Assembly: GCA_947630835.1 (NCBI GenBank)
Contig: CANRIZ010000006.1
Location: forward strand, 1-64,000
Source: an uncultured Clostridia bacterium
GTDB lineage: Bacteria; Bacillota; Clostridia; Oscillospirales; Acutalibacteraceae
DNA: 64,000 nucleotides
Reading direction: 5' to 3'
Shown here one piece after another: positions 1-64,000 of this stretch. The translations under genes were made by a program, and so were the position numbers. The notes under the pieces were generated by a model. The model saw only the letters and a program-made list of their open reading frames with translations, ran no database searches and was not told where the DNA came from. Every line of letters begins with the position of its first letter. Position 1 is the stretch's first letter.

Positions 1-229
1 TTTGGTCACTTAACATGATACCAGAGACTGCTTTATGAGTCATCCCTTTTTTTGGACATTTTATTTTACAACTTACCAAAATTTTTAATTTTTGGGAGTT
101 CATTTGCTGTAAATTCGGTCTTTTGCCATACATATAATATAAATATGCACACATTGTTAATTTTTTTAACAATTTATATATGCAAAACGACAATTTTTAG
201 CGAAACTTTGTTAATTTTTTGTCAATCTG

Positions 230-259
230 TTGACTTTTCACCTTTTCTTTTGTTATAAT
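230..259 (+). promoter_or_regulatory. sigma-A promoter for serC-serA
   Basis: TTGACT (230-235) and a perfect TATAAT (254-259) with an 18-base spacer, followed about 60 bases later by the serC ribosome binding site. The AT-rich stretch before it (1-229) holds no gene that I can support. Confidence 0.7.
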
Positions 260-326
260 ACCCTCAATGCGTAAAGGCAGGGTTGCTTTTACAGATTTAT
301 TTTACACTTTTTGGAGGTTTGCTACT

Positions 327-1409
327 ATGGCAAGAGTTTATAATTTTTCGGCGGGTCCCTCAATGCTTCCCGAAGAAGTATTAAAGAAAGCCGCCGCCGA
401 AATGCTTGATTATCAGGGCAGCGGTCAGTCGGTTATGGAGATGAGCCACCGCTCAAAGGTTTTTGACGAAATAATCAAGGGCGCCGAGGCACTGCTTCGC
501 GAGCTTATGAACATTCCCGACAATTACAAGGTGCTTTTCCTTCAGGGCGGCGCTTCAACGCAGTTTGCGGCTATTCCGCTCAACTTTATGAACGGTTCCG
601 GCAAGGCGGATTACGTTATCACCGGTCAGTGGGCAAAAAAGGCTTTTGCGGAAGCTCAGAGATACGGCGAGGTTAAGGCTGTAGCTTCTTCGGCGGACAA
701 AACCTTTTCCTACATTCCCAAGCTTGATAAATCCGAGTTCACTCCCGACGCGGACTATTTCTATATTTGTATGAACAATACAATTTACGGCACGGTTTAT
801 CACGAATTGCCCGACACAGGCGACGTTCCGCTTATTGCGGATATTTCTTCCTGCTTCCTTTCCGAGCCTATCGACGTAACTAAATTCGGTATGCTTTACG
901 GCGGCGCGCAGAAAAACGTCGCTCCCGCAGGACTTACAATCTGCATTATCCGTGAGGATTTGCTCGGCAAGGCAAGGGACATCACCCCAACCATGCTCAA
1001 CTACCAAACTCATGCGGACAACAATTCTCTTTACAACACTCCCCCCTGCTATACAATTTACATCTGCAAGCTCGTTCTTGAATGGCTCAAGGAAAACGGC
1101 GGGCTTGAAGCTATGAGGGAAAAGAACGTAAAGAAGGCAAAGCTTCTTTATGATTTCCTTGACAACAGCAAGATGTTCAGGGGCACGGTTGTTCCCGAGG
1201 ACCGTTCGCTTATGAACGTACCCTTTGTTACCGACAGCGACGAGCTTAACGCAAAATTTGTTGCGGAGGCTGCGAAGGCGGGTCTTGTAAACCTCAAGGG
1301 TCACAGAACGGTCGGCGGTATGAGAGCTTCCATTTACAATGCCATGCCTTATGAGGGCGTTGAGGCTCTTGTTAAATTTATGGCCGATTTTGAAAAAGCC
1401 AATTCATAA
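327..1409 (+). CDS. serC: Phosphoserine aminotransferase
   Basis: A 360-residue class V PLP-dependent aminotransferase that converts 3-phosphohydroxypyruvate and glutamate to phosphoserine and 2-oxoglutarate, the second step of serine synthesis. The N-terminus reads MARVYNFSAGPSMLPEEV, typical of SerC; the Schiff-base lysine is about K196 in GGAQKNVAPAG. The reading frame is open 60 bases further upstream, but GGAGG at 313-317 sits correctly before the ATG at 327, and the resulting length is normal for the family. serA follows after 16 bases in the same transcript, so product and substrate genes are paired. No serB phosphatase is seen in the window. Confidence 0.97.
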   Translation: MARVYNFSAGPSMLPEEVLKKAAAEMLDYQGSGQSVMEMSHRSKVFDEIIKGAEALLRELMNIPDNYKVLFLQGGASTQFAAIPLNFMNGSGKADYVITGQWAKKAFAEAQRYGEVKAVASSADKTFSYIPKLDKSEFTPDADYFYICMNNTIYGTVYHELPDTGDVPLIADISSCFLSEPIDVTKFGMLYGGAQKNVAPAGLTICIIREDLLGKARDITPTMLNYQTHADNNSLYNTPPCYTIYICKLVLEWLKENGGLEAMREKNVKKAKLLYDFLDNSKMFRGTVVPEDRSLMNVPFVTDSDELNAKFVAEAAKAGLVNLKGHRTVGGMRASIYNAMPYEGVEALVKFMADFEKANS

Positions 1410-1425
1410 TAAGAGGTAAGCTTAA

Positions 1426-2589
1426 ATGTATAATATTTTAACGTTAAACAAAATTTCCGCAACGGGCATTAAGAATTTCACTTCCGATTACAAATGCTCC
1501 GACGATATTAAAAACCCCGACGCGGTGCTTGTCCGCTCGGCTTCTATGCATGACATGCCTTTAGCTCCCGAAACCCTTGCAATCGCAAGGGCGGGCGCCG
1601 GCGTAAACAACATACCGGTTGACAAATGCGCCGAAGAAGGCGTTGTCGTTTTCAACACTCCCGGCGCAAACGCAAACGCGGTTAAGGAGCTGGTGCTTTG
1701 CGGGCTTTTCCTCGCTTCGAGAAAAATCGTTCCGGCTATCGACTGGGTTAAGGCTACGCTTAAAGACGACGAAAACTTTTCAAAGTCCGTAGAAAAGGGT
1801 AAATCCGCCTTTGCAGGTCCCGAAATTAAAGGCAAAAAGCTCGGCGTTATCGGCTTGGGCGCTATCGGCGTGCTTGTTGCAAACGCAGCGAATTCGCTCG
1901 GTATGGAGGTTTACGGCTACGACCCCTATCTTTCGGTTGACGCGGCGTGGAACCTTTCAAGAAGCGTTAAGCACGTTACAAATCTTGACGAAATTTTTGC
2001 AAGCTGCGATTACATCACGCTCCACGTTCCGCTTAACGACTCCACAAAGGGCTTGATAAATACCGTAAACATCGCAAAAATGAAGGACAGCGTAAGGATT
2101 CTTAATTTTGCAAGAGGAGAGCTTGTTGATACGAACGATATTATCACCGCTCTTTCCGACGGCAAGGTTGCGGCATATGTTACCGATTTCGGCAACAGCG
2201 CGTTGCTCGACGCCACGGGCGCTATCGTTATCCCCCACCTCGGAGCTTCAACGCCCGAATCGGAGGACAATTGCGCTGTAATGGCGGTTAATCAGATTGT
2301 TGATTTTATTGAAAACGGCAATATTGTAAACTCCGTAAACTTCCCCAAGGTAGTTGTTCCGAGAACGGGCAAGGCAAGGATTACAATTATCCATAAAAAC
2401 GTTCCGAACGTTATAAGCAAGATTTCAACCGTAGTTGCCGACGAAAACATTAACATCGACAATATGGTTAATAAATCGAAGGGCGAATACGCTTACACCA
2501 TGCTCGATACCGACGCGGACGTTTCCGACAACGCTTTGGAGGCAATCAGGGCTATCGAAAGCGTAATCAGGGTTAGGGTTATAAAGTAA
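1426..2589 (+). CDS. serA: D-3-phosphoglycerate dehydrogenase with ACT domain
   Basis: A 387-residue NAD-dependent dehydrogenase oxidising 3-phosphoglycerate to 3-phosphohydroxypyruvate, the first step of serine synthesis. The Rossmann motif GLGAIG lies at residues 143-148 and the catalytic His is about H271 in PHLGAST. A C-terminal ACT domain begins near residue 317 (ARITIIHKNVPNVIS) and probably binds serine for feedback control. This is the short architecture with no intervening ASB domain. The start follows AGAGGTAAG. It shares the serC promoter and is closed by the hairpin at 2616. Confidence 0.96.
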   Translation: MYNILTLNKISATGIKNFTSDYKCSDDIKNPDAVLVRSASMHDMPLAPETLAIARAGAGVNNIPVDKCAEEGVVVFNTPGANANAVKELVLCGLFLASRKIVPAIDWVKATLKDDENFSKSVEKGKSAFAGPEIKGKKLGVIGLGAIGVLVANAANSLGMEVYGYDPYLSVDAAWNLSRSVKHVTNLDEIFASCDYITLHVPLNDSTKGLINTVNIAKMKDSVRILNFARGELVDTNDIITALSDGKVAAYVTDFGNSALLDATGAIVIPHLGASTPESEDNCAVMAVNQIVDFIENGNIVNSVNFPKVVVPRTGKARITIIHKNVPNVISKISTVVADENINIDNMVNKSKGEYAYTMLDTDADVSDNALEAIRAIESVIRVRVIK

Positions 2590-2615
2590 CGGATTTTTGT
2601 TCTGAATTGCAAAAG

Positions 2616-2655
2616 CGGTGCGGTAAACACAAAAATACCGCACCGTAATTTTTTA
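2616..2655 (+). terminator. Rho-independent terminator of serCA
   Basis: A perfect 10-bp stem, CGGTGCGGTA (2616-2625) with TACCGCACCG (2636-2645), followed by a T-rich tail. It lies 26 bases after the serA stop codon. Confidence 0.85.
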
Positions 2656-2779
2656 TTTTAACGCTGATTTTTTATCGGTCTTGCCCGCCGTTTTTTATCG
2701 ATTTTTTTGCAATTTAGCGAAAAAAAGCGGCGATTTTTAGTTTTTTACCCTGATTAATCGGTCGTATACCCTGATCTTA

Positions 2780-2808
2780 TTGAAAAATTATTTTTAATGT
2801 TGTAAAAT
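2780..2808 (+). promoter_or_regulatory. Promoter of the orphan RNA
   Basis: TTGAAA (2780-2785), 17-base spacer, TAAAAT (2803-2808). No open reading frame follows; about 235 bases later comes a strong terminator. This implies a short non-coding transcript beginning near 2815. Confidence 0.6.
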
Positions 2809-2814
2809 ACAAAT

Positions 2815-3049
2815 TGAAAAGTAAATACTTTTCGCTGACTGCTTTTTCTGCCGACAGAAAAACCGAGCGCTGACATTTTCAAGGCAGTTAATTCCCCAAC
2901 CTCATCAACTTTCTAACAACAAATTAAAAACCAATATCTTTTTTAATTCTGTCTAAGGCGGAAAATGAAAATGTATCAGCGCTCCATAGCTTTTCCTTTT
3001 GTTTTAACAGAAAGGGGCAACCTAACAGGCTGCTCCTTTCTGCTTTTTT
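2815..3049 (+). ncRNA. Orphan structured small RNA, family unknown
   Basis: A promoter-to-terminator unit without a credible ORF. Visible structure: a 5' hairpin GAAAAGT (2816-2822)/ACTTTTC (2827-2833); a hairpin TTTTTCTG (2843-2850) with loop CCGA and CAGAAAAA (2855-2862); a long-range stem GAGCGCTGA (2865-2873)/TCAGCGCTC (2976-2984), extended by CATTTTC (2874-2880)/GAAAATG (2967-2973) across a TA bulge. The stem encloses a 63-base stretch with no G at all (2888-2950), rich in C and A, as in regulatory RNAs that pair with G-rich ribosome binding sites. I considered 6S RNA, but the 5' and 3' ends do not form the usual closing stem. Function unknown. Confidence 0.6.
3008..3049 (+). terminator. 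Terminator of the orphan RNA
   Basis: CAGAAAGGGGCAACCT (3008-3023) pairs with AGGCTGCTCCTTTCTG (3027-3042) with one GU pair and one mismatch, around the loop AAC, followed by a run of six T. It overlaps by two bases the end of the converging exonuclease gene. Confidence 0.85.
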
Positions 3050-3941
3050 AACGTCGAATATTTGAAGCCGCGTTTTTGCTTTTAAGTTCTGTGTTATCGT
3101 TTGATTTAATTTCGGAAAAAGTACGCTTTACCTCAATGCCGTCAAAATACTGCTTAAACCTTACGCAAAGGCGAAAGCTTCTGTCGCATTTCGGGCAATA
3201 GAACTCCGCCCTGAACGAACGGTTTACAAAACGCCATTTCTTTTTTCTTATCACGTTACCGCCGCAAATATCGCAAACGCATTTAAAATTCGATTTGTCG
3301 ATAAGCGGGCTGTTAATATCCTTAATTATAAAGGGCTTGAAATTCAATCTCTCGTAAAAGTCCGAATCGCATTTATGTATATACTTTTTAAGCTTTTCGC
3401 CGTCGAAAACCCGCCTTATACATTCCGCCGCCATAAGGCTGTCTCCGAGGGCTCTGTGATGCGAAAACTCGTCGGGATTAATCCCGAGCTTTTCGCACGC
3501 CGCCGATAAGCCTATCTGCTGGCCTGCGGCGCCGTCTATAAACGACTGGCAGTATTTTTGAGCGTCGGCATACGCGCCGATAAACCCAAGGCCTTCGCTT
3601 TGACAAAAATACTCGTTGTTTTTTGAAAGAACCCTTATATCCCCGTCGCCCCATGTGAGCAAAACGCTGTCGCTGTCGCCGAAGAAAGCGGAGAGCCTCT
3701 CGATAGCCTGCGGATATGTAACGCCCGAGTATATATCCTCGTTTGTTAAATGGGTAAGCTCCTTTACCCTGCCCATAAGCTTTTTGCCTATTTGAGGTTT
3801 TATGATAACCGACATAGTATCGATTAAATTAAAGCTTTCGTCCAATTTTACTGCGCCTATTTCAATAACCTCGTTAATGAAGCAGCCGTATTGCCTTGCA
3901 TAAGCGGTGTTCCATTCGAGGTCCATAACAACATATTGCAA
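3048..3941 (-). CDS. DEDDh-family 3'-5' exonuclease with C-terminal zinc ribbon
   Basis: A 297-residue exonuclease-fold protein. Exo I motif is MDLEWN (Asp7, Glu9), Exo II lies in GDGDIRVL, and Exo III is HHRALGDS with His and Asp, the DEDDh signature of DnaQ/KapD/RNase T relatives. After about residue 215 comes a putative zinc ribbon (CVCDICGG ... YCPKCDRSF), a nucleic-acid or zinc binding addition. It probably trims DNA or RNA 3' ends; the substrate cannot be told from sequence. It stands alone, divergent from the GH95 gene, and converges on the orphan RNA. Confidence 0.85.
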   Translation of the reverse strand: MQYVVMDLEWNTAYARQYGCFINEVIEIGAVKLDESFNLIDTMSVIIKPQIGKKLMGRVKELTHLTNEDIYSGVTYPQAIERLSAFFGDSDSVLLTWGDGDIRVLSKNNEYFCQSEGLGFIGAYADAQKYCQSFIDGAAGQQIGLSAACEKLGINPDEFSHHRALGDSLMAAECIRRVFDGEKLKKYIHKCDSDFYERLNFKPFIIKDINSPLIDKSNFKCVCDICGGNVIRKKKWRFVNRSFRAEFYCPKCDRSFRLCVRFKQYFDGIEVKRTFSEIKSNDNTELKSKNAASNIRR

Positions 3942-3991
3942 AAAAGTTACCTCTTATCAAAAAGCGGCGCCGCCGCCCGTTTATAAATTTA

Positions 3992-4020
3992 ATAATATCA
4001 CAAAATATGAATAAAAACAA
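3992..4020 (-). promoter_or_regulatory. Probable promoter of the exonuclease
   Basis: Read on the minus strand: TTGTTT (4020-4015), 17-base spacer, TATTAT (3997-3992), about 45 bases ahead of the start codon. Confidence 0.5.
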
Positions 4021-4032
4021 TAGTAATAGTAT

Positions 4033-4061
4033 TTGATTTGACAAATATTTTAATGTATAAT
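4033..4061 (+). promoter_or_regulatory. Promoter of the GH95 gene
   Basis: TTGATT (4033-4038), 17-base spacer, extended TG-TATAAT with the -10 box at 4056-4061. The GGAGGT ribosome binding site at 4090-4095 follows. Confidence 0.65.
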
Positions 4062-4101
4062 AGCAATAACCCATAAAACCGTTTTGAACGGAGGTAAGTT
4101 T

Positions 4102-6390
4102 ATGAATTCAAAGCTTTATTACGCCTCGCCCGCAAAATTTTGGACGGACGCCCTGCCACTGGGCAACGGAAGCCTTGGCGCAATGCTTTTCTCCGACGCA
4201 GATTTCAGGGGAATTGAGAGGATTGCCCTAAACTGCGACTCCCTTTGGACGGGGTATCCAAAAAGAACTGTAAAAGAGGGCGCTTTTGAAAGCTATGAAA
4301 GAGCAAAAGAGCTTGTAAAAGAAGGAAAGCTGTACGAAGCGCAAAAAGAGCTTGAAAATAATTTCTGCACCTGCTGGTCGCAGGCTTATCTTCCGCTCGG
4401 CGATTTATACTTGGATTTCGGAATAAGCGCAAAAAAAATCAGCGACTACAAAAGGGAGCTTGATTTGGAAAATTCCGTTTTGAACTGCGTTTACAAAAAA
4501 GGCTCTGCAAAATTCAAAAAAGAGGCTTTTATTTCGCATCCCGCAAGGGCTTTCGTTTACAAAATAAGCAGCGACAAGCCGTTTGCCTTTAATCTTCAAT
4601 TAAAATGCAAGCTTCAAAGCAAAAGCTTTGTTAAGGACAATATTCTGATTACCGAGGGAGTGTGTCCGAGCGATTCGGATTCCTATTCTCAAAAATACCC
4701 CTGTAATTCCCTTATCTATTCCGAAAAGCCCGAGGAACAGGGAATTTCATTCTGCTGCGCGGTTAAGGTTGTTACCGACGGGGAATGTTCGGGCTGTGGA
4801 GACGGACTGAATGTGAGCGCAAAAAGCGAAGCAACCGTTTACCTTTGCTGCGAAACGAATTTTACAGACGCTTTTACCCCGCCGTTTGAAAGCAAAAAGC
4901 CGTACAAAGAGCTTTGCTTAAACGCCGTTAATGCCGTAAGCTCGGCGGATTATTCAAAGATAAAGCAAGAGCACATAAAGGATTATAAAAATTACTACGA
5001 CAGGGTTTCCTTTACCCTGTGCGAAAAAAACGAAAATTCCGAACTGCCTACGGACAAAAGGCTTAAAGCCTTTACAAAGAACCAAGACGATTTGGAGCTT
5101 TACGAACTATTTTATAACTATGCAAGGTATCTTATGATTTCCTCGTCAAGAGAGGATACGCTTGCGACAAATTTACAGGGAATTTGGAGCGAAAACCTGA
5201 AAGCTCCCTGGAACTCGAACTATACCGTAAACATAAACACGCAAATGAATTACTGGTGCGCTCTGCCCTGCTCGCTAAAGGAGCTTACTCTGCCGCTTAC
5301 AAGGCTTACCGAAACGCTTTGCAAAAACGGCGAGGACACGGCGAAAAGCTATTACCGCGCAAAGGGCTTTGCGGCGCATCACAACAGCGACATATGGGGC
5401 TTTACCGCCCCTACCCTCGGCAATGTTCAATGGGCGTATTTTCAGGGTTCGTCCGGCTGGCTTTGCAATCATCTTTACGAATATTACGAATATACGCTTG
5501 ACAGGGAATTTTTAAAAAATACAGCTCTGCCGATAATCGAAAAAGCCGCAGAATTTTATTTGGACATAGTTTCGCAGGACGAAAACGGCAAATTAACGGT
5601 TTCACCGGCGGTTTCGCCCGAAAACTCCTTTAAATACGGAGGTCACAGCGTTTCGCTTGCAAAAAGCTCCGTAATTATGGACACTATAGTTCTTAACACC
5701 TTCAAAATTTACGTTAAGGCCTGCGAAGCGCTTGGATTAAGCGGCGAAACATACAAAACGGTATCGGATAAAATTCAAAGCTTTGATATTTTTAAAACGG
5801 GCTCAAAGGGTCAACTGCTCGAATGGGAAAAGGAATACGAGGAATGCGACATACATCACAGGCACGTTTCGCATCTTATCGGTCTGCACCCGTTTAACAT
5901 AATAAACGAAAAAGATATGCCCGAAATTTTCAACGCCTGCAAAAAGACGCTTGAAATCAGGGGCGACGACGGCACGGGTTGGAGCCTTGCATGGAAAATC
6001 AATTTTTACGCAAGACTTAAAAACGGCGAAAAGGCGTTAAAACTGCTTAACCGCCAGCTAAGGCCCGTCGTTTCCCGAAAAAAATCCAATTTCAATTACG
6101 GGGACGGCGGCGGAACTTACCCGAATATGTTTGACGCTCATCCTCCGTTTCAGATTGACGGAAACTTCGGCGCGGCTCAGGGAATTAACGAAATGCTTGT
6201 TCAATCCGACGGCGAAAACGTGTATCTGCTTCCCGCCAACCCGAAACGCTGGAAAAAAGGAAGCGTAAGAGGTATCAGCGTAAAGGGAAACGCCGCAATA
6301 GATTTTGACTGGGAGGACGGTAAAATTACCCGCTTTAAGCTTCACGGCAATACAAATTTGAATGTATATTTCAACAATACCAAGCTGTAA
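4102..6390 (+). CDS. Glycoside hydrolase family 95, alpha-L-fucosidase-like
   Basis: A 762-residue protein matching GH95 along its length: N-terminal beta domain opening with PLGNGSLGAMLF, then an alpha/alpha-barrel containing NINTQMNYW at 377-385 (the family's paired catalytic Asn residues) and FDAHPPFQIDGNFG from 677. GH95 enzymes are inverting 1,2-alpha-L-fucosidases, with some L-galactosidases. There is no signal peptide, so it should act in the cytoplasm on imported oligosaccharides. GGAGGT at 4090 selects the ATG at 4102 over an in-frame TTG at 4084. No transporter or other fucose gene is adjacent. The exact sugar specificity is inferred. Confidence 0.88.
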   Translation: MNSKLYYASPAKFWTDALPLGNGSLGAMLFSDADFRGIERIALNCDSLWTGYPKRTVKEGAFESYERAKELVKEGKLYEAQKELENNFCTCWSQAYLPLGDLYLDFGISAKKISDYKRELDLENSVLNCVYKKGSAKFKKEAFISHPARAFVYKISSDKPFAFNLQLKCKLQSKSFVKDNILITEGVCPSDSDSYSQKYPCNSLIYSEKPEEQGISFCCAVKVVTDGECSGCGDGLNVSAKSEATVYLCCETNFTDAFTPPFESKKPYKELCLNAVNAVSSADYSKIKQEHIKDYKNYYDRVSFTLCEKNENSELPTDKRLKAFTKNQDDLELYELFYNYARYLMISSSREDTLATNLQGIWSENLKAPWNSNYTVNINTQMNYWCALPCSLKELTLPLTRLTETLCKNGEDTAKSYYRAKGFAAHHNSDIWGFTAPTLGNVQWAYFQGSSGWLCNHLYEYYEYTLDREFLKNTALPIIEKAAEFYLDIVSQDENGKLTVSPAVSPENSFKYGGHSVSLAKSSVIMDTIVLNTFKIYVKACEALGLSGETYKTVSDKIQSFDIFKTGSKGQLLEWEKEYEECDIHHRHVSHLIGLHPFNIINEKDMPEIFNACKKTLEIRGDDGTGWSLAWKINFYARLKNGEKALKLLNRQLRPVVSRKKSNFNYGDGGGTYPNMFDAHPPFQIDGNFGAAQGINEMLVQSDGENVYLLPANPKRWKKGSVRGISVKGNAAIDFDWEDGKITRFKLHGNTNLNVYFNNTKL

Positions 6391-6394
6391 AAAA

Positions 6395-6427
6395 TTACGC
6401 TATGCTTTTTCGGCATAGCGTAAAATT
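6395..6427. terminator. Bidirectional terminator between converging genes
   Basis: Perfect 11-bp stem TTACGCTATGC (6395-6405)/GCATAGCGTAA (6413-6423), flanked by A and T runs on the two sides, between the GH95 gene (+) and the patatin gene (-). Confidence 0.75.
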
Positions 6428-7260
6428 TATATATAATCCATTATTCGCCGCGCGTCGTTGTAGCCCTTTTTATAAAGCAAATCAAGATGATGCTTTTCGG
6501 TAGAAAGAGTGTTTACGCTGCAGCAGTCGTCGGGAGAAACTATAAGGCATTTACCCTGCTTTTCAAGGGCGACAAGCTTATCTATGCTGTCGTTGTAAAT
6601 TTTATGCCTTACCTCTAAGCATTGGCTTATCATAGGATGATTTTTCCTTATAACCTTTGCGCACAGGTTGTCGATTTTTCCGTTGTTTCTGAATTCAACG
6701 GGTCTTGTAAGAATTACAACCGCCTTTTCACAGCCCTCCTCGAACGCCTTGTCTATGGGAACGGGGTCGGAAATCCCGCCGTCGTAATACTTTTCGCCGT
6801 CTATCTCGCAGCTGTTGCAAACCACGGGCAAGGTTGACGAAGCGTGAAAGACCTTGAAATTGTCAAAGCCTATATCCTTGTTTTCAAAATAATGCGGTTT
6901 GCCCGTACTGTTTTCGGTGGCAACCACAAAAAACTTGCCTTTATAGCGATGTAAATTTCGAAAATTCAGCGGGTCCTCGCCCGTTGAATCGGTCAAAACG
7001 GAATAAACGAAATTTAAATCCACATACGAGCCGTGGGTTCTGAAATTGCTCAGGCTCATATATTCCTTTCTTGACGCATAATCGGAATAAAAGCGATAGT
7101 TCCTCCCCTTTTGCTTTGCAAGATATGACGCAAGGTTTGCGCTGCCCGCCGACACGCCGATACAGCAGTCAAACTCAATGCCCTCATCAAGTAAGCGGTC
7201 AAATACGCCTGCGCCGTAGATTCCGCGCTGTCCGCCGCCGACATCAATAATTGCATTCAT
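6427..7260 (-). CDS. Patatin-like phospholipase
   Basis: A 277-residue patatin-family lipid acyl hydrolase. The oxyanion-hole motif GGGQRG is at 8-13, the nucleophile Ser37 lies in GVSAG, and the Asp of the catalytic dyad is in the later DGG motif (YYDGGISDPVP). There is no signal peptide, so a cytoplasmic or inner-membrane-associated role is likely. Its ATG overlaps the folK stop codon as ATGA, which indicates translational coupling to the folate operon, although no direct role in folate synthesis is known. The true substrate, phospholipid or another ester, is not visible. Confidence 0.88.
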   Translation of the reverse strand: MNAIIDVGGGQRGIYGAGVFDRLLDEGIEFDCCIGVSAGSANLASYLAKQKGRNYRFYSDYASRKEYMSLSNFRTHGSYVDLNFVYSVLTDSTGEDPLNFRNLHRYKGKFFVVATENSTGKPHYFENKDIGFDNFKVFHASSTLPVVCNSCEIDGEKYYDGGISDPVPIDKAFEEGCEKAVVILTRPVEFRNNGKIDNLCAKVIRKNHPMISQCLEVRHKIYNDSIDKLVALEKQGKCLIVSPDDCCSVNTLSTEKHHLDLLYKKGYNDARRIMDYI

Positions 7261-7730
7261 AAAATTACCTCGATTTTTGATCTGTCTGCGCTTTCAAACG
7301 CCGTTGAAAAGTCAAAGCCGAAAGCTATGTTTTCCGGGAACAAATCGTGTAACGGTATAAGTACAAAGTCACGCTGTAATATAAATTTGTGCGGAACGGT
7401 TAGTTCCTCGCCGGAGCTTTTGAAATTTTCAATTAACAGTATGTCAATATCAATAATTCTCGGTCCGTTCTTAAATTCCCTTATTCTGCCCATGCCCGCT
7501 TCAATTCCGAGGCAAGCGCCGAGCAAAGCGCCTGCGGAAAGCCCCGTTTCGACCAAAACGGCGCAGTTGTAAAAGCTTGGCTGTTCCTTATATCCCCAAG
7601 GCTGCGTTTCATAAACGCGGGATATTTCGCAAACCTTGGTTTTTGCAAGCAAATTAAGGGAGCTTACTGCGTTTTCGATGTTCTTTTTCCTATCGCCGAT
7701 ATTTGTTCCTATTCCGAGTACGGCTTTCAT
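7257..7730 (-). CDS. folK: 6-hydroxymethyl-7,8-dihydropterin pyrophosphokinase
   Basis: A 157-residue HPPK that transfers pyrophosphate from ATP to 6-hydroxymethyl-dihydropterin, just before the FolP step. Family signatures are clear: GIGTNIGDR at the N-terminus, YETQPWGY, and GPRIIDIDILL with the metal-binding Asp pair. Length is normal. It overlaps folB by ATGA upstream and the patatin gene by ATGA downstream, so these genes are translationally coupled. Confidence 0.96.
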   Translation of the reverse strand: MKAVLGIGTNIGDRKKNIENAVSSLNLLAKTKVCEISRVYETQPWGYKEQPSFYNCAVLVETGLSAGALLGACLGIEAGMGRIREFKNGPRIIDIDILLIENFKSSGEELTVPHKFILQRDFVLIPLHDLFPENIAFGFDFSTAFESADRSKIEVIL

Positions 7731-8089
7731 TCTCTGCTCCTTGTTATTTCAACGGCAACATATTGAAAATCCGCATTAATGGGCGCTTGCGGCTTTTTGA
7801 GCGTAACGTCCACCCGACGGATTTCACTGTATTGCTGTAAAACGGCGTCGGCAATTACCCGGGCCGCTTTTTCAAGCAAATCGTATTTTTCCACGGTAAA
7901 AACACGCCTTACCGTTTTAATTATTTTGGCGTAGCTTACCGTATCCTCGACATTGTCGCTTCGACAGGGCGTTTCAAGCGGAAGATGCGCCGTAAGGTCG
8001 ATTATAAACAACTGTCCGTCACGCTTTTCCTCGGCGTTAACGCCGTGATACGCATAAAGCTTTAAGCCTTTTATGATTATTTTATCCAT
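7727..8089 (-). CDS. folB: Dihydroneopterin aldolase
   Basis: A 120-residue FolB that cleaves dihydroneopterin to 6-hydroxymethyl-dihydropterin and glycolaldehyde. It begins MDKIIIKGLKLYAYHGV, the usual FolB start with the YHG motif, and has the C-terminal KPQAPI segment. The frame is open for seven more codons upstream, but AGGTGA precedes the ATG at 8089, and this start matches the family length. It lies between folP and folK in the operon. Confidence 0.95.
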   Translation of the reverse strand: MDKIIIKGLKLYAYHGVNAEEKRDGQLFIIDLTAHLPLETPCRSDNVEDTVSYAKIIKTVRRVFTVEKYDLLEKAARVIADAVLQQYSEIRRVDVTLKKPQAPINADFQYVAVEITRSRE

Positions 8090-8093
8090 AAAA

Positions 8094-8924
8094 TCACCTG
8101 ATTGCTTCATCGGTAATTTTTGCCGCCAAAACCGCCTGCTTTACATGATGAACCCTTATAAAATCCGTTTTGCCGGCTATTGCCAAAGTATTTGCCGCTA
8201 TAGTGGGAAAAAGCCTGTCCTCCCCCTGCGCTCCCGTGTTTTCCCCGGTTACCCTTTTGCAGGAAAGCGCGGTTAAAAGCGCTCTGTCTTCCCTTTTAAG
8301 CAAATTTATATTTTTGATTAATTGTATATTGTCGCTGTGAGATTTTCCGAAGCCTATGCCCATATCAAGGCAAACGCTTTCCGATTTAATATCAAAATCC
8401 TTTGCCGCTTTTTCAGCCATTTCAAAAAAGGAATTAACAGCGTTTACAACGCCGTCGTATCCGGAATAATCGCAAATATCCGAAGCGTTTGACGGGTTGT
8501 GAACTATTATCCAGCCCGAATTGTGTCTTTTTACCGTTTTCGCCATTTCAGGATTAAGCGTTCCGCTGACGTCGTTAATTATCTTTGCCCCGTTTTCAAG
8601 GCAGTATTCGGCAACCTCGGGGTAAAAGGTATCTATTGAAACGGGTATGCTTACAGCCTTCGCAACGGGAATCAAAAACCGCTTTACAAGCCTAAGCTCC
8701 TCCTCGAAGCCGAGCGTCACGCTGCCCGGTCTCGTGGACTGTGCGCCGATATCTATAATATCCGCGCCCTCAAGCTCCATTTCGACAGCCCTTTTTACGG
8801 CTTTTTCGGGAGAGTTATACTTTCCGCCGTCAAAAAACGAATCGGGCGTGACGTTCAATATACCCATAATATAGGTTCTTTTGTTTATTTCAAACGAAAA
8901 GCCGCCGCCTTTGAAAAAATACAA
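8094..8924 (-). CDS. folP: Dihydropteroate synthase
   Basis: A 276-residue DHPS that joins the pterin pyrophosphate to p-aminobenzoate and is the target of sulfonamides. The pterin-site signature MGILNVTPDSFFDGG is at about 20-34, followed by DIGAQSTRPGS and SIDTFYPEVA. The start is most likely TTG at 8924: GGAGG lies eight bases upstream, inside the end of folE, and the next Met (residue 20) would cut into the barrel. It follows folE after one base. Confidence 0.94.
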   Translation of the reverse strand: MYFFKGGGFSFEINKRTYIMGILNVTPDSFFDGGKYNSPEKAVKRAVEMELEGADIIDIGAQSTRPGSVTLGFEEELRLVKRFLIPVAKAVSIPVSIDTFYPEVAEYCLENGAKIINDVSGTLNPEMAKTVKRHNSGWIIVHNPSNASDICDYSGYDGVVNAVNSFFEMAEKAAKDFDIKSESVCLDMGIGFGKSHSDNIQLIKNINLLKREDRALLTALSCKRVTGENTGAQGEDRLFPTIAANTLAIAGKTDFIRVHHVKQAVLAAKITDEAIR

Positions 8925-8925
8925 A

Positions 8926-9489
8926 TTATTTTCCTCCGAAAAGCAGAGACATTGCCTCCGCCCTTGTTCTTGCGTCGGATTTCATCGTTCCCCTCAAAGC
9001 CGAGGTCTGCGTTACCGCGCCCGCCGCCCGCGCGCCACGCATGGTCATACAAAGATGCTCCGCCTCGATAACCACGGCGACGCCCTTGGGTGAAAGATTT
9101 TCCTCAAGAAAATCCGCTATCTGCGAAGTAAGCCTTTCCTGAAGCTGGGGACGTTTTGAAAAATTATCGACTATCCTTGCAAGCTTTGAAAGCCCTATAA
9201 CCTTATTGTTGTTGGGTATGTAAGCAATATGGGCCTTGCCTATAAAGGGAAGCAGATGATGCTCGCACATAGAATACATTGGTATATCCCTTACGACTAC
9301 CATCTCGTCGTTTTTTCCCTCGTTAAAAAGCTTTAAATGCCTTTCGGGATTGTCCGAAAGCCCGGCAAAAATTTCCCCGTACATTCTCGCCACTCTTGCG
9401 GGCGTTTCCGCAAGCCCTTCCCTGTCGGGATTTTCACCAATGGCAATAAGGATTTCCCTTACGGCTTTTTCTATTCTTTCCTTGTCCAT
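8926..9489 (-). CDS. folE: GTP cyclohydrolase I
   Basis: A 187-residue type IA GTP cyclohydrolase that turns GTP into dihydroneopterin triphosphate, the entry step of folate synthesis. Zinc ligands are Cys75 in MCEHH and Cys147 in HLCMTMRG, with the second-sphere histidines present. Start ATG has a good AAGGAAG site. It is the first folate gene of folE-folP-folB-folK and begins only 23 bases after the transglutaminase-like gene, so it may be co-transcribed with it. Confidence 0.97.
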
Positions 9490-9512
9490 TTTAATCTTCC
9501 TTTTTTACGCTT

Positions 9513-10646
9513 TTAAGAAAAAGCGAACATAAAAGCATATAAATTATCGTCCGTAATATACTGTACGTTTTCAAAGCGTATATTATAAGTCCTATACAGT
9601 TCTCTGAAAATTTCGCCCAAGCCGTCGTTTTCCGTAAGGGCGTTAAGCGCAGATTTATATTCCTTTTCGCTTGTAAAGCCGAATTCACAGATGTTTTTGC
9701 CGTTATTGTAATTTGAACGTATATTGTTTATTATACTTTTCCTCGCGGCGGCGTCATATTTTTCAAAGCGCATTTTTGTTACATTGCCGTAATTGTAATC
9801 GGTAAAATTGCAATTGTTTTCGGCGGGGTTGAAATCGGAATGAGTTTTGCCCATCATTTCGTCGGTCAGGTTAAAATAAATATGATTGCCGTCAAACAAT
9901 TCTTGCGAATCCATATCGTCCCAGGTAATATCAAGGTGATAATTTTGGGAATTTACGGTTACTATATTCCACATATGCCCCTGCGTGCCGCCGCTTTCGT
10001 CTGCCGCGTTACCGGTTATAAGATAATTTTTTACGGACAACCTGTCCAAAAGCAGCTTCGCCGCCTTGGCATAGCCCTCGCAAACAGCGCTGCCGTCTAC
10101 GAAAACGGAATATGCGCTTATTTTATCCTGCTTATCGCCGCTTTCGTCGTAGGTGCAAATTTTACATATATAATCGTGAACGTAAAGCTCTTTTTCATAC
10201 TCGCCGGCGTCCTTGCTTATTCCCGAAAGAGCCTTGCTTACGGCGGTTTCGAGTCTTTCTTTTACAGCCGCGCATTCCTGCTCCGAATGGGTGTAGCTCG
10301 GACAGTAATAAAACCTGTTTCCCTGCGTTTTAAGACTGCTTTGAGTTCCTATACAGCACAAATCGGGATTATCATAGGAAAGAGCGTACATAAGCAAATT
10401 AAATTCTTCGCTTGTAATCTCGGGAATTTCGATAGCTTCACGGTGCTTGTAAAGCCCGGGAAGTATCAGGGTATATGCCGTTTTGGCGTTTGAATCGAGA
10501 TTGTCGTAATAATATCTGCCGTCATTTTCATAAACGAGCGTTGTATCGGAAAAATCTGTTTTTGAATATCTGTTTGCGTAAACGAAAGTGAAAACGCAAA
10601 GGACCGATACAAAAAATCCCAATACGGATAACAGCTTAGACCTCAT
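9513..10646 (-). CDS. Membrane-anchored transglutaminase-like domain protein
   Basis: A 377-residue protein with an N-terminal hydrophobic segment (about 5-24) serving as signal anchor. The central part carries a transglutaminase-like Cys-His-Asp triad: AVCEGYAKAAKLLLDRL (Cys), GHMWNIV (His) and YHLDITWDD (Asp). Such domains act as cysteine proteases or protein cross-linkers at the cell surface; the activity here is unknown. Its ATG overlaps the stop of the LCP-like gene as ATGA, so the two products are translationally coupled and probably work together. Confidence 0.82.
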   Translation of the reverse strand: MRSKLLSVLGFFVSVLCVFTFVYANRYSKTDFSDTTLVYENDGRYYYDNLDSNAKTAYTLILPGLYKHREAIEIPEITSEEFNLLMYALSYDNPDLCCIGTQSSLKTQGNRFYYCPSYTHSEQECAAVKERLETAVSKALSGISKDAGEYEKELYVHDYICKICTYDESGDKQDKISAYSVFVDGSAVCEGYAKAAKLLLDRLSVKNYLITGNAADESGGTQGHMWNIVTVNSQNYHLDITWDDMDSQELFDGNHIYFNLTDEMMGKTHSDFNPAENNCNFTDYNYGNVTKMRFEKYDAAARKSIINNIRSNYNNGKNICEFGFTSEKEYKSALNALTENDGLGEIFRELYRTYNIRFENVQYITDDNLYAFMFAFS

Positions 10647-11500
10647 TGCGTTACCTCAATTACCTGCGATAAGGTTTCCGCAGGCACAAACTCGCCCTTC
10701 GCCGTCATAAACGCCGCAATTTTCTCCTTTTCACGGGAAAAATCAATTATGGAAATATCCGTTTGAGAATTATTTGCAAGGTAAGAAAACAGACTTTCAA
10801 GGCCGTCAACATTTTTACTGTCGAAAACCACGGAAAGCATATTGCAGAATGCCTTGGTCTTTTCGATATTGTCGGCGTATTTTATATATTTCAGCAAAAG
10901 GTCCGAAGTAAGATTTTGCGGTCCCTTGTTAAGGTTGAGCCCGCCGGAGGACGCGGCGTTTATCGCCTGCGGCACGTCGACGGTTACATCTTCGAATTTT
11001 GCCATAAAATTTTTAAACTGCACTTCGTTTACAAATATATATTTATCAATATCCAAGCCGGAATAATCTTCAAGCGCATGGACATAGCTCTCGGCGCCCC
11101 TGTATTTAAAATGGTCGTTGAGCGTCGAGGTCACCCCGCCGTAGGAAGCCGTGAGCGTTATAGGCACATAAACAGTATCCGCCGTCATCTTTTCATAGTC
11201 GCTTTTTACCAAAAACGCAAAGGACAAATCCCCGTCCGTATTTCCGCAAAGCACCGCAACGCTGATTCCGCCTGAATATTTTTGGGTTAGCTCGCTTTGC
11301 ACGCTTTCCTCGGCGGAGGTGCTTTCGCCCGACGAGGGCAGCATATTTTTTAAATTAAAATTAAGCGATTTCATAAACATAAGTAAAGATATGGTCCCAA
11401 GCACTATTATAAAAGCAACAAAGCTTATTATAAAGGTTTTAAATCTTTTGCTTTTTTCGCTGTTCTTCATAGAATAATTCAGCTTTTTGCGAGGCTTCAT
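10643..11500 (-). CDS. Degenerate LytR-CpsA-Psr-like membrane protein
   Basis: A 285-residue protein with one transmembrane helix (about 21-44) and an extracellular domain whose order resembles the LCP fold: ISVAVLCGNTDGD, then LNDHFKYRGAESYVHALEDYSGLDIDKY, then FEDVTVDVP, then a poorly conserved tail. LCP proteins attach polymers to peptidoglycan, but the expected PRDT arginine, the YVRSR-type arginine and the RQ pair are not seen (VPITLT, YIKYAD and EKTKAF stand there). It may therefore be a non-catalytic relative. The assignment to LCP is by pattern only. It is coupled to the transglutaminase-like gene. Confidence 0.6.
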   Translation of the reverse strand: MKPRKKLNYSMKNSEKSKRFKTFIISFVAFIIVLGTISLLMFMKSLNFNLKNMLPSSGESTSAEESVQSELTQKYSGGISVAVLCGNTDGDLSFAFLVKSDYEKMTADTVYVPITLTASYGGVTSTLNDHFKYRGAESYVHALEDYSGLDIDKYIFVNEVQFKNFMAKFEDVTVDVPQAINAASSGGLNLNKGPQNLTSDLLLKYIKYADNIEKTKAFCNMLSVVFDSKNVDGLESLFSYLANNSQTDISIIDFSREKEKIAAFMTAKGEFVPAETLSQVIEVTQ

Positions 11501-11545
11501 ATCTTCACTTCCCTGTTTAAAGCTTAGGAATACTTAATTTTATGT

Positions 11546-11577
11546 GTTAAAAAGCCGACTGCTCAGCAATCGGCTTT
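11546..11577 (-). terminator. Terminator of clpX
   Basis: On the minus strand AAAGCCGA (11577-11570) pairs with TCGGCTTT (11558-11551) and runs into a T tract. It begins nine bases after the clpX stop codon and separates clpX from the LCP-like gene. Confidence 0.75.
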
Positions 11578-11585
11578 AAATCTGA

Positions 11586-12878
11586 TTAACCTGCGGTTTT
11601 CGGAGTCTTTTCCGAATTACCGCTTATTTTTTCGCCGTTAATTCTTTCGATTATCGGACTTTCGCCGTTAGTTATACATTCCTTTGTTATAACTACCTTG
11701 GTAACGGTATTGTCGGAGGGTATTTCGTACATAACGGGAAGCAGCGCCTTTTCCATTATTGCCCGCAAGCCCCTTGCGCCCGTTTTCTTTTCAAGCGTAA
11801 GCTTTGCGACCGCCCTCAACGCTTCGTCGCTGAATTCAAGCGAAACTCCGTCCATTGAAAACAACGCCTTATACTGCTTTAGCAAAGCGTTTTTCGGTTC
11901 GGAAAGTATGCGGATTAAGGCGTCCTCGTCAAGCTCGTTGAGCGCCGTAATTACGGGAACCCTGCCTACAAGCTCCGGAATAAGCCCAAATTTTACAAGG
12001 TCCTGCGGAATTACCTTCGCATAAACCTTTGACATATCAAGCTTTGATTTATCTATTACGTTGCCGCCGAAGCCGAGGGTGGATTTTCCAGTTCTCGTTT
12101 CGACTATTTTTTCAATCCCGCTGAATGCGCCGCCGCAGATAAACAAAATGTTGGTTGTATCTATCTGTATAAACTCCTGCTGAGGATGCTTTCTTCCGCC
12201 CTGCGGAGGCACGTTCGATACCGTGCCCTCAAGTATTTTGAGAAGCGCCTGCTGGACTCCCTCGCCGCTTACGTCGCGGGTAATGGAGGGATTTTCGGAT
12301 TTTCTGGCAATTTTGTCGATTTCGTCAACGTAGATAATTCCCTTTTGCGCCTTTTCAATATCGTAATCCGCCGCCTGAATAAGCCTTAAAAGGATATTCT
12401 CTACATCCTCGCCGACGTATCCCGCCTCCGTAAGAGTGGTTGCGTCCGCTATGGCGAATGGCACGTCAAGTATCTGCGCAAGCGTTTGAGCAAGCATTGT
12501 TTTGCCTACGCCCGTAGGCCCTAAAAGAACAACGTTGCTTTTCTGAATATCCACATCGCTCTTATAGCCGTAATATATTCTTTTGTAATGATTGTAAACG
12601 GCGACGCTCAGGGCAATTTTTGCCTCATCCTGCCCTACAACGTATTCGTCAAGCTTTGCCTTGATTTCGCCGGGTTTCGGCAAAGGCTTAACGGCGGTTT
12701 CCTTTTTCTTTTGTCCTCTGCGATTGGATGAACCTTCCTCCTCGATAATGCCAAGGCATAATTCTATACATTCATCGCAAATGCAGACTCCGGGACCGGC
12801 AATGAGCTTTTCCACCTGGTCCTGCGACTTGCCGCAAAAGGAACAGCGCATTACCTTACTGTCCATATCTCTCGCCAT
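11586..12878 (-). CDS. clpX: ATP-dependent Clp protease ATPase subunit ClpX
   Basis: A 430-residue AAA+ unfoldase that feeds tagged substrates, including tmRNA-tagged proteins, to ClpP. An N-terminal C4 zinc domain (CSFCGKS ... [10 protein letters not shown]) precedes the AAA+ module with Walker A GPTGVGKT, Walker [13 protein letters not shown], the sensor region and the RGLRAIME C-terminal box; the IGF-type ClpP docking loop is present as LGFGG-flanked sequence. It follows clpP after 19 bases and ends at the 11.55 kb terminator. ssrA and smpB occur at 57-58 kb in the same window. Confidence 0.98.
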
Positions 12879-12897
12879 AAACGGCTACCTCCGAAGA

Positions 12898-13479
12898 TTA
12901 TCTCTTGTAAAGAACCTTATCGACAAGACCGTATTCAAGAGCCTCCTCGGCAGTCATAAAGTTATCCCTGTCCGTATCTCTTGCAATTTCCTCTATAGGC
13001 TTGCCTGTATTCTCCGCAAGAATTTTATTGAGCTTTTCCTTGGTTCTTAAAATATGCTTTGCGGTAATCTCTATTTCCGTCGCCTGCCCCTGCGCGCCGC
13101 CCGAGGGCTGATGAATCATAATATCGGCGTTGGGAAGGGCGTATCTTTTTCCCTTTGCGCCGGAAGAAAGCAGAAAAGCTCCCATGCTCGCCGCCATACC
13201 CATACAGATGGTTGAAACGTCGCATTTGATATACTGCATGGTGTCGTAAATCGCAAGCCCTGCGGTTACCGAGCCGCCGGGGCTGTTGATATAAAGGCTT
13301 ATATCCTTTTCGGGATCCTGCCCTTCAAGGAACAAAAGCTGCGCCACAACAAGGCTTGCGGTAGTGTCGTTTACTTCATCGGATAAAACTATAATCCTGT
13401 CGTTTAAAAGTCTTGAAAAAATGTCATATGAGCGCTCGCCCCTGCTGGTCTGCTCAACAACATAAGGTACCAATGCCAT
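12898..13479 (-). CDS. clpP: ATP-dependent Clp protease proteolytic subunit
   Basis: A 193-residue serine protease forming the tetradecameric ClpP chamber. The catalytic triad is Ser98 in GMAAS, His123 in MIHQPSGG and Asp172. The start [10 protein letters not shown] at 13479 follows GGAGGTAAG; the frame opens five codons further upstream but without a better site. It is located between tig and clpX, the common tig-clpP-clpX order. Confidence 0.98.
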
Positions 13480-13555
13480 AAAACTTACCTCCAAAATATT
13501 ATTTATCCCTTTTACATAAATTATTATTGAAAGAAAGTATCAGCTTTAATCAATA

Positions 13556-14947
13556 TTATTCCTCCGCCTTTTTGGCAGCGGGCTTTTTAGCCGTGATTTT
13601 CTTGGCGGCGGGCTTCTTCTCACCGCTTTCGGCCTTTGCGGCGGACTTTTTGCTTTCAGCCTTTTCCTCGGTGAACACGGCGTTTTCAACTATAAAATCT
13701 ACAGCCTTGCGGTTGAGGATTTCGGGTTTGATATTGTCGGCGGGAACGGCCTTTTTAATCTGTTCAATATCCATATTATATGCGTCGGCATACTTCTTGT
13801 ATTCATCCTCAAGATCCTCGGGAGTTACCTCAAGCTTTTCCTTTTTAATGATTTCCTCAACGGCAAGGTCAAGCTTAACCTGCTTTACCGCCTGCTCCCT
13901 GTAGCTGTCGCGGATGGATTTTTCATCCGTACCCGTGTATTTAAAGTATGTTTTAATATCAAGCCCCTGCATCTGAAGACGGTATGCAAAATCGTCTATA
14001 TCCCTGTCGATTTTCTTTTCTATCATACAGTCGGGGATAACGGCCTCAACCGAATCGGCAACCGCTTCAAGAGCGTCGCCGCTTGCCTGAGCCTCCGCCT
14101 CCTGCTTTTTCTTGTTTTCAAGCTCCGTCTTTACGCTCTTTTTATATTCCTCAACCGTATCGAATTCGCTTACGTCCTTAACAAATTCATCGTCAAGCGC
14201 GGGCAATTCCTTTATCTTTATTTCGTGAAGCTTGCATTTGAAAACAGCGTCCTTACCGGCAAGCTCCGGAGTATATTCCTCGGGGAATTTAACGTTTACC
14301 TCAAATTCTTCGCCCGCCTTGTGACCTATAACCTGATCCTCGAAGCCCGGAATAAACTGCCCCGAGCCGAGAGTAAGCTCAAAATTCTCTCCGCTGCCGC
14401 CTTCAAACGGTTCGCCGTCAACAAAGCCTTCAAAGTCGATAACCGCAATATCGTCCTTCTTTGCGGCTCTTTTCCTTTCAACGGTGACTATTCTTGAATT
14501 CTGCTCAAGGGTTGCGTTGATATGGTTTTTAACCTCCTCGGCGGAAACCTTTGCGGACTTTTTGCTTACCTTAACGCCCTTGTATTTGCCGAGCTTGACC
14601 TCGGGCTTAACGGTAACCTTAACCTTCATAACCACGCCGTCCTTGCCCATTTCGGGAATGTCAAGGTCAAACGGAGTGTCGATTACCTCAAGCTTGGACT
14701 CCTCGATAGCGTCGGAAACGGCGTCGGGATAAATGATTTCAAGAGCGTCCTCATAGAACACCTTTTCGCCGTACAGCTTTTCGATAAATCCCCGCGTCGC
14801 CTTACCTTTACGGAAGCCCGGAATATTTATCTTTTTTCTCTGCTGAAGATAAGCCTTGTTTACGGCAGCTTCAAAGGTCTCGCCGTCAACGGCAATCTCA
14901 AGCTCCCAAACATTTTCCTCAACCTTGTTTGATGATTTCAAACTCAT
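13556..14947 (-). CDS. tig: Trigger factor with Lys/Ala-rich tail
   Basis: A 463-residue ribosome-bound chaperone and peptidyl-prolyl isomerase. It has the ribosome-binding domain with the signature GFRKGKA (about 45-51), the FKBP-type PPIase domain (DIAVIDFEGFVDGEPFEGG), and the helical C-terminal chaperone domain. The last 35 or so residues form an unusual basic tail with repeated AAKK/PAAKK blocks, longer than the ordinary trigger factor of about 430 residues. ATG follows AGGAGGAAC. It is transcribed from its own extended -10 promoter. Confidence 0.96.
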   Translation of the reverse strand: MSLKSSNKVEENVWELEIAVDGETFEAAVNKAYLQQRKKINIPGFRKGKATRGFIEKLYGEKVFYEDALEIIYPDAVSDAIEESKLEVIDTPFDLDIPEMGKDGVVMKVKVTVKPEVKLGKYKGVKVSKKSAKVSAEEVKNHINATLEQNSRIVTVERKRAAKKDDIAVIDFEGFVDGEPFEGGSGENFELTLGSGQFIPGFEDQVIGHKAGEEFEVNVKFPEEYTPELAGKDAVFKCKLHEIKIKELPALDDEFVKDVSEFDTVEEYKKSVKTELENKKKQEAEAQASGDALEAVADSVEAVIPDCMIEKKIDRDIDDFAYRLQMQGLDIKTYFKYTGTDEKSIRDSYREQAVKQVKLDLAVEEIIKKEKLEVTPEDLEDEYKKYADAYNMDIEQIKKAVPADNIKPEILNRKAVDFIVENAVFTEEKAESKKSAAKAESGEKKPAAKKITAKKPAAKKAEE

Positions 14948-15000
14948 TTACTGTTCCTCCTAAAGCTTTTACCTTTTTTGAGTTTATACACATTTGAGAT

Positions 15001-15006
15001 ATTATA
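15001..15006 (-). promoter_or_regulatory. Extended -10 promoter of tig
   Basis: On the minus strand the perfect -10 box TATAAT is preceded by TGA, giving the TGNTATAAT extended form; the -35 region is poor (TGGTAA). It lies about 55 bases upstream of the tig start codon. Confidence 0.5.
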
Positions 15007-15048
15007 TCAGATTAAGCGCAAAATTACCATAGTTTTTTAACATTTTCT

Positions 15049-15735
15049 TTATTTTATGAATTTCGGACAAAAATTGAGGTAATCTGCGGATAAAAGTTCA
15101 AATTTTATACCATTCCTGACGCCGTTGAAAGAAAAATTTGCCGCTCGGTCGTGCAAATGAGCATAGTAGCAATTTGTAATTTTTTCCTCTGCAAGGACGT
15201 CGAAAATCGGCCCGCAGACCTGCTCGCTTGTAAGAGGCGGATAATGCAGGAACACATAAGGCTCGCCGCCGGCAAGCCTGCCCGCTTTAACGGAAGCGCG
15301 AAGTCTGCCCGCTTCCCTTAAAATGATTTTATCCGTATTTTCTTTTTCCGCGTCGAAGAACCAACCCCTCGTCCCGCAGACGCTGACGCCGCCGACAAGG
15401 TAGGAATTGTTTAAAAGGAAGCTGATGGTTTTAAAAGAATTTTCCTCTAAAAAGGCGTTCATTTTGGTTAAGGTGTTCCACCAATAATCGTGATTTCCCT
15501 TTAAAATAATTTTTTTGCCGGGCAGGTTTTCGATAAAGCGAAAATCCTCAACCGCCTCCTCGAGCTTCATAGCCCACGAGGTATCGCCCATTAAAACCAC
15601 GGCGTCGTCGTCGTCAATTAATTTTTTCCAATTTTTTTCGATTCTGTTCACGTAATCCGTCCAGCCTCGAAAAACATCCATAGGCTTATCAACGCCAAGC
15701 GACAGATGAAGATCACCTATTGCATACAATGACAT
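15049..15735 (-). CDS. Calcineurin-like metallophosphoesterase
   Basis: A 228-residue two-metal phosphoesterase. The motifs occur in order: DLHLS (Asp-x-His), VVLMGDTSW (Gly-Asp), LKGNHDYWW (Gly-Asn-His-Asp), LHYPPL and a final HLHD. It resembles uncharacterised bacterial phosphohydrolases often annotated as Ser/Thr phosphatase-like. No signal peptide. The substrate is unknown. GGAG precedes the ATG. It lies between the tig promoter and the divergent DUF1540 gene. Confidence 0.87.
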   Translation of the reverse strand: MSLYAIGDLHLSLGVDKPMDVFRGWTDYVNRIEKNWKKLIDDDDAVVLMGDTSWAMKLEEAVEDFRFIENLPGKKIILKGNHDYWWNTLTKMNAFLEENSFKTISFLLNNSYLVGGVSVCGTRGWFFDAEKENTDKIILREAGRLRASVKAGRLAGGEPYVFLHYPPLTSEQVCGPIFDVLAEEKITNCYYAHLHDRAANFSFNGVRNGIKFELLSADYLNFCPKFIK

Positions 15736-15814
15736 AATTTAAACTCCGCACAAATGAATAAAAAGTAAAATACGGTTTAAAATAATAAAACAAAACGAAA
15801 GGAGATTATCGGTT

Positions 15815-15970
15815 ATGATCAGAGAAATTAAATGCGACGCAACAAACTGCGTTTATAACGAAGGCACTTACGAATGTCACGCCGACCATATAGACGTTGA
15901 CTGGAGCAAAGGCTGCGACTGCTGCGAAGCGAAGTGCTCAACATTTTCGCTTAATGATTCCTCCAAATAA
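15815..15970 (+). CDS. DUF1540 small cysteine-rich protein
   Basis: A 51-residue protein starting MIREIKCDATNCVYNEGTYECHADHIDVDW and ending in a second Cys-rich segment (CDCCEAKC). The spacing C-x4-C-x8-C followed by A-x2-I-x-V matches DUF1540, small proteins common in Clostridia that probably bind metal; their function is unknown. A clear AAAGGAG lies before the ATG. It is a short monocistronic gene between two minus-strand genes and is easily missed because of its size. Confidence 0.8.
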   Translation: MIREIKCDATNCVYNEGTYECHADHIDVDWSKGCDCCEAKCSTFSLNDSSK

Positions 15971-15984
15971 TAAAGCGAAAGCAT

Positions 15985-16013
15985 ATGAAAGCGAAGGAAA
16001 AATTCGCTTTCAT
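15985..16013. terminator. Hairpin between DUF1540 gene and thrC
   Basis: Perfect 11-bp stem ATGAAAGCGAA (15985-15995)/TTCGCTTTCAT (16003-16013). It lies where the DUF1540 gene (+) and thrC (-) converge, so it is probably a shared terminator, but neither side has a proper T tract. Confidence 0.4.
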
Positions 16014-16034
16014 AGTTTGCTTCCGTTACATAAA

Positions 16035-17528
16035 TTATATACCGAGCATATCAAAAACCACTTGCGCCATATTTTCTTTATCGGCAACCGCCGTAAACCT
16101 CGGCTTCTTCCCTTTAAGTCCCGCAAGCTGTTCGGGTACGGGTTCTTTTGATTTTTCAAAAAGCTCCTCGACCATGGAAAATTCGTCTTCGGACTTAATA
16201 TTGTCCTCAATAGCGGAGAGAACGCTTGCGGAAAATTTATACGGATTTGCCGTAGAAGCTATAACGGTGGGGGTTAAATCGCCCGATGACTTTACATATG
16301 AGTCGTATACGTCTGCGGCAACCGCGGTATGCGTATCCAAAAGATAGCCGTTGTTTTCAAAAACGCGCTTAATTGTACGCTTAGTTTCCTCGTCGTTGCA
16401 AAAGCCCGCCTCAAAGCTTTGGCGTATTTTTGCAAAAAGCCCGTCGTCAACGGTATATTTTCCGCTTTCGGCAAGGGAAAGCATATAGTCCCTTGTCTTT
16501 TCGTCGTCATATCCCGAAAGAATATAGACAAGTCTTTCAAGGTTTGACGAAATAAGTATATCCATAGACGGGGACAAGGTGCAGTAAAATTTCCTGTTCC
16601 TGTCGTACGTTCCCGTTTTAAGGAAATCGGTCAAAACGTTGTTTGAGTTTGAAGCGCAGATAAGCTTATTAATCGGCACGCCCATTTCCTTGGCGTAGTA
16701 AGCGGCGAGAATATTGCCGAAATTGCCCGTCGGGACAACGACGTTGATTTTTTCGCCCATTTTTATGCTTCCCTGAAGCGCCATATCGCAGTAAGCGGAA
16801 ACGTAATAAACTATCTGCGGGACGAGCCTGCCCCAGTTAATTGAGTTTGCGGAAGAAAAGACGAGGTTGTTCTCTTTGAATTTTTCCTCGATAAGCTTAT
16901 TGGTAAAAATCGATTTAACGCCGTTTTGAGCGTCGTCGAAATTTCCCCTTATGGCGCAAACGTTTACGTTACCGCCCTCCTGCGTAATCATCTGAAGCTT
17001 TTGCATGGGGCTGACGCCGTCAACGGGATAAAATACGAGTATTTCCGTGTTGTCAACGTCCTTAAAGCCCTCGAGCGCCGCCTTTCCCGTATCGCCGGAG
17101 GTGGCCACAAGTATAACGATTTTTTTATCTTTAAGCGTTTTCTTTGCCGAAACGGTGAGCAGATAAGGCAAAATTTGAAGAGCCATATCCTTAAAAGCGC
17201 AGGTGGGCCCTCTCCAAAGCTCAAGCACGCTTACGCCGTCGCTAAGCTTATGAAGCGGCGCCGTTTTATCGGAGGAAAACTTCCCCGCCCTGTATGCGCC
17301 GCGCACACAGCCGTCAAGCTCCTCCTCGGTAAAATCGGTAAGATAAAGCTTTAAAATTTCCTTCGCTCTGCCTATATAGTCCAAGCCCGAGATTCTTTTT
17401 AAATCGTCAAGAGTTAATTTCGGAATTTCCACAGGCACAAAAAGCCCTCCGTCGGGGGATATGCCCTTGGTAATAGCCTGAGCCGAGCTGATTTTTACCG
17501 ATTTATCCCTTGTGCTCGTATAGTACAT
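16035..17528 (-). CDS. thrC: Threonine synthase
   Basis: A 497-residue PLP enzyme that converts O-phosphohomoserine to threonine. The start MYYTSTRDKSVKISSAQAI is typical; the PLP lysine lies in PTCAFKDMALQ, and the phosphate-binding loop is GNFGNILAAYYA. The frame also opens at a GTG two codons upstream, but AGGGAAG is spaced for the ATG at 17528. Other threonine genes are not in the window. It lies downstream of yraN with 33 bases between, possibly at the end of the rplS-lepB-rbgA-rnhB-yraN transcript. Confidence 0.96.
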   Translation of the reverse strand: MYYTSTRDKSVKISSAQAITKGISPDGGLFVPVEIPKLTLDDLKRISGLDYIGRAKEILKLYLTDFTEEELDGCVRGAYRAGKFSSDKTAPLHKLSDGVSVLELWRGPTCAFKDMALQILPYLLTVSAKKTLKDKKIVILVATSGDTGKAALEGFKDVDNTEILVFYPVDGVSPMQKLQMITQEGGNVNVCAIRGNFDDAQNGVKSIFTNKLIEEKFKENNLVFSSANSINWGRLVPQIVYYVSAYCDMALQGSIKMGEKINVVVPTGNFGNILAAYYAKEMGVPINKLICASNSNNVLTDFLKTGTYDRNRKFYCTLSPSMDILISSNLERLVYILSGYDDEKTRDYMLSLAESGKYTVDDGLFAKIRQSFEAGFCNDEETKRTIKRVFENNGYLLDTHTAVAADVYDSYVKSSGDLTPTVIASTANPYKFSASVLSAIEDNIKSEDEFSMVEELFEKSKEPVPEQLAGLKGKKPRFTAVADKENMAQVVFDMLGI

Positions 17529-17561
17529 AATCACACTTCCCTAAAATAAAAGTTTTATAAT

Positions 17562-17918
17562 TTAACTGCCGTAAGCGTTTTTAATGTATTTAAAATCAAA
17601 AGCTTTGCCGTCCTTCAAGTAAACCTCGGCGACGTCGAACCTCGGCTGAAGCTTTGTTTTGTTGTTTGAAAGGTAAAGCCCGGCGGTTGCAGTAATCTTT
17701 TTCTGCTTGCCGTAGTCAACCGCCTCCCTTGCCGGAAAAACGGCGTTTTCATCTCTGGTTTTTACCTCGATAAAACAAATGTATTTACCGTCGCTTGCGA
17801 TAATGTCTATTTCGCCGAGTCTGCAATGATAATTTGCTTCGATTATGGTGTAGCCGCTGCAACGCAAATACCGAGCCGTATAAACTTCGCCGTAAGCACC
17901 TGTAAGCCTTGAGTTCAT
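17562..17918 (-). CDS. yraN: YraN/UPF0102 nuclease-fold protein
   Basis: A 118-residue member of UPF0102, a family with a restriction-endonuclease-like core. The signature is visible as G-x-x-GE (GAYGEVYTARYL), LGEIDIIA and CFIEVKTR, giving the E-D-ExK arrangement of nuclease active sites. Its function is still unsettled and it commonly travels with rnhB. An alternative GTG start lies three codons upstream and overlaps rnhB; GGTGA favours the ATG at 17918. Confidence 0.9.
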   Translation of the reverse strand: MNSRLTGAYGEVYTARYLRCSGYTIIEANYHCRLGEIDIIASDGKYICFIEVKTRDENAVFPAREAVDYGKQKKITATAGLYLSNNKTKLQPRFDVAEVYLKDGKAFDFKYIKNAYGS

Positions 17919-17919
17919 A

Positions 17920-18522
17920 TCAGTCACCGATTATTTTCTTTAAAAATGTCAGCCTGTGTATTACGCACGGGCCGTATTCGTAAAGCTTTTCATAGTGAAG
18001 CTTTGTACCGTAGCCCTTATGCTTTTTAAATTCGTATTCGGGATATTTTTTATCGATTTCAAGCATAAATCTGTCACGGCTCACCTTTGCAAGCACGGAA
18101 GCGGCGGCTATGGACGCGGATTTTGCGTCGCCCTTAACCACGGTAAGCTCCTCCACGCCCGTATTCGGCTTTTGATTGCCGTCTACAAGGGCGATATCCG
18201 GACGTATTTCAAGCAAATCCACCGCCCGTTTCATTGCGAGGAAGGTAGCTTGCAAAATATTGATTTCGTCAATTTCCTTTTCGCTTGCCGACGCAACCGC
18301 ATACGCCGAAGCTTTTTGCCTGATTATATCAAAAAGCTGTTCTCTTTTTTTCTCGGAAAGCTTTTTTGAATCGTTAAGACCTTCTATAACGCAGCCCGGC
18401 GGCAGTATAACCGCAGCGGCGAAAACCGGCCCGGCAAGGGGACCTCTGCCCGCTTCGTCAATACCGCAAACCGCCTTGCAGCCCTTTTCGAGATATGCGT
18501 TTTCTATTTCAAAATCAACCAT
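17920..18522 (-). CDS. rnhB: Ribonuclease HII
   Basis: A 200-residue RNase HII that nicks RNA-DNA hybrids and removes misincorporated ribonucleotides. The signature GIDEAGRGPLAGP with catalytic Asp22-Glu23 is clear, with the later metal Asp in DIALVDGN and the KHKGYGT motif. The frame extends 20 codons into rbgA, but MVDFEIENAY at 18522 gives the usual RnhB length and overlaps the rbgA stop by eight bases. Confidence 0.96.
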   Translation of the reverse strand: MVDFEIENAYLEKGCKAVCGIDEAGRGPLAGPVFAAAVILPPGCVIEGLNDSKKLSEKKREQLFDIIRQKASAYAVASASEKEIDEINILQATFLAMKRAVDLLEIRPDIALVDGNQKPNTGVEELTVVKGDAKSASIAAASVLAKVSRDRFMLEIDKKYPEYEFKKHKGYGTKLHYEKLYEYGPCVIHRLTFLKKIIGD

Positions 18523-19393
18523 CAAACTCACCGATTTTGTCAAGCGTAATCCTGCCGAGCTTTCCGCCTCTGTATTCGTCAAGGAGCATAACCGAGGCTC
18601 TCAGAGTATCAATCTCGCCGCCCTTAATCATCATGCCTCTTTTTTTGCCGATAAGCTCCAACACCTCGTAAGGACCGAGGCTGTCGAAATTACCTATTTT
18701 ATACCTCTCAACAAGCCTGTCGGGATAATCCCTCACAAGCACCTCAAGAAGCCTTACGGCAAGCGTTTCGTTATCAAAGACCTCGTCCTTTACCGAACCT
18801 ATGAAAGCTAACCTGTCGCCAATCACGGGGTTGTCGAATTTCGGCCAAAGCACACCGGGGGTATCGAGCAGTTCTATGCCGTTTGCGATAACAAACCATT
18901 GGTTTTGCCTTGTAACGCCCGCCTTGTCGGCAACCTTGGCTCTGTTTTTACCCGCCATTCTGTTAATAAAAGAAGATTTGCCTATATTGGGTATTCCCAC
19001 AACCATTATTCGTATGGGCTTGCCGCCCATTCCCCTCGCCTCGTTTAAAGCTATTTTGTCCTTTAAAGCTTCTTTCAGGGTCGGTATAAATTTATTAAGA
19101 CCGTTTCCGCTTTTACAATCAACTGCAAGCGCGGCAACAGCCTTCTTTTTAAAATAATCTATCCATTGCCTTGTAGCGTTTTCGTCCGCCACATCGCACT
19201 TGTTTAAAAGAACAATCAACGGCTTGTTCCCGATTAGCTCCCTAAGCTCCGGATTTTGACTGGATACGGGCATTCTTGCGTCCAATATCTCGGTCACGGC
19301 GTCAACCGTCGGCAGGCTTTCTTTTATAAGCCGCCTTGTCTTTGCCATATGTCCGGGGAACCACTGCACGTTCTGTTTGATAGATTCGTTCAT
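18515..19393 (-). CDS. rbgA: Ribosome biogenesis GTPase A
   Basis: A 292-residue circularly permuted GTPase (YlqF/RbgA) required late in 50S subunit assembly. It begins with the family's NVQWFPGHMAKTRR segment; G4 (LNKCDVAD) precedes G1 (GIPNIGKSSFINR) and G3 (DTPG), the diagnostic permutation. Genome context with rplS and rnhB is the same as in Bacillus. It is spaced two bases from the second signal peptidase gene. Confidence 0.96.
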   Translation of the reverse strand: MNESIKQNVQWFPGHMAKTRRLIKESLPTVDAVTEILDARMPVSSQNPELRELIGNKPLIVLLNKCDVADENATRQWIDYFKKKAVAALAVDCKSGNGLNKFIPTLKEALKDKIALNEARGMGGKPIRIMVVGIPNIGKSSFINRMAGKNRAKVADKAGVTRQNQWFVIANGIELLDTPGVLWPKFDNPVIGDRLAFIGSVKDEVFDNETLAVRLLEVLVRDYPDRLVERYKIGNFDSLGPYEVLELIGKKRGMMIKGGEIDTLRASVMLLDEYRGGKLGRITLDKIGEFDG

Positions 19394-19394
19394 T

Positions 19395-19949
19395 TTATTC
19401 TCCCGGAGATTTTGTGTTAAAATCCTTGTTGAGCAAGGCTTTGTCGCCTATTCTGTAAAACGCCTCGCCGACTATATATCTTTCGTCAATAAGTCCTACG
19501 GCGGAAAAACGGCTGTCGCCCGAATGGTTACGGTTATCGCCCATAACGAACACCTTGCCTTCGGGTATGGTAAGAGGATAGTCAAAACCGTCGCCCAAGG
19601 TCATAACCTTCTCTTTTATATAAGGCTCGTACAGTACCTTGCCGTCTATGGAAACCGTGCCCTCGGCCGTATTTATGTCGATGGTTTGACCGCCGAGACC
19701 TATCACCCTTTTAACAAGCACCTCGTTGTAATCGTTTGGCTGTGAAATAATAACAATATCGCCGTAGTCAACGCTGTTGTCCTTTGCGGAAATCAAAAGC
19801 CTGTCGCCGTGGTTTAGAGTATCGTTCATAGACTCGCCGTTTACCGTGGAAATTTTGAAGCCGAAGGTAAATATCACGGCAACGGCAATAATGGACGTCA
19901 TTATTATTGAAGCAAAATCATAAACGGAATAAATAAACTTATTTTTCAT
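19395..19949 (-). CDS. lepB: Signal peptidase I, second copy
   Basis: A 184-residue type I signal peptidase with one N-terminal membrane helix (about 12-30). Catalytic Ser40 lies in NGESMNDTL and the general base Lys80 in VKRVIGLGG; the MGDNRNHSGDSR box E is intact. The start ATG overlaps the preceding lepB stop as TGATG. It shares extensive sequence with the copy directly upstream but lacks that copy's N-terminal extension, which suggests local duplication and divergence. Confidence 0.93.
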   Translation of the reverse strand: MKNKFIYSVYDFASIIMTSIIAVAVIFTFGFKISTVNGESMNDTLNHGDRLLISAKDNSVDYGDIVIISQPNDYNEVLVKRVIGLGGQTIDINTAEGTVSIDGKVLYEPYIKEKVMTLGDGFDYPLTIPEGKVFVMGDNRNHSGDSRFSAVGLIDERYIVGEAFYRIGDKALLNKDFNTKSPGE

Positions 19950-20536
19950 CACTTATCCAACTTCCAATCACCCAAGGGATAAAATCTGAACTCGGCGGTT
20001 CCGAGCAAATACCTTGTATCTATAAAGCCTATTGCGGAATATCTGCTGTCAAGGGAATTGTTGCGGTTGTCGCCCATAACGAAAACCTTGCCCTCGGGGA
20101 CGGTAACGGGAAACGCAACGTCAAACCTTCTCTGAGTGGGCTCAAGAATATAAGGCTCGCTTATAATATTGCCGTTAACGCTGACCGTACCCTCGGCAAT
20201 ATCTATATCAACGGTATCGCCGCCGACGGCTATTACCCTTTTTATAAGCGGTTCGTTGAGAGGGTTCGGCTGGGTTACCACCACAATATCGCCCGGCTTA
20301 TAGCTTGTGTTAATCGCTTTTACCGCCAGCCAGTCGCCGTTATTGAGCGTAGGCTTCATAGATTCCCCGCTTACGCCGACAACCCTGAAAAGAACGGTAA
20401 AAATAAACAATATTATAACCAAAGCGTAGACTACGGAATCAATCCAACTGTAAATAAATCTCCACGCCTTGGAATTTTCGGAATAGCTGTTTTCAATTTC
20501 GTCAAAATAAATTCTTATATCTTCTTTTTTTCTCAA
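19949..20536 (-). CDS. lepB: Signal peptidase I, first copy
   Basis: A signal peptidase I of about 195 residues. It has a cytoplasmic N-terminal extension, one membrane helix (about 33-52), catalytic Ser59 in SGESMKP, Lys99 in IKRVIAVGG and the box MGDNRNNSLDSR. The start is uncertain: TTG at 20536 is preferred because the predicted transcript begins near 20558, and an AGGG lies within reach; an in-frame ATG at 20593 would lie upstream of that promoter's start. It is the first gene of the lepB-lepB-rbgA-rnhB-yraN run. Confidence 0.88.
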   Translation of the reverse strand: MRKKEDIRIYFDEIENSYSENSKAWRFIYSWIDSVVYALVIILFIFTVLFRVVGVSGESMKPTLNNGDWLAVKAINTSYKPGDIVVVTQPNPLNEPLIKRVIAVGGDTVDIDIAEGTVSVNGNIISEPYILEPTQRRFDVAFPVTVPEGKVFVMGDNRNNSLDSRYSAIGFIDTRYLLGTAEFRFYPLGDWKLDK

Positions 20537-20564
20537 TTTATACACCGTCCCTATTATAGTTAAT

Positions 20565-20593
20565 ATAATACTACACTTATAATTAAAATGCAA
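20565..20593 (-). promoter_or_regulatory. Probable promoter of the lepB operon
   Basis: On the minus strand: TTGCAT (20593-20588), 17-base spacer, TATTAT (20570-20565). It lies between the rplS terminator and the first lepB gene. Confidence 0.5.
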
Positions 20594-20670
20594 AGGATTT
20601 TTAAATTTATTTGAACTAAATTAATAATTTATTCACATATAAAATTGTTGAAAAGAAACAAGCGCCCATA

Positions 20671-20698
20671 AAAAAAGGAACGACCGACCGGCCGTTCC
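20671..20698 (-). terminator. Terminator of rplS
   Basis: On the minus strand GGAACGGCC (20698-20690) pairs with GGTCGTTCC (20685-20677) and is followed by seven or more T. It begins 15 bases after the rplS stop codon. Confidence 0.9.
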
Positions 20699-20712
20699 CC
20701 TTAAAAGCTGAA

Positions 20713-21057
20713 TTATTTGATTTTCTCCTTAACCTTTGCGGCCTTACCGACTCTGTCGCGAAGATAATAGAGCTTGCTGCGGCGAACCTTACCGCTTCTT
20801 ACATGCTCAACCTTTGCAACGTTGGGAGAATTTACGGGGAATACCCTCTCTACGCCGACGCCGTAGGATACGCGGCGAACGGTAAAGGTTTCAGAAACTC
20901 CGCTGCCCTTGCGAGCGATAACGGTGCCTTCAAAAACCTGAATTCTCTCGTTTGCGCCCTCGCGGATTTTAACGTGAACCCTGACTACATCGCCTATTTC
21001 AACAGCGGGCTTATCTTCCTTTTCCATGCCCTGAGCAATGATTTTTAATGCGTCCAT
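20713..21057 (-). CDS. rplS: 50S ribosomal protein L19
   Basis: A 114-residue L19, located at the 30S-50S interface. The sequence [25 protein letters not shown] through [15 protein letters not shown] and [11 protein letters not shown] is characteristic. The reading frame continues upstream for 68 codons, but the strong GGAGG and the normal length fix the ATG at 21057. The transcript has a leader of about 115 bases that contains a small TTGCAC/GTGCAA hairpin near 21160, possibly an autoregulatory leader, though I do not recognise a known one. Confidence 0.97.
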
Positions 21058-21179
21058 AATGAACCCTCCAAATTTGTTTTCAAGCGTTCTTACCATAAAA
21101 TACATATGCAGAGGACCGCCCGCTTTAATGTTGCCATTAACTGCCGTTTGCACAAGTGCAAGCGCCGAATTGCTAAAAC

Positions 21180-21208
21180 ATAATATCACAAAACAAACGC
21201 AAATGCAA
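21180..21208 (-). promoter_or_regulatory. Promoter of rplS
   Basis: On the minus strand: TTGCAT (21208-21203), 17-base spacer, TATTAT (21185-21180), giving a 5' leader of roughly 115 bases. Confidence 0.65.
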
Positions 21209-21500
21209 GCATTTTTTATTTTATTTTCCTTTTCGGGCGGCAATCGGTTATATAACGGCATAATTATTGTTCTAATTCAACACATTTTTGCCGAATTTAG
21301 ATATTCGCCTCTTTTTACGGATTTTCCGAAAAATAAGAAACGTGTTTTTGATAATCGCGAAAATGAGCCTGTAAAAATCAATAAAAAGGCACAAAACGGA
21401 AAAAAACAAAAATAAACCTTGATTTTTACTTTAAAATGCAATATATTTATTGTATGTTTTGTTGTTGACAATGCAAATTATATTTGGAGGTTTCAGGTTA

Positions 21501-22895
21501 ATGAAAGAAGAAAACAGACAGTACGGTCAGCTTGCCTACGACATAGTTAAGCACGCCGCCGAAAAAATCGGTTCCCGTCTTCCGGGTTCGGACGGCGAAA
21601 GAAAATTCCACGACTATATGTGCGGAAAGCTTGAGGAAATCGGTATTAAACCGGTTAAAGAGGAATTTGCCGTTTCTCCGAGAGCGGGCATAGGCGGTCT
21701 TCCGTATGCGGGATATTTCGGCATAATTATGAGCCTGCTCGTTTATTTTGCGCTTGGTACTTATCAGCTTTGGTTCGCCATGGCGCTTGCGGGGATTTGC
21801 TTCCTTCTGTGGCTCGTATTCAGCTGCTTTTTATACAGCAAATGGCTTGATATGTTCTTCCCGCAGAAAATCTCGTTAAACTCCTACGGCGAGCTTGTTC
21901 CCGAGGACGGAAATTACGACTATACCATTATCCTCTCGGGTCATTCGGACACAAGCTGGACCTGGCGTCATTCCGAACATTCCTACAAGCATAAGGATAA
22001 ACCGATTTTAGGGCTTCTTTCTACATATATCAAGGTTGGTTTCGGCGCTGTCTGCGTATTCCTTATTGTCGGCATCTCAATAGCTATGGCTGTTATTTAC
22101 GGCTCAATGCTTATTGCCACTACCTTCGGCGTTGACGAAACGGGATATTCCTTTAAGGCGGAATGGGCAATGAATATGTATAACTGGGCGCAGGGCGTTA
22201 CCTCAAGCCAGTCGTTTAAGATATTCCAGTTTATACTCCACTTCCTGCCGATAGTTACCGCTATAGGAAGCGCGTTTGTAGCTATGTGGAACGACCCTCA
22301 CGGCGAGAACGCTTCAAGAGGCGCTATGGACAACGCAACGGGTATCGCATTAAGCTATGCCACTATCAAGTATTTCAAAGATAATCCCGACAAAATGCCC
22401 AAGAACTGCCGTATTATCGACATGAACTGCGGAAGCGAAGAGGTCGGTTTAAGAGGCTCTATGGCGTTTACCAAGGAGCATAAAAACGACGGAATGCTCA
22501 AAAACTGCTGGAACATTAACATTGACTCGGTTGCGGACAAAGACTATTTCGAGGTTGTTATTAAGGACGACTGGCAGGGCTGCAGATTTGACAAGGACCT
22601 TGAAAAGATGTTTAAGGACAGCTTTAACGAGCTTGGAATCGAATCCAAAACAAAGGGCTGTATTCACAATCCCGTCGGCGGCTGCGACTCTACTCCCATG
22701 ACAAGAGCGGGTATAAAATCCGTTACCTTTGCGGCGCAAAACCCCGCTTTAACTTATTACTATCACACCTGGCGCGATATGCCCGACCGTTTTGAAATGG
22801 AAACGGTTTCGCAGGGCTTTGACGTTATCCTGAGCGTTATAGATAAAATTGATAAATTCCAGCAGGAAAACGGCTTTAACGGCGTTAATCATTGA
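21501..22895 (+). CDS. Membrane-embedded M28-family metallopeptidase
   Basis: A 464-residue zinc aminopeptidase-like protein. Zinc-site motifs occur in order: SGHSDTSW (His, Asp, near residue 149), MDNATGIAL (Asp), CGSEEVGLRG (Glu pair), NIDSVAD (Asp) and YYHTWRD (His). Unusually for M28, several hydrophobic segments interrupt the N-terminal half (roughly residues 70-120, 170-205 and 245-270), so the enzyme is integral to the membrane. GGAGG precedes the ATG at 21501. The substrate and the side of the membrane on which the active site lies are unknown. Confidence 0.85.
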   Translation: MKEENRQYGQLAYDIVKHAAEKIGSRLPGSDGERKFHDYMCGKLEEIGIKPVKEEFAVSPRAGIGGLPYAGYFGIIMSLLVYFALGTYQLWFAMALAGICFLLWLVFSCFLYSKWLDMFFPQKISLNSYGELVPEDGNYDYTIILSGHSDTSWTWRHSEHSYKHKDKPILGLLSTYIKVGFGAVCVFLIVGISIAMAVIYGSMLIATTFGVDETGYSFKAEWAMNMYNWAQGVTSSQSFKIFQFILHFLPIVTAIGSAFVAMWNDPHGENASRGAMDNATGIALSYATIKYFKDNPDKMPKNCRIIDMNCGSEEVGLRGSMAFTKEHKNDGMLKNCWNINIDSVADKDYFEVVIKDDWQGCRFDKDLEKMFKDSFNELGIESKTKGCIHNPVGGCDSTPMTRAGIKSVTFAAQNPALTYYYHTWRDMPDRFEMETVSQGFDVILSVIDKIDKFQQENGFNGVNH

Positions 22896-22911
22896 TTTTA
22901 AACCAAAACGG

Positions 22912-22945
22912 GATCGAAAGCTTCGGCTTTCGGTCTTGTTTTTTT
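22912..22945 (+). terminator. Terminator of the M28 peptidase gene
   Basis: Stem GATCGAAAGC (22912-22921)/GCTTTCGGTC (22926-22935) with a TTCG tetraloop and a T tract. Confidence 0.9.
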
Positions 22946-22964
22946 GTCGGGCTGATAGTATAAT
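22936..22964 (+). promoter_or_regulatory. Promoter of the 83-residue protein gene
   Basis: TTGTTT (22936-22941), 17-base spacer, perfect TATAAT (22959-22964). The -35 box is formed by the T tract of the preceding terminator. Confidence 0.6.
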
Positions 22965-22988
22965 CTTCTAAAAGAGAGGTAATTCAAA

Positions 22989-23240
22989 ATGATTAACGGA
23001 CATGACATTCCCGAAATTGCTTATTTTGAAAACAAAAACGTATTCACCGGAAGCGAGGGCAACAACTTCAGATACAGAATAGCCCGTATTGACGGCGAAG
23101 ACGGCGCGGGGCTTGAGGCCTGCGTTTGGTACGAGGACATTTGCTATGAGCTTTGCGGCGAGGCGGACAAAAAGGTTTTCGGACTTTCAAACGAGGAGCT
23201 TGCAAAAGCGGTCGATTGGATTTTTGAAAACAAAAAATAA
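22989..23240 (+). CDS. Conserved-looking small protein, function unknown
   Basis: An 83-residue acidic protein (begins MINGHDIPEIAYFENKNV) with a good GAGAGGTAA ribosome binding site and its own promoter. I do not recognise a family. It has two Cys residues in the central part (EACVWYEDICYELCGE has three within 15 residues), no membrane segment and a C-terminal amphipathic helix. Codon use matches its neighbours, which supports a real gene. It is monocistronic or read on into the kinase-like gene 91 bases downstream. Confidence 0.7.
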   Translation: MINGHDIPEIAYFENKNVFTGSEGNNFRYRIARIDGEDGAGLEACVWYEDICYELCGEADKKVFGLSNEELAKAVDWIFENKK

Positions 23241-23331
23241 ATTCCAAGCCCGCTTATAAAACCCGTCCTTTAATGCAAATACATTACATAAATCGATAGG
23301 ACGGCCGTTTATTTCGGAAGGGGCGAAAAAA

Positions 23332-24000
23332 TTGAATATTTCAAATAACATTCTTAAGCACTATCTGAAAAACGTATATTTTATCACGGGCACAGCCTAT
23401 GCCGGAAAGTCAACGACGGTAAAAATGCTTGCCGACAAATTTGACATGATTTTTTGCGGAGAAAACTATCACAGCGCAATATCCGATACGGTGGCAACAC
23501 CCGATTTACAGCCGGATATATGTTATCTGAACAATATTACCGATTGGAAGGCTTTTGTTACTCGCCCTGCGGAAGAATACGAGAGATGGATTTTCGGCGT
23601 AGGGAGAGAAGCCGCGGAATTTGAAGTATCGGAGCTTATCTCTTTATCAAGAAATAAGAAAGTTATTGCGGACACCAACATTCCGATTGACATACTTAAA
23701 GAAATATCCGATTACAATCATGTTGCCGTTATGCTCTGCCCGCAGAGTATGAGCATCGAGCGCTTTTTTGACCGAAGCGATCCCGAAAAGAAATTTATTT
23801 TGAACGTTATAAAAAGCTGCGATAACCCCGAAGCCGTTATGGAAAACTATCGGCGCTCGCTTGCGCTTATCAACAGCCAAAAACACTATAACGAATTTGC
23901 AGACAGCGGTTTTTTCACGATAGTCAGAGAAGATAACGGGAAAGATACAAAAGAAGAAGTATGCGATTCAATAGCAAAGCATTTCGGATTATGCAAATAG
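23332..24000 (+). CDS. P-loop NTPase, small-molecule kinase-like
   Basis: A 222-residue protein with Walker A GTAYAGKST at residues 20-28, directly after a short N-terminal beta strand, and a shikimate- or adenylate-kinase-like layout: KKVIADTNIP could be the Walker B strand. It has no membrane segment. The start is TTG, preceded by GGAAGGGG. The upstream 91 bases contain an inverted repeat CCGTCCT/AGGACGG (about 23263-23303). It is followed by a strong terminator. Substrate and role are unknown; kinase activity is inferred from the P-loop alone. Confidence 0.68.
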   Translation: MNISNNILKHYLKNVYFITGTAYAGKSTTVKMLADKFDMIFCGENYHSAISDTVATPDLQPDICYLNNITDWKAFVTRPAEEYERWIFGVGREAAEFEVSELISLSRNKKVIADTNIPIDILKEISDYNHVAVMLCPQSMSIERFFDRSDPEKKFILNVIKSCDNPEAVMENYRRSLALINSQKHYNEFADSGFFTIVREDNGKDTKEEVCDSIAKHFGLCK

Positions 24001-24028
24001 GGCTTGCGTTTATCAGGAAAAACGACCG

Positions 24029-24071
24029 AAAACGCTCCTCGCTTCCTATACGGAAACAAGGAGCGTTTTTT
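24029..24071. terminator. Terminator after the kinase-like gene
   Basis: AAAACGCTCCT (24029-24039) pairs with AGGAGCGTTTT (from 24059), followed by T residues. The A run on the other side would allow it to act also for trpA on the minus strand. Confidence 0.85.
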
Positions 24072-24111
24072 GCTCTTATGCCTTGATTTTCATTATAAGC
24101 CTAATAAAACT

Positions 24112-24891
24112 TTACATATTTTCTATTGCCGTTTTCATTGATTTGACGTACTCCCCTACGAACGGCGCGGCGTTATTTGCGTATTGCTCTACGATTTTCA
24201 CTATCGCCGAGCCTACTATAACGCCGTCGGCGTGCCGAGCCATATTCTTTGCCTGCTCGGGGGTTGAAATGCCGAAGCCTATAGCGCAGGGAATATCGGG
24301 ATTTGCCTGCCTTACGAGCTTTGTCATAGCCGAAATATCCGTTGTTATTTCGCTTCGCACTCCGGTAACGCCGAGGGACGAAACGCAGTAAACGAAGCCC
24401 TCCGCTTCCTTTGCAATCATTGATATTCTGTCGTTTGAGGTGGGAGCGATAAGGCTAATAAAATCAAGCCCGTACTTTCTGCAAGCGGGGGCAAATTCCT
24501 CCTTTTCCTCAAAGGGAACGTCGGGAAGGATAATACCGTCCATTCCCACCTCGCGGGCTTTTTTGCAAAAGCGCTCCGTGCCGTAGGAATAAACCACGTT
24601 GGCATATGTCATAAATACCATGGGGACGCTTACGCTTTTTCTTATTTTTTTAACCGTTTCAAAGATTTTATCCGTCGTTACGCCGCCGCTTAACGCCCTT
24701 ATGTTAGCGCCCTGAATTACCGGCCCTTCCGCCGTGGGATCGGAAAAAGGTATTCCCAATTCTATTAAATCCGCGCCGTTTTCCGCCGCCGCTTTTACTA
24801 CCTGTTCGGTGGTTTCGAGCGTGGGATCGCCGCAGGTTATAAAAGCGACAAACGCCTTGCCGTTTTTGAATGCGTTTTTAATATTACTCAT
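24112..24891 (-). CDS. trpA: Tryptophan synthase alpha subunit
   Basis: A 259-residue TIM-barrel enzyme that cleaves indole-3-glycerol phosphate and passes indole to TrpB. Catalytic Glu is in [11 protein letters not shown] and the Asp in the [14 protein letters not shown] region; the phosphate loop is IGFGIST. The frame opens 12 codons upstream, but the ATG at 24891, overlapping the trpB stop by eight bases, gives the family's usual start ([15 protein letters not shown]). It is the last gene of the trp operon. Confidence 0.97.
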
Positions 24892-26086
24892 AAATTTCCT
24901 CACCTCTGTATCTCGCAATAGCGGCAACGTCCTTATCGCCGCGTCCGGAAATGTTGATTACTATTATTTTGTCCTTATCCATATCGGCGGCAAGCTTCAT
25001 AGCATATGCTACGGCGTGGGAGGACTCTATAGCGGGAATAATCCCCTCCGTTTTGCTTAAATACTCAAACGCTTCGACCGCTTCATCGTCCGTCACGGCA
25101 ACGTATTGAGCCCTGCCCGTATCGTGAAGCCAAGCGTGCTCTGGGCCTATTCCGGGATAGTCAAGCCCTGCGGAAATAGAATACACGGGGGCTATCTGCC
25201 CGAATTCGTCCTGACAAAAATACGATTTCATTCCGTGGAAAATTCCGAGCCTGCCCGTATTTATCGTTGCCGCGGTTTCAAAGGTATCTATACCCCTGCC
25301 CGCCGCTTCGCAGCCTATAAGGCGAACCGATTTATCGTTTATAAAATGATAAAACGCTCCCATTGCGTTGCTGCCGCCGCCTACGCAGGCGATTACGGCG
25401 TCGGGAAGTCTGCCTTCCTTTTCCATAATCTGAGCTTTAATCTCCTTTGAAATTACGGACTGAAAATCACGCACTATGGTCGGGAAAGGATGCGGTCCCA
25501 TAACCGAGCCCAGACAATAATGCGTATCGTCAATGCGGTTAGTCCACTCCCTCATAGCTTCGGAAACGGCGTCCTTAAGAGTTGCCGTGCCTGTGGTTAC
25601 GGGTATGACCTGCGAGCCCAAGAGCCTCATTCTGTAGACGTTAAGCGCTTGACGCTCGGTATCCTCCTTGCCCATAAACACAACGCATTCCATTCCCAGC
25701 AGAGCCGCCGCCGTAGCTGTTGCAACGCCGTGCTGACCCGCGCCCGTTTCGGCAATAAGCCTTGTCTTGCCCATTTTTTTGGCAAGCAGAGCCTGACCGA
25801 GAACGTTGTTTATTTTGTGCGAACCGGTGTGGTTTAAATCCTCTCGCTTTAAATAAATTTTTGCGCCGCCGAGCTCCTCGGTCATTTTTTTTGCAAAGTA
25901 AAGGAGACTCGGTCTGCCGGCGTATTCGTTTAAAAGCTCCGTAAGCTCCCTGTTAAATTCGGGATCGTCCTTGTAATGATTGTAGGCGTTTTCAAGCTCC
26001 GTTACGGCATTCATAAGCGTTTCGGGTATATACTGCCCGCCGTGAACGCCGAACCTGCCTCTGCTTTTGTTTGTTTTTTCTTCCAT
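24884..26086 (-). CDS. trpB: Tryptophan synthase beta subunit
   Basis: A 400-residue PLP enzyme that condenses indole with serine. The PLP lysine is in [13 protein letters not shown]; the phosphate-binding CVGGGSNA segment and the C-terminal SGRGDKD are present, the latter close to the alpha-subunit interface. AAGGAG sits before the ATG at 26086; the frame extends 14 codons further without support. This is the ordinary TrpB1 type that pairs with TrpA. Confidence 0.98.
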
Positions 26087-26102
26087 AAGAAACTCCTTCT
26101 TT

Positions 26103-26714
26103 TTATAACGAACAATTTTTAACCGCATTGATAAAGCTTTTCATTTTTTCAAAATCCTTAACGCCGTCGCTTTCTACACCGGAGCTTATATCCACCGCAA
26201 AGGGTTTGTATTTTTTTACCGCTTCTTCGATATTGTCTGCGGTAAGCCCTCCCGCAAGGAAAAACGGTCTGTCCGCATTTTTAATCAAGCTCCAGTCAAA
26301 CGCCTTGCCCGTTCCGCCTATGCCGTTGTCAAGCAGGATAAAATCGGCGGAGGATTTCAAAGCCCTGTTTACGCTTTCCTCGCCGTCTATTCTGAAAGCC
26401 TTTATCACGGGCTTTTCGGGAAAGGCTTGCTTTAAAGCCTTGATATATTCTTCGCTCTCAACGCCGTGAAGCTGTATTAAATCCATAACGCCGCTTCGGG
26501 CGATTTTTTTAACGGTATCGGGGCTTTCGTTTACAAAAACGCCCACCGATTTAATATCGGGCTTTAAAATGTTTTTAAGCTCCAATGCGGCTTCGGGCGT
26601 TATGTAGCGCTTTCTGTCGGGAGCAAAAACAAAGCCTATGTAATCGGGTTTAAGCTCGTTTGCGTAAAGCGCGTCCCGAGTGCGCCGCAAGCCGCAAATT
26701 TTGATTTTCGTCAT
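26103..26714 (-). CDS. trpF: Phosphoribosylanthranilate isomerase
   Basis: A 203-residue TIM-barrel isomerase. The catalytic Cys lies in KIKICGLRR and the Asp in [17 protein letters not shown]; the phosphate site is FLAGGL plus AVDISSGVE. It overlaps trpC as ATGA, so the two are coupled. It is a separate gene here, not fused to trpC as in enterobacteria. Confidence 0.96.
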
Positions 26715-27499
26715 ACTTTTCCCCTTAATGAGTCGAGCATTTTTTTCTTATCCGGACTTCGCATAAGCGTTTCGCCTATTAAAACGGCGTCCGCCCCGAA
26801 AGAGCGCAGAGCTTCAACGTCCCGAGACGTTTTTATGCCGCTTTCCGCAACAAAAATTACGTTTTCGGGAACAAGCTCCCTGAGCCTTCCGCTGTTGCTT
26901 ATATCCACCGAAAAATCCTTTAAATTTCGGTTGTTTACGCCTATTATGCCCGCATTTGCCGAAAGAGCCGAACGAATTTCGTTTTCGTCGTGAGCCTCGA
27001 CAAGGGCGGATAATCCAAGCTCGCCGCAAAGGGCGATACAGCTTGAAAGAGTACGGGTATCAAGCAGCGAGCAGATGAGCAGTACCGCCGAAGCGCCGAG
27101 GATTTTTGCCTCGTAAATCATATATTCGTCGACGGTAAAATCCTTTCTCAGGCACGGGATAGCGACAGCGTTTGAAATTTCTTTTAAATATTCGTTCTTG
27201 CCCAAAAACCATTTGGGCTCCGTCAAAACCGAAATGCAGTCCGCGCCCGCCGCCTCGTATTCCTTAGCCGTTTCAAGATAGGGAAAATCGGGGGATATAA
27301 GCCCCTTTGACGGCGACGCCTTTTTACATTCGCATATAAACGACATACCGTCCTTTTTAAGGGCTTTTTCAAACGGAAAGCCGGTATCGGTATTTAAAGA
27401 AAGGGCTTGCTCTTTTATTTCCTCAAGCGGCGTCTGCGCCTTGGCTTTTTCCACTCGGACGCGGGCATATTCCGCTATGGTTTCAAGTATATTCTCCAT
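26711..27499 (-). CDS. trpC: Indole-3-glycerol phosphate synthase
   Basis: A 262-residue TIM-barrel lyase that closes the indole ring. It has the FICECKKASPSKG motif with the catalytic lysines, RKDF, ALVEAHDENE, GVNNRNL and VAESGI in the usual order. It follows trpD after six bases and overlaps trpF. Confidence 0.97.
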   Translation of the reverse strand: MENILETIAEYARVRVEKAKAQTPLEEIKEQALSLNTDTGFPFEKALKKDGMSFICECKKASPSKGLISPDFPYLETAKEYEAAGADCISVLTEPKWFLGKNEYLKEISNAVAIPCLRKDFTVDEYMIYEAKILGASAVLLICSLLDTRTLSSCIALCGELGLSALVEAHDENEIRSALSANAGIIGVNNRNLKDFSVDISNSGRLRELVPENVIFVAESGIKTSRDVEALRSFGADAVLIGETLMRSPDKKKMLDSLRGKV

Positions 27500-27505
27500 A
27501 ATATA

Positions 27506-28522
27506 TTACCGATTTGAAGCTTCAATAAACGCCTCGAGCGTTTCAAGCGCTTTTCCGCTGTCGATAAGCTGCGCCGCAAGCTCTGCGCCCTCCGACAAGG
27601 ACGCTGTTTTGCCGGCAATGTAAAGCGCCGCGCCGGAATTTAAAAGCACCGCGTTTCTCTTGCTTCCCTTTTCGCCCGAAAGCACCGCCCTCGCTATGGC
27701 GGCGTTCTCCTCGGGAGTTCCGCCCGAAAGCTCCTTCTTATCGCATTTATCGAAGCCGAAATCCTCGGGATTTATAACATAGTTCTTGTATTCGCCGTCG
27801 CAAAATTCGCAAACCGTTGTAGGCGAGCTTAAAGATATTTCGTCAAGCTTATCCTGACCGTAAACCACCATTCCGCGCTTTACGCCGAGGCTTGTAAGCA
27901 CATGGGCAAGAGGCTGTGTAAGACATTCGTCGTACACGCCGAGCAGCTGCATTTTAGGTGAAGCGGGATTTGTAAGCGGTCCTAAAATATTAAAAACGGT
28001 GCGTATGCCCAATTCCTTACGGATAGCGCCTACGTACTTCATAGACGTATGATATTTTTGGGCAAAGAAGAAACACATACCGACGTTGTCAAGCAGTTCT
28101 TTGCATTTTTCGGGACTTTGGTCTATATTTACCCCGAGCGCTTCAAGGCAATCGGCAGTTCCGCATTTTGAGGAAGCCGCGCGGTTGCCGTGCTTTGCGA
28201 CTTTTACACCTGCTGACGCCGCAACTATTGCCGAAACTGTGGAGATGTTGAAGCTTCCCGCATTGTCGCCGCCCGTGCCGACTATTTCAAGCAAGGGCTT
28301 ATTGTAGCTTACTTTAAGGGCATGGTCGCGCATTGCCGCAGCGCAGCCCGATATTTCGTTAATCGTTTCCGCTTTTGTACTCTTTGTTGAAAGCGCTGCG
28401 AGAAAAGCGGCGTTTTGAACCTGCGTGGTTTCGCCGCTCATAATTTCGTTTATAACGGCATACGCCTCGTCGTAGCTTAAATCCTGCTTATCGACTATCT
28501 TTACTATCGCTTCTTTAATCAT
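27506..28522 (-). CDS. trpD: Anthranilate phosphoribosyltransferase
   Basis: A 338-residue transferase joining anthranilate and PRPP. The PRPP loop [14 protein letters not shown] and the [15 protein letters not shown] anthranilate-site segment are intact, as is the [10 protein letters not shown] motif. It is separate from trpG, which begins 15 bases upstream in the operon. Confidence 0.97.
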
Positions 28523-28537
28523 AACTTTTACTCCTTT

Positions 28538-29110
28538 TTATATTTTAATTTTTAAAAAATTTGCAAGTATTTTGCCGCCGTCGGGCGTCATTATGGATTC
28601 GGGGTGGAACTGCACGCCGTAAACCTCATATTCACTGTGGCGAACAGCCATTATCTCGCCGTCGTCCGCCTTTGCGGCAGGTATCAGGCATTTGGGCAAG
28701 GTATTTTCCTTTACAGCAAGAGAATGATACCTTGCAACGGGTATAACGCCTTTTAACCCCTCGAATATCGGGCAGGAAAGGTCTATTTCGGTATCGGACT
28801 GCTTGCCGTGCATAAGAGTTTTCGCGTATGATACCGTTGCGCCGTAAGCCGTACATATGGCCTGATGCCCGAGGCACACGCCCAAAATCGGAATTTTGCC
28901 CGAACACTTTTGTACGGTTTCGATACATATGCCCGCGTCCTCAGGTCTGCCCGGTCCCGGTGAAATAATAATCGAATCGGGCTTCATTTGCAAAATATCG
29001 TCGGGCGTAAGGACGTCGTTTCGCACGACTTTAATATCGGGATTTATCGAGCCGACAAGCTGATATAAATTATACGAAAAGCTGTCGTAATTATCTATAA
29101 GTAAAATCAT
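28538..29110 (-). CDS. trpG: Anthranilate synthase component II (glutamine amidotransferase)
   Basis: A 190-residue class I amidotransferase that supplies ammonia to TrpE. The nucleophile Cys is in LGVCLGHQAI and the His-Glu pair in VQFHPESIMTP; it starts MILLIDNYDSFSYNL. No second, pab-type copy is seen, so the protein could also serve PabB if one exists elsewhere. The ATG overlaps the trpE stop as ATGA. Confidence 0.95.
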   Translation of the reverse strand: MILLIDNYDSFSYNLYQLVGSINPDIKVVRNDVLTPDDILQMKPDSIIISPGPGRPEDAGICIETVQKCSGKIPILGVCLGHQAICTAYGATVSYAKTLMHGKQSDTEIDLSCPIFEGLKGVIPVARYHSLAVKENTLPKCLIPAAKADDGEIMAVRHSEYEVYGVQFHPESIMTPDGGKILANFLKIKI

Positions 29111-30573
29111 AAATCCTCCCCCTGCGCAAGCTCTAAGGCTTTTAAAACCGCAGCCGCCTTATTCCTGCACTCGTTAAATTCGTTTTCGGGTACGGAGTCG
29201 GCAACTATGCCCGCGCCGCTCCTTACAAAAACCTTGCCGTTCTTTTTATAGGCTATTCTTATGGCTATGCAGGTATCCATAGCTCCGGTAAAATCAAGAT
29301 AGCCTATCGCGCCGCCGTAAACGCCTCTTTTGCAATTTTCAAGATCGTTTATAAGCTGGCAGGCTCTGATTTTCGGCGCGCCGGAAAGAGTACCCGCCGG
29401 CAGAATGGAATCGACTGCGTCAAGGGCGGTTTTATCGTCGGCAATTTCTCCCCTGACGGTTGAACCTATGTGCATAACGTGGGAATATCTCTCAACAGAA
29501 TGGTATTTTTCAACGCTCACGCTGCCGAATTTGCTTATTTTGCCGATATCGTTCCTTCCGAGGTCAACGAGCATATTGTGCTCCGCCAATTCCTTGGGGT
29601 CGTTTAAAAGCTCCTGTTCAAGCGCCCTGTCCTCCTCCTCGGTTTTGCCCCTCGGCCTTGTTCCGGCGAGAGGGAAGGTATGCAGCACGCCGTCTTTTAG
29701 TTTAACAAGGGTTTCGGGAGAAGCGCCCGCAACCTCCATATCGGAACTTGAAAAATAAAACATATAGGGCGAGGGGTTGAGCGTTCTCAACACACGGTAG
29801 GTATTGAACAGCGTTCCCTCGTAATCGGCTTCAAAACGGTTTGACAGCACTATTTGGAATATATCTCCCTCTTTGATGTGGTTTTTTGCTTTTTTAACCA
29901 TTTCGCAATATTCCCGCTTGTCGAAAAGAGGCTTGATTTGAGAAAGCATACGTCCCGGCTCGTCTTTTTTCGGTTCGCCCGTTTTTATAAGCTTTTCCAT
30001 CTGTTCAAGCTCCAGCACCGCCCGATTATACTGCGTTTCGCAATCCTCAAGCGAGATGTTGACTATAAGTATAATTTTCTGTCTGAAATTGTCAAACACT
30101 ATTACCTTGTCAAAAAGCATTAAATCGACGTCCTTAAAGCCCTCGGTATCCTTTGCGTCAAGCCTTAAAGTCTTTTCGGAATATTTAAGATAATCGTAGG
30201 AAAAATACCCTACAAGCCCGCCCGTAAACGGGGGAAAATCCTCAAAGCGTATGCTCCTGTGTTCGTCCAAAATCTGCTTGATATACTGCCTCGGGTCGTC
30301 GGTTTCAAAGGTCAGATTGCCTATTTTCATAGCGCCGTCACGGCAGGTGATTTCAAGCTTCGGGTCATAGCCCAAAAACGTGTATCTGCCCCATTTTTCG
30401 CTGTCCGTTATGGATTCGAGCATATAGCAATGGCTTGAAACGTTTTTTAAAATACGCATAACCTCTATCGGAGTTTTTACGTCCGATAAAAGCTCCGCAG
30501 AAACCGGCGCGGTTTTGTATTTACCGCCCGACGCCGCTTTTTTTATTTCCTCAATACTCGGCTTAATCAGCAT
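29107..30573 (-). CDS. trpE: Anthranilate synthase component I
   Basis: A 488-residue chorismate-using enzyme that makes anthranilate. Near the N-terminus it carries the LLES-type tryptophan feedback motif as MLESIT. The catalytic core is clear: GDIFQIVLSNRF, AGTRPRG, EHNMLVDLGRND, LPAGTLSGAPK and RSGAGIVADS. It is the first gene of trpEGDCFBA and lies directly behind the T-box leader, with the start about 27 bases after the attenuator. Confidence 0.97.
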   Translation of the reverse strand: MLIKPSIEEIKKAASGGKYKTAPVSAELLSDVKTPIEVMRILKNVSSHCYMLESITDSEKWGRYTFLGYDPKLEITCRDGAMKIGNLTFETDDPRQYIKQILDEHRSIRFEDFPPFTGGLVGYFSYDYLKYSEKTLRLDAKDTEGFKDVDLMLFDKVIVFDNFRQKIILIVNISLEDCETQYNRAVLELEQMEKLIKTGEPKKDEPGRMLSQIKPLFDKREYCEMVKKAKNHIKEGDIFQIVLSNRFEADYEGTLFNTYRVLRTLNPSPYMFYFSSSDMEVAGASPETLVKLKDGVLHTFPLAGTRPRGKTEEEDRALEQELLNDPKELAEHNMLVDLGRNDIGKISKFGSVSVEKYHSVERYSHVMHIGSTVRGEIADDKTALDAVDSILPAGTLSGAPKIRACQLINDLENCKRGVYGGAIGYLDFTGAMDTCIAIRIAYKKNGKVFVRSGAGIVADSVPENEFNECRNKAAAVLKALELAQGEDL

Positions 30574-30599
30574 TAATATCTCTCCCGTTTTTACAATAT

Positions 30600-30893
30600 A
30601 AAAAATCCCCGACAGAATTTTAAAAATTCTGCCAAGGACGAAAATTTATTCCGCGGTGCCACCTTGATTTACGGCAAAAGCCGTACACTTTTAAGCAGGG
30701 TACAGACATACCCCCGATAACTAACGCATACCAACTCGTCGCAGAATACTCGAAAAGCCAAAAGGCAATTTCTTTGACTGCGCCCTCGGCGGTCCATTTG
30801 ACGTTCTGTTTTCCGCCCGTATCCCAGCTGCACGGACTCTCTGCGGGAGCATAAACGCCTTTATCTCCGCTTCAACGGTTTAAATCAATATCT
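30600..30893 (-). promoter_or_regulatory. Tryptophan T-box riboswitch and attenuator of the trp operon
   Basis: A 290-base leader. The T-box core on the minus strand reads AAGGTGGCACCGCGG (about 30665-30651). Its UGGC would pair with GCCA, fitting tRNA-Trp with discriminator G. A UGG triplet at 30796-30794 in the Stem I region (AAATGGACC) is the likely specifier; an AGAGAG bulge motif is present. The terminator CCTTGGCAGAATTTT/AAAATTCTGTCGGGG ends in T residues near 30600. Uncharged tRNA-Trp should favour readthrough. Confidence 0.93.
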
Positions 30894-30899
30894 TAGTAA

Positions 30900-30928
30900 A
30901 TTATAACGCCGTAAAATAATATTGTCAA
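30900..30928 (-). promoter_or_regulatory. Consensus promoter of the trp operon
   Basis: On the minus strand: perfect TTGACA (30928-30923), 17-base spacer, perfect TATAAT (30905-30900). A full-consensus promoter leaves control to the T-box. Confidence 0.9.
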
Positions 30929-30960
30929 GCGCAAATTAAAAATTAATATTTTTAACGGCC

Positions 30961-31200
30961 TTAAAGGTCAATTTTTGCAAATACGCCCAAAACAAAAGCC
31001 GCAATTCCCAAAATGACAAGCAAAATACCTATTGCAAAAATTGAATATGTATAAGCTTTAATTTGCTTTTCGTTGTCCTCTACAATTTCGTTACTGTGCT
31101 TTTTAAGATATTTTTTCAAGCTGAAAAACGCCGCAAAAAGCCCTGCGACAAGGGCGAGGTCTATAAGAAAAAGTATCAGTTTAATTATCTTTGCGCTCAT
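30961..31200 (-). CDS. Small two-helix membrane protein, function unknown
   Basis: A 79-residue protein with two hydrophobic helices (about 6-27 and 51-74) joined by a charged loop containing [24 protein letters not shown] lies seven bases before the ATG, and the gene overlaps the end of ispF by 20 bases, which suggests coupling. I do not recognise a family. It may be a small structural or assembly membrane protein; no function can be given. Confidence 0.65.
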
Positions 31201-31681
31201 ATTTTTCCCTTTCGATAAGGCAGACGGCGTGCGCGGCTATCCCCTGCTTTGCTCCGGTAAAACCCAAGCCCTCCTCGGTAGTAGCCTTAACGCTTACGCA
31301 GTCTTTTGAAACGTTAACGGCGTTTGCGATATTTTCCCTCATGCTATCTATATACGGCGCAAGCTTGGGAGCCTCCGCCAAAACGGTTGAATCTATATTC
31401 ACAACCGAAAAACCGTTTTCCTTCAGCAATTCGGCAACCGCCTCCAGAAGTTTAAGACTGTCCGCACCCGCATATTTTTCGTCCGTATCGGGAAAATGCT
31501 TTCCTATATCGCCGAGCGCCGCCGCGCCCAAAAGAGCGTCCGAAACGGCGTGCAGAAGTACGTCGGCGTCGGAATGTCCCAAAAGCCCTATGCCGTTGTT
31601 TTCTATTTCCGCCCCGCCGAGTACAAGCCTTCTTCCCTCGCAAAGCCTGTGAACGTCGTAACCGTGTCCTATTCTAAGCAT
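31181..31681 (-). CDS. ispF: 2-C-methyl-D-erythritol 2,4-cyclodiphosphate synthase
   Basis: A 166-residue enzyme of the MEP isoprenoid pathway. It begins [10 protein letters not shown] with the zinc-binding Asp and His, followed by [24 protein letters not shown] and the C-terminal [12 protein letters not shown]. It overlaps ispD by eight bases. The pairing of ispD and ispF as separate adjacent genes is common in Firmicutes. Confidence 0.97.
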
Positions 31682-32411
31682 TACTCTCTCTCCTATAAAC
31701 TATAGCCTCCGCAACGTCGATATCCTCGGGCGTGGTGATTTTAATATTTTCGTAGCTTCCCTCAACCATAACAACCTCTGCGCCGTATTCCTCCATAAGC
31801 TTGCAGTCGTCTGTAAACAGAGAACAATCGGGAACGCCGTCCAAAGCGGAAAGGTACATTTTTCTGTCAAACACCTGCGGCGTATGAACCGCCCAAAGGA
31901 AATTCCTGTCGGGCGTGGAGGTGATTATGTTTTGAGAGTTTACGATTTTCACCGTATCCTTAACCTTTACCCCGGTTGCCGCCGCTCCCGTCTTAAAAGC
32001 GGTTTTAACCGTTTCCTCTATTATTTTTTCGGTTACAAGAGGTCTTGCGCCGTCGTGAATCGCCAAAAATTCAGACGCGGGCGAGCTTCTTTTTACGGCG
32101 TTTAAAACGCTTTCCTGCCTTGTTGAGCCGCCCTTTACTATATCGCTTACCTTTAGAATTTGATAATCCCTGAGCATTGAGTACATTCGCGGAATATCCT
32201 CTTCCCTTGCGGCAATTATTATTTCGTTTATCAGCCCGCAGTTTGAAAAAGCCCAAAGAGTCCTTACAAGCACAGGGACGCCGTCAATAAGCAAAAACTG
32301 CTTGTTGACGCCGTCCATTCTTGTCGAATTTCCCGCCGCCACTATAACTGCCGTAACGAACGGAGCCGAAGCGGCGGGATTTATTTTGTTATTTTTTTTA
32401 ATCAAGCTCAT
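31674..32411 (-). CDS. ispD: 2-C-methyl-D-erythritol 4-phosphate cytidylyltransferase
   Basis: A 245-residue CTP-dependent transferase, third step of the MEP pathway. The nucleotide-binding [11 protein letters not shown], the [10 protein letters not shown] motif and the [11 protein letters not shown] segment are characteristic. The N-terminus carries about 15 extra residues compared with typical IspD ([15 protein letters not shown]); AGGGTGA supports the ATG at 32411. It is the first gene of the ispD-ispF-membrane protein unit. Confidence 0.95.
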
Positions 32412-32443
32412 TGTATCACCCTAAACCTGCGATACTGTGTATT

Positions 32444-33709
32444 TTACACCAATTTTTCTATTGTTGCAAGCTTAATGCAAAGGCAGAGTACCTCCGCCGC
32501 CTTTTTCATTTCCTCAACGCTCGGGAAGGTCGGGGCAATTCTGATATTCTTATCCTCCGGGTCTTTTCCGTAAGGATAGGTTGCGCCGACGCTCGTAAGC
32601 GTTACGCCCAGGGATTTACACAGCTCACCTACCCTCTTTGCGCTGCAGTTTAAAGTGTCGAGGCTTATAAAATAGCCGCCGTTGGGCTTGGTCCAGGCAG
32701 CCAATTCCCCGCCTGCAAGCTCCCTTTCAAAAGCTTCGATTACTATGTTGAACTTAGGCTCGATAATGACGGCATGCTTTCTCATATGGTCCTTAATGCC
32801 TTCCAAATCCTTAAAGAATTTGACGTGTCTTAACTGATTTAGCTTGTCATAGCAGATAGTCTGCATATTGAGCCTGTCAAGTATCATTTTAATGTTTTTG
32901 TCGCTTGCGGCTATACAGGAAACTCCGCCGCCGGGGAAGCTTATCTTTGCGGTGGAAGTAAACTCCACGAAATAATCCTCGGTACCGTATTGCTTGCAGG
33001 CTTCAAAGATATTTAAAAGCCTGTCGGGCGTTTTATTTAAGTCGTGAACCGCATAGGCGTTATCCCAAATCACCCTGAAATCCTTTGCGGCGGGCCTTAA
33101 CGCCGCCAAAGCCCGAACCGTATCGTCGCAATAGGTAATGCCCGAAGGGTTTGAATATTTCGGAACGCAGAACATACCCTTGACGCTCGGGTCTTTTATA
33201 AGCTCTTTGATTTTTTCAACGTCCGGACCGTCGGGAAGAAGCGGTACGCTTATCATCTTTATGCCGTAGTACTCGCAAATGGAAAAATGCCTGTCGTAGC
33301 CCGGCACATTGCATATAAATTTAATTTCGCCCTGCCGGCTCCAAGGCTTGTCGCCGGAACCCGTGAGCATACATTGGGTTATGTAATCAAACATAAGCGC
33401 AAGGCTTGACGTACCGCCGAGTATTATATTTTTACACGGCACCTCAAGCATTTGCGAAAAAAGCTTTTTACATTCGGGGAGGCCGTCAAGCACGCCGTAA
33501 TTTCGGCAGTCAAGTCCGCTTTCCGCCTTGCAGTCGCAAACGCCTATTACCTGCTTTAACAAATCCATGGATAAATCCAACTGCTCGGGCGCAGGCTTTC
33601 CCCTCGACATATCGAGCTTGAGCCCCATACCCTTGATTTCGGTGTATTCCTTTTTAAGCCTTTCGTATTCGGCGATAAGCTGATTTCTGTTCATCTGTTT
33701 ATATTGCAT
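32444..33709 (-). CDS. Class Ic aminotransferase (aspartate-type)
   Basis: A 421-residue PLP aminotransferase of the MocR-like/Ic subgroup, whose characterised members transfer amino groups from aspartate. It opens with LKLDMSRGKPAPEQLDLS; the fold motifs NPSGITY and VIWDNAYAVHDL are followed by the Schiff-base lysine in TSTAKISFPGGGVS. The ATG at 33709 has GGGGTG upstream at good spacing, preferred over a TTG 15 bases earlier. It is monocistronic with its own promoter. Substrate range is inferred from the family. Confidence 0.88.
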   Translation of the reverse strand: MQYKQMNRNQLIAEYERLKKEYTEIKGMGLKLDMSRGKPAPEQLDLSMDLLKQVIGVCDCKAESGLDCRNYGVLDGLPECKKLFSQMLEVPCKNIILGGTSSLALMFDYITQCMLTGSGDKPWSRQGEIKFICNVPGYDRHFSICEYYGIKMISVPLLPDGPDVEKIKELIKDPSVKGMFCVPKYSNPSGITYCDDTVRALAALRPAAKDFRVIWDNAYAVHDLNKTPDRLLNIFEACKQYGTEDYFVEFTSTAKISFPGGGVSCIAASDKNIKMILDRLNMQTICYDKLNQLRHVKFFKDLEGIKDHMRKHAVIIEPKFNIVIEAFERELAGGELAAWTKPNGGYFISLDTLNCSAKRVGELCKSLGVTLTSVGATYPYGKDPEDKNIRIAPTFPSVEEMKKAAEVLCLCIKLATIEKLV

Positions 33710-33752
33710 TTTGTCACACCCCAAAATTTATTTTTCAATTAAAACATTAATA

Positions 33753-33781
33753 ATTTTAATACATTTTACGATAATTTGCAA
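33753..33781 (-). promoter_or_regulatory. Promoter of the aminotransferase gene
   Basis: On the minus strand: TTGCAA (33781-33776), 17-base spacer, TAAAAT (33758-33753). Confidence 0.65.
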
Positions 33782-33878
33782 TATTTGTTTGCTTTTCCTG
33801 CAAAAATTCTAAAAACGGGACAAGTAAAGCGTAAAGCCCGCCGTCATTTAGTGCATATTTGATATACAGGCGGCGCAG

Positions 33879-35201
33879 TTACTTTTTTCTGCTTACGGGA
33901 GCGGGCAGAATAACGGGCTTTTTTTCGCCTGCGTTTACCATTTCCCTGACAAGCAGCGTTTTAAGCTCCCGACGTATATCCGCATAGGCTTTATCCTTGA
34001 TAAGATTATGCTTTTCCGCCGCGTCTTTTTCAAGGTCGTAAAGGTAATCCTCAAAATATACGGGAGAACCGCTTATCACAAAGCCCAGAGCAGTTGAAGC
34101 CCTCACGCTGTATTTGTACCTTTCGGTTCGCACGGCCCTGCCGCATTGGCTTTCGGAAATCTGAATAAAAACGCAATCCCTTTTTTCACCGTTTTCCGTT
34201 TGCTTTAAAAGGGATTTCCCCATAAAGCTTTCGGGAATTTCCACGCCGGCAATATCGAGCAGCGTCGGCGGCAGGTCAATAAGGCTTACAAGGCGCGAAT
34301 CCCTTTTGCCGCCCTTAAATTTTGAACCGGAAATTATAAGCGGGACGTGAACCGTGTTGTCGTGACAGCTTCGTTTGTACTCGGCGTTTCTCGTTTTAAA
34401 GTGAGAGCCGTGGTCGCTTGTATAGATTATAACGGTGTTTTCGTAAAGTCCCTTTTCCTTTAGCTTTTCAACCAGCCTTCCGACATTTTTATCTACGCTG
34501 TTTACGGCGGCGATGTAATCGGGGTACATCTTTTCGTAATCGCCTTTTAAAAAGGTTAAATCCTCAGGCAAAGGATAATTTTTAAATTCGCCTACGGTTT
34601 CCCTCGGCCCCTCGTAACGGCGGCTGTCATTCTGATGATGCGGCTCAAGCTGTGAAACAAAGAGGAAAAACGGCTTGTCGGAGGTCTTTTTATCCAGATA
34701 TTCGAGCGCAAAATCATTAATGCAGTCCGCCCTGTAGCCTTTAAAATCCACCCTGTTGTTATTTTCGTCAAAGACATAGCCGTCGTAGCCGTGGGAGGTG
34801 AATTCAAGCACGTCGGACGCTCTCCAAAAATCCTTATAGCCTCCCCTTTTATTCTCGGGTACCGCGGTTTTTTCGCAATGGAATCCGCCGCTTCCCGCCC
34901 TGTCGGAGGCGAGATGCCATTTGCCGACGTAAGCGGTTTCGTAACCGGCTTCGTTAAAATACTCCGCAAGCGGTTTAATATTTTCGGGCAGAGCGATACC
35001 GTTTACAAAGCATTTGTTCTGCGTTGCATATACTCCCGTTTGCAGGCAAGCCCTCGCCGGGCCGCAGACGGGCTGGCAGGTGTAGCAATTATCGAAGCTT
35101 ACGCCCTCGTCCGCCAATTTTATCAAGTTCGGGGTTACGGTATCGTTTACGGTATCGAAACGCTGTTGGTCGGAAAAATAAAAAACAATGTTCGGCCTCA
35201 T
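33879..35201 (-). CDS. Cys-type sulfatase
   Basis: A 440-residue arylsulfatase-family hydrolase. The active-site motif is C46-G-P-A-R, the CxPxR form in which Cys is converted to formylglycine by a maturase. Metal-site motifs YFSDQQR near the N-terminus and TSDHGSH later are intact, as is VGKWHLA. No signal peptide is visible, so it appears cytoplasmic. GGAGG precedes the ATG at 35201; the longer open frame upstream lacks a site. No sulfatase-maturing enzyme is in the window. It may act on sulfated host glycans, in line with the fucosidase-like gene, but this is inference. Confidence 0.87.
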   Translation of the reverse strand: MRPNIVFYFSDQQRFDTVNDTVTPNLIKLADEGVSFDNCYTCQPVCGPARACLQTGVYATQNKCFVNGIALPENIKPLAEYFNEAGYETAYVGKWHLASDRAGSGGFHCEKTAVPENKRGGYKDFWRASDVLEFTSHGYDGYVFDENNNRVDFKGYRADCINDFALEYLDKKTSDKPFFLFVSQLEPHHQNDSRRYEGPRETVGEFKNYPLPEDLTFLKGDYEKMYPDYIAAVNSVDKNVGRLVEKLKEKGLYENTVIIYTSDHGSHFKTRNAEYKRSCHDNTVHVPLIISGSKFKGGKRDSRLVSLIDLPPTLLDIAGVEIPESFMGKSLLKQTENGEKRDCVFIQISESQCGRAVRTERYKYSVRASTALGFVISGSPVYFEDYLYDLEKDAAEKHNLIKDKAYADIRRELKTLLVREMVNAGEKKPVILPAPVSRKK

Positions 35202-35247
35202 ACTGCCTCCGTTAAAAAGAAAAAAGCAAATTTCATTCGACGAAATA

Positions 35248-35276
35248 ATTTTAACACATAAAGCTTGGCAATACAA
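35248..35276 (-). promoter_or_regulatory. Promoter of the sulfatase gene
   Basis: On the minus strand: TTGTAT (35276-35271), 17-base spacer, TAAAAT (35253-35248). Divergent from the manA promoter. Confidence 0.6.
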
Positions 35277-35301
35277 ATTAATTTTGAAATTTAATTTTCG
35301 G

Positions 35302-35330
35302 TTGTAAACGGCGTTCATTTCTGCTAATAT
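35302..35330 (+). promoter_or_regulatory. Promoter of manA
   Basis: TTGTAA (35302-35307), 17-base spacer, TAATAT (35325-35330); the start codon is at 35359 after AAGGAGAG. Confidence 0.6.
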
Positions 35331-35358
35331 ATAGTGGTAAAAGCAAGGAGAGATTTTT

Positions 35359-36318
35359 ATGATACTGAAATTAAAACCGGCGCTCAAGGATTACTTATGG
35401 GGCGGAACGAAGCTCAAAACGGATTTCGGCTTTGAAAGCGATATGGAAAAGCTTGCCGAGGGCTGGATGCTTTCCTGCCACAAGGACGGCGAAAACATTG
35501 TTGAAAACGGCAAATTTAAGGGCAAGACCTTATCCGAGGTGATTTCCGCCTGCGGGAAGGATATTTTGGGAAGGAACGGCAAAAAATTCGACTTTTTCCC
35601 CATACTGATAAAGCTTATCGACGCAAAAAACGACTTGTCCGTTCAGGTGCATCCCGATAACGCCTACGCCCTGTCCGCAGAGGGGGAATACGGCAAAACG
35701 GAGTGCTGGTACATACTCGACTGCGAGGAGGGCGCGGAGCTGATTTACGGCTTTAACCGCAAAATTTCCTCCGAGGAATTCAGGCAAAGAATCAAAGACA
35801 ACACCTTTCTTGAGGTTGTAAACAAGGTAAAAGTGAAAAAGGGCGATTTATTCTTTATAGAAGCGGGTACTTTGCACGCAATAGGCGCGGGTATTCTGCT
35901 TGCGGAAATTCAGCAAAACTCAAACACCACCTACCGTGTTTACGACTACAACAGGCGGGATAAGGACGGAAAGCTGCGTCCGCTTCACATTGAAAAGGCT
36001 ATAGACGTAACTGCTTGCGAACCTCCGAAATACGGCACAAAGCCCATAGGCGAAAAGAAATTTTTTGACGGCGGCAGCGAACAGCTTTTGACAGAGTGCG
36101 AGCTTTTCAGGGTAAAAAATCTTGAAATAAGCGAAAAAGCCGAGATTACCGCAGACGAAAGCTCCTTTGTTTCTCTGCTTGTAACCGACGGCGAGGGCAA
36201 AATTTCCTGCTCGGGAGAGGAATTTGCCGCAAAAAAGGGCGACAGCTTTTTCGTTTCGGCAGGCTCGGGCAGCGTAAAAGCTGAGGGCAGGCTTACCGTT
36301 ATCGAAACAAAAGTGTAA
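35359..36318 (+). CDS. manA: Mannose-6-phosphate isomerase, class I (Bacillus type)
   Basis: A 319-residue zinc cupin enzyme that interconverts mannose 6-phosphate and fructose 6-phosphate. It begins with KLKPALKDYLWGGTKL, has the metal-binding LSVQVHPDNAYA, the ECWYIL segment and GTLHAIGAGILLAEIQQ. Length fits the short Firmicute form. AAGGAG precedes the start. It stands alone, divergent from the sulfatase. Confidence 0.93.
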   Translation: MILKLKPALKDYLWGGTKLKTDFGFESDMEKLAEGWMLSCHKDGENIVENGKFKGKTLSEVISACGKDILGRNGKKFDFFPILIKLIDAKNDLSVQVHPDNAYALSAEGEYGKTECWYILDCEEGAELIYGFNRKISSEEFRQRIKDNTFLEVVNKVKVKKGDLFFIEAGTLHAIGAGILLAEIQQNSNTTYRVYDYNRRDKDGKLRPLHIEKAIDVTACEPPKYGTKPIGEKKFFDGGSEQLLTECELFRVKNLEISEKAEITADESSFVSLLVTDGEGKISCSGEEFAAKKGDSFFVSAGSGSVKAEGRLTVIETKV

Positions 36319-36324
36319 AAACGC

Positions 36325-36353
36325 TTGACACCCGACAAAAACGGGCATATAAT
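36325..36353 (+). promoter_or_regulatory. Consensus promoter of ribU, with inverted repeat in the spacer
   Basis: Perfect TTGACA (36325-36330) and TATAAT (36348-36353) with a 17-base spacer. The spacer holds CCCG (36331-36334)/CGGG (36342-36345). Confidence 0.85.
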
Positions 36354-36370
36354 AATTACAAATAAAAGTT

Positions 36371-36480
36371 GTCTTCAGGGCGGGGTGCGAGTCCCCACCG
36401 GCAGTAAAGTCTGCGAGCCTTTTACGGGTTGATTCGGTGAAATTCCGAAACCGACGGTATAGTCCGGATGAGAGAAGATG
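36371..36480 (+). promoter_or_regulatory. FMN riboswitch (RFN element)
   Basis: The conserved core is visible in order: TCAGGGCGGGGTGCGAGTCC, CCACCGGCAGTAAAG, CTGCGAGCC, GGTGAAATTCCGAAACCG, ACGGTATAGTCCGGATGAGAGAAG. It lies between a consensus promoter and a terminator in front of ribU. FMN binding should end transcription early and so reduce riboflavin uptake. Confidence 0.96.
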
Positions 36481-36499
36481 TATAATTTATACATTGCTT

Positions 36500-36529
36500 A
36501 CGCCTTGAATTTTTTTCAAGGCGTTTTTT
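36500..36529 (+). terminator. Expression-platform terminator of the FMN riboswitch
   Basis: ACGCCTTGAA (36500-36509) pairs with TTCAAGGCGT (36515-36524), followed by six T. It lies 37 bases before the ribU start. Confidence 0.9.
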
Positions 36530-36566
36530 CTGTTTGACAACTTAAAAAACAGAAAGAGGTAACACT

Positions 36567-37175
36567 ATGAAAAAAATGAAAAGAAAAAACATCGTCAAGC
36601 TCACTTGCGCCGCTCTTTTGAGCGCTATAGCCGCCGTTTTGCAGTTTGTTGAAATTTCAATCCCGATAATCCCAAGCTTTGTTAAGCTTGATTTCAGCGA
36701 CCTGCCCGCCATACTCGGCTCGTTCGCTTTGGGACCGGGCTACGGGGTTACAATAGAGCTTATAAAGAATTTGCTTCACCTCCCCTTTACCCAAAGCGCA
36801 GGCGTGGGCGAAATATGCAACTTCATTTTGGGAGCGGTTTTTGTGCTTACGGCGGGCTTAATTTATAAGTACAAAAAGACAAGAACCGGCGCGATACTGG
36901 CTTCGCTTGCCGGAGCACTTTTGATGTCGCTTGTTTCCCTGCCGGTAAACTATTACTTTGTATATCCCGCCTACGTTAAAATTCTGAATATGCCGCTTGA
37001 TGTGATATTGGGTATGTATAACGAAATACTGCCGGGCACAAATTCGCTTATCAAGGCGCTTAGTATTTTTAATCTCCCGTTTACGTTTTTTAAGGGAGTA
37101 GTAAACGCCGCGCTGTGCTTTTTGATTTACAAGCCGCTTTCGTCATTTTTGAAAGGTCAGATTAACAAAGTGTAA
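36567..37175 (+). CDS. ribU: Riboflavin ECF transporter substrate-binding subunit
   Basis: A 202-residue integral membrane S-component with about six hydrophobic helices. The RibU signatures are present: ISIPIIPSFVKLDFSDLPAILGSFA near the N-terminus split by a short loop, then ELIKNLLH and the NYYFVYP segment. Such proteins need the shared EcfA/A'/T energising module, which is not encoded here. The upstream FMN riboswitch gives independent evidence for riboflavin as substrate. AAAGAGGTAA precedes the ATG. Confidence 0.93.
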   Translation: MKKMKRKNIVKLTCAALLSAIAAVLQFVEISIPIIPSFVKLDFSDLPAILGSFALGPGYGVTIELIKNLLHLPFTQSAGVGEICNFILGAVFVLTAGLIYKYKKTRTGAILASLAGALLMSLVSLPVNYYFVYPAYVKILNMPLDVILGMYNEILPGTNSLIKALSIFNLPFTFFKGVVNAALCFLIYKPLSSFLKGQINKV

Positions 37176-37191
37176 ATAATTCTCCCCGCTG

Positions 37192-37220
37192 TTGACAAAA
37201 GGGATATAAAGTAGTAAAAT
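37192..37220 (+). promoter_or_regulatory. Promoter of metK
   Basis: Perfect TTGACA (37192-37197), 17-base spacer, TAAAAT (37215-37220), followed by the SAM-I leader. Confidence 0.8.
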
Positions 37221-37245
37221 TTCTATGACAAATAAATAAAATTAT

Positions 37246-37340
37246 CCTTATAAAGAGTGGTTGAGGGACGGGCCCTGTGAAGCCACGGCAACCTGCCTTG
37301 CGCAAGGTGCTAAATCCTGCGGTTTTACCGAAAGATAAGG
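37246..37340 (+). promoter_or_regulatory. SAM-I (S-box) riboswitch
   Basis: P1 is closed by CCTTAT (37246-37251)/ATAAGG (37335-37340). Core motifs follow in order: AGAGTGG, GAGGGACGGGCCC, TGAAGCCACGGCAACC, GGTGCTAAATCC and GAAAGATAAG. SAM binding should favour the terminator directly downstream and lower SAM synthetase expression. Confidence 0.96.
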
Positions 37341-37345
37341 TGTCG

Positions 37346-37379
37346 ATAAGCACCTTTGCGGGTGCTTATTTTTATTTTT
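37346..37379 (+). terminator. Expression-platform terminator of the SAM-I riboswitch
   Basis: ATAAGCACC (37346-37354) pairs with GGTGCTTAT (37361-37369), followed by a T-rich tail, 27 bases before the metK start. Confidence 0.9.
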
Positions 37380-37406
37380 GTTAATAATTTTTTAGGAGTA
37401 TATAAA

Positions 37407-38597
37407 ATGTCAAAGCATTTCTTTACGTCGGAATCCGTTACTGAGGGGCATCCCGATAAAATATGCGACAATATTTCCGACGCCGTACTTGACGAAATTT
37501 TGAAGCAGGATCCCAACGGCAGAGTGGCATGCGAATGTATGTGCATTACGAACCAGTTAATCGTTATGGGCGAAATCACAACGAGCGCCAAGATAGATAT
37601 TGAAAAAATCGCGAGACAGGTTGTATGCGAAATAGGCTACGACAGCGACGAAAAGGGCTTCAACGCAAACAGCTGCAACGTGCTAACGTTTATTGACAAG
37701 CAATCGAGCGACATCGCCCTGGGCGTTGATAAATCCTACGAATTAAAGGCGGGGCAGAACGAGGATTACAATCTGCACGGCGCGGGGGATCAGGGTATGA
37801 TGTTCGGCTATGCCTGCGACGAAACGCCGGAGCTTATGCCGCTTCCTATTTCGCTTTCGCACAAGCTTGCAAAGCGTCTTACCAAGGTTAGAAAGGACGG
37901 CGTTCTGCCTTATCTGCGCGCGGACGGCAAAACACAGGTTACGGTTGAATACAACAACGAAAACGAACCCGTAAGAATAAGCACCGTTGTTATCTCCTCG
38001 CAGCACAGCGCGGAGGTTGAGCTTGCGCAAATCCGAAAGGACATTATGGAGCAGGTTATAAAGCCGGTTGTTCCCCATGAGCTTTTTGACGACGACACGA
38101 TTATTTATGTAAATCCCACGGGCAGGTTTGTCACGGGCGGTCCTGCGGGGGATTCCGGACTTACGGGCAGGAAAATAATTGTTGACACCTACGGCGGCAT
38201 AGGCCGTCACGGCGGCGGTTGCTTTTCGGGCAAGGACCCGACCAAGGTTGACCGCTCGGCGGCATACGCCGCAAGATATGTTGCAAAGAATATCGTTGCG
38301 GCAAAGCTTGCGAAGAAGTGCGAAATTCAGTTGGCGTACGCAATAGGCGTTGCGAACCCAGTTTCCATAATGGTTGACACGTTCGGAACAGGCGTGCTTG
38401 ACGACTATGTGCTTGAGGAAATTGTAAGGGAAACCTTTGATTTAAGACCCGCCGCAATTATAGATTATCTCGATTTAAAGAAGCCTATCTACCGTCCGCT
38501 TGCCGCATACGGCCATATGGGCAGGGAGGAGCTCGGCGTAAAGTGGGAAAACACCGACAAGGCGGCGGAGCTTCGCAAAAAAGCAGGACTTGACTGA
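37407..38597 (+). CDS. metK: S-adenosylmethionine synthetase
   Basis: A 396-residue enzyme making SAM from methionine and ATP. Signature segments are present: [20 protein letters not shown] at the N-terminus, [12 protein letters not shown] (the hexapeptide loop region) and [16 protein letters not shown]. The start is ATG 37407 after AGGAG; an earlier in-frame ATG at 37356 lies inside the riboswitch terminator. Regulated by the SAM-I leader. Confidence 0.98.
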
Positions 38598-38648
38598 TTC
38601 CAAACACTCGGTATTATTTACATAAAGTGAAATAAAAAATTTATTAGG

Positions 38649-38684
38649 AACAACGCCTTAATTAAGTAAGAGGCGTTGTTTTCA
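38649..38684 (+). terminator. Terminator of metK
   Basis: AACAACGCCT (38649-38658) pairs with AGGCGTTGTT (38671-38680), followed by TTC and further T. Confidence 0.75.
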
Positions 38685-38704
38685 TTTAAAAGGAAATTAA
38701 GATG

Positions 38705-38733
38705 TTGAAAAACGCAAAAATATATGATAAACT
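38705..38733 (+). promoter_or_regulatory. Possible promoter ahead of the palindromic leader
   Basis: TTGAAA (38705-38710), 17-base spacer, TAAACT (38728-38733). It overlaps the outer arm of the inverted repeat. Confidence 0.45.
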
Positions 38734-38917
38734 TATATTGCCAAACTAACTTAATATGTTTTAAAAGGGGTGTTTTTTCATTTTATGAAATAAAGCTGTT
38801 ATTTTCAGGCATACTTATATTGTTGAATTTGACAAAAACGCAAATTCTTGCAATGTAAGTGTGTATTTACACCCTTTCATATAAGTTAGTTTGGCGACTA
38901 TCGGAGTTTGCGTTTTT
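38708..38917 (+). repeat. Long nested inverted repeat in the BspA-dockerin gene leader
   Basis: Three pairs of arms nest inside each other over 210 bases: AAAAACGCAAA (38708-38718)/TTTGCGTTTTT (38907-38917); GCCAAACTAACTTAATATG (38740-38758)/CATATAAGTTAGTTTGGC (38878-38895); AAAGGGGTGT (38764-38773)/ACACCCTTT (38869-38877). The central part holds another small hairpin (TTTCATTTTATGAAA, about 38777-38791). There is no ORF. It could be a MITE-like element or a structured leader RNA; I do not recognise a known family. Confidence 0.75.
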
Positions 38918-38918
38918 T

Positions 38919-38953
38919 GTGCGTCTGCTTCGGTAGGCGCACTTTTTTATTTT
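38919..38953 (+). terminator. Terminator or attenuator directly before the BspA-dockerin gene
   Basis: GTGCGTCTGC (38919-38928) pairs with GTAGGCGCAC (38933-38942) around a TTCG tetraloop, followed by six T. The ribosome binding site AGGAGG begins at 38954, so the hairpin lies in the gene's own leader. Confidence 0.85.
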
Positions 38954-38966
38954 AGGAGGAAAAATA

Positions 38967-39980
38967 ATGAACAAAGGTTTTAAAAAGGTTCTGTCATTGT
39001 TAATGACATTGGCAATGATACTAACAGCTTTGCCCCTTGCAGGGGTTACCGCGTTTGCGGAGGACGAAACTCACACAAGCGGAGATTTTGAGTATACTAT
39101 ACTCGAAGACGGCACGGCGGAGATTACGGGTTATACAGGTAATGCGGAAACGCTTGAAATTCCGTCAGAGCTTGATGAACACGCAGTTACAAGTATAAAT
39201 AGTGCATTTGATTTTTGTGAAAGCTTAACAAGTGTAACTATACCTGACAGCGTTACAAACATAGGTCTTGGCGCATTTGAGGGCTGTACCAACCTAACAA
39301 GTATTATAATACCTGACGGCGTTACAAACATAGGTGTTTGTGCCTTTAGGTATTGTCACAGTTTAACAAGTGTTAATATACCCGACAGTGTCACAAACAT
39401 AGATCATGCTGCATTTGGATTTTGCATAAGTTTAACAAGCGTAATAATTCCCAAAAGCGTTACAAGTATAGGTTGGTTGGCGTTTCATGGTTGTGACAAC
39501 TTAACCGACATATATATTTTAAACAAAGATTGTGATTTTTATTTTTACTCCAATCCAATACCGGCAAATGCTACAATACACAGTTACGCCGGCTCTACTG
39601 CCGAAGAATATGCAAATAAACTTGGCAACAAGTTTGCGGTAATTGAAGATGAGCCTGTAAATCAGGGTGATTCGACAAATCCCGATAATCAGGTTAACAC
39701 TGATAACCCTGTAAGTTCCTATAACCCTACAAACCCCGACAATCCGGCAACGCCTGATGTACCAAAAACAAATGGCGACGTTAACTTAGACGGCAAGTTA
39801 TCAACCGTAGATGCAAAATGGATTTTGCAGAACATAGCAAAGTCAAGAGATTTCAGCGACGAGCAATTCAGAGCCGCCGACCTCAACGGCGACGGTAAAT
39901 TATCTGTAGTAGACGTTAAATGGGTACTTCAGATAGTTGCCGGTATGCGTGACGGCAACACTTTGGAATCGGTTAATTAA
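38967..39980 (+). CDS. Secreted BspA-like leucine-rich-repeat protein with C-terminal dockerin
   Basis: A 337-residue exported protein. A signal peptide (about 1-31, ending GVTAFAED) is followed by five or so BspA-type LRR_5 repeats of 23 residues (consensus LTSVxIPDSVTNIGxxAFxxC, residues about 75-190), an Asn/Pro/Asp-rich linker, and a type I dockerin near 270-332 with two calcium loops, DVNLDGKLSTVD and DLNGDGKLSVVD. The dockerin should bind a cohesin on a cellulosome scaffold or the cell wall; no cohesin is in the window. The DNA is more AT-rich with different codon use than its neighbours. Strong AGGAGG; preceded by an attenuator-like hairpin. Confidence 0.9.
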   Translation: MNKGFKKVLSLLMTLAMILTALPLAGVTAFAEDETHTSGDFEYTILEDGTAEITGYTGNAETLEIPSELDEHAVTSINSAFDFCESLTSVTIPDSVTNIGLGAFEGCTNLTSIIIPDGVTNIGVCAFRYCHSLTSVNIPDSVTNIDHAAFGFCISLTSVIIPKSVTSIGWLAFHGCDNLTDIYILNKDCDFYFYSNPIPANATIHSYAGSTAEEYANKLGNKFAVIEDEPVNQGDSTNPDNQVNTDNPVSSYNPTNPDNPATPDVPKTNGDVNLDGKLSTVDAKWILQNIAKSRDFSDEQFRAADLNGDGKLSVVDVKWVLQIVAGMRDGNTLESVN

Positions 39981-40024
39981 ATATTGCAAAATGTTACGCC
40001 AAACAACAATCAAATGATAAGATT

Positions 40025-40068
40025 AAGCGGTCATACCTCGGAAAACCTCGGTACGGCCGCTTTTACTT
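40025..40068 (+). terminator. Probable terminator of the BspA-dockerin gene
   Basis: AAGCGGTCATACC pairs imperfectly with GGTACGGCCGCTT (ends near 40062), followed by a short T run. It lies between converging genes. Confidence 0.6.
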
Positions 40069-40099
40069 ATGCAAAATATTTTGTTTTAAGCCTGATTTT

Positions 40100-42481
40100 T
40101 CAGCTTCTCAGCTTTACGCCGATTTTCTCAAGCGCTTTTATCGCTTTGCCGACAGCCGTATCCGCGTCGTCGTCGGTAAGCGTTCTTTCCGCGGAACGCA
40201 GACTCAGACTGAACGCTACGCTCTTCATTCCCTTTTCCACCTGCGCGCCCTCGTAAACGTCAAACAGCGCTATATTTTCCAGCGTTTTTCCTATTGACGA
40301 GGCTATCATCTTCTCAAGCGATACTACGGGAATCGATTTTTCGCATACAAACGCAAGATCCCTTGTAACTGCGGGGAATTTCGGCAACGCCTTATATACC
40401 TTTTCCGTTTCCCTGTTCTTAAAAAGAACGTCCATGGAAATCTCCGCAATATAGCAGCGCGTTCCTATTGAATAGTTGCCGGCAACGGTCGGGTGAACCT
40501 CGCCCAAAAGCGCAATCTGCTCTGCGTTTACCGAAATTTTTGCGCTCCTGCCCGGGTGCATATACGGGCAATCCGTTACCCTTTCAATCTCGAACTTCTT
40601 AATTCCTGTATTTGAAAGCAAATTTTCAACTATTCCCTTTAAAGTGAAATAGTTATGCTCGCTTCCGTAAAGCCCTATCATTACCTTTTCGGGTTCGTCG
40701 GGCAATTCTTCATCGCCGTTTGAAATATAAACAGGTCCTATCTCGTAAAGTCCCGCCGAGGAATTTCTGTTGTTGTAATTTCTTGAAAGGGTCTGTAACA
40801 TAGAGGGTACTGCGGTTGTTCTCATAACAGAGGTGTCTTCACCGAGAGGGTTGGAAATTTTTACGCAATTTCTAAGCCCGCTGTCCTCGGGAAGCATTAT
40901 TTTATCAAATTCCTTGGGGCTTATAAAGGTATAAGTGCAAATTTCTGAAAGTCCCTGGGCTATGAGTATATCGTTTACCTTATTTTCAAGTATCTGAAAA
41001 TCGCTGTATCTTCCGTCCGCAACGCCCGAAAGCGCTCTGTCGGGTATTTTGTCGTAGCCGTAAAACCTTGCTATCTCCTCGGAAATATCCGCCTGATGCT
41101 CTATATCGTTCCTGAACGACGGCGCAATAACGGTACCGTCCTCTACCTCAAAGCCGAGCTTTTCAAGTATTTTTTTCTGCTCCTGCGCGGGTAAATCAAT
41201 GCCGATAAAGTTATTAACCCAGTCCGGCTCAAACGGAAGCGTAACGGGGGTTTTGCTGCTGTAGTCGCAATCGACAACGCCGCCCACAACGTCGCCCGCG
41301 TCAAGCATTTCCACAAGCTGAAGCGCCCTTGTAAGCGAACGAAGGCAGCCGGTGGCGTCAAGCTCCTTTTCATATCTTGCGGAAGCCTCGGTTCTCATTG
41401 AAAGGGCTTTCGCCGTACGTCTTACGGAAACGCCGTTAAACATAGCGGATTCAAAAACTATGGTGGTTGTATCGTCCATAATTCCCGAATACTCGCCGCC
41501 CATAACTCCGGCAACCGCGACAGGCTTGTTTTCATCGGCAATAACGAGCATTTCCGAGGTCAAATTCCTCTCAAGCCCGTCAAGAGTGGTTATGGTTTCG
41601 CCGTCCTTTGCCCTTCTTACGATTACCTTATTGCCGTCAAGGTATCTAAGGTCAAACGCATGCATGGGCTGACCGAGCTCAAGCATTACGAAGTTAGTAA
41701 TATCGACTATATTGTTTATGGGTCTGACTCCGCAGGCGCGCAGTCTTTCTCTCATCCATCTCGGCGAAGGCTTGATTCTGACGTTCTCAACCACCGCTCC
41801 GGCATATCTGTAACAGAGGTCGGAATCCTTAATTTCGACCGAAAGAAAATCCTTTACGTCGCCGTGAGTGTTCTTAACGCATATCTCGGGCATTTTAAGC
41901 TCTGCGCCGAAGGTTGCCGCCGCCTCGCGCGCAAGCCCGGTTATTGAAAGGCAATCCGCGCGGTTTGAAGTGATTTCAAACTCGGTAATTACGTCGTTAA
42001 GACCTATAGCCTCATGAATATCCTTGCCGAGCGTTAAATCGCAGTCGTCGCCGAGTACAAAAATTCCGTCCTCTATGGCATAGGGGAAATCGTGAGCCGT
42101 CAAGCCGAGCTCGCCCAAAGAGCAGAGCATACCGTTTGATTCAAGCCCTCTTAATTTGCCCTTTTTAATATGCTGACCGCCCGCAACAAAGCTGTTGTCC
42201 AAAGCAACGGGAACAACGTCGCCCGCCTTTAAATTCTGAGCGCCGGTAATTATCTGCAAATCCTCATTCCCGCCGACGTTTACGCGGCAAACCCAAAGAT
42301 GGTCGGAATCGGGATGTCTTTCAAGGGCTTCCACCCTGCCGACAACGACGTTTTTTATTTCCTCGCCCTCGGTTTTATAGGATTCAACCTTTGAACCGGA
42401 AAGCGTCATTTCGTCCGCAAACTGTTTATCGCTTACATTGAGCTTTACATAATCGGACAGCCATTTTTTAGATAAATTCAT
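40100..42481 (-). CDS. pheT: Phenylalanyl-tRNA synthetase beta subunit
   Basis: A 793-residue subunit. N-terminal EMAP/tRNA-binding-like domain (VVVGRVEALERHPDSDHLWVC region), B3/B4 editing domain, B5 domain and a C-terminal ferredoxin-fold anticodon-binding domain (ALPKFPAVTRDLAFVC) occur in the standard order. Full length for the bacterial type. It follows pheS after 12 bases. Confidence 0.97.
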   Translation of the reverse strand: MNLSKKWLSDYVKLNVSDKQFADEMTLSGSKVESYKTEGEEIKNVVVGRVEALERHPDSDHLWVCRVNVGGNEDLQIITGAQNLKAGDVVPVALDNSFVAGGQHIKKGKLRGLESNGMLCSLGELGLTAHDFPYAIEDGIFVLGDDCDLTLGKDIHEAIGLNDVITEFEITSNRADCLSITGLAREAAATFGAELKMPEICVKNTHGDVKDFLSVEIKDSDLCYRYAGAVVENVRIKPSPRWMRERLRACGVRPINNIVDITNFVMLELGQPMHAFDLRYLDGNKVIVRRAKDGETITTLDGLERNLTSEMLVIADENKPVAVAGVMGGEYSGIMDDTTTIVFESAMFNGVSVRRTAKALSMRTEASARYEKELDATGCLRSLTRALQLVEMLDAGDVVGGVVDCDYSSKTPVTLPFEPDWVNNFIGIDLPAQEQKKILEKLGFEVEDGTVIAPSFRNDIEHQADISEEIARFYGYDKIPDRALSGVADGRYSDFQILENKVNDILIAQGLSEICTYTFISPKEFDKIMLPEDSGLRNCVKISNPLGEDTSVMRTTAVPSMLQTLSRNYNNRNSSAGLYEIGPVYISNGDEELPDEPEKVMIGLYGSEHNYFTLKGIVENLLSNTGIKKFEIERVTDCPYMHPGRSAKISVNAEQIALLGEVHPTVAGNYSIGTRCYIAEISMDVLFKNRETEKVYKALPKFPAVTRDLAFVCEKSIPVVSLEKMIASSIGKTLENIALFDVYEGAQVEKGMKSVAFSLSLRSAERTLTDDDADTAVGKAIKALEKIGVKLRS

Positions 42482-42493
42482 CTGCGCACCTCC

Positions 42494-43513
42494 TTAAAAC
42501 TGACCCAAGAAACGCATATCGTTTTCAAAAAGCAAACGCATGTCTTCTATATTAAACCTGAACATTGTGAGCCTTTCAAGCCCTATGCCGAAAGCGTAGC
42601 CCGAATATTTTTCCGAATCCACTCCGCCGTTTTGCAAAACCTTGGGATGAACCATACCGCCGCCGAGGATTTCCACCCAACCCTCGCCCTTGCACATCGG
42701 GCAGCCCTTGCCGCCGCATTTAAAGCAGGTTACGTCCATTTCGCACGAAGGCTCGGTGAACGGGAAATGGTGCGGTCTTAATCTTATCTCCGTATTTTCG
42801 CCGTAAAGACGTTTTGCAAACTGCATAAGGTTGCCTTTAAGGTCGCCCATTGTAATGCCCTCGTCAACTACAAGCCCCTCAATCTGATGGAAGTAGGGCG
42901 AGTGCGTTGCGTCCACGGCGTCCGAACGGTAAACTCTGCCGGGAGCTATTACCCTGATAGGCGGCTTCTGCTTTTCCATAACCCTTATCTGAACGGGTGA
43001 AGTTTGGGTTCTTAAAAGCATTTTATCGGTAATATAAAATGTGTCCTGAGTATCTCTTGCGGGATGGTCGGGCGGAAGATTGAGCGCCTCGAAATTGTAA
43101 TAATCCCACTCGACCTCCGGCCCGGAGGCAATCTTGAAGCCCATACCTATAAATATATCCTTAACCTCGTCAAGGACTATGGAGAGCGGGTGCTTATGAC
43201 CCAGCGGCTGAGCCTTACCGGGGAGAGTAACGTCCACGGTTTCGGCAGCCAATTTAAGCTCCTGTTCCTTTTCTTTAAGCTCGGCGGCCTTGCCCTTGAG
43301 CATTTCCTCGATATTCTGCCTTACCTCGTTGGCAAGCTGACCCATTTTGGGCCTTTCCTCTGCGGTAAGCGTACCCATCTGCTTGAGTATCGCGGTAAGC
43401 TCGCCCTTTTTGCCCAAGACCTGTACTCTGAAATTTTCAAGCTCCTGAATACTTGAAAGCTTCGTCAATTCGGCCTTAGCGCGCTCGTGGATTTTGTTGA
43501 GCTGTTCTTTCAT
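42494..43513 (-). CDS. pheS: Phenylalanyl-tRNA synthetase alpha subunit
   Basis: A 339-residue class II catalytic subunit. N-terminal coiled coil, then motif 2 and motif 3 regions: [47 protein letters not shown] and [14 protein letters not shown]-like sequence as [27 protein letters not shown] insertion places four Cys residues that could bind zinc. Several Met codons cluster at the start; AAAGGA is best spaced for ATG 43513 (43516 and 43522 possible). Under T-box control. Confidence 0.96.
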
Positions 43514-43548
43514 CATCTTCATCCTTTCAACAGTTTAATAAAAACTTA

Positions 43549-43800
43549 CAAAACAAAAACCCCGTCCTAAAAGGGACGGAGTAAAATTCCGCTATACCAC
43601 CCGATTAAAAAGAACCGACATTCCCTGCCCTGTAACGGAGGCGCCGTTACGGCCTACTTTGTTTCAGCCGTACCACTCCAAAGCGAAAATTCAAAACGAG
43701 GCGATATTAAATGCGCTCTCAGCCCGCGGCACATTCTCTCTTAAATACGCAAGCCCCGATTTTACTAAACTTTTTCATTGTGTTTTCGGATTAATATTGT
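43549..43800 (-). promoter_or_regulatory. Phenylalanine T-box riboswitch of pheST
   Basis: The T-box core on the minus strand reads GGGTGGTATAGCGG (43602-43589). UGGU would pair with ACCA, fitting a tRNA-Phe with discriminator A. A UUC triplet at 43687-43685 (TTTTCGC) is the likely Phe specifier. The leader ends in CCGTCC/GGACGG with a T-rich tail (43580-43549), 36 bases before pheS. Confidence 0.9.
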
Positions 43801-43806
43801 ATAAAT

Positions 43807-43834
43807 AGTATAGCATAAAATAATTTTTTTGCAA
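43807..43834 (-). promoter_or_regulatory. Promoter of pheST
   Basis: On the minus strand: TTGCAA (43834-43829), 16-base spacer, TATACT (43812-43807). Confidence 0.65.
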
Positions 43835-43901
43835 GAAAAATTTTTAAAGCCGCTTACTTTCCGAATTTATGAAAACTTTATAATAAAATTATGCGTATTA
43901 C

Positions 43902-43930
43902 TTGAAATAATTTGTCAAATAGTTTAAAAT
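43902..43930 (+). promoter_or_regulatory. Promoter of the SDR genes
   Basis: TTGAAA (43902-43907), 17-base spacer, TAAAAT (43925-43930); an overlapping TTGTCA lies at 43911. The start codon follows AGAGGTG at 43961. Confidence 0.55.
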
Positions 43931-43960
43931 GATAATAATATATAGTTTAAGAGGTGCGAT

Positions 43961-44794
43961 ATGAATAAGAACTGGATGGATGGCAAAACCGTTATCATTA
44001 CCGGCGCTTCGGGCGGTATGGGTAAAGGCGTGGCGGAAAAGCTTATCAAAGAACACGGCTGTACGGTTATCGGTATTGCAAGAAGCGAAGAAAAAATGAA
44101 AAAGGTAGTTGCCGAATTGGGCGATTACAAGGACAAATTCACCTACAAGCTTTTTGACGTTTCGATTGAAAAGAACTGGCTTGAATTTGCCGATTATCTA
44201 AAGGAAAACTCGATTAAGCCCGATATTCTGATTAACAACGCCGGCATTTTGCCCAAGTTTGACAGGTTTCAAAATTACACCGTCGAATACATAGAAAAGG
44301 CTATGAACATAAACTTCTATTCGGCGGTTTATTCGATACATACCCTCCTGCCCCTTCTGCTTGAGTCGCCTTCGCCGGCAATTATAAACGTTGATTCCTC
44401 GGCGGCGCTTATGACTCTTGCGGGCACGTCGGTTTACTCGGCTTCAAAGGCGGCTCTCAAATCCCTTTCCGAGGCTCTCAGGGAGGAATTGAGAGGCAAG
44501 TGCTACGTCGGCATAGTTTGCCCCGGCTTTACGAAAACCGATATTTTCAGGGATCAGAGCGCTTCGGACGCAAAGGGTCAAAAAATGCTCAATATGGTAA
44601 GCACCTCGTGCGAGCGTATGGTTAAGATGATTATGAACGACATCAAAACCAAAAAGCCCCTTGGCGTTCACGGCTTCGACGCCGCGTTTATGAACTATTT
44701 TGGAAGAATACTTCCGGTTCAGGGCGGCAGGCTTTTCTCCGCGGTTATGAAGGCGTCCAAGATGCCGTTGTTTGACCCCGTATTTAAAGATTAA
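43961..44794 (+). CDS. Short-chain dehydrogenase/reductase
   Basis: A 277-residue classical SDR. The cofactor motif TGASGGMGKG lies near residues 14-23, NNAG near 91, and the active site is complete with Ser (NVDSSAA) and YSASK. The Arg after the first strand (GIARSEEK) suggests NADP(H). The substrate is unknown. It is followed 51 bases later by an extended SDR, probably in the same transcript. Confidence 0.9.
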   Translation: MNKNWMDGKTVIITGASGGMGKGVAEKLIKEHGCTVIGIARSEEKMKKVVAELGDYKDKFTYKLFDVSIEKNWLEFADYLKENSIKPDILINNAGILPKFDRFQNYTVEYIEKAMNINFYSAVYSIHTLLPLLLESPSPAIINVDSSAALMTLAGTSVYSASKAALKSLSEALREELRGKCYVGIVCPGFTKTDIFRDQSASDAKGQKMLNMVSTSCERMVKMIMNDIKTKKPLGVHGFDAAFMNYFGRILPVQGGRLFSAVMKASKMPLFDPVFKD

Positions 44795-44845
44795 TCGGGA
44801 ATTTTGGGATTTTATCCCTTTTAAATAATTTTTTGGAGGTTTACC

Positions 44846-45871
44846 ATGAAAGTATTTATGATTGGCGGCACAGGTCTTCTCGGCTGCGAAGCCGCCACAA
44901 CTCTTATCAAAAGAGGCCATCAGGTAAAAAGCGTTGCTCTGCCTCCCCTTCCGGAGGGCGCTCCCATTCCCAAGGAAATGGAAATCATCTTCGGCGACAT
45001 CAACAAGAAAACCGACGATGAAATTGAAGCTATGCTTGAGGGCAGCGACGTTTTCATCTTTGCCGCCGGCGTTGACGAGAGAGTTGAATTCCCTGCGCCC
45101 GTTATGGACTATTACTACAAGTTCAACATCGCTCCGCTTGAAAGAATTTTCCCGCTTTGCAAAAAGGCGGGCGTGAAGAGAGCTGTTGTTCTCGGTTCTT
45201 ACTTTGCTTATCTTAACAAAATAAAGCCCGAAATGAAGCTTACCGAAAGAAATCCCTATATGAAATCCCGTATGGACCAGGAAAAGGTTTGCGAGGACGC
45301 CTGCGACGAAAATTTCTCCGCCTGCGTGCTTGAGCTTCCCTATATTTTCGGTACTCAGCCCGGCAGAAAGCCCGTTTGGACGGTTCTTATCGAGCAGATT
45401 GAGTTTATGGACAAATGGCCCTGCACCATGTATCCCAAGGGAGGTACCGCAATGCTCACCTGCCGTCAGGTAGGTCAGGTTATAGCCGGCGCCGCCGAGA
45501 ACAAGGCGGGCAAAACAGGCTTCGAGGCTATACCGATAGGTATGTATAATATGAAGTGGCCCGAATTCCTCGACATAGTATTTGACGCAAGAGGAATGCA
45601 CGGCAGAAAGATACTTACCGTTGCGCCCTGGATGATGAGAATAGGCATGGGCAAAGTTGTTAAGGACTATAAAAAGAGGGGCATTGACTCGGGTATGGAC
45701 CCCATGCAGCTTCCCGATATTATGGACTACGACCTCTTTATCGACAAAAAATACTGCCTTGAGCTCGGCGTTGAAGAGGACGATATTAAGGCCGCAATTA
45801 CAGACTCGATAAAGGTTTCCCAGGCGGCGTTCGACGGAAAAGTTAAGCTCCTGGAAATGAAGGGCGAATAA
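44846..45871 (+). CDS. NAD-dependent epimerase/dehydratase family protein
   Basis: A 341-residue extended SDR. It starts MKVFMIGGTGLLGCEAA with the GGTGLLG nucleotide motif. The active-site region reads YMKSR where YxxxK is expected, so the catalytic Lys is replaced by Arg, unless another residue serves. A conserved-looking tail (GMDPMQLPDIMDYDLFIDKKY) resembles atypical sugar-nucleotide epimerase-like proteins. GGAGG before the ATG. The reaction is unknown. Confidence 0.82.
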   Translation: MKVFMIGGTGLLGCEAATTLIKRGHQVKSVALPPLPEGAPIPKEMEIIFGDINKKTDDEIEAMLEGSDVFIFAAGVDERVEFPAPVMDYYYKFNIAPLERIFPLCKKAGVKRAVVLGSYFAYLNKIKPEMKLTERNPYMKSRMDQEKVCEDACDENFSACVLELPYIFGTQPGRKPVWTVLIEQIEFMDKWPCTMYPKGGTAMLTCRQVGQVIAGAAENKAGKTGFEAIPIGMYNMKWPEFLDIVFDARGMHGRKILTVAPWMMRIGMGKVVKDYKKRGIDSGMDPMQLPDIMDYDLFIDKKYCLELGVEEDDIKAAITDSIKVSQAAFDGKVKLLEMKGE

Positions 45872-45896
45872 TAAGCCTATACGGTAAATTACATAA

Positions 45897-45927
45897 ACGG
45901 ACGGTCTTAGGGCTGTCCGTTTTTTTG
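45897..45927 (+). terminator. Terminator of the SDR genes
   Basis: ACGGACGGTC (45897-45906) pairs with GGCTGTCCGT (45911-45920), loop TTAG, followed by seven T. Confidence 0.9.
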
Positions 45928-45952
45928 CTTTAAAAATTTTTCAAAATATGTA

Positions 45953-45981
45953 TTGACAAATTATTTGCGGTAAGCTATTAT
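45953..45981 (+). promoter_or_regulatory. Promoter of the YtrA-ABC operon
   Basis: Perfect TTGACA (45953-45958), 17-base spacer, TATTAT (45976-45981). Confidence 0.8.
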
Positions 45982-45983
45982 AT

Positions 45984-46017
45984 AACTGTGCTAATTGTAA
46001 TATCACAGTTGTCACAG
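45984..46017 (+). promoter_or_regulatory. Likely operator of the GntR/YtrA regulator
   Basis: AACTGTG (45984-45990) and CACAGTT (46004-46010) form a perfect 7-bp inverted repeat 13 bases apart, right after the -10 box; a third half-site GTCACAG follows at 46011-46017. The position over the transcription start suggests repression by the first gene of the operon. Confidence 0.6.
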
Positions 46018-46046
46018 AAAGTGCAGCTTAAAAAGGAGGTGCCGTT

Positions 46047-46424
46047 TTGAATATTTTAATTGATTATCACTCAAGAACGCCGATATACGAGCAGATAAAA
46101 AAAGAAATCAAGCTCGCTATAAGCCGCGGCGAGCTTAGGGCTGATGATCAACTCCCCTCTTTAAGGCAGCTGTCTGCACAGCTTTCAATAAATATCAACA
46201 CTTTAAAGAGGGCTCTCTCGGAGCTTGAAAGCGAAGGGATAACTTATTCAATAGCCGGAAAGGGCATATTCGTATCAAACGATAACTCTGCCCGAGATTT
46301 CTGCAAGGACGTTTTTGAAGAAATATCCAACTGTGTTAAATCTGCAAAGGCAATGGGCGCAAAAGAAGAACAAATAATCGAGCTTATTGAAAAAATCTAT
46401 AAAGGAGATGAAAAAGGTGATTGA
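46047..46424 (+). CDS. GntR-family transcriptional regulator, YtrA subfamily
   Basis: A 125-residue protein: winged-helix GntR domain (about 10-75; YEQIKKEIKLAISRGEL, LPSLRQLSAQLSININTLKRAL) and a short helical tail, the YtrA layout that lacks a ligand-binding domain. Start is TTG at 46047 with an excellent AAAAGGAGGTG six bases upstream. Its neighbours are the ABC ATPase and permease, the usual arrangement for an autoregulated export or antibiotic-response operon. Confidence 0.93.
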   Translation: MNILIDYHSRTPIYEQIKKEIKLAISRGELRADDQLPSLRQLSAQLSININTLKRALSELESEGITYSIAGKGIFVSNDNSARDFCKDVFEEISNCVKSAKAMGAKEEQIIELIEKIYKGDEKGD

Positions 46425-47316
46425 ATTTAACAACGTAACAAAAAAATTTGACGACTTTGTTGCGGTTGAAAATATTACTTTTAAGGTTGAGCCCGCCTCA
46501 ATTTACGGTCTTATAGGCTACAACGGCGCAGGTAAAACCACCCTGCTCAAAACAGCCGCCGGAATTTACAAGGCGGACGAGGGCGACATACTTATGGGCG
46601 GTCAATATGTTTTTGACAACGACGACATAAGAAAGGATATGTTCTATATTCCCGACGACCTCTACTTCCCCATGAGCGCAACGCCGAAATCCATGGCCAA
46701 GTTTTACTCGGACTACTATCCGAATTTCAGCTTCAAGACCTTTGAAAATCTGCTGGAGGTATTCGGGCTTGAACGTAAAAAGAGAATAAGGGGATTTTCA
46801 AAGGGTATGCAAAGGCAGACCGAAATTATTTTGGGACTTTCGGCGCATCCGAAATACCTTTTGCTGGACGAAACCTTTGACGGACTCGACCCTCAGAAAA
46901 AGGAAATAACCAAAAAGCTCTTTATCGAATACATTGCCGAGAACGAAGCGTCGCTTATAATATCTTCGCATAACCTCTCGGAGCTTTCCAACCTCTGCGA
47001 CCATGTGGGGCTTATAAACGGCAAGCGTCTTACAATGGACTGCTCCGTTTACGATATTTCACAGAATTACTCCAAGGTTAGGGTAATTTTCGACCGTGAA
47101 ATAAGCGAAAGCGATTTCAGCCAAATAAAATACAAATCCATCGACATAGACGGCAAGATAGCTATGATTATCTTTGAAGGCGACAGCGAAAGCGAAAAAG
47201 CAAAGCTCAACTCCCTTCGTCCGATAGCTGTTGACGAATATCAGCTTACCATGGAGGAAGTATTCCTTAACGAAATGGAGGATAAAAAATATGACATCAC
47301 TAAGATATTCGAATGA
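46417..47316 (+). CDS. ABC transporter ATP-binding protein (YtrB-like)
   Basis: A 299-residue ATPase. Walker A GYNGAGKTT at 34-42, signature FSKGMQRQ (a variant of LSGGQ usual in this subfamily), Walker B YLLLDETFDGLD, switch His in IISSHNL. AAAGGAG at 46401 is correctly spaced for GTG 46417, while an ATG at 46408 would abut it. The gene overlaps the regulator by eight bases. It should power the permease encoded next. Confidence 0.92.
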   Translation: MIEFNNVTKKFDDFVAVENITFKVEPASIYGLIGYNGAGKTTLLKTAAGIYKADEGDILMGGQYVFDNDDIRKDMFYIPDDLYFPMSATPKSMAKFYSDYYPNFSFKTFENLLEVFGLERKKRIRGFSKGMQRQTEIILGLSAHPKYLLLDETFDGLDPQKKEITKKLFIEYIAENEASLIISSHNLSELSNLCDHVGLINGKRLTMDCSVYDISQNYSKVRVIFDREISESDFSQIKYKSIDIDGKIAMIIFEGDSESEKAKLNSLRPIAVDEYQLTMEEVFLNEMEDKKYDITKIFE

Positions 47317-49909
47317 TAAAGCGGACAAAAGAGATTTCGCGAGAAGTCTTTTAAAAGCCTGCCCCTATTCCGTTATAGCGCTTTTGGTTTTGCTGACCTA
47401 TTTCACTGTTCCCGTTATCAAATTCGTAAACTCCGACAGCTTAAAGCAAACGCTTACCGAAGACGGTCCGATTATATCATACTTCGGCAACGCTACGATG
47501 GCTGATTCCTTTATGCTGCTTGCGGGTATGGTTTGCTGCGGAATACTTACGGCTATAGTCCTTTTCAGGTTTATGTTCTCAAGAAACAGCGTAAACGTTT
47601 ATTTCAGTATGGGTATTACCCGTTCAAGGCTGTTTTTTAACAGAATGTTTGCCGCAATATTAAATATTTTTGCCGCGGTAATAATTCCGCTTACAATTAC
47701 GCTTTTCGTAAACATAAGCGTTTTCGGCTACAGCAAGCATCTGATTTTAGTATTTTTCTATCTTTTCCTTACAATGTTTACAAGCGGTTTTGCAGGTCTT
47801 ACCATAGGCGCGTTCGCCTCAACCGTTTCCGGTTCGATTATCGAAGCCGTTGTAACAAGCGCTTCAACCTCCCTGTTTCCGTTCCTTTTCGTAAACGCCG
47901 CTGGCGAGCTTAAATACACTATGCTTAACGGATTTTACGGCATGGAAGGCTACACCAAGATAGGCATGCTTTTCAATCTGCTTTGTCCCTTTACCTTTGT
48001 GTGCGACCTTAATGTTGAGCGTATGTCAAAAGACGAATCGTTTAATCCGATAGACAGACTTTCCGAGCTCCTCTGCGGCAAGGAAGTTCCCAAGGATATG
48101 GCGGTCGATTTCGATTTGCTTGCACCGTTGATTTTCTGGATTATAGCGTCCATAGCGCTGCTGGCAATAGGCTTTACGCTTATGAACAGGCGCAAGGCGG
48201 AAAACTCAAACTCATTCGGAAAATTCGGCGTTGCAACGGCGATTAACGGTATTGCGGTATACAGCTTGGCTTTTCTTGCCGCCGCAGAACCCATATTCGA
48301 CTATTTGTACACCTCCGACACGATTTTCCTTCATAATATCGCGCTCACCACGGCAGTACTTTTCGCAGTTCTTATTATCGCTTTCCTGCTCGGCGAGCTT
48401 ATAATGATAAGAAAGTTCAAAACGGCTGTTCGCAAGCTGCCCATCTTTGCATTTATGTTCGCAATTACGATTTTCTGCATAGTTTTCGTTTCGTCCGAAT
48501 ATTTCGGAACGTACAACAAGCTGCCCGATACAAGCGAAATAAAGCTTGTATCCATGGATATCCATGACAGCCACGACGTATTCAATTATTTCGCCGGCAG
48601 AATCCCCGTTTCGGAGCTTGAAGAAGGCGAGGGCTATTCGAGCAAGGACGCGGAGGATATTAAGCTGATTACCGATATTTTCAATACCGCAAGAAAAAGC
48701 AAATTTGAAACCCCCAAAACGAAAGACGGTAACGACATCTCCGACGAAGTTTACTTTTACAACGATTACACCTTTAATATATTGCTTAAAAACGGCAAGA
48801 TAATACAAAGGGAATTCACAATTTACAACCTCGATACCGCCGACAAGATTTCAAGGCAGCTTTACGACTCTAAATATTACAAAAACTTCCTGAAGGCCGC
48901 TCTGTGCGAACAGCCCGATATAAGCTCCATAGCGGGCGAAACGGGCGGCGTTGACAATTTGAATTACGAATATTACGACTCTCAACAATACAGCGACTTA
49001 TTCCATAAGGGACAGTTTATTGAAAAGGACTGGTACTATAGCGGCAACAGCTCGATGTTTACAGGCTTTGAGCACAGCAACGGGGGTACGGGCTTCGCCA
49101 CAGAACCGATTGCGGATACCAAAGGCCTCTGCAAGGCGCTTTACGAGGATTTAATTAAGCTGCCGTATGACAAATTCTACAAAAACACGAGCCGTCCGCT
49201 CGCCACGCTTACATTCGACAGCAACGCCTACTGTGCGTACTACCTTGACGAGGAATATGTTTCAATGTACGGCGACCTGAGCCGAAAGCAGGATGTCGAT
49301 AAATACAACGGCGATTCATCAGACAGTAATTCCGCCGTCTATGACGAGCTTAACAAAAAGTACAATACGGGCGCAGTCGGCAGCTGTATTTACATCTATC
49401 CCGAAATGACAAACACCATTAAGTTCTTAAAGGATAACGGCTGTGAGATTATTCCGTTTAACGCAAAGGTTAAAGAGGTTTACTTTGCCGATTCAAAAAT
49501 CAACCTGACGAATCTTGCGGCAAACGAAATTGGAAAATCGTCCAAGAGCGGCAGTAATACCGATATTCACTATTATATGCCAAGCGGCGAATCGGACATA
49601 TTTGACTTTAACGACTCCTTTAGGGGAAGCTACTTCACTTTCTGCTTCTGGACGTCCGATAACGCCTACGATATGGACAGCAGTTACAAAATAACACTCA
49701 GAGAGATGTTCAACAAGCTTATCGACGGCTCCGAGGTTAAGTTCAACAAAATTACCGACCGTAAGAAGGCGGAGCAGATAGTTTCAAAATGCGTACCGTT
49801 CTACAACGGAGTTGTGGGCGACGACGGCAGATATGTTTATATCGTCTACGACAACGGCGTAATAAGCGAGGAATATTTACCCTCGCAAAATTTAAGCGTA
49901 ACCAAATAG
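47291..49909 (+). CDS. ABC-2-type permease with very large C-terminal domain
   Basis: An 872-residue membrane protein. The first half has about eight hydrophobic segments (near 20-45, 70-100, 115-145, 150-180, 185-210, 275-295, 310-335, 345-375 and a last one near 395-410). Residues from about 415 to the end are hydrophilic, 450 residues, and would lie on one side of the membrane, probably outside. I recognise no domain in that part. It overlaps the ATPase gene by 26 bases. The partner ATPase and YtrA regulator suggest an export or stress-sensing complex; the substrate is unknown. Confidence 0.8.
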   Translation: MTSLRYSNDKADKRDFARSLLKACPYSVIALLVLLTYFTVPVIKFVNSDSLKQTLTEDGPIISYFGNATMADSFMLLAGMVCCGILTAIVLFRFMFSRNSVNVYFSMGITRSRLFFNRMFAAILNIFAAVIIPLTITLFVNISVFGYSKHLILVFFYLFLTMFTSGFAGLTIGAFASTVSGSIIEAVVTSASTSLFPFLFVNAAGELKYTMLNGFYGMEGYTKIGMLFNLLCPFTFVCDLNVERMSKDESFNPIDRLSELLCGKEVPKDMAVDFDLLAPLIFWIIASIALLAIGFTLMNRRKAENSNSFGKFGVATAINGIAVYSLAFLAAAEPIFDYLYTSDTIFLHNIALTTAVLFAVLIIAFLLGELIMIRKFKTAVRKLPIFAFMFAITIFCIVFVSSEYFGTYNKLPDTSEIKLVSMDIHDSHDVFNYFAGRIPVSELEEGEGYSSKDAEDIKLITDIFNTARKSKFETPKTKDGNDISDEVYFYNDYTFNILLKNGKIIQREFTIYNLDTADKISRQLYDSKYYKNFLKAALCEQPDISSIAGETGGVDNLNYEYYDSQQYSDLFHKGQFIEKDWYYSGNSSMFTGFEHSNGGTGFATEPIADTKGLCKALYEDLIKLPYDKFYKNTSRPLATLTFDSNAYCAYYLDEEYVSMYGDLSRKQDVDKYNGDSSDSNSAVYDELNKKYNTGAVGSCIYIYPEMTNTIKFLKDNGCEIIPFNAKVKEVYFADSKINLTNLAANEIGKSSKSGSNTDIHYYMPSGESDIFDFNDSFRGSYFTFCFWTSDNAYDMDSSYKITLREMFNKLIDGSEVKFNKITDRKKAEQIVSKCVPFYNGVVGDDGRYVYIVYDNGVISEEYLPSQNLSVTK

Positions 49910-49932
49910 TTGCGCTAAAGAAGTAAAGAAAC

Positions 49933-49958
49933 GACCGTGCGTTTAATTGCGCACGGTC
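49933..49958. terminator. Terminator between converging permease and cstA genes
   Basis: GACCGTGCG (49933-49941) pairs with CGCACGGTC (49950-49958), loop of eight bases. Flanking T runs are short, so efficiency is uncertain. Confidence 0.6.
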
Positions 49959-49974
49959 ATTCTGTTTGTTAAAT

Positions 49975-51447
49975 TTAATCTTCGGCTTCCCGAGACGGCT
50001 CCGCCTTGCTCGGGCAAAGTCTTTTTTTATACCCTGCGCGTATCACCGCGGCGCCGTATATAACGGTCAAAACGCCCGCCGTCAAATAGCTTATATTCCA
50101 AGGTAAATTGAAGCCGATAGCGGCGTTTAATATAAAGCTTGACACTATAAACATATAAAACATACCCGGCAAAACCGACATAATGAACGGCAGTTTTCTG
50201 CCCATCATATATACCGTAACCATAGCAAACGCAAAAACGGCTATAGTCTGATTTGCCCAAGCGAAATACCGCCAAAGTATGTTAAATCCGCCCGAATTTA
50301 ATTTTGCAAACACCAAAAGCGCCGCAACCAACGCAAATATTACAAGCGAAACCAAAAGCCTGTTCTTTTTCTTGGACTGGTCTATTTTTAAAGCGTCGGA
50401 AACAATAAGCCGCAGAGAACGCAGAGCCGTATCGCCCGAGGTTATGGGAAGCACTATGATACCTATTACGGCGATAATTCCGCCTACATTGCCGAGTAAA
50501 TCCTTGGCGATTATGCCTACAACGTCGGTAGTGCTTGTCTGCGCCGTTGCAAGACCGAGATTTAAAACGCCCATGGTTGCCGCCGCCCATATCATTGCGA
50601 TAACACCCTCGGCAATCATCATATTGTAAAAGGTCGTGCGGCCCTCCTTTTCGCTCTTAATTGTGCGCGAAATCAGCGTCGCCTGTGTTGAATGGAAGCC
50701 GGACACTATTCCGCACGCAACCGTGACAAAGAAAATCGGTATAAAATGAAGCCCCTGAGGATGAACGCCGAAAGCGCCCGTAGTCCAAATATTGTCAAGC
50801 TTATAGCCCTTTGCGATAAGACCTATGAGAACACCGAGCGCCGAAATAATGAGCAGCATACCGAAAATCGGATAAATCTTGCCGATAATCTTATCAATCG
50901 GAAACAGCGTTGCAATCACATAATAAACAAAAATTGCACCGTAAACCACCCATACAACAGGGTTGGAAGCGGAGCTGTCCGCTTTTAAAATCTGCGTTAC
51001 AAACAGGTCGCCGGGCGTATAAATGAACACGGCTCCTATCAAAAGCATCAAAATACATACAAATACGTTGTAGACGGGATAGGCGTATTTGCCCAGATAC
51101 TTTTTTATAAGCGACGGCATCTGCGCCCCGTCGTTACGCACGGAAATCATACCGCACATATAGTCGTGAAAAGCGCCCGCGATAACACAGCCCACCGGTA
51201 TTGTCAAAAAGGCAATCGGTCCGAAAAGGATACCCTGAATCGGACCTAAAATAGGGCCTGTCCCGGCTATGTTCAAAAGCTGAACCAGCGAATTTTTCCA
51301 CTTTTTCATCGGCACATAATCCATACCGTCGTTTAAACGTATTGCCGGCGTTTCTCGCTCGTCCGGCTTAAAAACCTTTTCGCATACCCTGCCGTACAAA
51401 GCTCCTCCGACAAGCAAAATTATAATTCCGATAACAAATGTAATCAT
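49975..51447 (-). CDS. cstA: Carbon starvation protein A family transporter
   Basis: A 490-residue polytopic membrane protein of the CstA family, which imports pyruvate and possibly peptides. Recognisable segments: LNDGMDYVPMKKW, NIAGTGPILGPIQG and PIAFLTIPVGCVIAGAFHDY, then about 12 further hydrophobic stretches. It is the shorter CstA form found in anaerobes. It lies 78 bases downstream of the malic enzyme gene, so pyruvate uptake and pyruvate formation are encoded side by side. Confidence 0.9.
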   Translation of the reverse strand: MITFVIGIIILLVGGALYGRVCEKVFKPDERETPAIRLNDGMDYVPMKKWKNSLVQLLNIAGTGPILGPIQGILFGPIAFLTIPVGCVIAGAFHDYMCGMISVRNDGAQMPSLIKKYLGKYAYPVYNVFVCILMLLIGAVFIYTPGDLFVTQILKADSSASNPVVWVVYGAIFVYYVIATLFPIDKIIGKIYPIFGMLLIISALGVLIGLIAKGYKLDNIWTTGAFGVHPQGLHFIPIFFVTVACGIVSGFHSTQATLISRTIKSEKEGRTTFYNMMIAEGVIAMIWAAATMGVLNLGLATAQTSTTDVVGIIAKDLLGNVGGIIAVIGIIVLPITSGDTALRSLRLIVSDALKIDQSKKKNRLLVSLVIFALVAALLVFAKLNSGGFNILWRYFAWANQTIAVFAFAMVTVYMMGRKLPFIMSVLPGMFYMFIVSSFILNAAIGFNLPWNISYLTAGVLTVIYGAAVIRAGYKKRLCPSKAEPSREAED

Positions 51448-51525
51448 TAAATTTCACCCACCCACATTAATTTATTTTAAAAGCGTATCAAACTCCTTTA
51501 ATATTGTGCAAATTTATTATATCCG

Positions 51526-52698
51526 TTATATCCTTGCAACTCCCGTCTCTCTTGCCGCCTCGATTACCGCCTGTGCAACGGTTTTGCCTACCCTCTCGTC
51601 AAAGGCTTTGGGCAAAATATAATCCTCGCTGAGCTCGTTGTCCGAAACGAGCGAAGCTATCGCCTTGGCGGCGGCAATTTTCATCTCCTCGTTTATATCG
51701 CTTGCACGGCAGTCAAGAGCGCCCCTGAACAGCCCGGGGAAGCAAAGCACATTGTTTATCTGATTTGGAAAATCGCTTCTTCCGGTTCCGACTACCGCCG
51801 CCCCTGCCCTTTTGGCAAGCTCCGGCATTATCTCGGGAGTGGGGTTCGCCATGGGAAGAACTATGGGCTTGTCCGCCATGGAGCTTACCATTTCCTCGGT
51901 AACAATCCCGGGAGCGGATACGCCGATAAATATGTCCGCGCCCTTCATAGCGTCGGCAAGCGTGCCTGTTTTTCTCTGCTTATTCGTAAATTCCGCAATT
52001 TCCTTTTTTGCGCTGTTGAGCCTTTCGTCGCCCTTGCATATAATGCCCTTGCTGTCGCACATTATTACGCTTTTTATGCCTTGGCTTATAAGCAGCTTTG
52101 CTATGGCGATTCCCGCCGCGCCTGCGCCCGAAAACACCACAGAGCAGTCCTCAATCCTTTTGCCGACTACCCTTAAAGCGTTGATTATCGCCGCAACAAC
52201 CACAACGGCGGTACCGTGCTGGTCATCGTGGAAAATCGGAATATCCGTTTTTTCCTTTAGCTTTCTTTCAATCTCGAAGCAACGTGGAGCGGCAATATCC
52301 TCAAGATTTACTCCGCCGAACGAGCCCGCCAAAAGCGCAATGCAATTAACAATTTCGTCAACGTCCTTTGAACGGACGCAAAGCGGTATTGCGTCAACGC
52401 CGCCGAACTCCTTAAAAAGTACGCATTTGCCCTCCATAACGGGCATACCTGCCTCCGGTCCGATGTCGCCGAGCCCCAAAACAGCCGTTCCGTCTGTTAC
52501 AACGGCAACCGTGTTCCAACGGCGCGTAAGCTCGTAGGATTTTGAAATATCCTTTTTTATTTCAAGACAAGGCTGCGCGACCCCCGGCGTATATGCAAGC
52601 GAAAGCGCCTCCTTATCGCCCGCCTTGGCTCGGGTCTTTATTTCGATTTTGCCCTGCCATTCGTAATGTAATTTAAGCGATTGCTTTGCGTAGTCCAT
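51526..52698 (-). CDS. NAD(P)-dependent malic enzyme
   Basis: A 390-residue oxidoreductase that decarboxylates malate to pyruvate. The short bacterial form is clear: LAYTPGVAQPC, TDGTAVLGLGDIGPEAGMPVMEGK, FHDDQHGTAVV (divalent metal Asp residues), SGAGAAGIAIA for the nucleotide, and LPMANPTPEIMPELA. AGGAG precedes the ATG. It has its own promoter and may be read through into cstA. Confidence 0.95.
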   Translation of the reverse strand: MDYAKQSLKLHYEWQGKIEIKTRAKAGDKEALSLAYTPGVAQPCLEIKKDISKSYELTRRWNTVAVVTDGTAVLGLGDIGPEAGMPVMEGKCVLFKEFGGVDAIPLCVRSKDVDEIVNCIALLAGSFGGVNLEDIAAPRCFEIERKLKEKTDIPIFHDDQHGTAVVVVAAIINALRVVGKRIEDCSVVFSGAGAAGIAIAKLLISQGIKSVIMCDSKGIICKGDERLNSAKKEIAEFTNKQRKTGTLADAMKGADIFIGVSAPGIVTEEMVSSMADKPIVLPMANPTPEIMPELAKRAGAAVVGTGRSDFPNQINNVLCFPGLFRGALDCRASDINEEMKIAAAKAIASLVSDNELSEDYILPKAFDERVGKTVAQAVIEAARETGVARI

Positions 52699-52741
52699 TA
52701 TTTTAACTCCTAAAATATGTATTTATATTAATAACTCTAAT

Positions 52742-52770
52742 ATAATAACCGTTTAATGCTTTTAGGTCAA
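52742..52770 (-). promoter_or_regulatory. Promoter of the malic enzyme gene
   Basis: On the minus strand: TTGACC (52770-52765), 17-base spacer, TATTAT (52747-52742). Confidence 0.7.
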
Positions 52771-52792
52771 GAAAAAGACAAATTTTTTCGAC

Positions 52793-52821
52793 AAAAAAAG
52801 GCAGAAGCGTTTGCCCCTGCC
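52793..52821 (-). terminator. Terminator of glpK
   Basis: On the minus strand GGCAGGGGC (52821-52813) pairs with GCTTCTGCC (52808-52800) with two GU pairs, followed by seven T. Confidence 0.85.
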
Positions 52822-52830
52822 CTTAAAAAC

Positions 52831-54339
52831 TCAATGCTCCGCCCAATCTCTTGAACGCTCAACCGCCCTGAGCCAGCCGCTGTATATTTCGTTTCTTTTT
52901 TCAATCTCCATTTTAGGCTCAAACAGTCTGTCAACCTGACGGATTTTTGCAATCTCGTCCGTATCCTTCCAAAAGCCGACCGCAAGCCCCGCAAGATAAG
53001 CCGCGCCGATTGCGGTGGTTTCAACCATCTTGGGTCTGTCAACGGGAGTGCGGATAAGGTCGGACTGTATCTGCATCATAATATCCGAAACGGAAGCGCC
53101 GCCGTCCACCCTGAGTTCAAAAAGATTGATATTTGAATCCTGCTTCATAGCTTCAAGCAAATCGGTCATCTGATAAGCTATAGCCTCCAGCACGGCACGG
53201 CAGATGTGCGCCCGGTTTACTCCCCTTGTTATGCCGACTATAGTTCCCCTTGCGTACATATCCCAATAAGGCGCGCCCAGCCCCGTAAAGGCGGGCACAA
53301 AGTAAATTCCGTTGGCGTCGTCCACGCTTTCGGCAAGCTCGTCGCAGCGGGCGGCATTGTCAATCATATGCAAATCGTCCCGAAGCCATTTGATTACCGA
53401 GCCTGCGTTAAACGCGGAACCCTCGATAGCGTAGGTGACTTCGCCGTTGAGTCCCCAGGCGACGCCCGTAACAAGGTTATTCTTTGAAACAACCCTCTTA
53501 TTACCCGTATTCATAAGAAGGAAACAGCCCGTTCCGTAGGTGTTTTTTGCCTGACCCGCTTCAAAACAGCCCTGTCCGAAAAGAGCGGCGGGCTGATCGC
53601 CTATAGCCCCGGCTATGGGAACTCCGGCAAGCTCCTCAAGCCCCATTACGCCCGAAGCAACCTCGCCGTAAACCATACTCGACGGCTTAACCTCGGGAAG
53701 CATAGACATCGGTATGCCGAGCCTTTTGCACAGATATTCGTCCCAGCAAAGTCTGTCAACGTCGAACAGCATAGTTCTTGAAGCGTTTGAATAATCGGTA
53801 ACATGCACCCTGCCGCCCGTAAGGTTCCAGATAAGCCAGGTTTCAACCGTACCGAAAATCAAATCGCCGTTTTCCGCCTGTTCCCTTGCACCCTCGACGT
53901 TGTCAAGTATCCATTTTATTTTGGTAGCCGAAAAATATGCGTCAACAACAAGGCCGGTATGGTCGGTTATGTACTTTGTAAGCTCTTTATCCGCCTTAAT
54001 CTCCTCGCACATGGCGGCGGTTCTTCTGCACTGCCAAACTATGGCGTTGTAAACGGGCTTGCCTGTTTTCTTATCCCAAACAAGAGTTGTTTCGCGCTGA
54101 TTGGTGATGCCTATTGCGGCAATTTCCTCCACCGGGATACCGCTTGTCGCAATTACCTCGGTAGCGGACTGAAGCTGTGAAAAAAGGATTGACATAGGGC
54201 TGTGTTCAACCCACCCGGCTTGGGGATAAATCTGCGAAAACTCGTGCTGAGCCTTTGCGCAGATTTTGCCGTTGCGGTCAAAGAGTATCGCCCTTGAGCT
54301 TGTTGTGCCCTGGTCAAGCGCCATAACGTATTTTTTCAT
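52831..54339 (-). CDS. glpK: Glycerol kinase
   Basis: A 502-residue FGGY-family kinase that phosphorylates glycerol. It begins [21 protein letters not shown]-like sequence (DQGTTSSR), has [30 protein letters not shown] and VDGGAS. Length is normal. No glpF or glpD is adjacent, so the gene is monocistronic with its own promoter and terminator. Confidence 0.97.
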
Positions 54340-54402
54340 ACTAACCCACCCTTTTATAAATTTTTAACTTATTTTTTGTGAGGTTCTATAATTATTTATT
54401 TA

Positions 54403-54431
54403 ATTATACCAAATTTTTTTATCAATAACAA
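54403..54431 (-). promoter_or_regulatory. Promoter of glpK
   Basis: On the minus strand: TTGTTA (54431-54426), 17-base spacer, perfect TATAAT (54408-54403), divergent from the SRP RNA promoter. Confidence 0.65.
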
Positions 54432-54453
54432 CAATAAATATATGAAAATTTGC

Positions 54454-54482
54454 TTGCAAAATAATTAAAAATATATTATAAT
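54454..54482 (+). promoter_or_regulatory. Promoter of the SRP RNA gene
   Basis: TTGCAA (54454-54459), 17-base spacer, perfect TATAAT (54477-54482), directly ahead of the RNA. Confidence 0.75.
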
Positions 54483-54488
54483 ATGTTT

Positions 54489-54636
54489 GCCTTAATTGGG
54501 TCATGTACCGTGTTGGTCCTGTGCGACAGCGCTCTGTGAATCATGTCAGGCGGGGAACCGAGCAGCATTAAGCGGTCAGCCTGTGCGATACAGTCAAGCC
54601 TGCGCGGTGCATGACCGAATTAAGGCGCTTTTTTTA
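54489..54636 (+). ncRNA. ffs: Signal recognition particle RNA
   Basis: A 138-base RNA plus U tract. The ends pair over 20 bp (GCCTTAATT...TACCG with CGGTGCATGACC...TTAAGGC). The apical domain IV is recognisable from GTCAGGCGGGGAACCGAGCAGC (54545-54566), the Ffh-binding symmetric and asymmetric loops with a GGAA tetraloop. The position just before dnaX-ybaB-recR is the usual one in Firmicutes. It is longer than the minimal 4.5S type but lacks a clear Alu domain. Confidence 0.92.
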
Positions 54637-54661
54637 GTAAAAATCTTGGGAGGTGTGAGCT

Positions 54662-56377
54662 TTGTACCGTGTACTTTACCGAAAGTGGCGGCCGCAGGTA
54701 TTTTCGGACGTTGTGGGTCAGGAGCATATTACAAAAACGCTTATGGGCGCAGTCGAATCGGGCAGAGTTTCCCACGCCTATCTTTTTACCGGCACAAGGG
54801 GAACGGGCAAAACCACCTGCGCCAAAATCCTTGCAAAGGCGGTAAACTGCGAGCGTCCCGTAAACGGGAACCCCTGCAACGAGTGTCCCTCCTGCAAGGG
54901 GATTGACAACGGCAGTATAGTAGACGTTGTGGAAATCGACGCGGCGTCGAATAACGGCGTTGAAAACATCAGGGATTTAAGAGAGGAAACAAATTATACC
55001 CCGTCGAGCGTAAAGTACAGGGTTTATATAATAGACGAGGTTCATATGCTCTCTGCAGGCGCGTTCAACGCCTTACTTAAAACGCTTGAAGAACCGCCCG
55101 AATATGTTAAGTTTATACTCGCAACCACCGAAGTTCACAAGCTGCCCTCAACCATACTTTCAAGATGTCAGCGCTTTGATTTTAAGCGTATTTCGGCGCA
55201 GGATATTGCAAACAGGCTTAAATACGTTGCCGAAAAAGAAAATATCGAGCTTACCGACAGCGGCGCCGCGCTTATTGCAAAGGTTGCCGACGGCGCTATG
55301 CGCGACGCTCTTTCCCTGCTTGACAGATGCGCTTCCTACGGAAAGGTTATTGACGAGGAGGTTGCCTGCGACGCAACCGGTCTTGCCGGCAAGCAGCATA
55401 TTTATTCGCTTGCGGAGGCCGTTACAGCGGGCGATTGCAGGGCCGCGCTGAACATTCTAAACGAGCTTTATGAAAATTCCTGCGATATGGAAAGGCTTTT
55501 TTCGGAGCTTATTTCCCATTTCAGGAATATGATGATTATTTTAACCGCGCCCGAATGTAAGGAGCTTATACTTGCAAGCGAAACGGAAATTGAGCGAATT
55601 AAGCTTCAGGCACAAAAGCTTACGCTTGCAAAGACGCTTTCGTGCATGGATATACTCAACGACGCGGTTCTTGAACTAAAAAAAGGAAGCAACAAGCGCA
55701 CATGTGCGGAAATGGCGCTTATAAGACTTGCCTCCCCGCAGCTTGATACGGATATTTCTTCATTGCTTGCGAGGATTTCCGAGCTTGAAAAGAAAGTTGC
55801 GAGCGGCAATTTCACCGCCGTAAATTATTCGGTAGAAGGCGCGGAAAAGCCTCTTGAACTTGAAGAAAAGCGGGAAAATCCGATTTCCGACCGTCCCGCA
55901 CCCAAACAGCCCGAAAAAACCGACGGGGGAAGCGGGAAAAAGGCAGAGGATAAGCCCGGGGAAAAGAGTGAAAGCGTTTCGCAGGTTTTTGAAAAGCCGA
56001 TTGACGCCGAAGAAGCCCCCAATATTGCAAAATTCAACAAATTATCGGATATAATCGAGCTTGTGAGCAAAAGCGACCCGATGATTTCAAGCTTTTTGAA
56101 CGGCGCAAGCGGATTTTTGAGCGAACACTCTTTCTATATTAAACCCGCAAACGAAATGTTGGAAAAATTTTTAAACAAGCAGGAGCATTATAATTTAATT
56201 CAAGACGCCGTTTTATCGGTTGTCGGGAGGCCGGTAAAGCTTAGGCTTTACAATGAAACGGATATAAACAGGGAAAGCGCAAAAACAGAAAGCAAGCCCT
56301 CCGACCCTATCGGAGATTTGATAAACAGGGCTAAAGAGCTTGATATAGAAATTATAGAAAAAGGAGCGAAAAAATGA
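54662..56377 (+). CDS. dnaX: DNA polymerase III subunit gamma/tau
   Basis: A 571-residue clamp-loader ATPase. Walker A GTRGTGKT at 44-51, the zinc-binding cysteines in CNECPSCK, Walker [10 protein letters not shown], and the sensor [10 protein letters not shown]. After residue 370 comes a low-complexity Pro/Lys/Glu linker and a C-terminal tau-like domain. Start is TTG 54662 after GGAGGTG. Overlaps ybaB by ATGA. Confidence 0.97.
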
Positions 56378-56718
56378 AAGCGAGAATACCCAATCAGCCG
56401 GCAGGCGGCGGAAATATGATGAAAAAAATTCAGGAAATGCAGGAGAATATGCAAACTCTCCAGCAGGAGCTTGCGATTGCCGAATACAGCGCAACCTCCG
56501 GCGGCGGAGCGGTCGACGTAACGGTAAACGGCTCTCACGAGGTTAAGTCAATCAAAATCAAACCCGAGGTTGTTGACCCCGAAGATGTTGAAATGCTTGA
56601 AGATATGCTTTTGGCGGCGCTTAACGAGGCCGTTAGGAAGGCCGACGAAACCGCCGAGAGAGAAATGGGAAAAATCACGGGCGGTATTAATATACCCGGA
56701 TTGAACGGTATGTTTTAA
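56374..56718 (+). CDS. ybaB: YbaB/EbfC nucleoid-associated protein
   Basis: A 114-residue DNA-binding protein that forms tweezer-like dimers. N-terminal coiled helix ([20 protein letters not shown]), the core [16 protein letters not shown] and the Gly-rich C-terminus GGINIPGL are typical. ATG overlaps the dnaX stop, and its stop overlaps the recR start, giving a tightly coupled dnaX-ybaB-recR unit. Confidence 0.95.
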
Positions 56719-57317
56719 TGGCAAGCGGTATTCCTGCCCTTGACAGGCTTGTTGACGAATTCAGAAAAATGCCCTCCGTGGGCACAAAATCCGCAGAAAG
56801 AATGGCTTTTTACGTTTTAGGTCTTGACGACAGGGAAGTAAAAGGTCTTTCCGAGGCTATAGTTAACGCCCATGCAAAAATCCATAAGTGTTCGGTTTGC
56901 AGCAATCTTACCGAGGAGGAAACTTGCCCCGTATGCAAAAGCTCAAAACGTGACAGGAGTACAATTTGCGTTGTTGAGGACCCGAGGGACGTTGCGGCGA
57001 TTGAAAGGACTCACGAATACAACGGCCTTTACCACGTTTTGCACGGGGTTATTTCGCCCATTAACGGCATAGGGCCGGACGAATTGACAATTAAGGAATT
57101 AATCGCAAGACTTTCGGACAATACTGTTAAGGAAATAATTATGGCGACTAACCCGACCGTAGAGGGCGAGGCCACGGCTATGTATATTTCACGGCTTATA
57201 AAGCCGATGGGCATTTCCGTTTCAAGGCTTGCATACGGCATACCGGTCGGCGCGGACCTTGAATATGCGGATGAGGTTACGCTTTCACGGGCGCTTGAGG
57301 GCAGAAGAGAGATTTAA
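56718..57317 (+). CDS. recR: Recombination protein RecR
   Basis: A 199-residue protein working with RecF/RecO to load RecA at gaps. Helix-hairpin-helix (LPSVGTKSAERMAF-like as MPSVGTKSAER), C4 zinc finger (CSVCSNLTEEETCPVC), and the Toprim domain (ICVVEDPRDVAAIE) appear in order. The start shares its A with the ybaB TAA stop. Confidence 0.97.
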   Translation: MASGIPALDRLVDEFRKMPSVGTKSAERMAFYVLGLDDREVKGLSEAIVNAHAKIHKCSVCSNLTEEETCPVCKSSKRDRSTICVVEDPRDVAAIERTHEYNGLYHVLHGVISPINGIGPDELTIKELIARLSDNTVKEIIMATNPTVEGEATAMYISRLIKPMGISVSRLAYGIPVGADLEYADEVTLSRALEGRREI

Positions 57318-57330
57318 TTAAGGTTTGATT

Positions 57331-57792
57331 ATGTCAGAGGAAAAGAGAACGGTTGCACAGAACAAAAAAGCCTACCACGACTACTTCGTTTTGGAGGAGT
57401 ACGAGGCGGGTATCGAGCTGTTCGGTACAGAGGTTAAAAGCGTGCGCGCAGGCAAAATAAACCTGAAGGATTCCTGGTGCAGTATCGTTAAAGGCGAAAT
57501 TTTTGTAAACGGTATGCACATAAGCCCTTACGAACAGGGAAATATTTTTAACAGGGACCCTTTGAGAGTAAAAAAACTGCTTATGCACAAAAAGGAAATT
57601 AACAGGCTTTTCGGCACTACGAAGCAGCAGGGCTTAACGCTTATCCCGCTTTCCGTATATTTTGTTAAGGGAAAGGCAAAGGTTAAAATCGGTCTTTGCA
57701 AGGGCAAAAAGAATTATGACAAGCGTGAAGTTGCGGCTAAGAAGGAAGCGCAGAGAACCATAGACAGAGTGATAAAGGAGCGTAATAGATAA
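57331..57792 (+). CDS. smpB: SsrA-binding protein
   Basis: A 153-residue tmRNA partner that places tmRNA in the stalled ribosome. It has the [18 protein letters not shown] segment, [17 protein letters not shown] and the basic C-terminal tail. The ATG at 57331 is preferred over a TTG two codons earlier because AAGG is spaced for it. Encoded 52 bases before ssrA, so both partners of trans-translation are made together. Confidence 0.97.
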
Positions 57793-57844
57793 TTTTTATC
57801 TATCGCCTTTATATAAATGAAGTAAAGCTTAAAACCGTAAACAC

Positions 57845-58195
57845 GGGGATGAAAGGATTTCGACGGGGATTTTGAACCGTGATAAGCGAGCGGTGGCGAG
57901 GCACCACCATAAAAGCTTCAAGTTTAGAAATAAACGACAACAATAAAGTTTTACTTGCCGCTTAACTAAAAGCGGCTGTTCCCTCGGGAAGTACTGCGGT
58001 CCCGAACGGAGCATCATTTAGCAGTAAATGTGAACGGGCAAGCGTCCTGTAGCCCGTCACACACAACAGGACTACCGAAGCTCAAAGCCTGTCGTTAGGC
58101 GCTGTGCCAAGGGAATTTTAAAATAACGAATACGCTCGTAGAAAGTCACGGGAATGGATTTTCGGACGCGGTTTCGATTACCGCCATCTCCACCA
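57845..58195 (+). ncRNA. ssrA: Transfer-messenger RNA
   Basis: A 351-base tmRNA. The 5' GGGGATG (57845-57851) pairs with CATCTCC (58185-58191) to form the acceptor stem, followed by A-CCA at the 3' end; the T arm reads GGTTTCGATTACC. The 5' domain has the usual GGATTTCGACGGGG. The tag frame ends GTT TTA CTT GCC GCT TAA (57948-57965), giving a tag of INDNNKVLLAA if the resume codon is the AUA aligned with the usual GCA. CCA is encoded. Confidence 0.97.
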
Positions 58196-58371
58196 TAGAA
58201 GAGAAGTGCGAACCTGAGTTCGTGCTTCTCTTTTTATTTTTTGGCGGTACTCGAAACCGTAGTCCATGCCGAGCGGTTTGCCGTCAGGCAGAGCGAGGCG
58301 GACATATAAATGCGATAGGGTTGCTCAGCAACCGAACGAAGCGAAGCTTCGGGTTACCTCCGGCTCCACCA
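58196..58371 (+). repeat. Post-tmRNA tandem repeat, unit 1
   Basis: 176 bases. Order within the unit: an intrinsic terminator, GAGAAGTGCGAAC (58201-58213)/GTTCGTGCTTCTC (58218-58230) plus T tract; an inverted copy of tmRNA 3'-end sequence (58243-58270); short hairpins TGCC-GTC-GGCA, GGTTGC-TCA-GCAACC and CGAAGC-GAA-GCTTCG; and a tmRNA-like 3' end, TTACCTCCGGCTCCACCA. The first copy of the terminator probably serves ssrA. Confidence 0.95.
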
Positions 58372-58547
58372 TAGAAGAGAAGTGCGAACCTGAGTTCGTG
58401 CTTCTCTTTTTATTTTTTGGCGGTACTCGAAACCGTAGTCCATGCCGAGCGGTTTGCCGTCAGGCAGAGCGAGGCGGACATATAAATGCGATAGGGTTGC
58501 TCAGCAACCGAACGAAGCGAAGCTTCGGGTTACCTCCGGCTCCACCA
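58372..58547 (+). repeat. Post-tmRNA tandem repeat, unit 2
   Basis: As far as I can read it, base-for-base identical to unit 1, again 176 bases and ending CTCCACCA. Contains a second copy of the terminator. Confidence 0.95.
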
Positions 58548-58723
58548 TAGAAGAGAAGTGCGAACCTGAGTTCGTGCTTCTCTTTTTATTTTTTGGCGGT
58601 ACTCGAAACCGTAGTCCATGCCGAGCGGTTTGCCGTCAGGCAGAGCGAGGCGGACATATAAATGCGATAGGGTTGCTCAGCAACCGAACGAAGCGAAGCT
58701 TCGGGTTACCTCCGGCTCCACCA
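58548..58723 (+). repeat. Post-tmRNA tandem repeat, unit 3
   Basis: Third identical 176-base copy ending CTCCACCA at 58723, where it abuts an unrelated terminator. No further unit follows. Confidence 0.95.
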
Positions 58724-58754
58724 AAAATCCGAGGTCTTTAAACCTCGGATTTTT
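58723..58754. terminator. Terminator closing the repeat array
   Basis: AAAAATCCGAGGT (58723-58735) pairs perfectly with ACCTCGGATTTTT (58742-58754). It is symmetrical enough to act on both strands. The 50 bases after it are a CTTCAC-rich stretch with no gene. Confidence 0.85.
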
Positions 58755-58806
58755 ACTTCTTCACTATTACATCTTCACTTTTCACTTGCAGTTTTTCGGG
58801 TAATTA

Positions 58807-59240
58807 CTACTTTTCTACAGTAAAGCTGCTGATATACAGCTTGTGCTTTATCGTAAAATTCTCCGGGCAGGAGTCAAGAAATTTCAAGTGATTTTTGCTC
58901 CACTTTTCAAATGATTTTTCGTCCATCGAGGCGAGCGTTCCCCTACAGGCGCACATCCTGCCGTGCCGGCTTTCACGGGTAAAGGGCAGGTCGCAGTAAA
59001 AGCTTTCCGTTTCCCTGCCGGGGAAAATATCGTCGAACATATCCTTCGCCCCGCTTGCGCCGGGAGTCCGGTTTTTGTTTGCCTTTTTGACAAGCTCATG
59101 GCTCGTATTGGCTATCTCATCGTCCAGAGTGTACGCAAGATAAATTTTTATGAACTTTCCGCCCGGCTTTATCATTCTTCTGATTTCGGAAATAATCTTT
59201 TCACGCTCGAAATACCAAAAGCACTGCGCGGCGGCAATTA
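58807..59240 (-). pseudogene. 3' remnant of a SAM-dependent methyltransferase gene
   Basis: Translating upstream of the first available ATG (59175) continues the homology without a start: AAAQCFWYFEREKIISEIRRMIKPGGKFIKIYL, which matches the post-IV region of class I methyltransferases (AQAFHWFD ... EIxRVLKPGG). The N-terminal SAM-binding half, with its GxGxG motif, is absent, and a stop codon follows immediately upstream (near 59243). The remnant encodes about 145 residues, of which 122 follow the internal ATG. It is most likely a truncated gene cut at about 59240 by rearrangement next to the repeat array. Confidence 0.7.
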
Positions 59241-59246
59241 ATCAGG

Positions 59247-59276
59247 TTGACTTGAAATGACCGTATGTGTTAAAAT
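59247..59276 (+). promoter_or_regulatory. Promoter of tag-pepD
   Basis: TTGACT (59247-59252), 18-base spacer, TAAAAT (59271-59276), beginning right at the edge of the truncated methyltransferase. Confidence 0.55.
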
Positions 59277-59334
59277 ATCAAGCGGCATATTGAAAATACG
59301 TTATTAGGCCCGATTACCGCTTCGGAGGATTAAT

Positions 59335-59967
59335 ATGAGCTATTGCGATTGGGGAAAATCATCCGAATTAAACAGAGAATATCACGACCGAGAATGGGGC
59401 GTTCCCGTCTTTGACGACCGCAGGCATTTCGAATATATCACGCTTGAGCTTATGCAATGCGGCTTAAGCTGGGATTTGATTATCAAAAAGCGTGAAATTT
59501 TAAAAAATTGCTTTAACGGCTTTGACTTTGAAAAAATTGCCGCCTACTCCCCTGCCGACATCGACAGTATACTTTCAACAGACGGTATGATACGTTCCCG
59601 CAAAAAGGTCGAGGCGGTCATAAACAATGCGAAATGCTTTGTTGCCGTTAGGGACGAATTCGGCTCTTTCGGCAATTACATTTGGAGCTTTACGGGCGGC
59701 AAAAGCGTAATTTACAACAAGCACCCCGAGGGCTTTATACCCGCCTGCAACTCGCTTTCCGAAAAAATCAGCCTTGAGCTTAAAAAGCGCGGGTTTAAAT
59801 ATACGGGAGCGGTGACGGTATATTCCTATTTGCAGGCGTGCGGAATAATAAACGACCACGGCAAAGACTGCCCACGTTTTGAAAAAATCAGGCGTAACTT
59901 TCCGACAGCCGAAAAAAGGCGTTCGGGTGAAAAGCACATAGTCTTTTATGCCGACGGCAAAAAATAA
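59335..59967 (+). CDS. tag: DNA-3-methyladenine glycosylase I
   Basis: A 210-residue base-excision repair enzyme that removes 3-methyladenine. Residues match the characterised family: zinc ligands Cys4 and His17 near the N-terminus and the His/Cys of NDHGKDCPRF, with Glu38 and Trp46 in the base pocket. GGAGG before the ATG. pepD follows after 18 bases. Confidence 0.95.
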   Translation: MSYCDWGKSSELNREYHDREWGVPVFDDRRHFEYITLELMQCGLSWDLIIKKREILKNCFNGFDFEKIAAYSPADIDSILSTDGMIRSRKKVEAVINNAKCFVAVRDEFGSFGNYIWSFTGGKSVIYNKHPEGFIPACNSLSEKISLELKKRGFKYTGAVTVYSYLQACGIINDHGKDCPRFEKIRRNFPTAEKRRSGEKHIVFYADGKK

Positions 59968-59985
59968 TTTTATACGGAGCAATAT

Positions 59986-61395
59986 ATGAGCGTTTTAGAA
60001 GGACTCAAGCCCGAAAGAGTTTTTTATTATTTTGAGGAGCTTTGCAAAATCCCCCACGGGTCGGGCAACACGAAAAAAATCAGCGATTACTGCGTTGACT
60101 TTGCAAAAAAACAAGGTCTTGACTGCATTTGCGACGAACACAACAATGTTGTTATCAAAAAGGTCGCAAGCGCAGGGTACGAAAATCACCCCGGCGTAAT
60201 CATACAGGGGCATCTCGATATGGTTTGCGAAAAGGAAGCGGGCTGTGATTTTGACTTTACAAGCGACGGTCTGCGGCTTTTTACCGACGGAGATTACATC
60301 GGCGCTCACGGCACTACACTGGGCGGCGACGACGGCATTGCAATAGCTATGGCGCTTGCAATTTTGGAGGACGACGATTTGCCGCATCCGCCGATAGAGG
60401 CGCTCTTTACCACAGACGAGGAAACGGGTATGTACGGCGCAAGCGGGCTTGACGCTTCGCTTATTTCGGGGAAAACGCTCATAAACGCCGATTCCGAAAA
60501 CGAGGGCGTATTGACCGCAGGCTGTGCCGGAGGAGCAAGAGCGCGGATTGAATTGCCGCTTAAATTTGAGAACAGCGAAAAAGATTTTTATAAAATCACC
60601 GTTTCGGGGCTTATCGGCGGACATTCGGGGATTGAAATAGACAAGGGCAGGCTGAACGCCGTCAAGCTGCTTGCAGAATTTTTAGGCGAAGTCGGAGAAT
60701 TTAATTTGGCGGATATTTTCGGCGGAGCAAAGGACAATGTTATACCGAACAGGAGCGAGTGTATAATCGCTTGTGAAAAAAATCCCGAGCCGCTTGCCGA
60801 TAATTTTTTCAAAAGCCGCGCTGCGGAAAGCGACCCGGGACTTAAAGTCAGCGTTGAAAAACGCGAAAGCAGAACCGTGATAAGCGCCGAAGATTCGATT
60901 AAAATTGTAAATTTAATTAACGAACTGCCGAACGGCGTGCAAAAAATGAGCGAAGACATCGAGGGTCTTGTGCAGACCTCGCTCAATTTGGGAATTGCAA
61001 AAATAAAAGACGGCCGCTTCTGCGCTTCACTTTCCGTAAGAAGCTCTTTAAATGCGGAAAAGGCGGAGCTTTTGAAAAGGCTAAAAAATATTTGCGAAAA
61101 ATACGGCGCAAGCTATTCCGACGGCGGTCATTATCCCGCTTGGGAATTTAACGAACATTCCCGCCTTCGCGGCGTTATGATTGAAGTTTTTAAAAAACTT
61201 TACGGCAGAGAACCCGTTACAGAGGTTATTCACGCAGGGCTTGAATGCGGCATTTTGTGCGAAAAAATACGAGGGCTCGACGCCGTTTCCTTCGGCCCCG
61301 ATATTAAGGATATTCACACGCCGAGGGAACGCCTCGTTATATCCTCGGTAAGACGAAGCTACGAATATCTTTGCGAAGTTTTAAAATCATTGTAA
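59986..61395 (+). CDS. pepD: Aminoacyl-histidine dipeptidase (M20C, PepD)
   Basis: A 469-residue two-metal dipeptidase. Motifs in order: CKIPHGSGNTKKI at the N-terminus, IIQGHLDMVCEK (His, Asp), TLGGDDGIAIAMA (bridging Asp), TTDEETGMYGA (Glu pair), NADSENEG, and the final His in VIHAGLECG. It hydrolyses Xaa-His and other dipeptides in the cytoplasm. It probably shares the tag transcript. Confidence 0.95.
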   Translation: MSVLEGLKPERVFYYFEELCKIPHGSGNTKKISDYCVDFAKKQGLDCICDEHNNVVIKKVASAGYENHPGVIIQGHLDMVCEKEAGCDFDFTSDGLRLFTDGDYIGAHGTTLGGDDGIAIAMALAILEDDDLPHPPIEALFTTDEETGMYGASGLDASLISGKTLINADSENEGVLTAGCAGGARARIELPLKFENSEKDFYKITVSGLIGGHSGIEIDKGRLNAVKLLAEFLGEVGEFNLADIFGGAKDNVIPNRSECIIACEKNPEPLADNFFKSRAAESDPGLKVSVEKRESRTVISAEDSIKIVNLINELPNGVQKMSEDIEGLVQTSLNLGIAKIKDGRFCASLSVRSSLNAEKAELLKRLKNICEKYGASYSDGGHYPAWEFNEHSRLRGVMIEVFKKLYGREPVTEVIHAGLECGILCEKIRGLDAVSFGPDIKDIHTPRERLVISSVRRSYEYLCEVLKSL

Positions 61396-61480
61396 GGAAA
61401 TTAGTGCGATAAATCACGCTAACAAGATTAAATGACCTCAGAATTTGCCTGCGGCATAATTTGGGGACGGATAAATTCAC

Positions 61481-61519
61481 ATCACGCCTTGTCCGGCTGC
61501 AACAAGGAATTACCGTGAT
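61481..61519 (+). terminator. Nested hairpin between pepD and yfcE
   Basis: ATCACG (61481-61486)/CGTGAT (61514-61519) encloses CCTTGT (61487-61492)/ACAAGG (61502-61507). T-rich sequence follows, so it may terminate pepD. A further outer pair, TAAATTCAC (61472-61480)/GTGAATTA (61553-61560), reaches the yfcE start region. Confidence 0.4.
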
Positions 61520-61562
61520 ATTTTATTTACCGTTTGCAGTCGGAAAGGCTAAGTGAATTAAT

Positions 61563-62108
61563 ATGAAATTTTTTATAGCGTCCGATATACACGGCTCAAG
61601 ATTTTACTTTAAAAAAATGCTCGACGCCGTTGAAAAGGAAAATGCGCAGAGGATAGTTTTGCTCGGGGATTTGCTCTACCACGGACCGAGAAACGGCTTG
61701 ACCGACGACTATGCGCCCAAAGAGGTTGCGGAAATGCTCAATTTACTGAAAGGCAGATTGCTTTGCGTCAGGGGCAACTGCGACAGCGAGGTTGACCAAA
61801 TGGTGCTTGAATTTCCGATTATGGCGGATTACGGTATAATATCCGCAGGCGAAAAAAATATTTACCTCACCCACGGTCACGTTTTCAACACAGACAATCC
61901 CCCTGCGCTTTCAAAGGGCGACATACTCCTGCACGGCCACACGCATGTGCCTGCGTGGACAAGCTTCGGCGACGGGAATCTGTATCTTAACCCCGGCTCG
62001 GTAGCGCTTCCGAAGGAAAATTCGGAACGAAGCTATATGCTGTTTGAAAACAATGTATTTACCTGGAAAAACCTTGACGGCGAAATTTATCACGAGCTGT
62101 CGATTTAG
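61563..62108 (+). CDS. yfcE: YfcE-family phosphodiesterase
   Basis: A 181-residue calcineurin-like phosphoesterase. Metal motifs: ASDIHGS, VLLGDLLYHGP, VRGNCDSEVD, LTHGHVF and LHGHTHVP, the YfcE arrangement; the NPGSVALPKE C-terminal motif is also typical. E. coli YfcE hydrolyses artificial phosphodiesters, and the natural substrate is unknown. A Shine-Dalgarno match is weak (AAGTGA or a distant AAAGG). Confidence 0.92.
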   Translation: MKFFIASDIHGSRFYFKKMLDAVEKENAQRIVLLGDLLYHGPRNGLTDDYAPKEVAEMLNLLKGRLLCVRGNCDSEVDQMVLEFPIMADYGIISAGEKNIYLTHGHVFNTDNPPALSKGDILLHGHTHVPAWTSFGDGNLYLNPGSVALPKENSERSYMLFENNVFTWKNLDGEIYHELSI

Positions 62109-62152
62109 TTTTAAATCGGATTTTAGTTAAATTTTAACTATCAGCCGCAACA

Positions 62153-62209
62153 AAAAAGCACGGTGCAAGCGGAAATTCCGCAATACGCCGCGCTTTTAAT
62201 TTTTTACGT
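62153..62209. terminator. Bidirectional terminator between yfcE and trxA
   Basis: An imperfect stem, GCACGGTGCAAGCGGAA with TTCCGCAATACGCCGCGC, has A residues on its left and T residues on its right, fitting both converging genes. Confidence 0.7.
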
Positions 62210-62232
62210 TTTTAAGGCGGGGAAGCCGAACC

Positions 62233-62553
62233 TTAACTTAAATTTTGATTGCAAAAATCTTCAATATCCTGCTTTTCACAGCCGCCTACCCTGCGCGCTA
62301 TTTCCTTGCCGCCTTTAACCAGAATAAGCGTCGGTATGGAGATTATGCCGTAAACGGAAGCAAGCTCCCCGCACTCGTCTACATTTAATCTGCAAACCTT
62401 AACAAGCTGTGTTTCGGCGGCAAAAGCCTCAACCTCGGGCGCAAGCATTTTGCACGGACCGCACCAATCTGCGTAAAAATCAATCAAAACGGGCTTTTCG
62501 GACTGCCCCACCTGCTCGCTGTAATTGTCGAGCGTGATATTGCTTATCTCCAT
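62233..62553 (-). CDS. trxA: Thioredoxin
   Basis: A 106-residue thioredoxin with the WCGPC active site at residues 30-34 and the cis-Pro in ISIPTLILVKGG. It reduces protein disulfides and serves ribonucleotide reductase and peroxiredoxins. Located 21 bases after the flavodoxin-like gene in the thyA-folA-flavodoxin-trxA run. Confidence 0.96.
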   Translation of the reverse strand: MEISNITLDNYSEQVGQSEKPVLIDFYADWCGPCKMLAPEVEAFAAETQLVKVCRLNVDECGELASVYGIISIPTLILVKGGKEIARRVGGCEKQDIEDFCNQNLS

Positions 62554-62574
62554 TTTTACATTACTCCTTTTTTA

Positions 62575-63120
62575 TCATATGTATCTTATTAAATCCTTAG
62601 CTTTTGCAAAATCGTTTTGGTCAAGCGTCCTGCTGTCGGTTTCGCCCGCAAGCATTGAAGCGGAAATCTCGGTATCGGCGTTTGCAAGGACGGTTTCAAG
62701 CTGTCTTTTTATTATCTCGTAACCTACCCTTCCGTCCCCGCCGGCGGTAACAAGCAAAATCGCTTTTTTGGGCTTTGGAAAAACGTTTTTCGCTCCCCGC
62801 CTGTGCTTTGCCTCATAAAAGCGCTGAAATCTGTCAAGCAGCGCTTTCATAGGAGCGGGAACCGTGAAATTGTAAACGGGCGTCGCTATTATTATTACGT
62901 CAGCCTCGGCATAATATCCGAAAAAGCTTTCAAGGTCCTTTTTTGAACAGCCGTCGGAAGCCTTGCAGTAGCCGCAGGCGTTGCAGGCCGCGGGCGACAA
63001 TTCGCAGACGTCAAACCGCTTTACCTTATTCTCCTTGGGTACGGCGGAAAGAAACGCGCCCAAAAGCCTGTCGGTATTGCCGAGCGTTCTCGGCGAACCG
63101 TTTATTAAAAGAAAATTCAT
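62575..63120 (-). CDS. NADPH-dependent FMN reductase/flavodoxin-fold protein
   Basis: A 181-residue flavoprotein. The FMN phosphate loop INGSPRTLGNTDRL is at the N-terminus, and IIIATPVYNFTVPAPMKALLDRF gives the isoalloxazine side. Between them, CNACGYCKASDGC contains four Cys residues, as in iron-sulfur-flavoprotein-like oxidoreductases. Its electron partner is unknown; the adjacent thioredoxin gene is suggestive only. Confidence 0.88.
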   Translation of the reverse strand: MNFLLINGSPRTLGNTDRLLGAFLSAVPKENKVKRFDVCELSPAACNACGYCKASDGCSKKDLESFFGYYAEADVIIIATPVYNFTVPAPMKALLDRFQRFYEAKHRRGAKNVFPKPKKAILLVTAGGDGRVGYEIIKRQLETVLANADTEISASMLAGETDSRTLDQNDFAKAKDLIRYI

Positions 63121-63132
63121 TTTTCCCCTCCT

Positions 63133-63606
63133 TTATTTTGAGTACAAAACGTGTGAAAAATGTATGGAATCAACTGTAAAGTCGCTAAGCTTTACAGCAG
63201 AGTATTCCGCCTTGTCAAATTCGGGGAAGAACACGTCCGCGTCCTTACATTCCGCGTCGATTTCGGTAAGGTAAAGCTTGTCGCTGAGATTCAAAAACTC
63301 GGAATAAACCTTGCCCCCGCCTATTACAAAAACATTGTCGCCCTTTGTTTTTTCAACAGCCTCCTCAACGCTTGAAACAACCTCCGCGCCGTCGGCATTG
63401 TAATTTTTATCGCTTGTTATAACGATATTTCTCCTGTCGGGCAGGGCGTGCGGCAGGGATTCAAAGGTTTTTCTGCCCATAACCACCGTATTGCCGATTG
63501 TGGTATTGCGAAAGAACTTCATATCCTCTTTAAAATGCCATATCAAATCGTTGTTTTTTCCGAGTTCGCGGTTCTTGCCTATTGCCGCTATTATTGAAAC
63601 CGACAT
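63133..63606 (-). CDS. folA: Dihydrofolate reductase
   Basis: A 157-residue DHFR that regenerates tetrahydrofolate. The motifs IAAIGKNRELGKNNDLIW, the acidic residue in FKEDM, VVMGRKTFESLP and FVIGGGKVY are all present. It follows thyA after about 31 bases; the pairing is natural because ThyA oxidises methylene-THF to DHF. Target of trimethoprim. Confidence 0.97.
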   Translation of the reverse strand: MSVSIIAAIGKNRELGKNNDLIWHFKEDMKFFRNTTIGNTVVMGRKTFESLPHALPDRRNIVITSDKNYNADGAEVVSSVEEAVEKTKGDNVFVIGGGKVYSEFLNLSDKLYLTEIDAECKDADVFFPEFDKAEYSAVKLSDFTVDSIHFSHVLYSK

Positions 63607-63637
63607 ATACTCTCCTTAAATCAGCTTTAAAATTAAT

Positions 63638-64000
63638 TTACTGCGCTATCGGGAAAGAGATTTTTCCCATATGCTTATAGTCGATAAGCTTAATATCCCT
63701 GCAATCCTTGGACGAATCGAATTTAAAGAAATCGTCAATTTCGGGATTGAGCCAAAGCTTTGGCGCGGGTATATCCTCATTTTCATCCTGCCGCCGTATC
63801 TGCTCCTTTATCCCGTCAATCTGATTTACATAAATATGAGCGTCTTTTATGCTCCAGTCAAGCGTACCCGGTTCAAGCGAGCAAACCCGAGCGAGCATAC
63901 ACAAAAGCGCCGCATACTGCGTTACATTAAACGGAAGCCCCAGAGGTACGTCGCAGGAACGCTGATGCACCCAGGCGTTGAGCTTGCCGTCCGTAACGTC
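63638..64000 (-). CDS. thyA: Thymidylate synthase, C-terminal part (runs off the window)
   Basis: The last 120 codons of ThyA; the gene continues beyond 64000, so this is a partial entry and not a truncation in the genome. The segment has HQRSCDVPLGLPFNV (phosphate-binding Arg-Ser and the nucleotide loop), then DAHIYVNQ with the conserved His and Tyr. The Cys nucleophile region lies outside the window. ThyA methylates dUMP using methylene-THF. Confidence 0.93.
   Translation of the reverse strand, partial: DVTDGKLNAWVHQRSCDVPLGLPFNVTQYAALLCMLARVCSLEPGTLDWSIKDAHIYVNQIDGIKEQIRRQDENEDIPAPKLWLNPEIDDFFKFDSSKDCRDIKLIDYKHMGKISFPIAQ

Follow-up and report, generated by a model that had tools for sequence, protein, structure and literature searches.

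Since the 1970s, the 178-bp repeats of the Escherichia coli tyrT region have stood as a curiosity with little explanation. These RtT units (tyrT/tyrV; Rfam RF00391, rttR) lie in tandem behind a tRNA gene with a length of about 178 bp, and each carries a portion of the T-arm in inverted form (GGGGAAGGAT), then hairpins and, at its end, the 3' end of the tRNA repeated directly (AATCCTTCCCCCACCACCA); the Rfam consensus pairs the inverted with the direct arms and leaves a CCACCA tail. BLAST searches of E. coli genomes gave a median of 3 and a maximum of 10 matching places in each, and RtT is annotated as a small RNA processed from the tyrT transcript. The units from Clostridia described here are alike in size and tandem order and share this plan. 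They differ in that a terminator precedes the body of the unit, and in their hosts, since RtT was at tRNA-Tyr where present (three E. coli regions) whereas the Clostridia units stand, with tailored arms, behind tRNAs of 20 isoacceptor labels and behind the tmRNA. The RtT model matched neither the array reported below (at a lax threshold) nor loci of six relatives, and gave 0 matches at E ≤ 1 in the whole genome that carries the array, with a positive E. coli control. As only the plan is shared and no model match was obtained, homology with RtT was rejected and the units were filed as tRNA-downstream repeats.

REP and BIME sequences are short intergenic bulged palindromes present in many copies. 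The Clostridia units, and likewise the free type II copies treated below, resemble these and other dispersed hairpin repeats in being short, non-coding, intergenic and many-copy bulged palindromes, and are set apart by their site at tRNA ends, their tRNA-derived arms and, for the genome that carries the array, the lack of a Y1 transposase. In integron attC cassettes and the CTX-phage attP, inverted arms are split by hairpins and the recombination site is rebuilt in a folded single strand. Hairpin-separated inverted arms and direct tandem order are common to both and to our units, the arms of which, unlike those of attC and attP, are T-arm sequence of a tRNA.

Islands inserted at tRNA and tmRNA genes (Islander; Dehalococcoides ssrA) leave a displaced 3' tDNA fragment downstream of the gene in the same orientation, use the tmRNA end as a site and form tandem arrays. 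All of this holds for the units too, which differ in measuring 0.1-0.2 kb, in being devoid of genes and integrase and in carrying an inverted T-arm copy in addition. In the available excerpts of the Islander report, the T loop and the T/acceptor junction are known crossover subsites, tyrosine recombinases are the only ones known to target tRNA/tmRNA genes, and candidates shorter than 2 kb or without an integrase are discarded (PMC4383910); more repeats of the present kind may exist because such short integrase-less candidates are dropped by design. Unlike the statement on tyrosine recombinases, the report on Dehalococcoides ssrA islands, in its available excerpts, has a serine recombinase (DsiB) at ssrA, together with 20-bp ssrA repeats and a repeat embedded in a dsiB gene; these islands stand in tandem and some have no integration module (PMC3146451).

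The array behind the tmRNA gene

The window, that is, the whole stretch of 64,000 nucleotides analysed here (contig CANRIZ010000006.1 of assembly GCA_947630835.1, positions 1 to 64,000), contains on its forward strand a tmRNA gene (ssrA, 57845..58195; Rfam RF00023, 159 bits) with the tag DNNKVLLAA. It is the host gene of the array and its T-arm is the one copied by the units. The open reading frame directly upstream of this gene (57325..57792, forward strand) we take, from its sequence, to be smpB-like. Positions 58196 to 58723 consist of three gapless 176-bp units (58196..58371, 58372..58547 and 58548..58723, all on the forward strand), which are 100% identical, and the first base of the first unit adjoins the CCA of the tmRNA. 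Unit 1 begins with hp0, a terminator-like hairpin plus T-run (58196..58242). This is followed by RC, an inverted copy of the tmRNA T-arm (58243..58259) that in the window units agrees with the reverse complement of the T-arm at 16 of 17 bases, and by hp1 (58262..58303), a conserved bulged hairpin of the form GTCC-AT-..-GG-TTTGCC.., supported by covariation and by our covariance model R1, which matches at 58262-58311 with E 5.5e-17. Two small hairpins predicted by folding come next, hp2 (58319..58333, GGTTGC/GCAACC) and hp3 (58337..58351, CGAAGC-GAA-GCTTCG). The unit closes with D, a direct copy of the tmRNA 3' end (58354..58371), and the end of every unit, TTACCTCCGGCTCCACCA, is identical to the tmRNA end TTACCGCCATCTCCACCA at 15 of 18 positions.

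A terminator follows the last D of the array (58724..58757), and a similar one stands after the tmRNA array of a relative (G001; G, C and L numbers are our handles for genomes, contigs and loci). Terminators behind CCA ends (window 58724-58800; L091; L162; L216) run on as TTTTTACTT..TTCACTATTCACTTTTCACT-like repeats, which by eye are common to several loci and genomes.

A protein-coding reading of the array was ruled out, given that its only two reading frames of at least 80 amino acids both cross unit borders and that 176 is not a multiple of 3. The hp1 finder gave three matches in the window, all within the array, and none in five base-shuffled windows. Above the gathering scores of Rfam nothing except the tmRNA was obtained in this part of the window; at a lax threshold, the additional matches were low-scoring and all under their own gathering scores.

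A preliminary description made from the letters of the window had already given the three identical 176-bp repeats right after the tmRNA, with correct coordinates and letters, and we found again the inverted T-arm copy, the tmRNA-like CCACCA end, the terminator and the three further hairpins that it reported for each unit, to which it credited no protein. Its suggestion that each unit restores a CCACCA end was not supported. All three copies differ from the tmRNA end at the same three positions of D, as expected from a recent tandem duplication of one diverged unit, and growth of the array by unequal exchange is the simplest account of identical units with these shared mismatches.

Occurrence of the hp1 family

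With the 176-bp unit as query, a further partial copy was found in its own genome (contig C36), and many more copies appeared in the genus, apparently behind tRNA genes, when 98 genomes (own and relatives) were searched. The hairpin hp1 was defined from 20 aligned copies (GTCC, AT bulge, stem, GG bulge, TTTGCC...GGCAGA, mirrored). Both sides had changed in 6 of its 17 pairs and in 20 cells, neither value being reached by any of 500 shuffles, and slid alignments used as controls gave at most 4 cells; one of the five measures, further pair types, was not unusual (47/500 shuffles). R1 matched in 34 of the 39 genus genomes at E ≤ 0.01, two of them (G037 and G005) with a weak match only (E about 0.001), and in 32 at E ≤ 1e-5, with up to 25 matches in one genus genome among the matches listed; these genomes are related and hence are not independent samples. 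In a family sample 16 of 200 genomes matched, 14 of these being outside the genus (8 of the 14 at E ≤ 1e-5), and in a class sample matches at E ≤ 1e-5 were limited to 2 of 291 genomes, namely the own genome and another one with no tRNA in the locus retrieved.

An exact 23-mer of the unit had no match in a collection of genome contigs that perhaps lacks the own genome. A degenerate hp1 pattern retrieved 23 stretches from genome contigs, titled uncultured Clostridia, Clostridiales, Clostridiaceae or Oscillospiraceae, and some titles of hp1-bearing records name the rumen, the goat omasum or the rabbit ("Lapin", in our reading). The same pattern had no match in a collection of viral contigs, so that no phage link was obtained with that exact pattern, and neither the hp1-pattern searches of genome and viral contigs nor the R1 searches revealed a parent transposon of the MITE type. 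Searches of the open-licence PMC literature brought up no description of this repeat family.

For the counts given below, 210 raw hp1 finds from flanks retrieved at many, not all, of the R1 matches listed were reduced to 142 distinct units by dropping overlapping or contained contexts, a step by which identical copies inside long arrays may have been lost as well; the stricter hp1 finder gave no find in 11 of the 60 loci L129-L188 although R1 matched there. A genus-wide family of non-coding elements of roughly 110-200 bp at tRNA and tmRNA 3' ends is well supported by these data.

Unit plan and fit to the neighbouring tRNA

The usual order of parts was the terminator hp0, RC (inverted T-arm of the local tRNA), hp1, two small hairpins and D. 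RC covers roughly bases 3-20 of the last 30 of the tRNA, and D is a direct copy of the local tRNA 3' end from the T-loop to CCA. We regard this plan as nearly certain. In 110 of the 142 distinct units, a tRNA or tmRNA on the same strand preceded the unit by at most 1500 bases; the other 32 include gap-broken tmRNAs, which ARAGORN missed (L091), and contig starts. When only the nearest tRNA within 300 bases was considered, it was upstream on the same strand in 98 units, downstream on the same strand in 2, on the opposite strand in none and absent in 42. Hosts were the tmRNA (16 units), Ser(gct) (14), Glu (12), Lys (12), Ala(ggc) (11), Arg(acg) (7) and others, amounting to 20 isoacceptor labels plus tmRNA, with the same 20 found within the genus alone (103 units); the labels are those of ARAGORN, to which we credit them because Ala(cgc) in L028 looks misassigned. 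In the 73 first units, hp1 started 55-118 bases past the tRNA end, mostly 55-83. The tie to tRNA and tmRNA 3' ends drawn in the preliminary description is thus real and general, and the units, which were found at other tRNA and tmRNA genes as it had proposed to check, form a general tRNA-end family and are no peculiarity of the tmRNA; they were not scattered without a link to tRNA ends, though a free minority form exists.

Both arms fitted the tRNA beside them. In 92 of the 110 units no other isotype gave RC a better match than its own tRNA, which was strictly the best in 80, and the same was true of D in 93 (strictly the best in 91), with mean scores of 12.9 for own against 6.4 for other tRNAs in RC and 17.5 against 5.8 in D. 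By eye, some of the misfits were units that lack an arm and belong to compound or truncated arrays. Within one isotype, RC fitted its own variant better in 31 of 63 first units, equally in 18 and worse in 14, and the tmRNA of the window was among these 14. The pairing between RC and D scored 7.9 on average, vs. 5.7 with swapped partners, and 19 of 73 units beat every swap, which weakens direct RC:D pairing as the main constraint; RC matches the tRNA better than it pairs with its own D.

At the tmRNA loci L211, L214 and L215 (G011, G019 and G018, respectively) the same plan of terminator, RC, hairpins and D occurred without hp1, so that the plan is wider than the hp1 family. Some tRNA units were truncated (e.g., L031, L042, and L054).

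Units within one genome and their spread

The own genome was tested at 40 tRNAs and the tmRNA; the flanks of two of these tRNAs are cut off by the end of a contig, which one Val(tac) gene reaches and from which Lys(ttt) is 56 bases away. RC and D both stood out at Glu(ttc), Arg(acg), Ser(gga), and Ala(ggc), where none of 100 shuffles reached the RC or the D score. At the tmRNA no shuffle reached RC and 3 of 100 reached D, because the D of the window has diverged. RC scores were 13-15 at the tmRNA and these four tRNAs, and the highest value elsewhere was 8. At His(gtg) and one Val(tac), both in tRNA clusters, D was unreached by shuffles, yet RC was low; the D signal there is probably the T-arm of the next tRNA. 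The Lys(ttt) array, 56 bases from its contig end, evidently continues at the start of contig C3, and contig C20 holds a lone copy like the Ser(gga) unit with no tRNA in the 2.7 kb retrieved. Bodies of the tmRNA and Ala units were 93% identical and their D 67%, and in the Arg, Lys and Ser units the bodies were 84-90% and the D 62-81% identical; similar bodies with unlike D ends in one genome indicate that the same body has been fitted with different tRNA ends. In G000, contigs break inside arrays (C36, end 4616; C34, end; C3, start), and copy numbers from draft genomes are therefore lower bounds.

Across 75 genome-by-tRNA combinations, the nearest relative of the body came in 31 cases from a different genome but the same tRNA and in 14 from a different tRNA of the same genome, as compared to 5.3 and 4.2 expected from shuffled labels, respectively, and belonged to neither class in 30. 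Both descent and movement within genomes have left traces. Occupancy was patchy. In a survey by eye of 30 tmRNA loci (190 bases each), an hp1 unit stood immediately behind the gene in 7 and the same plan without hp1 in 3, an RC-like stretch only was seen in 1 (G006) and one farther on in 1 (G017), nothing was noticed in 15, and 3 ended at a contig end or gap. Five more genus genomes (G029, G034, G023, G010, and G008) had tmRNA units at other loci.

Free hp1 elements with inverted arms of their own, which we call type II, occur in the same genus (L050, L051, L052, L094, L154, L156, L163, L167, L175, L176, L186, and others; genomes G008, G009, G010, G031, and G032). They are flanked by TTATTTTACCATAA-like arms, and in several of them the upstream, inverted and downstream copies covary (ACC, ATC, and AAC forms; AAC in L102, G035). 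Among the tRNA-less units tested, 11 of 31 matched RC well on both sides.

In the Arg(acg) array of L130 (about 1389-2120), units 1, 3, and 4 have the same terminator and unit 2 another one, with RC, hp1, and D nearly unchanged despite this difference. A CGTCGTCGCAAGC-headed repeat, with variants, begins at the CC(A) of a D in L022, L041, L043, L129, and L130.

Terminators, pairing and folding

A terminator hairpin with T-run lay between the tRNA and RC in 70 of the 73 first units and in 1 of 73 control stretches; a cruder test for perfect-stem terminators gave 41/73 and 10/73, respectively. From the presence of hp0 in 70 of 73, the part from hp1 to D is predicted to be rarely transcribed. In the first three inner pairs of hp1, for which the finder demands Watson-Crick or G.T pairs so that mismatches are excluded by construction, G.T pairs amounted to 2 of 288 (96 distinct hp1), vs. 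35 of 490 in the acceptor stems of 70 tRNAs from the same loci (Fisher P = 1e-5). Deeper in hp1, GA/AG mismatches were common, and one position was T.G in 17 of the 20 aligned copies, which means that G.T pairs are not absent from hp1.

A GNA triloop closed by C-G is a very stable loop in single-stranded DNA. GNA triloops were present in 104 of the 166 small hairpins behind hp1, 95 of them closed by C-G. Folding was compared with shuffles in two units, the window unit (z of -1.9 as RNA and -2.1 as DNA) and the Arg unit (-3.4 and -4.2, respectively). The Arg unit formed a 10-bp RC:D stem both as RNA and as DNA, and none of 200 shuffles was as stable; in the window unit the RC:D stem was partial as RNA and absent from the DNA minimum.

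Recombinases and islands at tmRNA ends

The own genome (99.3% complete) had no Y1 transposase at E ≤ 0.001, no large serine recombinase at E ≤ 1e-5 and a single tyrosine recombinase at E ≤ 1e-10. The latter is probably the housekeeping Xer enzyme, judging from similar scores and lengths in many genomes; 36 of the 39 genus genomes have one at that level. Y1 transposases were present in 23 of the 39. The numbers of Y1, large serine and tyrosine recombinases did not correlate with the number of units over these 39 genomes (Spearman 0.23, -0.06, and 0.25, respectively; all P > 0.1), and a partner enzyme recognisable by its presence was discarded. A stack of elements driven by an integrase had been the first interpretation of the array: the likeness of D to an att fragment and the patchy occupancy of the tmRNA site agree with it, and the scarcity of recombinases in the own genome does not. 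The tyrosine recombinase that was to be sought elsewhere was found once in the own genome, with counts over the 39 genomes that do not track unit number, and this speaks against ongoing integrase-driven stacking. We know of no integrase scheme that includes a tRNA-specific inverted T-arm copy.

The tmRNA of G008 is separated from the unit by some 15 kb that encode a relaxase, a tyrosine recombinase and a large serine recombinase (L223, contig C53, about 600-15950). The serine-recombinase reading frame runs across a TCTCCACCA copy, and the junction on the tmRNA side is hidden by an assembly gap. Together with the Dehalococcoides parallel, this island makes it likely that elements also land at tmRNA ends in this genus; the small units need not stem from island insertion there. 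On contig C20 of G008 (L162/L224), what by eye is a serine-recombinase-like C-terminus lies directly upstream of a unit that resembles the tRNA-Gln unit of G010; another island may lie here, at a tRNA end that bears a unit.

Origin of the units

Units of one plan, location and orientation, tailored to their tRNA, patchily distributed and with near-identical bodies behind different ends were thus observed. The reading we prefer, with a probability of roughly 0.45, is a hairpin repeat that acts at the DNA level and is carried from one tRNA end to another by recombination of the host or by template switching. The element would be a palindrome able to fold, placed immediately after a short gene of very high activity. 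Copies would pass between tRNA genes of one genome and be re-fitted to the local T-arm through T-arm homology and foldback in the course of replication or repair, whether by template switching, by gene conversion or by single-strand annealing, with no recombinase of the element's own. Copy number at one tRNA may then rise and fall, and arrays grow, through unequal exchange between units, and each copy would add one more terminator, and one more fragment of a tRNA end at which islands could land. Against this reading stands the fact that tyrosine integrases leave just such a copy, running from the T-loop to CCA. The partial agreement of RC with its own isotype variant, the RNA folding that beats most shuffles and the transcription of the E. 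coli look-alike, by annotation, count against it, as do the 42 of 142 units without a tRNA within 300 bases.

The copy from T-loop to CCA would be explained directly if the units were cassettes mobilised in trans, i.e., minimal integrated elements with D as attR, inserted at the tRNA T-loop by a tyrosine or serine recombinase of an island or by an Xer-type enzyme, and the form inserted may be a folded single strand whose RC and D pair and rebuild the site as in attC and attP. D extends from the T-loop to CCA, and known crossover subsites are the T loop and the T/acceptor junction (PMC4383910, available excerpts), orientation is fixed, order is tandem and occupancy patchy, the Arg unit folds with its 10-bp RC:D stem, and the G008 island apparently uses the same tmRNA end, as Dehalococcoides ssrA islands do, some of which exist without an integration module (PMC3146451, available excerpts). 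The own genome has a single tyrosine and no large serine recombinase, recombinase numbers do not correlate with unit number, the hosts are too numerous for one integrase of usual specificity (20 isoacceptor labels plus tmRNA), all window copies have the same diverged D and swapped RC:D partners gave a moderate result; we consider this reading unlikely. It is clearly improbable that the units work as an RtT-like RNA, by read-through of the tRNA terminator, processing at CCA ends and release of an antisense T-arm (RC) whose target is its own tRNA or the stringent response. The shared plan of RtT, an annotated small RNA from the tyrT transcript, the covariation of hp1 and the fact that, within 300 bases, the nearest tRNA never lay on the opposite strand would suit such an RNA, as would the modulatory effects of RtT on the stringent response described in the available part of PMC4986893, which, like that of PMC2965389, cites Bosl and Kersten (1991). 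The terminator before RC in 70 of 73 first units, to which further units in the arrays read add more, the low number of G.T among the first three inner pairs of hp1 and the free copies away from tRNAs argue against it. Slightly less probable still is an absence of function, in which tRNA fragments left over from past island insertions lie beside a dispersed REP-like hairpin and inverted arms stay matched by ordinary quasi-palindrome correction. Type II elements with their own inverted arms, the 11 of 31 tRNA-less units with matches on both sides and the truncated units fit this, and the recurrence of one order of parts at 20 isoacceptor labels plus tmRNA, and of the same plan with unrelated sequence in E. 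coli, does not.

A further idea, and a doubtful one, is that of gene-less mobile DNA with targeting arms written from the target, in which an hp1 core settles behind tRNAs or the tmRNA and is refitted with RC and D of the local T-arm, RtT being an independent or very distant case. If true, each new copy would already be addressed to its own site. That one genus has repeats of this plan at 20 isoacceptor labels plus tmRNA, most of them fitted to the tRNA beside them, turns a single odd E. coli locus into a comparative system for the origin, mobility and function of such repeats.

Other features of the window

Rfam matches elsewhere in the window corresponded to an FMN riboswitch (36367-36483), a SAM riboswitch (37245-37341) and a small SRP RNA (54510-54608). 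A 69-bp tandem repeat of 2.8 copies with 74% matches was located at 39226-39417.
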